Below, in pieces: positions 1-64,000 of a stretch of DNA of 64,000 nt (positions are counted from its first letter, which is position 1; every line of letters begins with the position of its first letter). Under the pieces are notes generated by a model. That model did no database searches, was not told the DNA's origin, and saw only the letters and a program-made list of their open reading frames with translations. The position numbers and the translations under genes are program-made. The stretch is taken from positions 40,367,558 to 40,431,557 of the forward strand of contig CM049310.1 of the NCBI GenBank assembly GCA_026874595.1. Reading direction: 5' to 3'. Source of the DNA: Sipunculus nudus. Taxonomy: Eukaryota; Annelida; Sipuncula; Golfingiida; Sipunculidae.

Positions 1-1270
1 GCCCTTGGCAGACAAACAGATGGACGCTGTGCAAAAAAGGGTTGCAGGTGGCGCCACCAGTTAAGCGTATGATAAAGAGCTTTGTGAGAACTATACACAT
101 GCAAAATTTTGGCCCAATTGGTCAAACAGTTCCCTAGATATGAGCTTGGATGTCTGCAGCGTAAACTTGATTGTAGGTGGCGCCACCTGTCATAAAATCA
201 GAAAAGCTATCCAGGATGTATAAGCATGCAGAATTTCAGGTGAATTAGTCAAACCACTGCAGAGATATGAGTGATTTTAACCCAAGGCAGACGAACAGCT
301 GGACACTGTGCAAACATGGTTGCAGGTGGCGCCACCATTTTTTGTGTATGTTATAAAGCTCTCCAAGGGCTACATTTGTGCAAAAAAATTTTCCTGATCA
401 ATCAAACGGTTCCTGAGATATGAGCTTGGATGTCTGCAGCGTAAACATGAATGTAGGTGGCGCCACCTGTCATAAAATCAGAAAAGCTATCCAGGATGTA
501 TACGCATGCCAAATTTCAGGTGAATTAGTCAAGTCACTGCAGAGATATGAGTGATTTTAACCCAAGGCAGACAAACAGATGGACACTGTACAAACATGGT
601 TGCAGGTAGCGGCACCATTTTTGGTGTATGTTATAAAGCTCTCCAAGGGCTACATTTGTGCAAAAGAATTTTTCCTGATCGGTCAAACGGTTCCCGAGAT
701 ATGAGCTTGGATGTCTGCAGCGTAAACGTGAATGTAGGTGGCGCCACCTGTCATAAAATCAGATAAGCTATCCAGGATGTATACGCATGCCAAATTTCAG
801 GTGAATTAGTCAAGTCACTGCAGAGATATGAGTGATTTTAACCCAAGGCAGACGAACAGATGGACACTGTGCAAACATGGTTGCAGGTGGCGCCACCATT
901 TTTGGTGTATGTTATAAAGCTCTCCAAGGGCTACATTTGTGCAAAAGAATTTTCCTGATCGGTCAAACGGTTCCCGAGATATGAGCTTGGATGTCTGCAG
1001 CGTCAACGTGAATGTAGGTGGCGCCACCTGTCATAAAATCAGAAAAGCTATCCAGGATGTTTGCGCATGCCGAATTTCAGGTGAATTAGTCAAGTCACTG
1101 CAGAGATATGAGTGATTTTAACCCAAGGCAGACAAACAGATGGACACTGTGCAAACATGGTTGCAGGTGGCGCCACCATTTTTGGTGTATGTTATAAAGC
1201 TCTCAGAGGGCTACATTTGTGCAAAAAAATTTTCCTGATCGGTCAAACGGTTCCCGAGATATGTGGGTTT
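1..1270 (+). repeat. 280-bp dimeric tandem array
   Basis: The same junction recurs at 271, 551, 832 and 1112, giving a period of 280-281 bp. Each unit is itself two diverged halves of about 150 and 130 bp, both beginning with GAGATATGAG and both carrying the 12-bp perfect palindrome GGTGGCGCCACC (47, 176, 325, 456, 737, 886, 1017, 1166; mutated near 605). The period is not a multiple of three, so open frames within it are not conserved coding. Confidence 0.9.
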
Positions 1271-1428
1271 ATGTGTGGAAACAGACGCACAAACGGACGC
1301 AGAGCGCAGAGGAAAGGTCAGAGGTCAAAACAAAATCGGGGCGCAGCAGTTCACATGTGACCCAAACATAATCCCGGGTTTCGGAAAATTCCGCCCAGCG
1401 GTTACGGAGGAGTTCTCCGGACACCTAC

Positions 1429-1476
<48 letters not shown>
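1429..1476 (+). repeat. (CGG)n microsatellite, about 16 units
   Basis: Uninterrupted GGC/CGG triplets between the unique part of the element and its terminal hairpin. The sister copy at 59890 has only about three triplets at the same place, so the tract is a variable part of the element. Confidence 0.95.
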
Positions 1477-1477
<1 letters not shown>

Positions 1478-1492
1478 CCAGCTGAAAACATA

Positions 1493-1522
1493 GTATCCGC
1501 AAAACTCTGTTTTGGCGGATAC
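1493..1522. other. Terminal hairpin of the tandem-repeat element
   Basis: GTATCCGCAAAAC, a three-base loop, then GTTTTGGCGGATAC form a stem with one bulged base. The sister copy keeps GTATCCGCCAAAAC at 59860-59873 on the opposite orientation, and homology between the copies ends a few bases past it. A hairpin close to the end is a feature of rolling-circle elements, but I do not see a clear CTRR end. Confidence 0.6.
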
Positions 1523-3716
1523 AATTACTTGGAGAATTATCCTGATAATCACCAAAACCTGGCAGATAAAATGTTTTACCTTCCTCCTCTCTGCAGCTGA
1601 TGACTCATCTTTCAAGCTCATCAAGACATTATGCCTTGGCCTGAGACATTGGGGCACCTGTTGGAGGGATCTGTGGTTAATTAGTGTCTGCTGGTTGTTA
1701 TAACATTCCACTAGATCCAATCCACCTCATCAACATGGTCATTATTAGTTGTTTATTGTCCCAGTTCAATCCAGTTATAAACCAAGGAAGAACCCTCATT
1801 TATGATCAGATGTGAAAACAATGTATCTGCTGATCATTTGCACAATGCCCTTTTTGCAGTTTGCTCTTAATTAAAGTTAATTTATGCCACATTTGTACAC
1901 AACTGCATTTTGTAATTAAGAAGTCTATCAATACTAAAGTAAAAATTTATGACACATTTGTACACAAATGCAATTTTTTAAATAAAGAAGTACATTGAAA
2001 ATAAATTATCTTTCATAAATAGTTAAACACAGAAAGTGCAATTACCATGTACCAGTATTCTGCATTTATACAAAAGGCCAATTTCTACAGTTTGCTAATC
2101 TGCATGGATAAGTTTTAAGCGAGTGCAATCTAATCATCAAAGATCAAACCAGCTCAAAACCTGAATTTAAAGTTTCCAATCCAGTACTTATTTTTTTAAC
2201 TGGTCTGGTATTATTGTAATCAATATTCTATACAGCTTTGGTTCTGCCTTGTTCTATCAGTTATGGATTGATATCTTGGCTGCAGGGGCAGATTTTAGTC
2301 TCACACATACAGGCCAGATTGTGATTTTAGGATTCTGATTGTCTTAACAGCTGATGTTGCAGATTGCACCTGGAGATTGATATCTGGTTCAGAATCCTTT
2401 TGCTGGCTGGAAAGGATATGTAGTAATTCATAGATCCAATCAGATAAAATGCTTTACACCAATACTATATTCTAATTAAAGCTTTCAAATGTATATTTAA
2501 TCTGAGAATGTGGAATTTTCTTATTTCCACATGGTGTATGCTGTAAATGCAATGTGGTGCTTTGGTCTATTCCTTGAACATTCCCTGTATCCCACTTTCT
2601 GTACTACACTCTATCCATGAGCATGACGCCGTGGTTACATTATTTCTTCCTTCTCCTTGTTACATAACCTTTTTAATGCTATAAATGCTGCACAATAGTA
2701 AATTATATTTTTTTCAGCAGCTCAGCTACAACACATTTTATAACATCAGGTATTTTGGTGACTTGTGACTTTATACAAATATGTATCTAATTCCTTAATG
2801 CATGTTTTAACAGGTTTAAAATCAGAACTCTTTTTTCTCTTGTCTATTTCTCATTATGTTCAGTTAGACTCTGCATAAAAATGTGAAAATTACACAACCT
2901 CTTTCCTCATTTGAAATAGACTTGTCTCTTTCCAATGAAGTAAGTTTATAAATATTCAATTTTTATTGATATTCAAAGTATTATTTTCTCAACCAACACC
3001 TCATGTATATTTAAATAAAATCCGGTCATGCTTACCTACCCTTTAGGACTTGCAAAAAAACCATAACCAACACACATTAATAATTCAACCAATCCACATT
3101 CAGAGCTCTTGATATGTCTGCTGGAGATATCAGGCAGGGCTAACATTGTGGCTATATTGTAACCGCTGCTATGCTCTGTGCCATGACTCAGACAATCCTC
3201 AAACAAACACGAAACCACTGTACTCATAATTGGTAATCCTGACGAACACTCTCAGTTCCTGAACTCTCTCCACACTATCCCCCCCCCACCCCTTTCTCTC
3301 TTTCAAACATCTGTTAGATCAATGAAGGGACTGCCTTGACAAGCTGGTCATGTTGAAAGTTGAAAGAAATACAAAGTACATGCATAAATCCTACAGAATA
3401 TACAACTGCACAAACTGGAAATTTCCAACCACAAAGTACACTTTAATATTTTGCCTGTATCTTTGCAGGCCATTTTAAGGTTGCAATAATATTGCTTCAT
3501 AGTGAATGTAGAAATCAAGCTTAGATAAAATCCTGTTTTTTTGGGATATGGATATAAATGCCTCATGGGATAAATGTGCGTCCCCCTTGATGATGAGTCA
3601 GAGGGTGTTTAAACAGACCTAAATCCTCTGTTATTGTAGACATAGCAGAATCATAAATCCTGACAGATGGTCCATATATCTCCACCCCTTGAATCTGTGT
3701 GTTCCAAGTTTCACTT

Positions 3717-3829
3717 TCATCTGCAGTGTACTGCAAACTGCCAGAACACAAAAATGTGGGCATTTTGATTGACGTTAGTTAACTCAGTGTCCTCCATATA
3801 ATCAATACAATCCCTAGGGACCCCATACT
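3717..3829 (-). CDS. Exon-like segment, unrecognised (possible terminal exon)
   Basis: On the minus strand a good acceptor (TTTCTACCCCTGCAG) precedes an open frame of about 37 codons starting EYGVPRDCIDYMEDTE and ending at TGA (3719-3717). The incoming phase (two bases needed) fits the donor phase of the candidate first exon at 17463-17628, 13.6 kb upstream on the same strand. A second open frame overlaps it downstream (3763-3563). I recognise no family. It could be chance or a decayed element. Confidence 0.15.
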
Positions 3830-6800
3830 CTGCAGGGGTAGAAATATTTAACCACTAACATGTCCAGCCAATATGTATATGACCAGATTTCACAGGACAT
3901 TTACAAATTTCTCTCTATAATCATTGTAACATCAGTTCTTTGTAATAAATAACACTTTTAAATTGTTACAACATAAAATTTATACTGTGAATTTTCCCAT
4001 GTTTTAATGTCATTTTATTTGCAATGAAGTTTTAAATGTCACATTTGATGAGACATGCACCTTTGAATCTCCGATATCCATTCAATGCCCAAGGCACTGG
4101 TATGTCTGACATACTGCTTGGCTGCAGATAGGCCCCCCATTTCAACCAACGAAGATTTCATGACAGGAATGACAGGCAAAATACAGTGTTCATCCAATCC
4201 TAACACTCTCAGAGTAAAAAGGGTAATGGTGGTATCACATCACACCTATTTCTAAAGATAAAAGCTCTGTATCACCTGTTACACGGGGCCATCTTTCCGT
4301 CATTAAGGTGTAAATAGGAAAGACTTTTTAGGGGCATGCAAGTCATAAGTTGTGCAAGTAAATCTATTAAATTTCAAGATGCACATGCATCAGTGCATTT
4401 TTACACAGTTAACCTGATGATTTGCATTTAACGTATTCTAGCTAAGGAGCTGTGTATTTCTGTGTATTAATAATATGTATGATTTATCAGAAATAAGCAG
4501 CAAACCTGATGTGCTCGAAAAATCACAGACCTGAAAGACAAGCATGACCTTGTGAAATAAATATTTTTCACACCAGTTAACAATTCAATTGGGAGTGTTA
4601 CCCTGGAATTCTAAAGTTTTTTATGCACCTTTTAAAATGTTTCTTCTTCACAGGATTTCTATGATGCATATGTCACAGCTTTATTTTAGGAAGAAATCAA
4701 ATGACTGTACAACAGGCCATAAAAACATAAATATGTGGGCATACCATTTATATCCACTGTGTACATTAATATTATTAATATAACCTTGTCTCCCTGTGAG
4801 TTATGGCGGTACTGCTGAATTCTATTTCATATGGATCACTATATCCTTACAATACAATTTTACATAGTTAGCAAGTTCCAGCATTACAATTTTTGATTAT
4901 TTTTTAATTTCAAATGTGAATGTTATGTAAACTCTGAACCTATTAATATGACAATATTTTTCAGCTAAGTCCATGACCTTTGGACCTTGAGCTGCATATC
5001 TGCATTCTAAATAGTAAATAGACCTTTATCAAATGTTATGTTTTGAAAATGAAAGCGATATACAAGATCTGTGGATGCATGAATGCTCAGCACTGGCTTT
5101 TATAAACTGTAAGCTTTGACCTAATCCTGCAGATTGCCAACAATATCCAGAAACAAAGTTAAACTTTCCAAGGGACTAAAAAATAAAACATATATCAATA
5201 TACAGTCACCTTCATATTCAAAGTAGACATGAGGTATCACCTTCATATGAACGCCAAATGTTGTAGCTGTAGTAGTCACTCAGGCAGAATTAAACACAAA
5301 AACATTCAGTATTCTTTATTCCTATTTTTAGGAAACAAAGCTTTTGATTGACCGCTTTATTATGATCTTCAGACAGGTCTCAGGTGCAGATAAACTGACC
5401 AATACTGGAGTACTCCACTCGACATACACTGAGCTGCCATTTAAAGTCAGCCCTACTCTATATACAAAGCCTGTATGCATATATGTTTATGGACCTGGTT
5501 CTAATACGCTCTCACAGGGATTTTAAGTCTGTAAGGGTCACTACAGGTATCATGTATGTCCCCGACCTCCAGTGGGGAGCCACTGAGCAGGCTCAAGGGC
5601 CATTAGGTTGAACCACTCCACGCTATGACACACCTGAATGGTATACAATCCCTGTATAATCGTTAACCTGGGTACAACTATAGAGGTATTCACAACACAC
5701 CTGGTGTGGCCTCTCAGGTTCTCTTAATGCTAAGGTCTCGATTCCATCTGGCATCAACCTCCTGTGTCTCCGATTCATCCACTGTCTACACAATTCTTCC
5801 ACTGTGTATTATCCAGTGTAAGTGGTATACTCCAAATTCCGACATGTGACTACTGACATCCATATTTTATTCTTATAGATAATGGCACCCTCCAATAGTG
5901 GCCCTGTAAAATACTTGGTGGCTTATCCAACGAAGATCTGAAAAGGGCCTGAGGATGAGACACGAAGGTAGGCCAGCATCCTGACAGAATCTATTGTGGG
6001 GAGAGTTTGTTGGCAAGATGCCATGTGCGTTGGCTGACTTTAAACCAGACAAACGCTTTTTGGGGACCACACCCAAATCCTTACTTATCATTGGATGATA
6101 TTTGTTCCAAATGTGATTACCCCAGTCTTATTCTTAGAATCAAGTCTGGGCAAGAATTTATAGAAATTTTAAATTTCATATACTTTTTGGAAAGACCAGA
6201 GGTCATCCAGTGCAGAACATATATCTGGTAAAATGCTGAAACTTCAGAAAACCTGACTTGTTCACCTTCATATTATGCTTATAACCGGTCAAAATGTGAA
6301 TTTCATTAAATTTCTCCCTATTTGTTTCTTAAACAAAATCACAATGAATCCAGCATTTCCCTATGTTTGAACACAGAATGCGTATCTAATGAATAAGATT
6401 AAAGATGATTAATGACCATATTTTCAAGTCCTGCATATTTTCAATTATTTTATGCACAGGCTCAGTGATGGCCCTATACTTCAAAATTCTCATTTCTTTA
6501 ATTCCAGGAAACTAGTACGAAACTACAAACTCCAACTTTCTGAATCACATATGCATGATGCAAGTAAAAGACCAAACACCTACAATCCCCCCCCCCCCCA
6601 CCAACACACACACAGCTTCCAAGTTCCATGTGCAATAATGCTGCAGATATATTTCCAGGTCAATTATATATTTTTTTTTCACTTTCCAATTAAAGATATG
6701 AAGTTAAAGTTTTAAATCAAGATGATATAAACCTATGGAAATTGGATTACTTTTAAGCTTTTGAGGAAATTTGAATTCTGACACATTGAAAAACTGATAC

Positions 6801-9800
6801 TAGACTGAGACTTACCTTTAAACTTTCACTTACATATATCATTTAGCAATGTAAATGAAATTTCCCTGGGTAACTTAGATATCTTGAACTGATGTAAACC
6901 CAAGATATTTGTAATCCAGACAGATTAAAAGGAGACTACAGATGACCCTGTCAAAATGAAGAGTGCAATAACACATGTCCTGGGGTGAGGATTATAGGTT
7001 ATGTAATACTCTTACCCAATAAATAAAGCCCTAAGTGTGTGTCAGCCTGGTCAGGTACCCTGACACAGTAATTCTGTGGTTTAAGTGGATCCATGTTGTA
7101 TCAGGGTCAATGTGACTCACATCCTGAGGGGCCATTCACTCACCCATTCAATATCCCATTCTCTGCTCCATCCATCATTGCATTCAATGGCCCTTGCTAA
7201 ATGAGCAGTCTTAATGATACCCTAATTATGATATAATTCAGCCAGGCAATGCTGGTATCATGTATTCCACAATTAGTCACTCCTATTGCACATCAGGCAC
7301 TGATTACAGCTGGTGTCACTTGAATGTTTGTAAACATGTCGATTGTTAATTTTGCCTGGATAATGTACAAGCACACATGTAGTGGATCAACAGTTAACAT
7401 TTATTGCTCCAGCCAAAGTGATTCATTTACATTTATTTATCATGTGGTTTTCTGTTTAACCCTGATTTAAAATCAACCTGAATATCAATCTTGACAATGG
7501 CATACAAATTGTACTGGAGCCAAATATATTATTTAGTTGAAAGCTATGATATATCATTCTACCAGGATGCTGTGCAAGATTTATTTTCTAACGTTCATAC
7601 AACTTCCTAAATAAATACATAACTGAAGAATGTATACCACTTTCACATGGAAGACAAATAGTATAAATGCTTAAGTTATTCATGTTCACCTTTCCAGCGA
7701 GGCTGAGATATTTTAGTTGGTATTGTTTTACTGACTTTACACACTTATAACAAATGCAGTTAAACTCTATGGGTCTAACTGATTAGCTAATGCTGCCATT
7801 AGTGCTAAATGATTCTATGACACTTATGCACCATGACTCAATAATAACTTTTGCTAGACCAGGGTTAGGCATACAGGATATATCATATAACATACAATAT
7901 GTTTCCGAGTGAGACATGTCACCAAACAAACATGTCCCACATTAAGTTACTTTTACCAGACTGTCACACAGCCCATCCCTAAAGAACTATGACCACAGTG
8001 TAGGAAATCCTGCTCTGCACAGGTACTCAGAGATAAGAGTTCCGTGTGTGTAAGTATGATACAAAATGGACGCACTGACCTGGACTTAGTACCAATAAAA
8101 TCCCACACAAAGAACGATAACAGTACAGGTATACGGCCGCATTCTTAACATGTGATAATGTACTGACAAGCCAGCTCAGGTCCAAATACTGTGACACAGT
8201 GATTAGATTGAAAATCTGTAAAACGTTTACATGCACCCACTCATATTACTCAAAAGTGAAAAGTGACTTGATTATACTAAGGTTAATCTTCATTCAAAAC
8301 ATCTTACTTTGAGACGAAACTTATAAACATTGGTCTTCAAACTTGTATTTTAACATTATAATAGTTCTGTCTCACAACTATATATATAAAGAAAAGATCT
8401 ATCCTGATCTAAACCACCTACACGATGATGCCTCAAATCCTACATTGAATAAAGGATAAGATGATGTACAGGGTGAATGACTGGAATTTATATATAATGG
8501 AACTGGTGGTATAAAACAAGGGCTGAATTAGGATAAAGGGTATACACCCTTCTCTTCTGTTGAGACATGCACTGGCAGGCAATCGGCATTTGCATGTAAA
8601 ATTTGACCTTTAATCATAACCACAATATGTTTTGTGCTCTTTCCTCCAAGATTTGATACCACATCATACAGTGACACAGACTATCACAAAAATGCAATAT
8701 CTAACACATCAAAGAACTAGATAACACACATGGCCTCTTCCTGAACAGCAAGCTAGTGTGAGTATATATTAGCTCAATCCTGTATCTGCACTCTTCAGCA
8801 CTGTTCATCAAATATATAACACAGCCCTGCCCATGCAGGCTGGTCCAGCAGATGTTCCCTATAGCTAACAAATGTAATTAAGGCCAGCAGCCACTGTTTG
8901 CTGCATCAGCAGTGGTGCTACTGTCCATATACAGTCAGCTGCATGTTTTAATAATTCCTCCATACACATCTCATTCAAGACAAAGCTATTATGAAGCAAG
9001 TTTGGGCAATATCGATTTACACTGTCATGACCAAGCTGCAATACTTGGACTCATAAAATTACCTCAATGAACTATATATCATATTTGTTTACATAAAAAA
9101 TGTACTTTTTACTAGTCTCTCTTTTTAAAAGAGAGGAAAATTATGGATATTCCAGTGGAAAAAAATATATATATACATCTGAAATACTCAGAAAATACCT
9201 TCAGACCATTAGTTTCTGATACATGTGTAATTGTGTATTAAATGTGCGTTTTTTTTATTACAAGTATAAATTTATACAGTTTATGCAAGCATAAAGTCTA
9301 GAGATAATGTTTTTCTTTGGGCCTTTTTAATATTCTAAAGCTTCAATCCACTCAATTTTCCTTCATATTTTACTACTGCATGCACGTGCCTTATTCCACA
9401 GTCTATTTTCTGTTTAACAATTTCTTTCATATAACTTAAGACCCATCAAAAGATATATGACTAAATGGTGATATATAATATTATATATAATAGCATGGCA
9501 GTTTATGTCGCTGTAATCAAATTATAGAGAACATTACTCTTTAATTTATGGGTCAACAAGACCCACTTGAACCAAAAGCAACCTGATAAAAATTTTCCCC
9601 TCATAGAGATAAAATAATTTATAATTCTGTTGGTATAGTAAAATCAACAGCAGGAGAACAAGCCATGCATGCCACAACAGCTCATTAGGATTGTCAACTA
9701 CTATGTCTGATAAGTTTTAGCTTGGTTTTATGTGCAGATCCTATCTCTGCATTCATTCTATTATGAGTAATGTCAAGACTAACTGAAGCAGAACAGATCG

Positions 9801-11564
9801 GCATGTTTTGATTTTGTTTCCAGACTGGATCCATTGTGACTGCTGTGGAGCCGCATACCACTGATGCACTCACTTCACAAAAGACAACAATTCCCAAGTA
9901 TAGGGCCCTACTAGTAAACACATACTACCATTAAACACAGAACCTCTCTCTGTAGAATTTGGAAATGAAAGCACATTTCCTTTGGCAGGGAATATATCTT
10001 GTAAAGTCATAGACTGAACACTCCCTAGTTTAATATTTTTATTTTTTTTTTATTTGTTTCTTAGATATTAATCACACAAAAAACCCCACATTTTTAAATG
10101 TTAAAATAAATTATATATTTTCCTATCCTTGAAATGAAAAACAAGAAATATATATCTTAATAAGACATAAAAAATATTACCTTGATCAAGCAAGAAGCTT
10201 GTAGTCTTGATGAGACAATTTGTGAAAATGGCTCTACCTGATTGATATTCTGAGTGTATGCCAGTCTGTAAGTTGAGGTTCTTGATGAATAACTGGGACT
10301 AACTCCATTTCGGCAACAAATTTTCTGTTAGTCCTAATATATTTCACCAATTGCAACATGGGAGTCATCACCCAAAAACAATATCACGGCTTCATCTCTG
10401 CCCTTATGGGTCCAATACCCACCAAACTCCATGATTTCCTGCTTTGAATGTCCCAGCCCTGAGTATCTTTGTCATATTTCAGTCCCTTATTAATCCCTAA
10501 TTCCTTCCTTTCAACTTGCCAGCATATCAACAACATTCATGTACTGCTAAGTTTCCTACAGACTCAAACCCAGATGTCACAAATCACAAGTTACATTTTT
10601 GGAATATAAGGTATAATATTAGCATAATAAATTTGGCCTCTGGTTATCCAATGACAATCATCCCTTGGAATTTAATTAATATAATTTATACTTATAGATA
10701 ACAGGAATGAACTCTTCTCATCGACTGACCCCCCTTGACCTTAAATAACCAAGTTGTTACTTGTTTATTAATAATCAGTATTATTTTAGACATACATGTA
10801 TAAAGCATTTATAACCTGGCAGGTTTTCAATGCTTTGCAGCTACTATATAACTTAAACTGAGCGACATAGTTGCCTTTGTTGTTTAGTATATTCCCACTT
10901 TCCTAACAGTACGCTCTGGAATGTCCTGTTGTCATTGAAAGGATGTATGCTTACTTCATCTGTATGTAGCCAAGAACCTGTCAACTAATGTTACAGGAAG
11001 ACCCTGCAGACCTTACACATGATATCATAAAGTATGGCATGGACCAGAGTGTACTGGAGACACGCTGACACAGGCTTCCCCTCTATAGCATGCAGTGCCC
11101 TTACAGCACTGAGTCAGCATGAGGGGGTATTATTTACAGATTTATATGACACCCTGGTATGATTATCCCCATCATGTCAACCATTTGCTGCCACAACCCA
11201 CACAGATTTCACCTCTGATGTTGTGTGTGTATTCTGACCTGTCCGTGTCACTCCAGCCACAGGGTTCAATTTTTAAAATGTTGCTATGTTTCATACCTAT
11301 GACATGGATTACAATATCATCTGGTGGGGTCAAAAATAAAAAAAAAGGGTTGAATAAAATCTGGGGAGACTATTATCAAATACCATGGCAGATAATGTAT
11401 GAAATTTCATACCAGTGTATACTCAATTACAAATAATTAAAAATTTCCTTGGATCCTTCTAACTACTGAGCTTGTAAGTCCTTTACACATCCTTCAATAT
11501 GAAATGCTTTGAAATAAAAAATTAAAACTACTGATCAAGTGTTCATAGATCAGGACATGGATAA

Positions 11565-11665
<101 letters not shown>

Positions 11666-14600
11666 GTGAGACCTGACAAACAGCTAGTGTTGGAACTTGT
11701 AACTGACATTAGCTTTGACAAAGATATTATCAAATCTGCCAACTGCAAAAAAATCTATACTGTGATTTAGCTAAATGAACAACTGACATTCATTTTTATC
11801 TGGCGCTTTGATTTTAGCCCAATCTAAAGCTTTTGTATGCTATAATAAATGTCTCAATGAATGAATTTCACAAAATACCTAATTACTAGGCCAGTAATTT
11901 ACCTGCTGACACCTAGCAAATCATAATAGTGAGCCAAGATTTATTACATCACATGCATACACATATTGTATCCATATAATGAATATCAATGATTAATATA
12001 TATATGTCACATAGTTCAATCTATCCATGATTCATGACAACTTTTGTGAACTATCACTACACTTGTGGTGAACCAAAAACTAAGCTCATTATTTTAATGA
12101 CAGAACACTGGGACAACTTAACAAATCTTTATGACTAGTTTACTCACCACAATGATTATGTTAAATCTTCTATGACTACACACAATGATTATTACAAAAT
12201 CTTCTTAGACACACAAGTACCTGTACCACAATTTCCTATAGTTAAAATAGAACTTTATAAAAGCAGTCATGAAAACATTTACATAGTGCGATTTCCAACA
12301 ACCACACTCACAACATTAACACCCACATGCCTTGAGATCTATCCAAGTACATGTGGCTCTCCCCAGTCCCATTCTCTCTTTTGATATACATCTCAGACTC
12401 AGTATCTCTATTGTAATATAAATTTTTGCAATTTACTAGCATATTTATAATTTTTTTAAAATCTGAACCTTTAACTAAGACCATGTATTTGTTGATACTA
12501 TCTGTTTCTGTTTCATTATTATATCATAAGTTCTGAACTTCTGAAAATGATAAAATTACATTACAGTTGAATCAACAACTGTGACCACCCTGTCCTTTCC
12601 CCTCCCTATGTTATAATAGCATCTGGCTGTTAAAGTACTTGCATAAATGAATTTCTTTTTCTCAATTTTTGACCAAACAAAAATAAACACCTATATGAAA
12701 ACCTTTAACTGTTACCTTAATATGACCACCTACTGGATAAGCCATCTTTATAAAACAACATCAGAAATATCTACCATCAGTAATTTACAATGAACATATT
12801 TATCTTGGTGATGTCAAAGGAAATATAATTTATTTGGGGCAAAATAATGTTTCTATATTTTTTACAATACATACATGGTGCACAGTTACTTAAGATGAAA
12901 TCCAATCTGTGCTGAGGTTAACGTACACTGTTTGTTACATAATGTGCATAAAATCTGCCTGGAAAAAGTTTCAACATTTGTTATAGCCAAGTTGTGACAT
13001 GGAGAGTGATGGCAAAGACATCTGTGTGCAGTAGAGAGGGTGATGATATCCAGCCAGTGTGTAAGGGCACCCTGATGTTATGATCAGCTCAAGTGGATTC
13101 AAGCACTGTGGTTGTCAGATCTAAGGGTATCTTGGTGAGAGCCTGCCTACAGTCCTGCTTACTCTGTTTACAGCTGTGTCAGCACCCTATTCAACAGGCT
13201 CTGTTTAACAGCTTCTAAAACTCTGTCAAGTTTGGCACAAGGTAGCTGGGAATTTTTATCAGAGAATATCTAACTGAAAAAAGCCATTCTATAAGAAATT
13301 CAAGATTTTCAGGGCCTTCCTAGGTTTCCATCTAATGCCCATCTTTGCCCCCCCCCCCCCCAGTTGAAGTATCCCTGCCTTTGGGAAGATCAATCCTCTC
13401 TCAGCCAAGAGTGTGTTAAGAATGTATTATATATATATAATTTATATGCATACTAAAATGTTTGAATGTTTCTTTGAATAGCCACAATATGGATTAAGAG
13501 TACTCTTATATCTAAACTGTGACAATCTTGAAGGATACAAGTTTTCTATTTCATAACTTTTACACCTGTCATAAAATACCATTTGATAATCCAATTTTGT
13601 GAATATGTGTGTATATTTGTGTATCCAAGATTAAATTTTGATTAACCAAGAAAATTAAAGAAAGTAATTCACCTGGTATAATCTAGAAATATACTGGCTT
13701 GTAAGGTCTCACCAGTCATTCCAAAGGTGGCATGCCACCAGCCATAATAATGATAATAATCCTAATAGATATAATAGGTTTCTGATCTAATTTTTATAGA
13801 GTGTTCCCTGTATTATAAATGATGATATAATGTCTGTTTTTACTGAATCTTGAAATTTAATAAAACATCTTGCATCTGGTAAAAAAAAGTTAGAAGGAAA
13901 ATGCATATCAGAGTTGCTGTACATTTCTATTTTAAATGACACTGTTAATTAAATGTGGCTGAAGATAAGACATAAAATAATAGATGATTTTTTGTAATGA
14001 AATCTCATTACAGGTTTTCTGTGCACTGATGATGTAATTCTGAGATAATTTATCATTATGGAAAAGCATTGTCAGAAACTGCCAAATTATACTCTATATC
14101 TGTAAACATACTAGTTAAAAGTAATTAAAACAAGTTTAAAATATCATGACAGTTTCAGTTTTATATCACATCATCTAATTATTATTTTTGAATTATTTCC
14201 TCTGAAGACATGTCGGCTATTAATTACAGTTTTAGTCAGTTTACCATAGCTGTCACTTGTTCCTGACAAATATTCCACATAAATATACGCAGAGAAAACA
14301 AATTAAGGTGACAATTGTTTGGTTCATATAAAAGGAACACCCATAGTGTACATTAGGTTCAGCTAATAATCATAAAGTAATGGGCATCCTGGTCAAATTA
14401 TCATGTAAATGTTTGTTAAAGCAAATAATTATCAATGGGAGGATAAAAAGTGATGCTTTATTGCTGATAAAACAATGGCTTATTCACCCGTTATAATCTT
14501 TGATCAGGAACCAAGTTTTCATCATCATCATGCAATCTAAAAATATCTGTAATAAATGCACTTCACATGAAACAAAAATTGAAAAAGGAAAATTTTTGTA

Positions 14601-17462
14601 CTATTGGTACTTATCCTTTCTTTTAAGAAATATTTGACGATCATCAAGATCCATTACAAGTAAACACATCCCAGCCATTAGTTAACCACAATCGCTTGAA
14701 TGTTATTTTAGGCTGATATCTGGACTAAAACAAGGTCAATTCAGATGTAAATAGAGAATCCATGAAGTTCATTCCGAAGGTTTTCAAAGGACAGCATTTG
14801 GGGATTTTCATATATTGGCAGTTTTAGCTGGTTCTAGGTCAGAATAATGCCCACTAATAATGTTTCATCAAACTGTAATTGAACACGACAAAATCAATTT
14901 ACACTTGAAAAATTCAGAATGACAGTATACAGACATGTACATGTATGCATGCCTGTATAGGTTCAGATAGGTTGAGAGCATACACTTTAAATAAATTTCT
15001 TTAAAACATTATCTGTCATGTGCCATACATCTACCAATCAGAATATGTAAAATGCAACACCAGAGGGCCAGTTTTTATGAGACTTTTAATCATGCACTGC
15101 CACATTTTGTGAATTTGTCAAACACACTCCTGTCAGTCTTGCAGGCATTAAATATATGGAACAGGTTCAACAGGAGATAATTAAGTAAAAGGGTAAAGTA
15201 ATGTATAGATTTAATGTAATGGCAGAATGATGTGCACATACAGCTAGACAGTAAAGACACTCCTCAAAATACTGAGACTAAGTCTTACGATTGTTTTAAT
15301 ATGAAAAATATCCCCTTCATTACTAACGCTGGCTTCAAATTATAGTTGAGGGAGGGTCAGTCCCTGTGTCATTTCTTCAACAAATGCCACATGTACAGAT
15401 CATGTGAAGACATAAAGGACCCTGGGGTTAGCTGGTAGAGTGCTGACGACAAACTGAACCAAGAAACACATTAATCACACATGGCTGTGGGGGTAAAATG
15501 CTGACCCCAAACACAGAAATACTGTTTCTAATGGAACAATATCCTGTATTACAACATTACAACTAATTTATGACTACCCTACCCTCCTCTTAATCAGACT
15601 GAATGGTATTAACTTTGTAAAATAAGTGGCAACAATGACTGAATCACTGCATCATCTGAGTATGCTTTACCCTGGGGGTGGTGACCTCTACCCCAGCCTG
15701 ACCTGTTATCATCTGTTGTGATATTATGTTTCCCCTGCTTGGAATGACCTGACGTTCCTGCTGGTGTTTTATCATGACTAACATATGGTATAAATTACTA
15801 TCAATAAGCAAGTACAAGTGACTAATAAACCACTTATTCTTTCAGTTATATGTACCTCACACACAGCTCTTGAGTAACAGAATTTTTTTCTGATATTTGA
15901 CAGAATAGAAAAATGTGCTTTTTTAAAACATCAACTAATGGTACATAGAAATTTGTAATGATGTGTCTGTCAAAACATTGATATAACTACATTCCCCCCT
16001 CCCATATTTTTCATGTGATCATAAAAACACAGAACATCAAACTATCTCAATTCATTAAGAATCAAACCATGCAGTTTAACAGGTTTCAATTAAATAAACC
16101 TGTTAAGCCTGTAATTCCTATAAATGAGGTCACAGTGACCTAGCTTTATGGATTATGAAAATGCTTACATTAAGGTTCGTGAAACTATAAACTGTTTGTA
16201 TGTACCCTAGTATCTAGGTTAGTTTGGTTTCAAAACTTTAATTGCAAATGTATGACCAGCAGTTCAGCAGACAGCTTAGTAATATCAGGCTAACATATGG
16301 TTACAGCAAACAGGCTCTAGCCAACTGAGCTGGCATGCAGTGACATTTAATGATTACCAGCAGAAGACTTTCTCAGTCCCTGATGACACATCAGTTGGCT
16401 CAGAAGCTACAGTTCCTGGTAATTCACCTCTTTCAGCATGACCCTTATATTTTGTTATGAATGAATGTTATTTCAGAGATGTAAAAAAACAAGAGGAATA
16501 TTATTTGTAGCTAATTATATATCAAACAAACTGAAGTATCCTACATTTCAACAAGACTGTCAGTTCATAGGATTTTTTTTTGGGGGGGGGGGGGGCAGCA
16601 AAAACTGTAAAACATATACAAATATTAATGATGTAGCAAGATGCATAATATGACCACTGTAGGCATCCTACTGTGTCTATGATCATAAAACCGAAACAAA
16701 TTACTGTAAAACATTCAGGTTCAACACAATTATATATAATAGTCACTGAAGGAGACTCTGTTTTCAAATATTAAGGAAATATTAACTTGTGGTTTTATCA
16801 TATGATATATCTATGTGAAACTGCCATGAAAATTAAATAAAAGTTCACTAAGATGAGGCATGAAAAAAAACAACATACAAGTGTAAAAAAGGAATCAATG
16901 CTGGAGTATCGATTTATGGACAGGTTGAAGCTACAAAACACACGTAGATGCGTTGTGAATTATGTTATATATAAAAAACAACAGTATATCTATATCCACA
17001 AAAAAGTGAGGGATGGTTGACCGTTACCTGTGTGGCTGTCAACAAGCAGAGTTCAGAGTAGATTCCTCGGTGTATGACGTGACCTAAATATCCACTGCCA
17101 GAAAGGACTAAAGCAATCTTGCGTGTAAAATTTCACCAAATGGCGTCCAGTGATAAACAATGCCAGCCAAACAATGTTTCCAATTGAAAATAGTGTGTAT
17201 CCTTTGTAAACTGATGTTTATCTAATCCATTCAGTGGTGAGGAATATTTTTACACGGCTCTGTTCAAAGCGTGGGCGCCGCAGACGACGTGAGTAAGTGG
17301 TGACTGACTGGTTCCAAGTCCGCCTAATGGCTTAATGCTATGCAAACCATGGCTGATATCACAGGAAACCGTGAGATCCGGCGAGCCTCCCCCTGAACCA
17401 AATTTGGATTGGGCTATATAGGAAACATTTGATTAACATATATTACAAGATGGCACACTTAC

Positions 17463-17628
17463 CAGCCGCAGATATCACGTTTAAAATTCTGCCTTTTTTG
17501 GTAGCAATTAGGTGGTCTCTGGGGTTCAAACACAACATCCGGGTGCCTGGGACTCGCTTACCTGCACGGGTTTTGATGACGTAGATCGCGGGAACACCTG
17601 TGGATGGTTCCTTTGATCTTGCCGCCAT
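17463..17628 (-). CDS. Candidate first coding exon of an unidentified minus-strand gene
   Basis: The frame starts at an ATG at 17628 (MAARSKEPSTGV...) and runs 55 codons plus one base to a strong donor (GCTG then GTAAGTG; intron starts at 17462). Local GC and CpG are higher than around it. The peptide is basic (for example KTRAGKRVPGTR) and I do not recognise it. A TATATA sequence lies about 45 bases upstream on the minus strand (17670-17675). Further minus-strand donor-like sites (for example at about 17032) and CpG-containing sequence at 17040-17390 could belong to alternative 5' exons. Downstream exons were not identified, apart from the weak candidate at 3717-3829. Confidence 0.35.
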
Positions 17629-17699
17629 ACAATTTCAATGCGCGCTGATTGCTGTGATTGCGTTTGGTATATAAAAAAAAAATGTTGAATGTTGATGGA

Positions 17700-18480
17700 A
17701 GAAAGATAGCAACCTGTTTTAAGGCGTTTTCGGGGAATCTTTTTAAATTTATCCAATTCCATTCAAATGAAATTAATAATGTATTTCAATTGAACAGAAT
17801 GTTAACCAGTGAAAGTGATATGCAGTGCAACTGTTGGAAAATAATAACATAATACTGGAGTTTAAACAATCCACAATAAATCTTATAATAATAATAATAA
17901 AAATAATAATAATAGGCCTAATGAGACATATAATGTACGTAATAGCCCGTACTTTGTTACAATTAGTTTACCATTATTATGGACTAATCTGTCTTTCAAC
18001 CGAGCTTCTGTTAATGTATCTTTTTTTATTTATTTGTGACAAAAACGTGACAAAACGTGACAAAAGATGACACGTTCATAGGCTGCGTCAACGTAAAAAT
18101 CTGGATAAAGGCCTACAGTTGAATTGTGAAGTTGTAGATTCACGAATTGTCTGTAACCATGGTTGCGTGGTAACATGCATGTGTGGTAAATTCTCAGCCT
18201 TATATATAAACAATCTATTTCTAGTGTGTTATTGTTAACATTAGTCACATGGTCACTGCACTGGGCGAATCAACGTGCATAAATAGCCATATACTAACCA
18301 GGAAACATTTGATGTGTGAGTGAGAGTTTGTATTTGACAAGAAATAAATAACAGATCTTTATTATGAGATCAGCTAACAGATAATTATAGTTTTGTTCTT
18401 TGTATCTGTTGTAAAGGTATACGGGTTATATGGTCATGTATAAATATAACCATATAAGAGTAAAATCAGTTTCTTTTTAA
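17700..18480. other. Intergenic stretch with (AAT)n
   Basis: No recognisable gene. An imperfect AAT triplet run lies at 17885-17916. Confidence 0.5.
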
Positions 18481-18486
18481 CCCAAT

Positions 18487-20646
18487 AGTTTGTTTTGCAA
18501 AGTGGTAAATCTCCTGGACCAGATGAGCTACAAGTTGATATTATTAAGCCACTTTCAGAAATTAGTTTACCCTTATTACATACTGTGTTACATACAGTGT
18601 TTTCAATAAGGGATCATTCCCTGGTGAATGGAGTATATATCTTATAAGGCAATCATATTTCCTCTACACAAGAAGGGTCCTTTAAATGACCCTAGTAATT
18701 ATAGAGGGATATCATTATTGAATGTTACAGGAAAAATATTCACTAAAGTTTTAAATAATAGACTCTCTCAGTATGTGCAGGAAATGAATATTTTATCCGA
18801 GTCTCAAGGTGGTTATAGAAAGGGGTATTCCACCATTGATCAAGCATTTGTTTTGCATGCTTTAGTTCAGAAATACTTAGTTAAAAGAAAAGGAAGGTTT
18901 TATTCTTTATTTATTGATTTTGCAAAAGCTTTTGACTGTGTGCAACATAATTTTTTGTGGTATGTCTTATTGAAACAAGGTATAGATGATAAAATATTAA
19001 ATGTTATAAAATCAATGTATTCAAAAATGCATGCAGTCTTGTATATTAACTGACGGTGGTTTTACTGATTATTTCTTATGCTCATTAGGTACCAGGCAGG
19101 GTTGCATGGTAAGTCCATTATTATTTTCCTTATTTATAAATGAGTATTGTAATATGTTACATAGAAGCGATTGTAAAGGGATATATGCATCGTAATCTTT
19201 CCAATGCAATGACTTTATTATTTGCAGATGATATGGTTAATTGTGCAGATACTGTAGGTAGACTATAGCAACAGATTAATCTCTTGCAAAATTTTTGTAA
19301 AAAATATGGTTTTAAAATCAACACAGATAAAACTAAAATTATGGTTTTAAGAAAAGAAGGTCCTTTACGAAAAGTTGAAAGATGGTATTTAAATGGTAAA
19401 CAGTTAGAAGTGGTTCCATACTATAAATATCTTGGTATTTCTTTCTCAACAAAATTATCCTGGTCAAAAACACAACAACAGCAAGCTTTGCAAGCAAACA
19501 AAGCTGTATATATGTATGATTGAACAATTCAGTAAAAAGTGTAAATATGATAGTACTAAACATCTCTTTCATCTTTTTGATCAAATGGTAGTACCAGTAT
19601 TAATATATGGATGCGGGTTATGGGGTTTTAAGAAATCAGAAACTATAGAGAGTGCAGTACACATTTTGTAAATATATTTTAAATGTAGGCAAGAATAATC
19701 CAAATGCAGAAGCATTAGGAGATTGTGGCAGATTTCCTTTGTTTGTAACATGTTTATTACGTTGTGTTAAGTACTGGGTTAAATTACTTTATATGCCAGA
19801 ACATAGGTATCAGAAACAAGTGTACAGTTTGTTGATGAATTTAGACAACAGTGGTAAATCAAATTGGGTATCTCATGTAAGAACATTGCTATTTGAGTCT
19901 GGTTTTGGATGCGTTTGGATGGTACAGTATGTTTGAGATGTGAATAATTTTTTGAAAGAATTTGAAATAAGAATAAAAGACATGGCTATTCAAAACTGGC
20001 ATAGTGATATTGTGTTGTGTAGTAAATTATATTATTATGGTGCTTTCAAATATATATGCTAACTCTTGAAAAGTATTAATATTGTATTCCAAATAAGAAA
20101 CATCGCATAGCACTTGCTAAACTTCGATGCTCCAATCATGAATGGCTTTAGAAATAGATCGTCATAATGATATATCTCGTGAAGAGAGGATCTGTAAATA
20201 TTGTTTACATCATGGATACAGTATTGTTGAGGATGAAGCTCGCGTTATGCAAGAATGTATTTTATATAATGATTTGAGGATAAAATACTTTAGACAAGAC
20301 TTACATTACCCAAGTGAACAAAATTTTATTAAATTATTCCATTTAGACAATCATATTGAAATAATTAATATTGCTGCATATGTATATAATTCCTTTTTGA
20401 GGAGACGAAGAATAAAAGATGGTTAAAGTATGTGTTTTATACTCACTGATGATGGCAATATAGATACATTGTGTACTAAGGTATGCAGTCATGTTACATG
20501 TGTTGTTACATCATATATTAATTAATAATAAGAATGCTACTTTATGTTCTATTTATGCAATTATTTGATTGAATTATTGTTGAAATGTTTGGAACTTTGG
20601 GCCTGAGGCCTTTTTCCTGAATAAACTTCTGTTCTGTTCTGTTCAA
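18487..20646 (+). mobile_element. 5'-truncated non-LTR retrotransposon (I/Jockey-like)
   Basis: The homology begins inside the reverse transcriptase domain (SGKSPGPDEL) and runs to a 3' tail containing GGGCCTGAGGCC, AATAAA and a short (TTCTG)n repeat at 20620-20645. This is the form left by incomplete target-primed insertion. The pol frame is broken by several frameshifts and stops. The order of RT blocks is normal: NYRGISLLN, GYSTIDQAF, FIDFAKAFD, RQGCMVSPLLF, LFADDMV, YYKYLGI, then a C-terminal CKYC...C cluster. Confidence 0.85.
18628..20426 (+). pseudogene. Broken LINE pol (reverse transcriptase and C-terminal part)
   Basis: Pieces are at 18628-19053 (fingers and palm start, with SNYRGISLL and FIDFAKAFDCVQH), 19060-19260 (another frame, RQGCMVSPLLFSLF and the catalytic FADD), 19284-19523 (thumb-side, YYKYLGISF), 19432-19936 in shifted frames, and 20142-20426 (CKYC plus a later C, as in the C-terminal cysteine cluster of many LINEs). 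At least four frameshifts and internal stops separate them, so the copy is dead. There is no endonuclease domain. Confidence 0.85.
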
Positions 20647-22502
20647 AATAGTTAGTTTAAATCCTTTTTCAAAGTTATATAGCAAGGATATATATGATAA
20701 GAAAAGTATCCATTGATCTTGTCAGCTAAATATACTGTGTACCTGGCTTCTTAATATCATTTTCAAAGTATGTATATATTATGTAGGTATGATCGTAGGT
20801 TAATTCACTTTACATCTATTTCATGTTTCAAATTATGAAAATTTTAACTCTCCCGCACTATATTTTCTGCATATATCATTTTTAATGTATATGTGTATAT
20901 ACATATGTCTGTGTGTGTGACTGTGTGTGTTGTGTGTAGCATACACGTATTTACAGACTCAGTATAGTATACTGATGTTAATTACTATTACATATATATA
21001 TATATATAAATATATAATATATTAGTACACAATATTTACCATATATGTTGCATGTATGTATTATATGCGTTATCTTCAAAATACGTGTGTATTTCCCTGT
21101 TGTTTCTATGTTCCCAATAATCGCACTTGTTGGCCCTGTTAATTCCCCCCCCCCCCCCCCCCCACAGACCAGCACCACCAAAACCACAATAAGTGGGCAC
21201 ACATGAACTTGTAAAACCACGTTCGTGTGTATGTTATCAGGTATATACATCCCGGCCGTCTTAGTGGAAGTGACTGACACATGAGAAGTCTGTGGTTTGC
21301 TTCCCGCGCATGTCTAATGCGAAACAGAAGCCCCATCATTCAGCGTGTTCTTTAATCCTGGATGCATGCGCCTTGTTATCAGACCGTCGGCTTAATTAAG
21401 GAGGTCACCCGCGTTGCTAACTTCCAAGCATGGCAGATTATACAGCCGATATGTATACTGCGTGGAGGTTGTCTGCACCTTAATCCCCTAATCACTATGC
21501 ACACCGCTGTATACTTTTCTCCTTCATTTCGGTTAAATAAAGATAATAATCAACGGATAAGGTGTGGGGGTAATCCAACTACCACATTGTAGTATTAAAT
21601 ACGTTAACAATAATTAATAATCATTTGGCCGTCTTAATTAGAATGGGTAAATTCCCTAAACTTAAATGTTTGTTATCATCTTTCTTGACAAATTTTCTTG
21701 TTATCATCATAATTGCGAATCAAACTGTATTGATAATAGAAATTCTCTTATGTCAGGGCAGGCTCTATACCAATGGATTTACAAAATTAGGTATCTTTCT
21801 AACCTTGGCATCTATTGTGTGTGTGTGTATGTATCTCTGTGCGCGCTTGGCTTATTGCATAAAATAGTGATATCTTCAGTATCTCCCCCCGCCCCATCTC
21901 TCTCTCTCTCGAGTAAAGTTTCGCAGTATAGTACAGGACTAATGTTGTGAAGTGACCATATTTGTACCTCCCGCATATGAAAGTAAAACACATATACTTG
22001 ATTTAGTTCCATAACAGGTGGTTAAGCACTTAACAAACTGTGCATCTCATCTGGCGGGATTTTTACGCGGAGAACGTATCAAGTGGTATTTTTTTTGCAT
22101 CCAGATGGCAGCACAGGTCGGATTAGTATGTGATATTTGTGTTGTACTAGCGCCACACCACGGAATGGTTATAACAGACATTTGATATATAAGCATACAT
22201 GATAAGGTATAAAAAATCAGGCGATGAATTTACCTTATTAAAATGTTACTTTGTACATATGTCACATATAAATAGATGTAATTCTTCAAGCTCGTACACA
22301 GTTTCTGATTAAACTGTTCACAGAATTCTCCCATTCCCCTCTTTTTTTTTGTTCTGGTTTGGGGGGGGGGGGGGGACCTTTAATATTTGCGTGGTACTGT
22401 ACAGTGAACTGCTTGTGCAACAAAGAATGTAATCCGTGTCAAATTCGATGTTTGTATTGTTTATAGATATTATCTATTAATTGTCCCTTCTTCTCCGCTC
22501 TC

Positions 22503-22508
<6 letters not shown>

Positions 22509-22551
<43 letters not shown>
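22509..22551. repeat. (TA)n microsatellite
   Basis: Uninterrupted TA repeat of about 43 bp. Confidence 0.9.
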
Positions 22552-22554
<3 letters not shown>

Positions 22555-23314
22555 ATATATTTATATATGTGGCATGCGCCTATATGTGTACGTGTGCCCA
22601 TTTATTCACTGTACAGGGTAGGTCTGTCATACGAACACCTGCACCAAACGTATAACTAAGGCCTGGTTGTATTCCGAAATTCACAAGTGCGATCATTTGT
22701 TTAACACATATATGGATTACAATAGATTATCCATAGTCGCATTATGAGCGATAGGCATAACGCGAAGAAAAACAATTATGAAATAAATAGAACTAATGGT
22801 CCTGTACACAAGTCATAACCTGATTAAAATACTGTCACGGTCAACAAGGTTTAACAACTCAATCCCGAAAGGCCACCTCCAAAATAAAACACCAAGTATA
22901 ACACCTTTATTGATAAAAATGATTATAATGAAATAGTCGTATACCATAATTGGAAGGTATCCTTTGAATTAAAAAATTATTTTGGTCAATCATATTACCT
23001 CCAATACTAGTATCTGATAGATTTTTCCTTTTGTGTGTTTCCTTAAACCTTCAATAAATTTCAACAAATTCTGTTCAGTATACTTTTTCGGGGAAATCTC
23101 CTGACAGACAAACTAAGGCTAAAGTATTATATCTCTCGCCACTTGAGTTATATGTATATAGTCCCTATTATGTCTTTGATGATATGATACTGAACTGGTG
23201 GACCTTTTGCGACACACTAGCGATACCTATCGGAGTCATTGACACTGAAGAGTTTTTGGCCTGGCGCATCGGCGAATACTCCAGACGATCATATAATACG
23301 CACAATACGCGCAC

Positions 23315-23323
<9 letters not shown>

Positions 23324-23378
<55 letters not shown>
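23324..23378. repeat. (TA)n microsatellite
   Basis: Uninterrupted TA repeat of about 55 bp. Confidence 0.9.
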
Positions 23379-23381
<3 letters not shown>

Positions 23382-24053
23382 TACTTATCTTCTGGAGATA
23401 AGGGATAAGCACTTTCAGACGAACCCATGACTTGTTGTAATATCATATCCAACAATTAACTGTTGTAAGAAGCAAAATGATAAGATAATAAGACGAAAAA
23501 GATGAAAAGTTAAAGATTTAATAATGCATGCATATTTTCCATAACTACATATGTTATTATATCAATATCACGTGCACACGCGTATTAAACATTAAAGACC
23601 CTTTTGTGCTCTGCTTCGTCCAGTTTTATTCATCTGCAAGAAAGAAAATGTTTAGAATAAAGTGAAAAAGATGTATGCATTAAATTATGCATATGTCATT
23701 CTGTTTCTTCGAGAAATCTTAAAAATACCATAGTCACCATCCAGAATCGGTCTGAATCTGGTTTAAAGGTTGAATCAGTTTCTGTTTAAAAAAATACATT
23801 TTCCGATCTTTGATGTGATGACTCACTTGACGTCATCTATCTGCCATCTTTCTGTACACTGGATCGTTTATCAGTGTAGACGCAGTGTTTGATTTACGGA
23901 CTGGTCCCACGTATCGTTTGGTCAGACTCATTAATCATTCCCGCGCAGGAAAGAATAATAACAGAGACAGTCCGGCCGTGTTCAGTTTTATAACGGTAGT
24001 TTTCGTTCCCTTAGCGGTAAGCAGAATAATAAATTGCTGTCTCGGAGCGCTGA

Positions 24054-24200
24054 ATGACTGATACGAGTTTATTGTTACACCTGACGTTGCCGGTCACGTG
24101 ACTACGGTGCTGGATGTACTTGCTGGTGATAGCTTCGAAGAGGCTGTACTCAGGCTGAAGAGGCAAAATGAACAGAGAGTGAATGTAGTTGTTACAGATT
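24054..24200 (+). other. Orphan coding-like segment
   Basis: The plus frame after a TGA reads YEFIVTPDVAGHVTTVL, then LAGDSFEEAVLRLKRQ, to a TAA at about 24200. Composition and the amphipathic EEAVLRLKRQNE stretch look protein-like. There is no start codon and no strong acceptor at its beginning, and I recognise no family. It may be an exon with an unusual border, a gene relic or chance. Confidence 0.15.
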
Positions 24201-27200
24201 AAAATTGCAATATAGGCAAGAGCAGGATATTGATATCTATAATCTGTATTAGAAACCTTAGACCCATATAATATAGATATAAATTCGTAGGATTTAATCA
24301 GATACACATGCATCATTTTATGAACTAATTTGCATGTGTGTAGGTGGTACTTGTTATGTAAGAATCTGTTCAATATGGAAAGCAACATTGATTGGGAAAT
24401 AAAATAAAAATAAACATGAATGCTAATTTGTTTGCTCATATTCATTGTCAAAAAAATACTATCATTTAACTATTATTTGCAAAGGTAGAGAGGTTACTGT
24501 GTGATAATTGATCTTGACCTCTAGCAGTTCACTGAATGTGTTAAAAGAAAATTTGCATATATAACGTGTAACCGATAGTTATAACAATTGTGTTTTTTTG
24601 TTGAATGAATGAGCGCAAGAAGCACTCATGTTTTTATATTTGAATCTCAATTTGTCGGGTTAATGACAATATTTCGAGTTTAAATAAACTTTGAGTCACT
24701 TTAAGAAAATATTTAATTTTGATTTTTTTTTGCAAATAACTAGCACTATAGTTGCTCTGCATGTTCGTGTTAAGCATTTAAGGATATTTAATGAATAATA
24801 TATAGAAGGCACATTCATGCTGGTTTTTCAGCATAATTTATGCATATTTTCGTGCGCAGAAATCTAAATTCCGTCTGCCCAGGCAGTTTGCTTTGAATAT
24901 TTAATTCACAAGAACTTTCATGACACAGCTGTATAACTTATAACTGCAGACAATGTTACCAAATTTCGCATGTTTTATCTAAGAAATCAGCAAGATTACA
25001 TGACATTGACACTATTACTATCTGTTCCAGGTTAAAAATGCGAAAATGCTGACATCTGGTGAAGAGGTTTGGTACTTTAATAAATCTAAGCCTGGTGCGC
25101 ATTGACTGAAGATGCGAGAGCCCTCTTAGCGCTCTCATAGGATATGGGATTCTTGCCCTGAGTGCTACCTAGGCGTGAATTTTGATTGAGTCTTTTAGAC
25201 AGAGATGCCACTAAGTCAAGCAGAGAGTCGGTCCAGCCCCCAGCATGCCCCGGAGATTTGAGGAGTCGTTGGAAGGGTTCCGTTTGCTACAGCCCCACAC
25301 CCACATATCAAAGTTTCATCAGCAGCACTGGTGCGCATATAGGAAAGCTTGAACCGTCTGTAGGCCTATTGGTCATCTGAAAAAAATCTTGAGACAGAAT
25401 AAAGAAACTATAAAAGCTATATCTTGATGTGCTTTTGACTAGAAATCTGCATTGGGGGGGGGGGGGGGATCCTTATTGTCCAATACCCCCAACACTGTGG
25501 TTACATTTAGTAATTCGGCCCATATTCCCAGGTTCTCGGGTTCTTATTCGTGCATATACATTTGTGAATATCATCACTACATCCTCATCGTCATCATCAT
25601 GCATCATCAATTATTCTTATTTTAAATTCAATGCCCGTGGGCAGTCGATAAGCGACAACGTGTAGGCCTATGGAATGTCCCCTGACGTAAGGTTCCTCGA
25701 AAATTCTGGCATCAAAGATTCTTAACTATCCCTATATATAGTTCGGCAATAAAATTTTCACCAAAAAATGGAAGCATGGGTTTAGGCACAGCGCTTTAAT
25801 TGCTATTAGTGTAGATTTCGGTTAAACGTGTTACTTTTCTGGGTCATTTTCTTATAACTATTACTTATCTAATATTTTCCAAGCGATTTTCGCACTATAT
25901 GGTCCAACTCTTTATTGATTACTTAATATTTTAGATAGGCAGGCAAGAAGCCCCGTTATTAGCCCCGACAGCCATTATCTTGTACATTATCTTAACGTCT
26001 TAACGTGAATATTATGAATGAAAATTTCACAAAACATATATTAATATTACTTAAATATATCATAATGTTTCAAAACTCATACCATTTAAAAAGACTTGTA
26101 GCAAGAGAAATATATAAATATATTAGTGATCAATGGAAGATGCCGTCGCATTCATTTCCCGGAGAACTCATATGAAACGGCTGGATGAAATTTCCGGAAC
26201 AGGAAAGCTTTATAGTGTCATATATTGAATAGTGAGGTATATCATGTTTTGCGGTCACCTCAGACTTTTCCTTCCTTTGTGCGTGACTTTTCCTTTGTGC
26301 GTGGCGTCAACTGTTCAATAATGATCTTTTTTAGTTCTTCCTACTCAAGGCAGGAAATAAAAAATAGCTTTTATGCATGTGAGGGATAGCGTTACCTTAG
26401 CGAAGTTAAACTGATATTCGCTTATTGTTGTATTTGATATTTGATTTTACCTACAATTTGTAATGTGCTTTACCAAACATTGATCATGTTACTTTTACGA
26501 GTATTTAACTACAGGTGGCACAATATATGTTAACCTATCTTCTGTAAGCAAAACCGGTACAGTTTTTTTCTGAATGATAAGAAAGTTTAATCTACATGTT
26601 GCTTACCGATTATGATGGATTAGAGCTGAAAGGGTCTGTTTAGTTTCACTCTTTTATTTCATCATTATTCGCGATTATGAACTATACAAAAAGTTAATGT
26701 AAGACTTTTAAGTTCTTTATGTGAATGACAGACTGCAGTTATCAGTGCGAAATATAGCAAGGCATAGCTCGGTATCGCTAGACCTGGCTACCTTGCCAAA
26801 TCAAGTCATAAGAAAGTTTGCACTTGCAAGGTATTAAAATGTAAATCACCAGAAGAATGACAAATCAGTTATTTTCATGTTTAATATCATGTGCATTTCT
26901 AGTAAATTTTAAATAAAAGAAAATAATATGAAAACAAAACTTCTTTGATAATATGTATCCTCATTTTGTGATCTATAACAGTTACAATTATATTATACTA
27001 CGAGAGAGATATGATATTCTCTTAAGGGCAAAACCATAAACCCCATTGATACTATAACTGTTCAGCCAGTACAACAGACAATGATTAACATGATCTTCCT
27101 TCAACCTGGGGAATTACAGGGACACAACCTGTCACAGAGGAAAACTGCAATATCTATCATTTATTTATAGTGCAACTAAAGCAAAATGTTGTAGGCATAT

Positions 27201-28064
27201 TTACTGCTCTTGCCTTTTATATGTTAATTTTGTAGAAAATATTGCATGGAAATATTTCAGCAGACAACAGCCCTCTCTAAGCCGAAGGCTCTTTTATATT
27301 TCGTGTAAGAAAGCGACTTTAACCAGAAGTGCAGATACGCCGCCTAATTTATACAATATCACAAGTTACTTTGGCACAAATATAACAAAACTGACAAATA
27401 AAAATATACTGCTCAAAATGACTTGTCACCCTTTTCTTTTTTTTTCAACTGGAGACATGCAAAAAACATATATTTAAAAAACTAGCCGAGTACCCCTGCC
27501 TGTAAACATGTCATGTGTGACATTCGGCTTGCGACATCCTTGTTTTAGTCTATATATCGGCCCCGATAGCAGCGGCGTGGAATAACTGGGACCATTTACC
27601 AATCAGATTTCTATAAGTGCGTGGGTATGTGACATAAAAGTACTCAAAAACATCAACCAGGCATTAATTATTTCTGCGGACAGTTGGCTGCAATGGAACA
27701 TGTATCGGCTAACTAAAAAACGGAATGACACCTTTCTGTGACCACGCCCAAATCCACAAATTATAGTTGGGTGTCAGACATGATTTTTTTTTCAGCTAAA
27801 AGACTGCAGACTTCAGACTTCATTAATTACTTTAAAAAACCAAACTGGTCACGGTTGGTCTAATAAGATATACACCTTATATTTTTTATTTAAATAAATA
27901 GGCTAAAATGATACAAATTGCTATGATACAGGGTGAGGAAAAGTATTCATATCTTTGGAATTTGGAAAGTTATATACATGAATAACACATCAGATGAAAG
28001 CTATAAATGTCTACTATCAACTGACATTAAACTTGTTTTAAAACATGCATTATATAAGACGGTT

Positions 28065-28068
<4 letters not shown>

Positions 28069-28105
<37 letters not shown>

Positions 28106-28256
28106 ATATATATATATATATTTATATAACAGTATATAACAGTATGTACCGCAAAGTTGCAATTTCGGTTCAAGAACATTACAAAACAGGCTGTTATTTT
28201 ACAGAAAGCTACCAATATCATACTGCTACTAGACATTTTTATTATCTACACACATA
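28069..28256 (+). repeat. Local tandem duplication, copy 1, left part
   Basis: A (TA)n array followed by about 125 bp (from AGTATGTACCGCAAAGTTGC to CTACACACATA) that recurs almost identically at 32187-32380. Copy 1 is interrupted here by the hAT transposon and resumes at 32108. Confidence 0.9.
28249..28256. repeat. hAT target-site duplication, left (CACACATA)
   Basis: These are the eight bases next to the transposon start. The right-hand copy at 32108-32115 is CACATATA, one mismatch. Confidence 0.75.
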
Positions 28257-28274
28257 CAGGGCAGGAAATTAAGA

Positions 28275-28350
28275 AATTCAGCCACCAGACTGGAGGTCTG
28301 GCAGATTTTGGTTTTTACCAGACCTCCAAAAAAATTGCCGGACCTCTTAT
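28275..28350. repeat. Left subterminal repeats of the hAT element
   Basis: GACTGGAGGTCTGGC is followed within 50 bases by its partial complement ACCAGACCTCC and then GCCGGACCTC. The right end has the counterpart (32009-32090). Such motifs are usual transposase-binding sites in hAT elements. Confidence 0.65.
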
Positions 28351-28977
28351 TTATCTAATGTTAAATTCTTCAAATTTTGGGCTTTGGTCATTAAGAAAAA
28401 ACTCCATATAAAAATGAACATTTTTAATTCTAAAATTGAATATAGCATGCAATGTTTATCATGTCTAATAAAGGATCTAATAATTTTTTTAATGGTTTTA
28501 CATACAAATTATACAGATAAGGAAAGGGTCATGTCTGCAGCATGTCTGTTGTAATCCTATATCTTAAAATAAAAGCTCTTTTTCACATTTTTTGTTTCAT
28601 TGATAGTTCATTTTGTTGTATTGAAACCAAGGTTAGAACCTTTATTCAGTCACCATCTCAAACTGAGTTTTCACTGATTATCAGTATTAGAAAATCTAAG
28701 TCATCACATTTCAGAATCTCAATCAGAATCTTGATCAGAATCAGAATCTGGAAGATCAGGACACAAGTCCATAGTTTCTAATTGGTCCTCAGTGTGTCTT
28801 TTTCTGGGACCATAGGGCTGTGTAGATGGTCTTTTGCTTCGACAGCCAGAAGCCCTCCAGTGCTGGAAGGCAGGCTCTGGATCATACTCTTGTACCCCAG
28901 CTGTGTGTAACCTTATTCGCATAAGGTCTGTAATAGTATTAGGAAGCAAGCCATTCCTTAGATTGGTATGTATCATT

Positions 28978-30777
28978 TTATATAGCACTTTGTGACTGCA
29001 TGCTAAAAACAAGGTCAGTCAATAAGAGAAAATTCTCAAATCCTTCTCTCCTCCACATCTCTTGCCAACCTATAAGGTTATTAACCTTCTTGTTGCTGTT
29101 GTCAGTCTGTCTCTTGACCACCTGCCCAATAGAATGTTTTATCAGTTGCCACTCATTCAATACTTCATTTTCACTGAACTCCTCAATCTGATTGAGGAGT
29201 GGTTTGAAATGGTCAAGGAGAAGTCTAACCTCTACGTTTCCAAACACCTGCATTAGACTTTTATCATTGATGGGCCAAGTGTTAATATTGCATATTGATA
29301 GAGCAGAGATGCAGGGCTTCTCAAGGTCAGTAAACCTAAGTTCCAGATGTTTTATTAAGCCACTCAGTACCTTCTGCTTGTCTGCAGTGAAACTGCCTTG
29401 ATCTGAATGTAGGTGATCTATGTCATGAAATTCAAAGTCTGTTTCAGTTTTGCTGCTCATCAGTGTGACCAGAGACGGTGATGTGGACATCTGGTATTGC
29501 CGCAATACCTCCAGGGTAGCAGATAGGTTTTCAGATACATCACTCAATAAACAGTCTTGTTTTTGAACAAGTTTGGAATATCTCTGTAAAGTAGCTGTAA
29601 CATCAAGCATTAGATGTAAGTACAGGATCATCCTGCGAGAGTTCAACATCTTAAGAAAGCCCTGTCCTTTGCCTTTTGCAGTGGCACTTGCACTGCCATC
29701 TTCTGTAACTGCAACCAAGTGGGCTACAATGGCCGGATATACTTTTAAGAGATTATCTATGGCTGTATGTGTGTGCTGAACCCATCTGGTGCCTTTCACT
29801 CTTGTTGGTAAACGCATTTCGGTGTTAAGCTTATCCCTGGACCCAATCAGTCCTGCTCTAGCCACTGAGGAATTGTGGTAGTATAGATAGAGACCAAACA
29901 AAAGGTCATCACACTTATTCTGAAAAGAAACCTCTTTGGTCACATCTTTGATGGCTAGCTCAGTCCGATGGGCAACACAGTGTACTGCATTGAGCCAGCT
30001 AGCTTTTTCAAGAAGCCTAGTAGCTATACCAGTTCGTGAACCAAAATTTACAGCAGCTCCGTCTGCAGAAAATCCTACAACTTTCTGGAAAAAAAGCTCC
30101 TCTGATATATTAAGTTCTCCAAGGGCCTCTAGCATTGCATTTAGAATACTCTCAGAATTTGGTCTATCAGCCACCTTGCAGGCAACAAAAAATACTCTTA
30201 CAACACCCTGTCGTGAAGCTCTAATGTAAAACAGTTCAACTTCTCTAACTGCAGTATTTGTGGACCCATCACAAAGGACACTATAGAAATGTGCCCCATC
30301 AAGCCACTTGATAATTTCTCCTTTTGCAACATCAGCAATACACTGAGTAAACTGGATACATTCCTTGTTGTTCTGATAAGAGTTCCCAAAATCTATCCCA
30401 TTCTTCTTTTGCAGTTCAACTATCCAAAGAAAGTCTGTGAATGGGCGATTGTGCATGGCAATTGCATGTGCTGAGCTTATCAACTTCAGAACTCTTTGCT
30501 TTTCTGCTTTTGCTATCTGGTCTAGTGCTTTCTCCGCAGCACTAGTACCTGGTTTTAATTTTGCAGTTTCTTGGGCATCTTTGCATCTCATATGGCGTTT
30601 AGATTTTGCATGATCCCGAAAAGCAGTGGTTTTCCACTGTTTGCTAGTGCCAATAAAGAAGGGTGACTGTTGGTCTGCCAGTGAAGGCGTCTCCCTACAG
30701 ATGACACAGTACAGTTTCTCATCCTCATCTGGTGTGCTCTCCAGATTTATCCAAGGGAACTCCTCCTTCCAGTTACT
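28978..30777 (-). CDS. hAT transposase exon 2 (main catalytic part)
   Basis: This exon gives 599 uninterrupted residues. It holds the zinc finger, the DDE-type core (aspartates of CDGSTN and of FSADGA) and the insertion region, and lacks only the last about 95 residues because of the frame change near 28985-29012. Confidence 0.85.
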   Translation of the reverse strand, partial: SNWKEEFPWINLESTPDEDEKLYCVICRETPSLADQQSPFFIGTSKQWKTTAFRDHAKSKRHMRCKDAQETAKLKPGTSAAEKALDQIAKAEKQRVLKLISSAHAIAMHNRPFTDFLWIVELQKKNGIDFGNSYQNNKECIQFTQCIADVAKGEIIKWLDGAHFYSVLCDGSTNTAVREVELFYIRASRQGVVRVFFVACKVADRPNSESILNAMLEALGELNISEELFFQKVVGFSADGAAVNFGSRTGIATRLLEKASWLNAVHCVAHRTELAIKDVTKEVSFQNKCDDLLFGLYLYYHNSSVARAGLIGSRDKLNTEMRLPTRVKGTRWVQHTHTAIDNLLKVYPAIVAHLVAVTEDGSASATAKGKGQGFLKMLNSRRMILYLHLMLDVTATLQRYSKLVQKQDCLLSDVSENLSATLEVLRQYQMSTSPSLVTLMSSKTETDFEFHDIDHLHSDQGSFTADKQKVLSGLIKHLELRFTDLEKPCISALSICNINTWPINDKSLMQVFGNVEVRLLLDHFKPLLNQIEEFSENEVLNEWQLIKHSIGQVVKRQTDNSNKKVNNLIGWQEMWRREGFENFLLLTDLVFSMQSQSAI

Positions 30778-31326
30778 CTGAATGGGGGAAAAAAGACAAA
30801 TACTAGTCACTGGTGTGACTTCTGAATGAGAAGCTAAAGACTTCCATTAATTTTAATAGGTCATGACAGGTAGGTATGATGTAATAATTTTAAATGTTTA
30901 AATGATTTTTAAAGTTTTTGCTAGTTAATCACTGAATCAATTAATGGAAAAAATAAACTTTATGAAGGAAGTGATTGTTTGGATTAAACAATATAATCTT
31001 TAAAACTCAGGTTTGACATAATGAAAAATTACTATTGATATTATTTTCATGATAACTTGGGGATAATTTAACCCTAAGGCTAAGGCTTAAATAAATATGG
31101 ACAAAATGCACTTCTAAGGGCGATGAGGCCATAAAATACTAAGTTATCAAATTATGCAGCAGCCAGTAATTAAACTCCTGGGCTTGGTCAAGGCTTGGTC
31201 CAACTTATTTAAACATTAAATTGCCAATTTTAATTCAAATAAATTACTATGAAACTAATAAGTAATATTGGAAAACTATCAGTATTACAACTTACTTTTT
31301 TCATTTAGAAAAAAATACAAATGTAC

Positions 31327-31452
31327 CTGAAAAGTTCTCTTCTGTCTCTTTGTTTCATATTCTTTGAAATCACGTCGTTTGTGACTTTTAGTTTTCTCTA
31401 ATTCTTTGCCTTTAGGGCCAAGGAAATTGTCCAATTTCATTTGTTTTGCCAT
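31327..31452 (-). CDS. hAT transposase exon 1
   Basis: A lysine-rich N-terminus of 42 residues ending RTFQ, in phase 0. Joining it to exon 2 gives RTFQ-SNWKEEFPW, the arrangement expected at the start of the TTF zinc finger. The intron is 30778-31326. Confidence 0.8.
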
Positions 31453-32107
31453 GTTTGATTCCCAAACGTATGTGAAAAGACCATGCTTCCAGCGGGATTT
31501 TGGTGTTTACGTCATCAAATGGCGCAAATTACCGGAAAGTTTTAAGAAACTTTGGCTTATTCAATTTTTTTTTTAATACCAGGCTGCTCAATAATTCACA
31601 TATTTAAAAATAAATATCTTTTTTTAGGACATTTTTCAAAATAATCAATTGATTTACGTTGCAACTTAGATTTTTGTACATACCTCACAGATTAAAATTC
31701 GAAAAAGCGATGCGATCTTGGCTTCCAGAGTCCAATCTTGACCGAGTATGTTCGTCCTTAGTCTGGTACGCCGCTCTTTTTTTTTTGCCCGCTGTGTGCA
31801 CTATATTATCGCCCACTGTGACCGCAGTGACTATGGGATTTAATAGATCGCGGTACCAGTCTGTATTAAGGTCAAGGCTAAATGATGGTTAAACAAAAGC
31901 GTCAGTCGATCGTGCGATTTACCGTTTCACAGGCATTTTTTTTCTTGCGTGGCATGACGACAAATTGGTAGAGGAACCATTAGCTTGACGAGCCCTGGAG
32001 GCCAAGGAGTTCGCCGGACTGGAGGTCCGGCGGCGGTATACATTCTGCCGGACCTCCGTGATTTTTACCGGAAATTTCCGGTGGTCCGGCGCTAATTTCA
32101 AGCACTG
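31453..32107 (-). promoter_or_regulatory. hAT 5' region and right terminal sequence
   Basis: The 650 bp upstream of the transposase ATG contain no frame of note. The last 100 bp hold the subterminal GGAGGTCCGGC and GCCGGACCTCC motifs and the right terminal repeat. A promoter is expected here by position only. Confidence 0.4.
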
Positions 32108-32182
32108 CACATATATACACTTTTCGAAAAAACATTGATAGCAATTGTCACCTGTTTTGTACCGGTGAACCCTCTGGCTGAT

Positions 32183-32186
<4 letters not shown>
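32108..32186 (+). repeat. Local tandem duplication, copy 1, right part
   Basis: Starts with the right target duplication CACATATA and continues through AACATTGATAGCAATTGTCA to CTGGCTGATGTACTA, matching 32372-32448. Confidence 0.85.
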
Positions 32187-32251
<65 letters not shown>

Positions 32252-32449
32252 CAGTATAACAGTATGTACCGCAAAGTTGCAATTTCGGTTCAAGTACATT
32301 ACAAAACAGGCTGTTATTTTACAGAAAGCTACCAATATCATACTGCTACCAGACATTTTTTTATCTACACACATACACCTTTCGAAAAAAACATTGATAG
32401 CAATTGTCACCTGTTTGGTACCGGTGAACCCTCTGGCTGATGTACTACT
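32187..32449 (+). repeat. Local tandem duplication, copy 2 (empty hAT site)
   Basis: A (TA)n array (32187-32249), then the same about 200 bp as copy 1 without the transposon. The target reads CTACACACATACACC across the insertion point, so it shows the pre-insertion sequence. Confidence 0.9.
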
Positions 32450-33500
32450 TCACTTATTGACCAATATTCCTAGGTTCATTGGTACAAATTTACCCCCCCC
32501 CCCCCCCCCCAACCCAAAAAAAAAAAAAAAAAAACAAATGTTAGCATTCACTTTTTCAGCCCATATTCTCGGGCCATGTTCATTCGTACAAAGGTGACTG
32601 CACTTTTGTGAACATTCCTGGGTGTCCTTTCTGGATCCGAATCATGAGCCGGACCGACACGGAAATCTAATCGATTCTTCATTGGAACATTCCCGAAGTG
32701 CCATTACGTTCGTGGTTCCGTGAGTTATTTTTGTTCACACTAACAAAAGCCCCCACAAATACACACCCACATATAAACACACCCACACAAACACACACAC
32801 ACCAATGGGAATGAACGTATACCCTCCTGGCGGAGGAAATGAGTATACGAACTCGAGTTAAACAGGGACTGGTAATGGTTCTTCCTTAAAATTAAAAGAC
32901 CAATGTCTCTGATATTCCTAGTTCTATAATTAACCATCAACACTATACATTAGGGCGCATTTTTTTATGGAGACCGGTCACCCGTAATTACAAGTTTGTG
33001 CAGGTTTTAATTTCCTTTAAAATAGACTCTGCATGGTCGAACACAAGATTTCCGTCAAACTTCTTTGGTGGAAGTATTTCGTGGTCATCACTGTCATTAG
33101 GTGGCAGCACCGTATACTACATTCATTGTTTCATTGTTAGCCTAGACTTGAATACTGTTTTTTTTGGCAAGTAACGTTTATATAGATAATCTGTTCCCAC
33201 TGACGTCAGCCGTTATTTGGGGTTTCCCCCTAGAATTTTCCCAACAAACGTGCATGCGAATGCCATCAAAACTTTTGGGATTGCCTGTGGTGTCACTATA
33301 CAGCACCATGCAATACTGGCCTTGACTATACGCGTGAAATTTTAATATTCATATCAGAAGGGATCCTTAATGTTAATATGCAAATATCAGAGATTAGACC
33401 CATTAACCAGACAGGCCTTGAGCATAAGCCAGGACAGAACTTCCTGATTCAGTTACCTGTATCCACGCATATATAATTTAACTGCATTTTATTGAAAACT
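32450..33500. other. No gene seen
   Basis: Contains a poly-C run (32492-32511) followed by poly-A, and a CA-rich stretch (32755-32802). No domain recognised. Confidence 0.5.
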
Positions 33501-33502
33501 TT

Positions 33503-33930
33503 TAAAGCTGCCCATTCACGTACCTTTTGAAAAAGAATTTATGTGATTTCTGACTTCCTCTGTGTATGTATTAATGATCTAAGGGTAATTCTGGTTATGA
33601 AAAGTTCTTATAACGCCTCCATGATGGATGTATGAGCTTGTTTATCAACAACATGTTTGTAAACACAGCAATGTTGACAAATGGGAAAAACATGTGACCT
33701 AAGGTGGTAGGTTGCATATCTGCGGAGTTAGAAAGGTTACTCGTTGTAAAACGCCATTTGTTAAGCTCTGGCATATCTGACTTGCTGCCAGAGACCCTTG
33801 TTTAATTTGTTTTGGTAATTTTGGCGTGCCCCAACATATTATTAAGACTTTCATTTAAGAAAACAAGCAGCCTGTGTGTGGTGATATCCACGTTTTCTGG
33901 CCTATTTTTATAAAAGATCTAAGGGATCAC
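33503..33930 (+). repeat. Unclassified interspersed repeat, copy A
   Basis: About 430 bp that match, in reverse complement and with moderate divergence, 42107-42530. Shared blocks include GTGGTAGGTTGCATAT, AAGCTCTGGC.TATCTGA and ACAAGCAGCCTGTGTG. No frame is conserved, which suggests a non-autonomous element. Confidence 0.8.
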
Positions 33931-34140
33931 CTTTAGTTTTTAAATAGCTGATTTATATAGCTGATTATATAGCCAAATATAGCTGATTTGGCCCCTTTAT
34001 TCATTAACGGCATGGCAAGTACATGAAGCTTCCTTACAATTATCAATGAGTACATCACATATATAGATCATACAAAACCATAGATTCGTAAATACTTGGC
34101 ACGAGTCGCAGCTGATGTAATTTCGGTAGATAATGAGGAG

Positions 34141-34372
34141 GATGTGGCAGCTTATGGTTACAAGTTCATAACAGGTAATTATCACTCAGTTCACATGACC
34201 ACATAATTAACTCGTGCCTCTAATCATACCACAACTCGTAATATAAACGTGACATCATGTGAGTAAAGATGAATCAAACGTGTGAAACAACAAGGATATA
34301 GTTTAACCTATTTACCAAGCAATATGAATAGCAATTTGGCATGTATATTTAATAAAATACATGGAGCAGGTT
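34141..34372 (+). repeat. Direct repeat pair 2, copy 1
   Basis: Matches 36727-36955 in the same orientation (for example AACGTGTGAAACAACAAGGA and CCTATTTACCAAGCAATAT). Confidence 0.85.
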
Positions 34373-34713
34373 TAAATATTGAGATATAGCTTAGCCCTTC
34401 GTTTGAGATGTATAGTGCAATATGGTGTTTCACGATGTGTCAGTAAAATATCCATACTTCTTGTGTGGTGCTGTTATTTACTGATTAAAATTCAGAACAT
34501 ATTGTAAGGTACATTTAAACACTGAAACTGCTAATTACTAAATAGAATACTGTACAAATCGTGAGATACATTTGGACTTTGAAACAAACATGATTGTGTT
34601 GCTTTTATCACAAAGTATATATATTTATATATGCAAATAAAAACATAATATACATGATCATATATATGAGTTTAAAGTTTAATTTTGTCTTACGTTCCAG
34701 TTTTGAGAACCTG

Positions 34714-34715
<2 letters not shown>

Positions 34716-34780
<65 letters not shown>
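34716..34780. repeat. (TA)n microsatellite, interrupted
   Basis: About 65 bp of TA with AAATA interruptions, directly before the ATCGAT-rich repeat. Confidence 0.9.
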
Positions 34781-34900
34781 AGGGCTGTAACAATGGATCG
34801 AATAATTGATGCATTGAATCGAAGTGAGTCATAAATCGATAATCGAATCGGGCATGAAATAATCGATTAATTTCAATAATTGCATTTTCATTTATTTTCA
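34781..34900. mobile_element. ATCGAT-rich repeat, hAT-like end
   Basis: AGGGCTGTAACAATGGATCG followed by clustered ATCGAT/TCGAAT motifs. The start and the motif clustering resemble ends of non-autonomous hAT elements. Similar motif clusters occur at 40935-41340. I cannot define a second end. Confidence 0.3.
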
Positions 34901-35125
34901 TACCTATTCGGTCTCTAGCTCTTACCTAGAACAGGTAAACGGCACTGATATTTAATCAAGAAAGTCACCGTGTATCCTTAATTAGATGTTAGCACAAAAA
35001 TGGATGAGAAAAGTGTTACTTGGTCTGCATAAATTCTCAGGTATGTAATCATGTTACTCTTACAGCATCACAATGGAATAAAGCTTTTAAAAGATATACG
35101 ATTCTGACAGAATATTGTGACTGTA

Positions 35126-35150
35126 TTATATATATATATATATATATATA
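35126..35150. repeat. (TA)n microsatellite
   Basis: Short TA run preceding the GC-rich block at 35230. Confidence 0.85.
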
Positions 35151-35204
35151 GGCGTACAAGGGTGGAATATGTGCACCTTAAGGATTTTTCTCTCACAGAA
35201 GTAA

Positions 35205-35546
35205 TTAAATAAAGTTATTAAATTCACGGTTTGGTTGGAAGGAGTTACTCCGCGAGAGTGCGCCACCGCACCGGTAACCGAGGAAAGCCACAACACCCAC
35301 ACCCACAAAGCCCCGAGCGAGCCACGCACCGGCACCGGCCCCAGCAGCAGAGACCAGCCAATCCAGAGTACAGAACTCGATTTCGAACGTAAAAGAGCGA
35401 TCATCGTATTCTTCATAAGCCCTGCGAGTCATCCCAAAGTCATACCCCTGAAGATAAAATGACGCCACTGATGGAGTATAAAAAAAAGTAAAAAACGCCT
35501 CCCCCTCACACATTAACCCTCCGGGCCTTGCATAATGAATGCACAT
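35205..35546 (-). other. GC-rich block with a 113-codon open frame
   Basis: A GC-rich island in AT-rich surroundings. The minus frame includes YDFGMTRRAYEEYDD and FEIEFCTLDWLVS and an Ala/Gly/Val-rich hydrophobic segment. The plus strand also has a 75-codon frame. I do not recognise a family. It may be part of a mobile element. Confidence 0.2.
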
Positions 35547-36270
35547 AAATAGTAATTTTGGTTAATTTCTTACATGGGTGTAGTAAAACATCAGTCCTGA
35601 AGTTTTGCCTTATACCATTTTGATAAACCAGTAAAACCAATAGTCCTATATCACTGCGGAACTTCTTTTTCAAACATTTTTATGGGCCCTAAGAACTACT
35701 GGCCCACCTGGGTCCTTTGGACCCACCTGATCAAAACCTATATAAACTAGTTAAAACAATTTTACACAAATGGTTTCTTCGGCCCATGGGAACACCTGGG
35801 TCCGAACCCTAATATAAGCCCTTGCGATCACTTCCCGTTAAAATTATATACAAGATGACAACCAAGAAAAAAATTATAGACATTTTATTTGGCCCTAGGA
35901 CACTTCAAGCCCGGGGCAGACCCCTTTGTGTCTTTCTGTTGGAAAGTTAAAATACATGCAAGTTGACACAAAAGCCAAATCAAAAGAGGTTTCCTCATTT
36001 TTAGGTATTTTCTGGTGTTCTACATATATAGGTCCTCCTTACATTTATATAAGCTCAAATAAAAACTAAATGAGACTTTTCAAACATGATAGGAAATTCC
36101 TGGTCGGTCCCGGGCCCCCTTTGCCCCTTCGGCCTCGATGCGATATACCGGCTGACCACCATCTCTTATAGGGCCTGATGAATAATTCCCGTGTATCAGG
36201 ATATAGCTTTACCATGATATTGGTGGTATTCTGTTTACTTGCATCATAATCTGCTGTATTGAATCCGATG

Positions 36271-36460
36271 CAACAATCACGTGTCAATGACAGTCGAGCG
36301 CTTCCCGGAAACAAAGGCAACTTAAAGCAAAAATGAAAATTTGTAAATGTGAAAATGATATAGCTGACGTGTGCTGTGATAAATGATAGGAATGCTTGGC
36401 TTGTTGTGTACATGATATCATGAATGTTCATGGATACTAACATTCTAATATCTTTTGTAA
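36271..36460 (+). repeat. Direct repeat pair 3, copy 1
   Basis: Matches 43785-44005 in the same orientation (CCCGGAAACAA, AAATGATAGG, ACATGATATCAT, GATACTAAC), 7.5 kb apart. Confidence 0.75.
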
Positions 36461-36674
36461 CAGAGAGAACGTCAATTCTTGAGCAAAACATAGGACATGG
36501 CCGGTGATGAGCCATCGTGCGCGAGAAGTCGATCATATACCAGGCAACAGTAGTTTTGGGATTTCTAGCTTTTAATTATATTTTTCAACGGGAGGGGCGC
36601 ACTTATACAGCCCGTCACTGAATGGTACTGTCCGCCTGGTTTTTGGTTTGCGCACCCATTATATTATGACTGAC

Positions 36675-36677
<3 letters not shown>

Positions 36678-36724
<47 letters not shown>
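36678..36724. repeat. (TA)n microsatellite
   Basis: About 47 bp of TA abutting repeat pair 2, copy 2. Confidence 0.9.
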
Positions 36725-36726
<2 letters not shown>

Positions 36727-36955
36727 ATGTGGCAAATCATGGTTACACACAAAATTAAGTAGTTATCACTCAGTTGACCTTAATCACATGACTTACTCGT
36801 GCCCCTAAATCATACCATAACTCCGTATTATCGTGACATTATGTAAGCAAGGATGCATTAAACGTGTGAAACAACAAGGATATATGTTAACCTATTTACC
36901 AAGCAATATAAATATCAATTTGATATGTATTAAATAAAATATATGGAAGCAGTTT
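36727..36955 (+). repeat. Direct repeat pair 2, copy 2
   Basis: Second copy of 34141-34372, about 2.6 kb downstream. Confidence 0.85.
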
Positions 36956-37047
36956 CCAGTTGGGTTTATATGTGGTTCGGAGACTAGACGAATAACTGAA
37001 TTAAAATCCATTTCCTAGTGGTGATCATAGCCACGTATTCTAATTCC

Positions 37048-37049
<2 letters not shown>

Positions 37050-37128
<79 letters not shown>
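37050..37128. repeat. (TA)n microsatellite
   Basis: About 79 bp of uninterrupted TA. Confidence 0.95.
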
Positions 37129-37129
<1 letters not shown>

Positions 37130-37334
37130 GGGTGGGCTGAAGTTAGTCTATGGTGCTATATTTCTGCTTTGAGAGATACTTATACGTTTCTCCAAAGTTT
37201 ATTCAAAAATTCAACTTTGTGGCCCACCATTTAAAAATTATATTTTTTTCTAAACATAAAATACATGACATCTCTTGCGCACGCCCACGGCACATTCCTT
37301 GTCTGACTCTTTTTCACTATATATTATAACCAGC

Positions 37335-37810
37335 AGTGGCGTAAATTTATCTGCAAGCCCGGGGGGAGGGGGGGGGGGGGGCTGCGTGGGGTAGTAATCA
37401 AAGTTGAAACAACTTATTTTTAACACACATACACTCACACATATATACATGTATATACTTTAATTGTCTGTAAGACACATTTTCAAATTAATGTTTTTAA
37501 ATTTAGTTTAAGATATAATAAATATCTGAAAAAATAAGGTTTAATGTTTTCAGTATAGATTACAGTAATTCTAAACCAGGTTTAGATATATTTCATGATA
37601 AACTCAGACATATCAGACATATAACCAAAGTGTATCATTCTAATTATCATTATATTTTATTTTTCCAAAATATAAATTTTATTCTGTGAATAGCAAGGGG
37701 AATGATTAAATTGACCATCCGCCTTGCAAAAAAGTGTGTGTGTGTGGTGGTGGTGGTGGGGGGGGGGGGGGGGAGGAATATATACCATCCAACTGTAATG
37801 GCGCCCCTGA
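37335..37810. mobile_element. Possible non-autonomous hAT element
   Basis: CAGTGGCGTAA at 37335 is a common hAT-type end, followed by a G-run. A GGCGCCCCTGATAG sequence near 37800 could be the other end, next to a second G-run (37759). The terminal match is weak. Confidence 0.25.
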
Positions 37811-38079
37811 TAGCCAGCTATGTTTCTTTTGTGATTTATCAAACTACAATGCGGGAAAATTCAGATGATAAATAAAACTATATATCTCCAAGCATTTATA
37901 TATGATGCATGACGAGGTGGCATGGTGTTCAGACAGGCCATGCCAATAAACCGGATTATAAAGAATTACGTGTGAAAACCTGACCGCAAAGGTCAAAATG
38001 CCACCATTGCTGATAATTAATGTTAATCTTTCTCAATGAATCATATGGTGAATGTGTCATATTGCGAGGACTCTGCCCT

Positions 38080-38086
38080 TATATAA
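38080..38086 (+). promoter_or_regulatory. TATA box of the L1-like gene
   Basis: TATATAAG lies 26 bases before TTTTCAGTTT, an initiator-like sequence with its A at 38106. It is the only such pairing I saw just upstream of the first coding exon. Confidence 0.45.
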
Positions 38087-38105
38087 GGATCTGCTGCACA
38101 TTTTC

Positions 38106-38182
38106 AGTTTATTAAGCGTAAGTTCTCCTTGAAATAACTAGGACTATTAATGCATAGCAAAATATTGAATAATCTGACTAAG
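38106..38182 (+). other. Probable 5' noncoding exon of the L1-like gene
   Basis: Extends from the initiator-like site to CTAAG/GTGAGT. The next acceptor (ATTATTTCAG) is at 38661, just before the coding exon, so a short leader exon is likely. An alternative donor (GTAAGT at 38118) would make it only 12 nt. Confidence 0.4.
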
Positions 38183-38229
38183 GTGAGTTTTTAAACTTTT
38201 AACCTAACGCTTTAAAACGATTCAGCATG

Positions 38230-38232
<3 letters not shown>

Positions 38233-38269
<37 letters not shown>
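38233..38269. repeat. (TA)n followed by TG-rich run
   Basis: TA array grading into TATGTGTGTG, in the first intron. Confidence 0.85.
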
Positions 38270-38283
<14 letters not shown>

Positions 38284-38671
38284 ATGTTTGTGTGTGTTGG
38301 TGGTTGACGGCTCGTTATCAGAAAAGTAATGTAGCTCAGAGTTCTGGTAAAGCCTAAAATCATTAGTCCTCACAGACAAACCAACGGTCAATAAAATATA
38401 GATTGTTATTTATTCATTTATTTATATGCTAAACTAAAGATAAAATCTGAACCCACTAATTGGTCAGTTCCGTTGAATCATGCATAATTATGATAATAAT
38501 CATGATAATAATAATTTTTATTTTTATTATTATTAGTATTAGTAGTAGTAGTAGTAGTAGTAGTGTTAGCAGTAATAATATTTGTTTAATTATCATTTGA
38601 TTATCATTATTATGATTATTATTATTATTATTATTAAAACCCTGGCTGGCATATTATTTCAGTTTTGTACG

Positions 38672-38759
38672 ATGAACATCTGCCTGCATTATGCGACCAC
38701 CGCTGTGTTTGTTATGGTCATCCTCAATGTTACACTAAGATCAGCCACATCAGAAAAAG
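38672..38759 (+). CDS. L1-like exon 2: start and signal peptide
   Basis: ATG shortly after the acceptor at 38661. [20 protein letters not shown] is a hydrophobic signal sequence with likely cleavage near residues 24-25 (RSATSEK). Donor AAAG/GTAAAT, phase 1. Confidence 0.85.
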
Positions 38760-41700
38760 GTAAATATATAAAATATATATACATGTGTTTTTACTATTAA
38801 CTTTTGTTATCGTCCAATCATGAGTATTTTTGAGTGTTTTAATTAACCTTGAAAGTTTATCATAACAGTAATGTTATATGGGTAAAATGAGAAAAGAACC
38901 TGATAAATTGCAAGGCAAGAGAACAAAACTCCATAATTTTCCGTGCATCAAAGTATTTTTTTTTATATTTCCCTACAGCCCGCTCCATCAAGGGTGACCC
39001 TCGATTAATAATGTTTTTTTAAGTGTTTTATTTAACTTGGAAGTTCTTGATAAAAGAATTTATATAAATCTGGGAAAAGAATCTGACTGATAACAAATGA
39101 ACGGATTACCCAATTTTCAGAATATCTCAGAAAATATTTATCCTTTAGTTTTCGATAGCCGGTTCTACCACAGAGTGCACATCGATTTTTTGCTCTCTTT
39201 TTTTTAAGTCAGAAAATATTGAAACATTACCTGTCAAGAAATGAATCATGTAGGTACTCCTGCATTTATTTTAAAGGAAAAATCAGCTTAACTTGCAAGG
39301 AAAATGCCTCAGTCAATTATTTCGTATCTAAGAAACATCCTGTTTTGTAATGAACTATTAACTGATGAATACGGACCATGCAGGGCCGACATATGGATCA
39401 CCATGTGAATGTTGTAAGATACGTCGTAGGCTAACATACGTAATCCAGTAAACCGAAATACTCCATAAGTTTGAATGTACCATATTTCTTCCCGGTCATG
39501 AATTAAACTGAAAGAAGAGCATTTCTCATCTCTCGCCAAGCACCCGATGAGCACCCTTTTATAAGATTGGCTATATTTGGCAATGGGACCTGAATGACTT
39601 ATTTCAAAGTTTAAATATTTTTTTTGGGTTAAATTTAGCAGTAGCAGTGATGTAGGACTCGAGTCCCCTTCTTAGTCACTCAGACTTGGACAATGAGGTA
39701 AGGACTCGAGAAATCAATACGAGTCTATCTCGAGTCCAACAGAAAACCTCTGTTTCATTGACTATACAGACATAAACGTGCGAACCACTTACACCAGAAC
39801 AATACCAAAAAGGATTTCCTATACAAACATCGGATCTGCGTCAGCACCTTAATGTGATTAAACAATCAGGTTAAATGTATGTGTAAACAGGCTTTTAATG
39901 TATAAAATATCAAATTCCTGTTTCCTGTCTGCAAAAAGGATATTTGTATTGGATTCGGACTCTGTTCCCCAATGATTCGGACTCGAAGAAGATTGGATTT
40001 GCACTCGACCCTCAAGGATTCGGACTTTAACTCAGACTTGAGGGATTTCAGGGGCGGATCCAGGATTAAGGAAAAGATGGAGGGTCCAACCCAGGAAGAG
40101 GGGGGGGGGGGGGTTGTTCCAAGCCGCAAAATTTTGTCTGAAGACCTTGAAAAAGGGTTGCTTCTGATTGAAAGGGGGGGGGGGGGGGGAGTCCGGACCG
40201 CCTGGACCCCCCCCCCCCCCGGATCCGTTGTGGATTTGAGCTTGGATTTGCAGTCGAATTCGGATTGTGAGGACTCGATTAAACACTCTGAGGCAGGTTG
40301 AAAACGTCTACTATAGAGTGTTTCAGTGAATGAACATAAGGTGGCACTGAAACGCAATATTACAGCAAAAATAACAGAGACATTTGTAAGAATTTTTTTG
40401 CATTATACGGATTATCGCGTGGCTCTTAGAGCAATATATGTGCAGATGTGTGAAATGTGTTTAAATATCATGCATTATAATGATATATTTGTATTTTTTT
40501 GCAGTGCCACCTGGCTACGATGAAGGTAATTACATTATTATCTTTAACGTTATTATACACTCGGTGCTGCTTTGTATCGATATCTGTTGGGTATACTATA
40601 TAAGCGACTTTCAAAGGGTGCTTTACCAAGACAGCTTTGTCTATGTTTGTTTATGACAAGCATAACTTTCTTATGACAATGTATTTTCGATCTCTTAATT
40701 TGTATAGGTTGCGTCTCTTATAGCTGGGGAATATGTTTAACATAGGTTTACAGATACAAGATTTACTTCAGAAGTGATAATAGTAGATCTATATCTAAAA
40801 AAAAATGTTTCGCCACATTCACATGCTGAAACAAAATGGTCTGTATACGCCAGATGGAACAAAATGTATTTAGCCCTCGCTCAAGAACGCAGGTGTATAA
40901 AGCTTCGTATATATATTCACTCGCGTATCCGATAGTGATGTGCTTAATTAATCTATTATGTTGATGCTTGGACGTTTCCTTCCATAATCGATTAAATTGC
41001 TTGCATTTTTGCATAATCGATCACAAACGATTACGCATGCACATCCAAGAAAGTATTTTTATCGCGATAAAATAGTCTTGTTCCTTCAGAGAAATAAGAT
41101 AGACGGGGCACAAAATAGCAAAAAGCATTAAAACTTAACCTTGTGCAACGCGTACGTGTCAACAACCCGGTCTCTACCTTGATATTTCAGCATTGAAAGG
41201 AATTTTTCTGTTAATATTTTTGGTATGATTGCATACAGCATAATTCACGGTAATATAGATGTTATCTGAAATAATCGATTGATAATCGATCATCGGTCTT
41301 TTTTTATCTTGCGATCTTCGAATATGGTTTTACAACCAATTCTTAACCATAGTATCCGACTACTGTTACAACAGTATCCGCAGCAACGGCAGTGCTTTTC
41401 AGATGAGGACAATAATCCGATAATTCCTAAACAGGGGCTCATAATTGTATAAATCATAGCCCTGGCCTTACTGTTCTGGCAAGATGAAAAAGAAAGGGCG
41501 GCCCTGGATCGACTTATAAAAGAAGAAAGAGAAAGAAATCCGGATAACTATGGCGTTAACGTTACCATAGCGAGCATATGTAACAATGCATTTAATCACA
41601 ACCGATTCTTTGCTGTTTCCACATTAGCTGCGTACACATTTACCCGTAATCCGACAACGATTACTGTATTGGCGACGACAGCGACAGTGCGTACACATAC

Positions 41701-44002
41701 ATATGACATTATCATAATAGAAGGCCAAATCGCAATTGTTAATCATGATGGATCTCAATGCGCTCTTTACACAGCGCTTTACCTATAGGCCTATACTATC
41801 TATATTTTAAGCACATTTTGTTTTGGCCTGGTATTCTGGGTCCCTACACGAGAGGAGAACATTGTATGTTGGACCAATCTAATGAGACCTGGTGCTTGAA
41901 GTAACATCTTCTATGATTGGTTGAAATGGTCACATGATTTAATAGCAAAAAAGGCTGCGCCAGGTTTATCCCAGTTCTTTTTAAGTAAATGTTGTCAGTG
42001 AAATGCAATAGCGAGTGAATTTGGCCAACAAGAACAGTTTTGAAACATATCATAAAACTGTCGTTTAAGGGGCAACATCACCTATGTGACCCTTATAAAC
42101 TCAGAAATCCCTGGGAGCTTTTATAAAAATAAGTCAGAATAAGTGGATATCACCGCACACAGGCTGCTTGTTTTGTTTATATCAACGTGTTTATAGTATG
42201 AGGGGCCTGTCAAAATAATCAAAACAAATTCAACAAGGTCATCTGGCAGGAATTCAGATAAGCCAGAGCTTGGCAAATGGCATTTTGCAACAAGTGACCT
42301 TTCTACCTTTGCATATATGCAACCTACCACCTTTAGGTTTCATGTTTTTCCCTTATGTCAAAATTGCAGTGTTTACAAACTTGTTATTCATGAGGTTCCT
42401 GCATCCTTCACAAAGGCATTATATAAACTTTTCACATCCAGAATTAGCCTTAGATCATTAATATATATACAGAGGAAGCAAGAAATCAAATAAATTTCTT
42501 TTCGAAAGGTAGATGAATGGGCACCTTTTAGAGGCGCTTGAAGCGCAGCCATGTTGCCTTAGGAGTGTTTCATAACTGGCATTTGATTAGCTGCTAGTCA
42601 CCTCATACCCACGATGTTTGTCAGCAGACACCGGCCCGCCACCTGGTGTCTAATTCCATCAGAACCGGTCATTCCAGGCAGTGGTAAAATCAGTAGCTTC
42701 TTTAGAAGCGCAAGATTTTCGCTACCTCGGGAGCGTAGGATCTTCAGGACGACCAGGTTCTTCTATATATAGCCTTTGCCTTAATTTACCATTAAGACAA
42801 TCACAGACAAGACAGAGAGGATAACATTGGAATGTACTTCATACACCTTATACATGAAAATAGGAATGATTTAGATGATATAATCGTGTACTCAGACAGC
42901 AGTTCTCTGGATTAACCTTTTCTACTTTATATTAGCATATATATCATGTTTTGGGAGATCTTAGTAGTCTTATCCCTACAATTTTAGGAAAGGACGCCGG
43001 TGCTGGTGCTCGGTAGTAGTGATGTGATTTTATTGGAGTGGCGAATAAATTCAGCAACCGCAAAACATCGCTCAACGGCAGATTCGTGCCGTGCGCATGT
43101 ACACACTACAATGAATTTTCATATAACAATTTTTTTTTATATACCGTTCCCGCAGTATCGATTGACTTTGCAGGGTAAACGGATGAATGTTTACATATGT
43201 TTATTTTGTCAGATTGGCTAGGATATACGCGTGGATGTGTACAAAGCTTAATCTTTCAGACGTACCGTTTGGTATGTTTTCGATTGGTGCTGCTTGCATT
43301 AATACTCCCTAATATTAAATAGGCTTTTAGTGTAGAAATGATAATTCATTTATTTCCATTGCATATATGTACATTTGCAGTTTTCTGGATATATCTGTTC
43401 TTCCACTACTTTATTAAACCGTTAAACAGCTCCCATAGTTTACATCTTTTTTTGGTGGGTGGGTGGGTGGAGGGGGGGGGGGGGGGTCCATTTAAATGAT
43501 AGGATTAATTGTTTTACGAATTGATTGTAGTCATTGTTACCAGGCGTATACAGCGTGTTTCATCTTGTATGTCCTTGATGCTAGCTTTTTGGTCTATGAT
43601 TTAATACAGTAGTGGACATTTTGACTAAACGTTAATGTCGATCACTTTTCGCAAACAAATGATCTGGAAAATAAAATTCATTCATTATATAAAGTAGATA
43701 ATAATAAGAATGTACCAAGATAGCTACCACTGGTGTTGGTGGTTTACCGTTTACCCTGCATCCTTGCCAGCTGTTTTTATTATGACGCAAGAATCACGTG
43801 ATAATAGTTGGACTAACACCAATGGTGGTCAACCGCATCCCGGAAACAATTAAAGGGAACTTAAAACAAAAACGAAAATATATGTTATTTATGGTGACCG
43901 TGTAAAATGATAGCTTACGTGTGTTTGGTAAATGATAGGGGTGGTTGGCACGTTGTACACATGATATCATAAATATTCATCGATACTAACAGTTTAATTT
44001 CT

Positions 44003-44062
<60 letters not shown>

Positions 44063-44083
44063 CATATAAACACACACACACAC

Positions 44084-44124
<41 letters not shown>

Positions 44125-46058
44125 CAGCTACAGACCGGTAAAGAGCATATATAAATCCCCATCAAGTATTACTGAAATAAATAATATTTGACACCTGCAA
44201 ATGATTCCGAATTATCATCACTATTGACTTATCTATAAACCATAATAAAGAATCTGCTGTGTAATGCTAGCCTACAATAGTAAAGCTTGAAGGCCATGCT
44301 ATCAGTAATAGCAAAATGTTATGCACATTCATAAGACAATATTGTATCATTTATAAGAACTGTATTTGAACATTTAGCGGGAGGACTTTGCATGTTGAGG
44401 AGGATTTGTGTTTTGAAGAAGCGTGGATATATGTTTGGATCGGAGAATGTATTCTTAGTATATAATGCATTACAAATATTTATGTTGTATTGGATATCGA
44501 AGTAAACACTGAATTTGTTAATTATAAACAAAAATATGTTTTAGTTCGTCGCCCTCCAAAAATTGATGCATTCCTGGAAGACACCAAATATTATACAGAC
44601 GCTGATAAAGACCTATATTTTATATGCAGGGCATCAGGAATACCTAAACCAAGGTAAGAAAATGAGACATTGTCTGTTCCAGTGAGAGTTGTTTCACTTT
44701 TAATAATCGTTCTCCTCTTTGCTCAGAAACCTAGTTGGACATTCCGCCAATTTCAAAATTTCATTAGTTAATATATAGGTGTCAGGGATAAGTGACATCT
44801 GTGAATTTTAACAAGGGTTTTGATAGCGGTAGAGTGATTGAAAGGAATGTCTACTGCCATTATATAATAAGGTGAGTCTGCAAATCCCTTGGTAGACCTA
44901 CCTGTGTCATATAGACCTCTTTCTGGTGACGTCACGCCATGCGTAAAAAATGAGCCCATGGTGCCCTCTGACAGAAAATTTTATATTTTATTAGATTTAT
45001 GGATCACCTTGATTTTAATGGTTTTCACAAAAGTAGTCTTCTTTTATAAAAACACATTGTTTTTTACAAATGCCTCTTTAAAATAAAAAAAGAGGACAAA
45101 ATGGGAAATTTCCAAAAGTAAATAAACAATACGCATGAGTTGCATGGTAGCAATTTAACCATGTTTGTAAGTGTCACGCCCATGGGGAAATCAAACACCT
45201 GATGGAGGGTCTTGAATTATCATTTTTTTTCTATGCGATGGGTATACATCTCATTCAAAAGACTGAGAATATCGCTGTGGTCCATTGTCGGGTGACGAAT
45301 GGCAAATATGTTTATGAATTTGTAGTCGTATAATTGTTATTTATCTGTCCGTGTTAGCTTATGACCCCGGATTCTGATTCCATTGTTTACAGAATCATCC
45401 AATCTAGGAATTTCAACAAATCTCCAATAATCACTTTATTAGTCTTAATTACAGGTGATCATCCAGTATTGTATATAACATAGCGTGCTTATCAGAAGGA
45501 ATAAGTCGCCTTCATTTAATTGATTCTTCTTCAACAGATGGCAAATTAAGCTACCTTTTATCGGATAAATGTACGAAAATATAATTTGAACATCATAGAC
45601 AGCTTGAAAGATTGGGAGGTAAACGTTCTGCGCTTTCGGTGGGGAGCCGGGTTTGATCCCCGGCGTGGCTATGAGGATGGGTGGTATTTACCCGTATAAG
45701 GTTGGTAGTCTTCTCCGGGTCCCCCGGTTTCCTCTACCCCTGCAGACTACCAAACGCTTAAAAGCATAAGCTTAGCATAAGTTATTTAACAAGCTGTGTA
45801 TCCATGTATGATAAGCAAAGTTTATATTGTCTAATCCTTTTTTTTAATTCAAAGCAAATTGAGCATTGTTTTCACAGGATCAGATGGGAGAAAAATGATG
45901 AAACTTATCACTTCTCTGGGATTGGGGCCGAAGCTATTGACGGCGGCTATAAAATAAATGAACCTGGAAGGTTGAACGAAGGGAAATACCAATGTTTTGC
46001 GACAAACATCTATGGAACAGCCATGTCCTCAATTGCTAGCCTCATAAGAGCTTGTAAG

Positions 46059-46117
<59 letters not shown>

Positions 46118-49100
46118 CAGAAACGTTCTTTGCGATGAAAATTCGTGAATACTGTTTTATTACCAGGGGCAGATAATGAATTGTAGTATAGGGGCTCCTA
46201 TATAGCAAGGTTAATTGTGAGGGTCCCCCGTGTTAAATCTTTTTGAATATTGAGTTTGTAATGATGCAATATTGGGTAGTTTTAAATGAGGAGATGGCGG
46301 TGTTTTCCGGAATACGCGTATCAAGTTCTATTTTCCGCCCACACTTTAAAAAATAACACATTATCAATTGAAATGCTGGTTTCAAGATATATCATCTATA
46401 CATTTCCGGGGATCTCTATCAGTCAAATTATCATGTGTCGTAAGAACAATAAATATATTTAAATATATTTTCAACATCGCCACTGTATAAACACTGTTTA
46501 TATCAGTTGATACCTGACTTTTTTTGTAATTTATATTGTATTTTAACTACAATAACTGAGTTTTTCAACCACAATCAACTCATAATATATGTATGTATAT
46601 AAGTATATATGTATATAATCACATCTTCGTGGATTGTCGGTAGATTGAATTTTTTTTTTATGCATTCAATTTTCATTTATATTTGTTTACTTCAGATATA
46701 GGTCAGTCTAAAAGTAATAAACCAGTTGTACAATATGAAAAAGATGAGGGAGACAGCTTGACGATAAAGATGGAACCAGTAAGAAGTAGCCCAGCAGCGA
46801 CGTTCATGTGGGGAAGGGTTACGGACAAGAATGATATCCAGTCAGAACCGATAAAGTTTGACCCAAGGCGCGCACTAGACGATGAAGGTAAGCAAACAGC
46901 AGAAAACAATAGCACCGCATATGTACACAATACGCCTGTCCTATGTCTTGTGACCTCTGACCTCATTAAATATGCATGAATTTTGCTGATAATTAAAATC
47001 GGGTGAGACACTGTTTGGGTTAATATTTATAATGAGCTTCATGAATATCCATCAGATTTTTGGTAAGTCATCACAGTGCCACTAGTCTGGTGACCTCTTA
47101 CCTCATTTAATTTGCATAGGTTTTGTCGGGAATCGAACTTTTTTTTTATTGAAACAACAGATTCAATGAACATACAATAAAAGAGTGGTCACATACACAT
47201 ATTTAAAAGACACACGACAGACAAAATATAAACATAGAGACTTAAATACAAATAAAGCTGGTTTGGTTTTGATATTAACATATTTGAAATTAATATTTTT
47301 CTTCAATTGATTCCCAAAGTGAACTTCAATTACTGTCTGTCTTATTCTGAGAGCATTCTACCCTTTTCTCAAAGTCGATATAAATTTTAAAATTTTCTAT
47401 ATTCAGCATATACCTCTTCTTTGTCTAATATAAAATGTTTACATGTACAAAAATGTTATTCTCATTCTCATGTCTCTCTGGTATACCAAAGATAATAAAA
47501 TTCTCAAGTATTAATGCTGGTGATATATTAAAAAAAAAACTAATGACTGAACTACATTACATATAAAAAATAATGTGCTTAATCCTCAGTATGCAATTGA
47601 CAGTATCTGCAGTTAGGGGTTTCTGTAAGACCAAAATCAAATCGTTCAGAATTTTATACTGAAATCCCACAACTTTTTAGCTTAAAATTAGGAAGCAGCA
47701 TTTAAAAACAAAACCTCCCATTCTCCTTCTAATATATTATTCCTGATACTCATTTTTTCCTTTTGTTGGATGTTGCTCACTATGGATCTGATGAAAAAAA
47801 ATCATAAGCTTGTTCTGATTTCCTTTTTTTTCTATAAGTACATAACAGTTTCTTAACTAACATTGATTTAATCTCTCCTCGTTCTCTTCATTTTCCTGTG
47901 TCAGTTTTGTAAATAATCCTCTGCTCCGCTTTTAAATTACCCTATACATTAAATAACTGGGTCTTGAACTTAGTCGAAATATTATATTGGATAAAATTTC
48001 TGATGAGTTTCATAAAAATCCGGCATATTCCTCAGAGGAGCTTTGTGACCTCTGACCTCATTTAATATGGGTGAATTCTGCCTATAATGGAACTCTAGCT
48101 AGATAATCTATTGGTTAGCAGTTTTGTTATAAAAATAACTACATGTTCTTGTCACAACCATAAAGTATGAACGAAAAGGTTCTTTTAAATGGTTAACCAG
48201 ACCGGCTGAAACTCATGCATAAATACACTCCAAAATATGAATAAGACATGAGTTATCAAAACAAATAAATATATTAAAAAATGCACTTACATTTCTCTGG
48301 AGAGGCGCTTCATTCATACATATTCTGAAGATCTCACGCGTCCAATTTGAAACACAAAATCCCAAAGTCCGTTATGTTCCCTTGTATATACACTGTTCCT
48401 GATCACATGACCAGCGCACATACGTGGCATCGGAATGCCAAGCCGCTCACATCTAAATCTGCTCTCACTATATACACAGCACTATCAGTTCACTTGTATT
48501 TACACAGGGCTTGTACCACCTGGAGTACTCGTCTGCCCCACAGTTAACGCAGCACTTACTGCTAGGCGAACAGCCTATTCTATCTGAACTTAGAATCAGT
48601 GTCTTTCACAGCTGATGTCAACCAGTATCATCAAGCACCGGTTTACTGAATATGTCTCCACAAAACGATACTCAGTACCTCTAAAGATTCGCGTGTAAAT
48701 AATTTCCTTGGCCTGTTACTGGAAGCGCTCACAACAGATATAAATCGCCGAATTACCAGACCGTCGGCAGTTGCAATATCCGCTCTGATATCCGTTACAG
48801 AGGTATCAATGTAGCTTTTCTCGGACACTGACTGTTGTCAAGCTTTCCAGACAGGCTGCAAAAAATCTGGCGTACTGATCAGGCAATGGTAGCGATTTTC
48901 TTCTCAACCCCTACTTATATGTGCTTTCTGACGTCACAAGTTCCGACCGTCTTCTGGTCACTCTATTATGCGACCATCAATAATTACATGAAATCAAGAT
49001 GGACACGCCTCCAAAGATCAAACCCTGAGAAAAGCAAACTAAGCAGGTGTTCGCCCTTTGAAGCCCACAATAAACAACGTTACTATAGAGATCGCCTGGA

Positions 49101-52100
49101 CAGAGACGGATCATACGGAATTAAACTGTACTGAATTTAACATCAAACGAGTAACGTTTGGTATGTAACGTAAGTTCTCAACGCTAACATTTAAACATGA
49201 CTAAGATGCTAAAAAATATAGGTGTTATTGTAGAATCAATGACCTACAGGGGATCCCGTGTGCATTAAATGTCCTCGAAATTACTCTTTATAATGGTTAA
49301 CTGGACATCAGACAAAAACGTGAGGGCAGACTTCTGGTAACAAGTACGTGCATAGAATATATCTTCATGATACCAGCGCCCGGCTGTCTAAAAAAGAAAT
49401 CAGTTTAAGCGTACGGGAATTTAAACTGTTACATCTTTAGTTCTACAAATCGCAAAAAAAAAATATATATATTATCTATTAAAATATGCATACTAGTATT
49501 TAAATCTCCTATTCATCACGGTCACCGATACGCAAATCGATTTATTTTAACGTATAATTTATTATAAAAACAATATATTGTTTCAATGATTTCAGGTAAC
49601 CTGTATTTTGTATACACGGAGAAAATTGATGGAGGGAGTAAATATTACGGCAGTTTTGTGTTTAATCGGGTCAATCATAACAGAGTTGGAACCGGCTTCG
49701 CCAAGGTCAAGATCAACTCAGGTGGGCGATGACTGCATCAGAGAAAGATACACGAAAAAAATACACGAAACACAGGAAGGAAATACAATAATTGTATTGA
49801 CAAATATCCAAATATTGATAGATACATGAAACGCAAAGAAGGTATATCATGATTGTTTCAGGAAATATACATATATATGTACAACCACGTGTATGTTAGT
49901 GCACCTCTTATTCCAAAGAAAAGATGCTTGGCTTCTTTAATGGTTATTCGCTCATAAATTATTGACAGGTGATTATTCCAGAATGTATACAAAACATAAG
50001 GTATTATTATCAATTTTCTCCAGGTCGAAAGAAAGATAAACGTCCAGAGCTGATGTACAAGTCTGGTCCCGTGGTCCAGATTCTGGAAGGAACAGAAGAA
50101 GTCACTCTGCGCTGCATTTTCAGCGGATAGTAGGTGTCGATTTATATAATTTTGAGCGAAAACGTAAGTGGCCCAGTGGATAGCGTCACATACTGTCAAC
50201 TTTGTTCCTATCTCTTATTCGTATAATGGACGATTAATCCCTGTAAATCTATATCTTCATGGATATTTTCCCAGCTGTTGGTGAACACTGATTGGGGGAT
50301 AGTGCTTAACGGCTTTGTTCCTCATCCAGTGCACATTATACGTAGAACGTTCTCAGTTGCCATGCTTTCAGGACATGAAATTATTTTTTTTGTACGCATA
50401 CATTAAGTCCACGTCAAGTATGTATTTTTCCTCTTTCTGGAATGCCGAAAAAAATGTAGGGCACTTGATCATAAAAATTGATCAGCAGCCCAAATTGTCC
50501 CTAAAATGTCGCACACATGCAATTGTGAATTGTCACTTTTAGTTGTCCATTTTGAATTTTAAAAAATGTTAACAACAAAAATATGATCTGCATGGAATGC
50601 TATGTACAGAATAGATTTTGTGTCGGTTGGGTTATCATTCATTAGGAGCTTCAGTGGACACAGGAATGTTATATGGAATTCATGTGCACATTTTATCTTC
50701 TTTAACCTAGGTGTCTTTTAACACTCTTCTACGAATACTATTTCAATTTATAAACAAATATTCAACAACAATATTCTAATGCTACTGTGATTTTCTTCTT
50801 TAAGATCCAAAGTTATCCGTGATTAAAATATCTTAGTGTTTGTGTTCTTAAGTTGAACAGCGTCAGTAACCCATGGATCATTTGTTAATATTCAAATCAA
50901 CCTCATTTTCTTTACACTCCTCGTGCAGTTGTTATACCCTTCAGTTGTTCTATATTTCCCTCGCTTTATCCGCTGTTTGTATAGCAAGTTTTCGGGGTTT
51001 CACCACCAGGCCTGGCAATACGGCCAAGAATTGTTATCTGCCGAATGAGAGCCGGGCGTCGCATTGTGCATCCACCTCAAAAATTAAAATTTGATACCGC
51101 GCTAAGGAGTGTATTTTCTCCTGCACCATGAACTCTTGGATAAAGAGAGAACATATATTAACCTAGATACTGGCTGTATTGCAAAGACTGTAATGGAAAT
51201 AATTAGGTCGAGAGAAGAAGCATGTCAATATAACCCCAAATTACTTATTGCTTTCGAGATACTGATACAGAGTTGTTTGATGTCTATGCACATATCATTA
51301 CAGCCCATTACCCACCGTAATTTGGAAGGGGGATCTCCCGCAGAATCATACGAAGGACAACCATTTGATGACGATCGGAGGTCCCAAAGTAGCACATTCA
51401 GGAACCTACTACTGTCGAGCATCCAACCGTGCTGGTCAGTCACATCAATACAGCATACAGCTCAAGGTGGAAGGTATGAACAAGTAAAATCAGTAAATGA
51501 CATTTCATAATGGCAAAAATTAATATGCATGTGTTTATTTGCATATGCGTAAATTAGAGAAGCTGCTTACCTGAGCTTCTGTATATACCTACATTGTGTG
51601 GAATCCATGTGCTTTAAAGGTTGAATACGTGGGTATATATGTCCGTTAGTTTCCACGCACAAATGAGGTTTGATGCAATATTTCACGCATATACCCAGCT
51701 GTCCGCACACACAGGGTCACATGGGCAATGTTCATGCATATAAGCAAACACTCGCATATGAATTAAAGCTTGATACTCGAATTGAGTACAAACTTAAAAA
51801 ACAAGGTTACAAAAATCTACCTTGAAAATCCAAGAAAATCTAAAAATAACGTGATTTTACATATGAAGCTCTGTGAAAGAAATTTCCAGATGGGTGTTTT
51901 CCTCCTGTACTTGTTGCCACCATTTTTTAGTTTCATGTTCCATTTAATGTTTAAACACAACTGTAAAACAAGCGCACTTGGAAAGTAACTACCTCACAAA
52001 GGCTCACATATTGACTAGATACCTTAATTCTGAATCGAACAACTCCTAATTTGGAGGCAATTAGTGATGTAATTTAGGAGTTCTCTGATATCTAGATAAA

Positions 52101-52182
52101 ATTAAAAATAAAAACTCACCAAATCGCCGAAAATATATAATTATAATTTATTAGGCGAAAATCCAATAGGCCACACACACAC

Positions 52183-52233
<51 letters not shown>

Positions 52234-53806
52234 GTCACAATAAAGTTGGCAAAGGAAAGCTTTTTTTTATTGTAATGTTTGCAAAATGAAACTAATGTCA
52301 CATTAAGGAAAAATTGTTGTGGCGTATAAGTAAGAATTATGTTAATCATGATTTGATGTTACAGCAAAACCCAAATGGGTTATTGAAAATAGAAAGGAAG
52401 TTAAGCCGATCGATTTGAACGTGACGGAGGGAGAGAATGCCACATTCGTGTGTAAAGGTGACGGTGTTCCTATGGTGACCAGAACTTGGTACATCAACGC
52501 CAGGCCAGGTAAGGACTCAATTTATACATCAATCGATTTTGTTTATTCTTCCTATGTTCAATGGATTCTGTTTCACCATCCCGTACTTTCTAGATGTAGA
52601 TATCGCACAGGGTACAAGGATGCATCCTAAGTTGAAAAGTTAAAGGACAGTTCCATTCAATTCTTAAGAAATATTTGAGTTTAAGTGCCGGTGAGTGAAT
52701 GTATACGAACGGAGACCTTTACCCTTGTTTTCGCTGTGTTTATATAATATGTTACACTGTCCTGAGGAGGACTTTAATTTATCCACCGGTAGCGGATCCA
52801 GATGGGGTGGGCCTTTAAGATACAGCAAAATCTCTTAATGGGTTTGAACCAAAGTTAAGCAGCTTAGGCCCGTTCTGTGGACCAGAGGTCCTTCCTAAGA
52901 TTTTCTTATTAGTCTTTATTGACTTGAGCACCTTTTCTAAAATGCAGATTAGACCATGTACATACATAACCAGGATTACTATGGATAATGTAACTTATTT
53001 AATGACAAAACCGCCTTATAACATTATAACCCAATGGAAATGTTTCGGTTCATTTAAGTACGGTCTAATTAGGCAGGTGGTCTTAAGGGCAGGTTTTACT
53101 TTTATGTCAATTTGGTTACAGTGGTTCATGGCGAAAAAAATAACGTGGTGATCAGCGGAGGAAACCTGACCGTCATTCATGTCCGCAAGGCTCGATTTGA
53201 TGGAACCAACGACCTGATGAACGTACAGTGTGTCTTGGAGAACACACACGGAAAACTGATCGGTGGGGCCTACCTCAATGTACTAGGTAAGATTAGTTTT
53301 ATATTTGAATCATTTGTAATTTTTGTATATGGATATTTTATATGGTATAAAGGTAAATATATCTCAAGTCAAGGAATTTCTCAGCATGAACATGTTTCAT
53401 TATAAGAAGGCTTAAACTCTCATTGTGCATGAATTACAATCATTACATTTAGATCACGACATGTTTTCTTTTGAATTATTAAATAAAAACCTCATTAAAG
53501 TCACTTCGTAAACCGAGAGTTTATCATTTAAATGTTGAAACAAAGGAAATGAGTATAATGGCCTGTTGGCGCACTCAGTGTAATTTATTGGTTCTGAACA
53601 ACAAACAAACAAAAATCTGACCTGCACTGCCACTGTTTCCTCTAGAAATATGCAGTTATGAAAACAAATTTTCATCCAGTGGTATTTGGCTCAGTTTCGC
53701 TAATCACTATACATAATATTCACAGTTTTCCATTTTATATATTTATCCATTACTAAATCACTGCATGAGTAAACCATAACTCTATATATAAGCTGTGACT
53801 ATATTA

Positions 53807-53853
<47 letters not shown>

Positions 53854-54771
53854 AATATTATATATTTCAGCTAAGACCAGAATTAAGGAGAAGCCATCCA
53901 ATGTAAAGTTAGTTTATAGGGAGCCGGTAGTCTTTAAATGTCAAGCTTCATCTGACCCAAGCACACCGGTGACTGTGGTTTGGCTGTGGAAAAGGCGCCC
54001 CCTGGTGTATGACAGCATGCGTTATAAACAAGCAGATAACTCTTTACGAATTGAAACAAAGGACGCACAACAGCAGGGAGCAGAGTTCAAAGGCCTGTAC
54101 ACCTGTGTCGCAAGTAACCAGTATTCACAAGAAACAGCAAGTGCTGAGCTAACCCTACCTGCAGGCCTAGTACCAGGTATAAACTCTCTCTAATTATGTT
54201 TTTTTTTCATTTTTAACGCACAAAATTATATACTCTGGTTGTCTTGTTGTTCGCGAGGGTTTCAAATTTTGCGATGTTCGCGAATGGGAAATTATCGCGA
54301 AAATAAAACTCCGTGAATAAGATGCCCAAACTACACAGGTAAACATTCATGATGTAGCTTACAGCCTCATCTACTGACGTCTTATACATTTTACATCTTT
54401 TAAAAAAACATATTTTTTATGCCTCCTTTATTTTATTGATAAAATCAAGACCATCATTTTTTTATCTACTAATATTGAAGTATGAACTGCAATTCGCCAG
54501 ATGTCCTCTTGGGTTTACGTCAAATAATGAATATACATATGCTTATGAATACTGTGTTGTTTATGATATCGTGAAATCGAGAAAATGAAGCCCTCATGAA
54601 ACGTTGAACAGTTGAAATTCGCTAAAAGAATACCCTCGCTAATATGAAACCAACCATGGTATTATATAAAGAGTATTAAAATAATCACTTTTTAACACTT
54701 GAATTAAGTGACTTTATATCATGATGACATTTAAAACGAAATGCGTCGTGGGATATATAATTATATTATTA

Positions 54772-54810
<39 letters not shown>

Positions 54811-55479
54811 CATTGCATGTGCATTATGAGGTATCCGGCAAAGTTATTGTTTTGAAAATGCATAGAGGATACTCGGTACTACAGCTGTTTCAAAGAGCAA
54901 AGATAAAAAGGAACTAAAAGACAAAACAGGCATAAACCTTTGACATCATACCTTTCTGTGTATGTACATTTTATGTGTATATATATTTTACTCTGTATTA
55001 ATCATTTTATTCAGCAACGACAGCTTCTCCACGTCAAGGTAAACAAAAACAGTCGTACTTATTCGCACCCTCAATAGCATGTGTGTGGGAGACCTGTGTG
55101 TGTGTCATTTTTTTTGCTATCCCCGCACAGTAGTAAAAGAAGACACAATTGACCTATCCATTAACTCTATGTGACCTTAATCGCATATTCATTCAGTAAA
55201 AAATCATAATTAATTAGTTTTCAACATCTGATCAAAGTGCATGCATTACATGAGAGAGCTTGAATTTTCCTGCTTCGATGTCTGATATGTCTGGGTTTTA
55301 CAGGTCATGTAGTTACAGTATCTCATATAATATATGATTTTCATGCTGAGCTGGCCCGATCCTTAATCTGCACTGATAATTATAATTCAACTGTGCACCG
55401 ACGATATCGACTTAGTGAGCTGATGTGACCGATTAGACTTTTGCACTGCATAAACCATTATCTTGGAATATATATATAT

Positions 55480-55519
<40 letters not shown>

Positions 55520-57683
55520 TGACCACTACATATGTTATTATGTTATTTGGCGTTTCCCACTAAAGAAACAACATCTAACGGCCACGAACCAAGAAGTTTT
55601 AAGCGTTTTAACACGGCATCATGCGCTTATATGTATCTTTTAATTATTGAATGCGCAGAATATGAAAACTGACTTCCGTTAGATTTATTAATTCCTAAAA
55701 TCACAGCACGTATTTGAGATCCACGGAGGGTTCGCTCTAACGTGCGCAGACCTCATGGGAACTAGCAAAGCGGAGGAGCGGAGTACAATAGCCGATCTCG
55801 GCCGGGACAATAGGATAGGGCAATAAGTTTCAGGGGACAGCTTGGCCAACGGTCTTCGGTGTGCTAGTGTGTATTTCTTCTCTTAAAACTTCGTGGTACA
55901 ACGATTAAGAAAATATAATATTCCTGTCAAATATAGATGCTGCTTTAAAATGAAAGTCAAGGTTAATATCAGCGCCATGTTAACTTTTCACGAAATATTC
56001 TCATTTTTACGCATGTTAAATATCTTTCTACTTGAGTCTGATTTATGCATAATAGCATGTTCTGTCTTTTCTGTTTGTTATTTTCCAATATTTTTTCCCC
56101 TAATCGATCGCTTTGGTATTTTAAAGTAATTACTATATGTAGCTTTTATTTTTAATACAACTAAAATATTTAGGTGTAAACTAAAACCCTTCTCGTATTC
56201 TCTAATACACGAGCAGAATTGATACCTGTATTGACACTAAATGTGACTAAGTATCTTATGAAGTTTTATTGAGTATTTTTTCTATGATCACTTCTTTTAA
56301 TTTTCTCCCGTAATAATCTGTGATACCAAAGTTTGCGAATTAAAAAAAAAAATTGTTGGTAAAAATATGGATTACAAAATAGTTTTTTGTGTTTGTATGT
56401 TTCATAGATTATATTCAGATTATTTATAATTTCTTCCATATTCTGTAATAATGATTAGCCTGACATGGTGAGGGTCAAACTGCTGTAATATTCACACAAC
56501 TAGTACATCATGTTGTAATGCGGTGACCAATCAATCACTGCTTGTACCTGTGCAGATTGTTACCCTTGAATTTTCTCTGTAATAGTGTGGTGGAGGAGGA
56601 TGTGGTGGATCTACATCATCATCGCTGTCGTTCTGCTGCTGCTGCTGCTGATACTGTTCTGTTGCCTGTGTTACCAGCGTAATAAGAGTGAAGAGTACCC
56701 AGGTGAGACAGCCTTGTCTGTATAACAAGGGTGAGATAACTGTCTTTGTCTCAAGGGTATGAGATTTCAGTCTGTATCAAGATGGTAAGAAAGCTCAGTC
56801 TGTATAACAAGGGTGAGATAACTCAGTCTGTATAACAGGGGTGAGATAATTCAGCCTGTACTACGTGTAACAATTGTGGGAGATTTCAGTCCGTATCAAG
56901 AGGGTGAGAAAGCTCACACTTTAAAACAAGGGTGAGATATTTCAGTCTGTAAAACAGGGGTGAGATAACTAAGTCTGTATAAAAAGGGTGAGATAACTCA
57001 GTCTGTATAACAAGGGTGAGATAACTGTCTTTGTCTCAAGGTTAGGAGATTTCAGTCTGTATCAAGATGGTGAGATAGCCCTGTCTGTATAACAAGGGTG
57101 ATATAACCCAGTCTGTGTCACTAAAAAGTGAGATCACTCAGTATCACAGGATTGAGATAATTCAATGTGTATAAAAGGAGTTAGAAAACTCAAGTCTGCA
57201 TAACATAATGAAATAATTCAGTCTGTATGAAGCGGGAGAGAAAACAGTGTGTATTACAGGGATGAGATTTTGAGCTTGAAAGAGAGTTTTGTGATAATTA
57301 AGTCTGCATCAATAGGGTGAGATAACGTATTGCATGGGTGAGATAACTAATTTTATATCACAGGAATGAGACTGGGGCTCCTTATAATGTGGGAGATATC
57401 TACAGCAGATTTATACAATGTACTTTCAGTGGATGAAAAAGAAAGAGAGAAGGGTCGTGATCCCGAACAAGAACTGGCAGAATCTGGTTTCCATGTTTAC
57501 CAAAGACCGTAAGTCAGAAATTTATTATTATCCATTGTCTGACCGTAATTCACCATGTGTTTATCATTGGTCCGACCGTAAGTCCAGTTATTATCATTGG
57601 TAATTCATTAAACAAATTGCAGGGAGGATGATTCGATCGAGAGCTGTCGAGCCTCACTTAACAGCAGCATAAGACTGGACTGA
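38672..57683 (+). CDS. L1CAM/neuroglian-family receptor, compact: 5 Ig, TM, short tail
   Basis: Coding exons: 38672-38759, 40505-40525, 44545-44653, 45878-46053, 46696-46887, 49596-49721, 50024-50129, 51304-51473, 52365-52508, 53122-53286, 53871-54176, 55015-55038, 56586-56702, 57430-57508, 57623-57683. All borders are GT-AG, phases agree and the sum is 1,884 nt (627 residues plus stop). Predicted protein: signal peptide 1-25; Ig1 (C64-C112); Ig2 without core cysteines; Ig3 (C268-C310); Ig4 (C359-C414); fifth Ig (C456-C511) most like L1 Ig6; transmembrane about 549-571; tail about 56 residues. Family evidence: YQCFATN.YGTAMS in Ig1, [10 protein letters not shown] in Ig2, [10 protein letters not shown] in the last Ig, and the juxtamembrane C...R.K...YPVDEKE. 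L1 proteins are cell-surface adhesion receptors, usually neural. This one lacks Ig5, all FNIII repeats and FIGQY. Confidence 0.88.
39645..40290. mobile_element. ACTCGAGTCC-rich non-autonomous element, host of a nested insert
   Basis: Starts CAGTGATGTAGGACTCGAGTCC and has many ACTCGAG/GACTCG/GATTCGGACT motifs throughout. A plausible right end is GGACTCGATTAAACACTCTG at 40290. It resembles non-autonomous hAT elements built of such subterminal repeats. It is interrupted at 40049-40229 and lies in intron 2 of the L1-like gene. Confidence 0.5.
40049..40229. mobile_element. Nested short element (CAGGGGCGGATCC ends) with G/C runs
   Basis: CAGGGGCGGATCCAGG at the left and CCGGATCCGTT at the right, with runs of G (40100, 40175) and C (40207). 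AGGGATTT before and GTGGATTT after are a possible degraded 8-bp duplication. The same GCGGATCCAG motif recurs at 52791. Confidence 0.5.
40505..40525 (+). CDS. L1-like exon 3: 21-nt microexon
   Basis: TTTTTTTGCAG acceptor, 21 nt (VPPGYDE with the flanking bases), donor GAAG/GTAATT, phase 1 on both sides, so skipping keeps frame. L1-family genes have a short alternatively spliced exon at the same place before Ig1. Confidence 0.8.
40935..41340. mobile_element. ATCGAT-rich repeat region
   Basis: Several ATAATCGATTA, ATCGCGAT and AATCGATCATCG motifs, ending TATGGTTTTACAACC, which partly mirrors the GGCTGTAACAATGG start at 34783. A non-autonomous hAT-type element is possible. Confidence 0.3.
41462..41605 (+). 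other. Orphan coding-like segment in intron 3
   Basis: The plus frame reads [19 protein letters not shown] then [14 protein letters not shown]. It has an AG at a weak acceptor but no family I recognise, and it lies in repeat-like DNA. It is probably a relic of a mobile element. Confidence 0.15.
42107..42530 (-). repeat. Unclassified interspersed repeat, copy B (inverted)
   Basis: Reverse complement of 33503-33930, see copy A. Confidence 0.8.
43785..44005 (+). repeat. Direct repeat pair 3, copy 2
   Basis: Second copy of 36271-36460, followed by a (TA)n array. Confidence 0.75.
44005..44120. repeat. Compound (TA)n(CA)n(TA)n microsatellite
   Basis: TA arrays on both sides of a short CACACA run in intron 3. 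Confidence 0.9.
44545..44653 (+). CDS. L1-like exon 4: Ig1 first half
   Basis: [16 protein letters not shown] through [13 protein letters not shown], with the first Ig cysteine (C64). Donor CAAG/GTAAGA, phase 2. Confidence 0.9.
45604..45795 (+). mobile_element. tRNA-derived SINE
   Basis: The tRNA-like head carries a B-box-like GGGTTTGATCCCC (45650) after a D/anticodon-like part. It is followed by a central part with CTTCTCCGGGTCCCCCGGTT, a sequence like the shared central domain of some metazoan SINE superfamilies. It ends about 80 bp before exon 5 of the L1-like gene. The superfamily name would need a database comparison. Confidence 0.65.
45878..46053 (+). CDS. L1-like exon 5: Ig1 second half
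   Basis: Begins RIRWEKND (core tryptophan W76) and contains [17 protein letters not shown], the L1-family hallmark with C112. Donor CTT/GTAAGAA, directly followed by a (TA)n array. Confidence 0.92.
46064..46112. repeat. (TA)n array at an exon border
   Basis: Begins about 11 bases after the 5' splice site of exon 5. Confidence 0.95.
46696..46887 (+). CDS. L1-like exon 6: Ig2 first half, cysteine lost
   Basis: Acceptor GTTTACTTCAG. Contains [11 protein letters not shown] (methionine M157 where the B-strand cysteine belongs) and ATFMWGR (tryptophan W170 kept). Donor GAAG/GTAAGC, phase 1. Confidence 0.88.
46945..48105 (+). repeat. About 140-bp tandem repeats split by a LINE fragment
   Basis: TGTGACCTCTGACCTCATT recurs at 46949, about 47089 (period 140) and 48043, with shared GATTTCAT.AA.ATCC and AATTTTGC..ATAAT blocks. 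Between the second and third units lies 47142-47990, a retrotransposon fragment. Confidence 0.75.
47142..47990 (-). mobile_element. LINE 3' fragment, degraded, minus strand
   Basis: Starts with a poly-T run (the poly-A tail on the minus strand). Within it the minus strand encodes [14 protein letters not shown] (about 47580-47632), the C-terminal CxxC...ED motif typical of many LINE pol proteins. No long frame survives. Confidence 0.6.
48290..49140. other. Unassigned higher-CpG block in intron 6
   Basis: More CpG and GC than the flanks, with short frames on both strands and, on the minus strand, a donor-like AAAT/GTAAGTGC at about 48290. It might be a mobile element or a minus-strand first exon. 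I recognise no domain. Confidence 0.25.
49596..49721 (+). CDS. L1-like exon 7: Ig2 second half, cysteine lost
   Basis: [20 protein letters not shown] aligns with L1 Ig2. The F-strand Y-x-C is Y-G-S, so S215 replaces the cysteine. Ends FAKVKINS. Donor CTCAG/GTGGGC. Confidence 0.88.
50024..50129 (+). CDS. L1-like exon 8: Ig3 first half
   Basis: [15 protein letters not shown] to TLRCIFSG (C268). A TAGTAG at the end is not a stop: the donor is GGATA/GTAGGT, and the next exon's C completes a TAC (Tyr273), giving the normal Ig sequence CIFSGYPLPTVIW. Confidence 0.88.
51304..51473 (+). CDS. L1-like exon 9: Ig3 second half
   Basis: Acceptor [32 protein letters not shown], then [13 protein letters not shown] (W280, C310), ending QLKVE. 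Donor GAAG/GTATGA, phase 1. NHT is a possible N-glycosylation site. Confidence 0.9.
52188..52231. repeat. (TA)n microsatellite after (CA)n
   Basis: Intron 9 of the L1-like gene. Confidence 0.9.
52365..52508 (+). CDS. L1-like exon 10: Ig4 first half
   Basis: [13 protein letters not shown] to [11 protein letters not shown] and TWYINARP (C359, W371). N-glycosylation sequons NVT and NAT. Donor CCAG/GTAAGG. Confidence 0.9.
53122..53286 (+). CDS. L1-like exon 11: Ig4 second half
   Basis: Acceptor [29 protein letters not shown], then [19 protein letters not shown] (C414), close to the L1 Ig4 pattern Q-C-x-A/L-x-N-x-H-G. Donor CTAG/GTAAGA. Confidence 0.9.
53809..53850. repeat. (TA)n array at an exon border
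   Basis: Ends 20 bases before the 3' splice site of exon 12, where a polypyrimidine tract would be expected. Confidence 0.95.
53871..54176 (+). CDS. L1-like exon 12: last Ig (Ig6-like), single exon
   Basis: The whole domain is in one 306-nt exon, unlike the other Ig domains, which are split. [14 protein letters not shown] and [20 protein letters not shown] (C456, W470, C511) fit L1 Ig6. Ends PAGLVP. Acceptor 20 bases after a (TA)n array; donor CCAG/GTATAA. Confidence 0.9.
54770..54808. repeat. (AAT)n microsatellite
   Basis: About 12 AAT units in intron 12. Confidence 0.95.
55015..55038 (+). CDS. L1-like exon 13: 24-nt microexon (stalk)
   Basis: TTTTATTCAG acceptor, ATTASPRQ with flanking bases, donor CAAG/GTAAAC, phase 1 both sides. 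It forms a Ser/Thr/Pro-bearing stalk between the last Ig and the membrane, where L1 proteins have FNIII repeats. Confidence 0.7.
55468..55516. repeat. (TA)n microsatellite with TACA interruption
   Basis: Intron 13. Confidence 0.9.
56586..56702 (+). CDS. L1-like exon 14: transmembrane helix
   Basis: [16 protein letters not shown] then [18 protein letters not shown]: a tryptophan-rich juxtamembrane start, a 22-residue hydrophobic helix and a positive inner boundary. Acceptor TTTTCTCTGTAATAG; donor CCCAG/GTGAGA, which is the first member of the donor-like minisatellite. Confidence 0.88.
56703..57375 (+). repeat. About 28-bp minisatellite of splice-donor-like units
   Basis: Roughly 23 units, consensus near GTCTGTATAACAAGGGTGAGATAACTCA, starting with the real donor of exon 14 (GTGAGACAG at 56703) and ending about 55 bp before the next exon. 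Many units retain GG/GTGAGAT, and one has ATG/GTAAGA (56784). It fills nearly all of this intron. Confidence 0.9.
57430..57508 (+). CDS. L1-like exon 15: cytoplasmic tail
   Basis: [19 protein letters not shown] then GFHVYQRP, acidic and basic as in the L1-family juxtamembrane tail (Y-x-V-x-(D/E)KE ... GF-x-x-Y). Donor ACC/GTAAGT, phase 2. Confidence 0.85.
57623..57683 (+). CDS. L1-like exon 16: C-terminus and stop
   Basis: Acceptor [30 protein letters not shown] then TGA at 57681-57683. The end is serine-rich, but no FIGQY ankyrin-binding motif follows in any frame of the next few hundred bases. Confidence 0.8.
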
Positions 57684-57917
57684 AGATACTGCCGAATGAC
57701 ACTTAACAGTGTGACGCAGCCGGGGTATATATCTGTCAGACGGCGCACACGTGCAAGGGCGTCACAGACAGACACGGTGCAAGGAAGATGTTTATGCCTT
57801 AAAGGGTCTTGTCAAACTTTTAAATGAACCCTTGGAAAACCTACCCAAGGTCATGTGTGGTCACACGAACTGGGTAGTACAAATACGTGATGTAAAGCAA
57901 GAGACCAAAGAAGCAAC

Positions 57918-57923
57918 AATAAA
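57918..57923 (+). terminator. AATAAA polyadenylation signal of the L1-like gene
   Basis: The first AATAAA after the stop, giving a 3'UTR of about 250 nt. An ATTAAA at about 58081 is an alternative. Confidence 0.4.
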
Positions 57924-57929
57924 GAAATA

Positions 57930-59850
57930 GCCAGGTACAGACCCAGGAAGATGGAAGTAATATTAAGCTTATAACAGTCACACACGCATACCATAGCTTC
58001 TATGTATCACAGGTCTTTAATACTATTCCAATGGTATAATATTCTATTATGTGATTTCAAGTCCTGTGTCAGTACGTAAACATTAAACACGCACTTTAAA
58101 ATCATTATATTTTCTGAAGCAGCTTGTGCAATATATGTATAGTGATTCATTCATTTTCGTTGTATTTTATTATTAAGGTATGTTCGTTTTTCTTGTTAAG
58201 TCTTGTATATCTTATAGCGGTTCATATAAATCATGATTTTTTTTGTATTTATGTTTGCATGTGAATGTGGTAATGCGAAAATGATTAATGGTTACGACGA
58301 AACTACGGCTAGGATATAGATATTGTATTTATAATATAATGTTTACCTGCAGGAAATATTGTATAAAACCTGTATATATTGTATATTCTTATGCATACAT
58401 CCCATGATATATACATGTGAATGTTTTGAAGTCGGCATTATGTTCTATATAGACTGTGTACATTTTATCAGAACCAATTTGCTTCTGAAAAGAACTTTCA
58501 GTAATATTTGTATTATATTATGTATATATATTTATGTGGCCTGTGTAAATGTTCATATACTGTACAGTGCGACGCTTAGTGTATGTAACTATAAATGTAT
58601 TTGATCAGATAAAAATATTCATCTGTATATTTTGTATACTTTTTTTATCTCATGTATAGGGATATGCATACTTATACATATACAGTCTTTCAACATTTTA
58701 AGTTATCTGTTAAATATACAAGGAATGATCAGCTGGTTTGAAACCTGTCGTTACGTCATACTGCCAAATATTGTTTTAAGACTCTTAAACAAAAATCTCA
58801 AGTCGGGGTGGTGATGGATATTTGTAAAATTTATGGTAGGGAATCTGTTACCAAGGGAACCTTTAATGCACCCTCCTTAATCAGCCTTGGACTTCATTTT
58901 GAAGGAATAGTCTGCAGTTTTCCTGCGTGGCTGACATTTTCTCAACAACTTGCCCCTGGTCCTCCAGTTTTAATTTGCAAATATAGGTCATTAAATCTTT
59001 GCTCAGAAAACTTTTATGGCTTTAATATGATCTTAATGAACCCAGTAACAAGAATGATAGATTATGAGAAAGCAGGGCAGAGAGCTGTAGAATTATAAAA
59101 AGAATGGTCCTTAGCATCATATTAAAAAATTGTGCACTTTTTATAATCAGGACCATTCACTAATTTTTTGCGGTTGTTATGCAATACACTCCATTATCTT
59201 GGTAAAACCAGGGTCCTATTCACTATCTTTGAGGTATATCTCGTCTTTATACCTGATACAAAACCGTATGGATTAGCGTTAGCTAGAGTGTGTAGCTTCT
59301 CCGTCTAGTGTATTTAGAGAAATGATCAACGGTTGCTGCTTTGTGATAATTATATTGGAACGAAATCATGCTAAAAAAGGTTAGATTATAATAACATAGC
59401 ATTGATATGCAAAGCTTAAATAAACTGAAAAGTTTTAGCAAACAATGATCCAAGTTTTGCAGCGTGGGGATTTTAAATTGAACTGGGCAATTACGTTTGC
59501 ATTTTAATACAAAACATAAATATTGTTAAAGGTTGACATTATTTTAATTCTTGCTATAGTCATTAAATAACGCATCTTACAGTAAGCTAGTGGTTGACTA
59601 CTACCGATAACCTATAACTTCTTTACTATTCAACTCTTGTATCCGACATGTTTTTCTAGTGCTCATGAGTGATGTCTGCTTGAATGCATAATATAGACCC
59701 AAGCTAGACCGTTATGGCGTTGGTGCATACATAGCTGAGGATATGCACTGTGGTTCTCTTTATTATTTTATTGCCCAGGAATTTATATTTAGTAAATGGT
59801 TTAAAGTCATGATGTCTTAAACTACGACTCTTACTGCGAAATCACCAATC
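57930..59850. other. 3' flank of the L1-like gene, no further gene seen
   Basis: AT-rich, with a 96-codon plus frame at 58808-59098 that has no recognisable motif. No Ig, FNIII or FIGQY-coding sequence was found here. Confidence 0.5.
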
Positions 59851-59851
59851 A

Positions 59852-60512
59852 AGGTTATTGTATCCGCCAAAACGAAGTTTTGACCGGGTTCCGCCGCCGC
59901 TGCGTTCGTTTCCGGAGAACTCCTCTGAGACTACTGGACGGATTTTCCGAAACTTACACCAATTATCAGGTCACATGTGAACTGGTGCCTAACCGTTTTT
60001 GCGTTGACTTCTGACCTTACCTCTCTGCCCAGCATCCATTTGTGCGTCTGTCTCCACACATAAACCCATATATCTCGGGAACCGTTTGACCGATCAGGAA
60101 AAAATTTGTGAACAAATGTAGCCCTTGGATAGCTTTATAACATACACCAAAAATGGTGGCACCTGCAACCATGTATGCACAGTGTCCATATGTTCGTCTG
60201 CCTTGGGTTAAAATCACTCATATCTCCGCAGTGGTATGACTAATTCACCTGAAATTTGGCATGCGTATACATCCTGGATAGCTTTCTTGATTTTATGACA
60301 GGTGGCGCCACCTTCATTCACGTTCACGCTGCAGACATCCATGCTTATATCTCCGGACTGGTTTGACGTATCTTCCTGAAAATTTGCATGTGTATAGATC
60401 TCACATAGCTCTTTTCCATACGCAAAACTGGTGGCGCCACCTGCAACCATTTTTGCCCAGCGTCCGTCAGTTTTTCTGCCGTGGGATAAAATCACTCATA
60501 TCTCGCTTGTCG
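59852..60512 (-). mobile_element. Tandem-repeat element, inverted short copy
   Basis: Reverse-oriented relative of 1-1528: GTATCCGCCAAAAC end at 59860-59873, three CCG triplets (59891), the same unique region, then about one and a half dimer units with GGTGGCGCCACC at 60301 and 60430. It has far fewer repeat units and a contracted triplet tract. Confidence 0.8.
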
Positions 60513-60514
60513 AC

Positions 60515-61415
60515 TACCTATATTCTAGTTAATTTTAGAGATGTATTTGAACGGCCGGCGGCGGAGCACGGATGAATGCACATGTATTGGAACATTTCCC
60601 TTTAGACAGTGTTTCTTTAATGTCTATATGAACCCTTCAAATGCTGCCTTGTCCGGTAGTTACATAAGCCCTCTTGTAAAACTGGTTACAAAAAGTGCCA
60701 TTTTACTGAAACTATATAACAATCCGATATCATTTGTAATCACTAGTTCGTCATTGTAGCTGTTTTTTTCTGTTTTCAGTAAATTTTTAGGAATCACAAA
60801 AGCAGGTATATCAAAGGTGTACACACATATTATCGATATTAACTATCACCACACAGACAAATATGAAAGCCAGTATAAAATCTCATATATAAATTTCCCA
60901 TATATAATATATGTTTGTGTGTGGGTGTTCTTCGTCCAATGGAACGTCAATAATATCAAAATGTGTCCTTTAGACGCTGAAATTTAAGACTACAAGACTC
61001 GGGAGTTACGATATTACCTTCTGCATTGTCCATACTGACTAAACTTCATGTTCTATTCTAGCTCGATCAAGTGGATGGATTTTATGCTTTCCTTGGTGAT
61101 TATAGAGAGAAATAAGTGATTAACTGTTAAAATGGTAGAAGACTCAAGAAAGACAAAACGATCGGTGTAATTGCTACACATTCATCAATTTATTTCTTGT
61201 GTTGCTATGGATAACGCCAGCCGTAGATCAAGAGAACAATCTGTAATAAGAAAAAGGGAGGAAGTTGGGTCAAAGCTTTATTAGGTACAGAAATGTTGAT
61301 TTTTTACTTAACCATATATAGTTATTTTTTACGAATATCATTTTGAATATGTGGTAACATGGTGGAGAGAAAGCACTTTAACTGCAGTTAACTTCACTAT
61401 GACATTGATAATTTC
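60515..61415. other. No gene seen
   Basis: Short frames only. No repeat or domain identified. Confidence 0.5.
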
Positions 61416-61419
61416 AACT

Positions 61420-61715
61420 GGGGTAACAGCTGGGTACAACAATGATCCATTCTAGGTCCCTTACTATATATTAATACATGAATGATATGCAACACTGCAA
61501 TACCTTCTTTGTTTTTATTATATATGCAAATGACACAACATTTTTTTTAACCGTGTAACAAATTATACTATGCAAAATGCACATGACATCACCAACAATG
61601 AACTAAATAATGTAGATAATTGATCAAATGCAACAAACTGTCAATAAATATTAACAAAACAAAACTCATGATATTTTACCCACAAAATAGAACAGACAAG
61701 TCAAAAGTATTTGAG
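61420..61715 (+). pseudogene. Degenerate LINE reverse transcriptase fragment (CR1/Jockey-like)
   Basis: Readable blocks across frames: SILGPLLYI, MNDMQH, IIYANDTTFF (the catalytic YADD box has become YAND), NNELNNVD, then CNKLSININKTKLMIFYP. Stops and shifts interrupt it. Only the middle of the RT domain remains. Confidence 0.65.
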
Positions 61716-62009
61716 AATTATTTCAAACGCACAACTTTAAACTAAGAGGAGCTCTTGGGAATGAATGAGGTACCTCAGCCTATGTTAATTACGGTAAAAC
61801 GCTATTGCATATTAGCGCCATCTTGTGTTCATTTAGTGAAACACATGCATCAATTATTAAATACTCTAATGTCGTGTGTTTCATGCATTAATTATTAATT
61901 ACTCAAACGTCATAATTCCTTTGTGTATTCTTATACATTTCAGTGGATTCCCAATGAGAATATATAACGTTTCACTGTGTTGTGCATGAAATATGATGAA
62001 AGTTCACGT

Positions 62010-62520
62010 TTAATCGTAAATATGACTTGACTTAGTCCTAGAGGAGCATAGGGCCTCAACAGCATCCTTCCACAGTCTGCTGTCCCTGGCACAGGTCTTG
62101 GTCTCCCGATATGTCAGGCCGGAGTCTCTCAGCTCACTGTGCAAGCTTCTTCTCCAGGTCTTCTGGGGGCGCCCTCTCTTCCTCTTCCCCTGCGGGTTCC
62201 ACTCGAGCGCTTGCCTGGTGATGTTGCAGGGCTGCTTCCACAAAGTATGGCCAACCCATTGCCATTTTCGCCACCTAACTTGAACGTCAATAGGCTGTTG
62301 CTTCGCCCTCGTCCACAGGTGAGTGTTTGGCACCTTGTCGAACCATCAGAGGTGGAGGATCTGCCGGAGACATTTCTTGATGAAGGTCTGGATCTTTGCA
62401 GAGCTGGTTTTGGTGACCCGCCAAGTCTCTGACCAATAGAGAAGCACAAACTTCACGTTGGAGTTGAAGATCCTCAGCTTGGTGTTTGTGGAGATAGTGG
62501 TTTCTCTCCATACAGGCTTC
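62010..62520 (-). pseudogene. RTE-type LINE pol C-terminal fragment
   Basis: The frame 62333-62010 carries KWQWVGHTLWK, ITRQALEWNPQGKRKRGRP and TWRRSLHSEL, the conserved C-terminus of RTE-like pol. The preceding FVLLYWSETWR and CLRQILHLWW blocks lie in another frame (to about 62520), so a frameshift separates them. The 5' part of the element is missing. Confidence 0.85.
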
Positions 62521-62524
62521 AAAA

Positions 62525-64000
62525 TCGTAAATATAAATATATCTTAAACTTTGAAATCGTTCAACTTTTGAAAACTAGATGGCGCTGAGAAGCAAAATCG
62601 GGAGTTACCGTAAATAACAATAATCTTGTTTAAAGGTACCCAATTCAACAGAGAAGTAAACAATCTACGTCTGTGAATACGACGAAGCCCAAGATGCCGT
62701 CCTTACCTGTGTAACAAACAAATACCACAACCCCAACTTGATGTGTGGAATTTTGATGATTTGTAAAATGTCAGACAAATTATAATTTTACTTGTAGACA
62801 CTTTTTACCTGTATGGCATGCAGGGTTAGGTTTAATGCAACTCAGCGAATTTAAATACAATTTCAGATGTTTCAATTCATTCAAATGCAAATGTTAATAG
62901 ATATAATCAAAAGAAAATGAAAACGCGACAAAAATTACCAAATTAAAATGTACTTACAAATGTTTATGCAATTGATCCATGTTACATAATATGCAACAGG
63001 GCTCTTTACAGGGCCACTTTATTTTTACATTTGTTGAATATCTTGGTAGGATATATTGTTAAAAATATATGATTTTAACCACTGTATCAAACATCTAGAA
63101 TATGCACTGTAAAAACACGTATACAGGACGGCTTTGACCAACAAAAAGAAGATGATACATTTGATAAAAGCATTATGTTCATTATAGAAATAAAACTTTC
63201 ATTTACTTACTCAAATACCATGAGTTTCATGTCCATTTTAGTTATTAAATGGGTGGCATGCACGTTGATTGATTTCACAATGAGGATTGTTTAAGGATCA
63301 GTTAATACATGAACACGGTGACGTCAGTTTTCTGTTACTGGGAATGTTTAGATTTTTTATGATATGGAGAGTTCTGTTTGATGAATTCTTAAGTGATATT
63401 TTTATATTTTCTTCGGTTCATGTGTTCTTTTCTGGTGCTTTGTATACACGACAGCTAGTGCATGCGAGTAACCCGGTTCGGGTTAGCTCTTTCCATTGTG
63501 TTGATAACACCATAATGGTCTTCCTATGAGGGGCCATGGAAAGGGTAACCAACATTCTGCTTAGTCCATTCTACTTAAATGGAATGCAAGTCTGGCAATT
63601 TCCCCTGGATGTTTAACTCCTCTGAGATTGATGACGGTTTTGCAGTTTAGTGCACCCTTGCATGAATTTTATTTGATAACCTTAAATGATGTATAAGACA
63701 AATGTAGGACTTGCGGAATAAATTAGGAAAATATACGATACTATTTGAAACTTTCGAATATATAGGATTTATTTGATTTACCATTCAAGTATGCTGTAAC
63801 ACCGATAAAGACATTTCTTTTTTATTATTACAACATATAAAGTAGTTCAAGAACTGCATTAATTTGCATTTTTATTGAAAAATTAAATGCTAATGCAGAG
63901 TTATTTGAAAAGCCCCTTTCACACATTCACGGATAGCAACACGGATCACTCAGGACTTTAATCCGTTGTGTTCTGGGGACAGCAGCGCGATTTCGTTTAT
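62525..64000. other. No gene seen; possible transposon end at the window edge
   Basis: AT-rich. From about 63913, CCCCTTTCACACATTCACGGAT resembles the ends of some DNA transposons, but the element would run outside the window. Confidence 0.3.

Follow-up and report, generated by a model that had tools for sequence, protein, structure and literature searches.

The 64-kb window (the whole stretch of DNA that was analysed, 64,000 nucleotides) holds what appears to be a gene of L1 descent, encoding a membrane-anchored receptor with five Ig domains. Its assembled sequence contains no Ig5, no FNIII domain and no FIGQY motif. We regard it, with moderate confidence, as a real, lineage-specific gene that has lost these parts and whose remaining head most likely acts as a recognition or modulator receptor. 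For the assembled sequence this supports the initial annotation, which had proposed a receptor of L1 origin that is anchored in the membrane and lacks Ig5, FNIII and FIGQY. Several details of that proposal have changed, among them the exon count, the extent of the cytoplasmic tail and the likening to hemolin.

Gene structure

The gene lies on the + strand and forms one open frame across the joined exons, from an ATG at 38672 to a TGA at 57683, so that the start, stop and frame given in the initial annotation stand (Table 1). We rebuilt 14 coding exons comprising 619 codons and a stop (38672-57683, 1860 coding nt), and found neither a frameshift nor an internal stop. All 13 introns are GT-AG (13/13) and their phases are compatible, a fit that is partly by construction because the exon borders were chosen by hand from domain matches. 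All borders between domains are of phase 1, as domain borders in L1-family genes also are, and GC content is 0.461 in exons against 0.349 in introns. The consistent phases of the earlier model were recovered, but its 15 exons and 627 residues were not. The eight extra residues could come from a 24-nt, phase 1-1 candidate at 55015-55038 (intron 11) or 57046-57069 (intron 12), both of which came from loose splice scoring only; when exon candidates in intron 11 were enumerated under different settings, no 24-nt one appeared. The fifteenth exon was probably an unsupported candidate of this kind, and it is left out of our model.

The encoded protein starts with a signal peptide, followed by the product of a 21-nt mini-exon; five Ig domains come next, then a membrane span, and the tail is about 55 residues long. 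Signal peptide and membrane span were recognised by eye on the translation, the latter as the one long hydrophobic run, in agreement with the single span of L1-type CAMs. A mini-exon after the signal peptide is likewise a feature of L1-type CAMs, and exon 2 presumably corresponds in position to the YEGHH mini-exon of L1.

Table 1. Features of the gene, with positions in the window
Feature	Position	Strand	Basis
Exon 1: start codon and signal peptide	38672..38759	+	hydrophobic N-terminus by eye
Exon 2: 21-nt mini-exon (VPPGYDE), phase 1-1	40505..40525	+	
Exon 3: Ig1, first half	44545..44653	+	domain matching
Exon 4: Ig1, second half	45878..46053	+	domain matching
Exon 5: Ig2, first half; Met replaces first disulfide cysteine	46696..46887	+	domain matching, alignment
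Exon 6: Ig2, second half; without second disulfide cysteine	49596..49721	+	alignment
Exon 7: Ig3, first half	50024..50129	+	domain matching
Exon 8: Ig3, second half	51304..51473	+	domain matching
Exon 9: Ig4, first half	52365..52508	+	domain matching
Exon 10: Ig4, second half	53122..53286	+	domain matching
Intron 10, 584 nt: expected site of Ig5 exons, none found	53287..53870	+	Pfam, Ig profile
Exon 11: entire Ig6-type domain in a single exon, phase 1-1	53871..54176	+	domain matching
Intron 11, 2409 nt: expected site of FNIII exons, none found	54177..56585	+	Pfam, FNIII profile
Exon 12: transmembrane span (by eye) and start of tail	56586..56702	+	
Exon 13: cytoplasmic juxtamembrane segment, Bravo_FIGEY match	57430..57508	+	Pfam
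Exon 14: last coding exon including stop; ends short of FIGQY part	57623..57683	+	profile coverage, alignment
AATAAA: possible polyadenylation signal, 235 nt past stop	57918..57923	+	

The last two introns are rich in tandem repeats. Intron 12 is mostly a 28-nt minisatellite (56716-57228, 18.3 copies, 66% matches) whose unit contains GGGTGAGATA, resembling the exon 12 donor GGTGAGACA, as if the array had grown from the splice donor. Within intron 13 (57509-57622) a 33-nt tandem repeat at 57525-57601 has a unit containing CCGTAAGT, which is the exon 13 donor. Elsewhere in the window, a 622-codon stop-free stretch on the - strand (28981-30846) is possibly a transposon-derived gene, with a sub-threshold match to zf-C17orf113 (28.6 bits against a cut-off of 29.5). 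Broken open frames at 18628-20423 read by eye like a LINE-type reverse transcriptase, and several copies of a dispersed repeat, alike in translation, lie at 551-1357 (+) and 59934-60495 (-). Rfam gave no matches at the gathering score.

Identity of the Ig domains

Each Ig domain, lettered A to E in order, was compared singly with Ig1 to Ig6 of both neurofascin and contactin-2. The best matches of Ig B, C, D and E are neurofascin Ig2, Ig3, Ig4 and Ig6 (z 7.4, 22.8, 16.2 and 23.4). For Ig A the top scores are those of contactin-2 Ig4 (z 18.1) and Ig5 (16.0), with neurofascin Ig1 (15.3) third. In a control, contactin-2 domains chose the same-numbered neurofascin domain by z in five cases of six; because the exception was again Ig1, the weak call for our first domain may be related to the method. 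The domain order Ig1-Ig4 plus Ig6, as expected of an L1-type CAM and as read in the initial annotation, is thus upheld by the domain scores for Ig2, Ig3, Ig4 and Ig6, while the first domain is Ig1-like but less clearly so. Five Ig domains were found where an L1-type CAM has six. The Pfam families Ig_3 and I-set each recognise four stretches rather than five, so that one of the five domains is missed by them.

We considered and rejected the alternative that the last Ig domain is Ig5. Ig E scores z 23.4 and 15.5 against Ig6 of neurofascin and contactin-2, versus 6.2 and 5.4 against their Ig5 domains; neurofascin Ig5 was used without its first part, and contactin-2 Ig5, used in full, leads to the same conclusion. 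The second phmmer stretch lays Ig D and Ig E on neurofascin Ig5 and Ig6 (39.6 bits); taken singly, Ig D scores z 16.2 against neurofascin Ig4 versus 5.3 against Ig5.

When aligned with neurofascin, contactin-2, hemolin and Dscam, Ig2 of this gene is without either disulfide cysteine and retains its tryptophan; both cysteines are present in all four of the other proteins. Their loss could reflect relaxed constraint. Because the homophilic contact of neurofascin is formed by Ig2, the choice of partner may also have changed. A folded-back head needs a linker between Ig2 and Ig3, and in the alignment this linker is present, shorter than that of neurofascin.

Absent domains and cytoplasmic tail

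The initial annotation had found Ig5 and the FNIII domains missing, and both Pfam and purpose-built profiles bear this out, with implanted domains, mostly recovered, as a control. Pfam detected no FNIII or Ig domain in the three + frames of 53287-56585 (exon 11 having been cut from its own frame). An FNIII profile built from 10 neuroglian and contactin domains, run against the six frames of the 64 kb (3527 segments of at least 12 residues), gave a best match of E 0.35 (8.6 bits), which lies inside exon 11 in another frame. As a test, FNIII domains were inserted into intron 11 and searched for with a profile from which their closest relatives had been omitted: full domains were recovered in 10 of 10 cases (16.9-40.4 bits), and half domains were the top hit in 19 of 20, 14 of them scoring above 8.6 bits and six not. 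Because an array of the L1 type would be expected to present 6-10 such halves, a total miss is unlikely, though a very divergent array could still escape. L1-type CAMs "usually" have three to five FNIII domains, according to the available excerpt of PMC3627646; in the 64 kb we found none.

An Ig profile run over the six frames of the window returned nine segments, all of them exons of this gene, followed by a match of E 1.7; as the profile included the gene's own domains, the nine positives are partly circular and the search counts only for its lack of further segments. The best score for an Ig5 in intron 10 was 1.9 bits, compared with 14.7, 26.5, 14.0 and 32.4 bits for implanted Ig5 halves (4/4 scored). 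As assembled, and within the limits of these searches, no isoform of the locus can carry Ig5 or FNIII.

The tail appears to begin in L1 fashion and ends early. The Pfam family Bravo_FIGEY matches residues 566-616 of the whole protein at 24.3 bits against a cut-off of 23.8, a margin of 0.5 bit, and scores 28.7 bits on the tail alone. For the L1-type juxtamembrane tail of the initial annotation the pass is a narrow one, and the match can be refined to profile positions 2-52 of 86. By comparison, the L1CAM tail covers positions 1-86 and the neuroglian tail 2-83 (both tails entered by hand), and our tail stops before the FIGQY part of the profile. Scanning the six frames of the 64-kb window for the FIGQY motif gave no match, and one FLGDY at 61089. 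Hand-entered FIGQY ends of L1CAM and neuroglian, aligned with the six-frame segments, reached best scores of 35 and 32, which is chance level (best of 10 shuffled queries each, 35 and 36). The ankyrin-binding motif of L1-type CAMs is absent here by motif scan, profile coverage and alignment alike, as had been claimed.

These absences are plain in the assembled sequence, and we infer that the parts are gone from the animal's own genome and were not dropped during assembly. The contrary explanation is that Ig5 and FNIII exons were dropped at collapsed AT-rich repeats, and that a FIGQY exon lies beyond the window or in sequence that was lost. Introns 10 and 11 do contain AT arrays (53809-53850 and 55488-55515), where assemblies can collapse. 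However, such arrays are common, with 16 pure ones in the 64 kb, and by chance alone a whole array falls in 12% of intervals of the length of intron 10 and 42% of intervals of the length of intron 11. An artefact would moreover need two separate losses flanking Ig6, each of whole domains with no recognisable half left behind, and the altered Ig2 and the early stop with its downstream AATAAA speak for a changed gene instead. We consider such an artefact unlikely.

A duplicated L1 gene that has shed domains on its way to becoming a pseudogene would account for the lost Ig2 cysteines, the weak Bravo_FIGEY score and the stop before FIGQY. Against decay of this kind stand a frame that runs uninterrupted through 1860 coding nt, splice pairs that are usable in 13 of 13 introns, and exon GC well above intron GC; we judge it improbable as well.

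Kinship

Among relatives of solved structure, neurofascin scores best (143 bits), ahead of contactin-2 (121.5), contactin-4 (111.3) and hemolin (57.5). Identity over Ig1-4 is 105/357 (29.4%) with neurofascin, 93/335 (27.8%) with contactin-2, 81/362 (22.4%) with hemolin and 77/343 (22.4%) with Dscam. In a six-sequence tree, the gene groups with neurofascin and hemolin, apart from contactin-2 and Dscam, with support 63; the other support value is 28. A particular kinship of Ig1-4 to hemolin does not emerge from the identities (22.4%, against 29.4% to neurofascin) or from the tree, with its supports of 28 and 63; the hemolin likeness drawn in the initial annotation also overlooks the five-Ig molluscan defence molecule (MDM) of Lymnaea. 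An origin from contactin, Dscam or sidekick was rejected, with neurofascin scoring best and the tail being of L1 type.

By descent the gene may be called a member of the L1 family, mainly on its tail and Ig6. In predicted architecture it departs from the canonical L1-type CAMs, and we do not file it as one of them because six Ig domains, FNIII and FIGQY were each looked for and not found. Among the open-access literature matches listed, titles and abstract beginnings name no published L1 gene without FNIII. A pattern for relatives matched six stretches in viral contigs, none of which was confirmed.

Function and origin

L1-type proteins connect extracellular adhesion with intracellular ankyrin and spectrin. 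In the protein described here, the Ig1-Ig4 head would be kept near the membrane by a single Ig6-type domain and a linker that is very short. There it would most likely serve as a recognition or modulator receptor by binding a partner, whether in cis or in trans. Lacking FIGQY, the protein would have no tie to ankyrin and spectrin and should be mobile in the membrane, to judge from neuroglian mutants: deletion of FIGQY essentially abolished neuroglian-Ank2 binding (excerpt of PMC3627646), and Ank2 regulates the lateral mobility of neuroglian (excerpt of PMC4754453). The latter excerpt also reports that neurofascin-mediated adhesion requires ankyrin binding and that loss of ankyrin binding raises L1 endocytosis, so an ankyrin-free form might adhere poorly. 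The likeliest reading is a receptor that is short and mobile and bears an adhesive head, which might adhere strongly or weakly; its role would have changed relative to L1-type CAMs. It might serve haemocyte recognition, as is reported for hemolin and MDM, or the tuning of a full-length L1 protein. Immune use of such Ig heads is described in excerpts on hemolin (PMC9163686) and on the five-Ig MDM (PMC11999971, PMC8625317).

More tentatively, a lineage-specific L1 paralogue may have been reshaped as exons of phase 1-1 were lost in frame, ending up as a recognition receptor that is anchored in the membrane, has five Ig domains, does not bind ankyrin and carries an Ig2 with no disulfide. Such a protein would be an intermediate between neural adhesion molecules and immune proteins of the hemolin or MDM kind; we regard this scenario as possible but doubtful. 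A natural gene that retains the head without the spacer or the link to ankyrin and spectrin would show which parts of L1 are separable, and would offer a test of how short, L1-related immune proteins such as hemolin could have arisen from nerve adhesion molecules.

Comparison with known systems

Like hemolin of Lepidoptera, the gene has a four-Ig head of the neural adhesion molecule kind. Hemolin is secreted and consists of four Ig domains only, whereas the protein predicted here has one Ig domain more, crosses the membrane and ends in a tail of L1 type. The nearest layout that we found described is that of MDM, whose five Ig-like domains equal in number those of our gene and which is related to hemolin, according to excerpts of PMC8625317 and PMC11999971. 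The gene could on that count be a membrane-bound orthologue of the MDM lineage, a known five-Ig haemocyte protein, and so no separate novelty. We think this highly improbable: compared by description rather than by sequence, the MDM accounts in those excerpts make no mention of a membrane span or of an L1 tail.

With the L1-type CAMs (L1, neurofascin, NrCAM, CHL1 and neuroglian) the gene shares the order Ig1-Ig4, a last Ig of Ig6 type, a single membrane span and, on a narrow match, the start of a Bravo_FIGEY tail. Unlike them, it is without Ig5, FNIII and FIGQY, and its Ig2 is without a disulfide. Ig6 spans two exons in vertebrate L1 and one here. LAD-2 of C. elegans is an L1-family protein that also lacks the ankyrin-binding motif, but it keeps the FNIII array that is missing from our gene. 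If transcripts agree, this would be a new family variant of L1/neuroglian, in which the head, the anchor and the start of the tail persist without the spacer and the link to the cytoskeleton.
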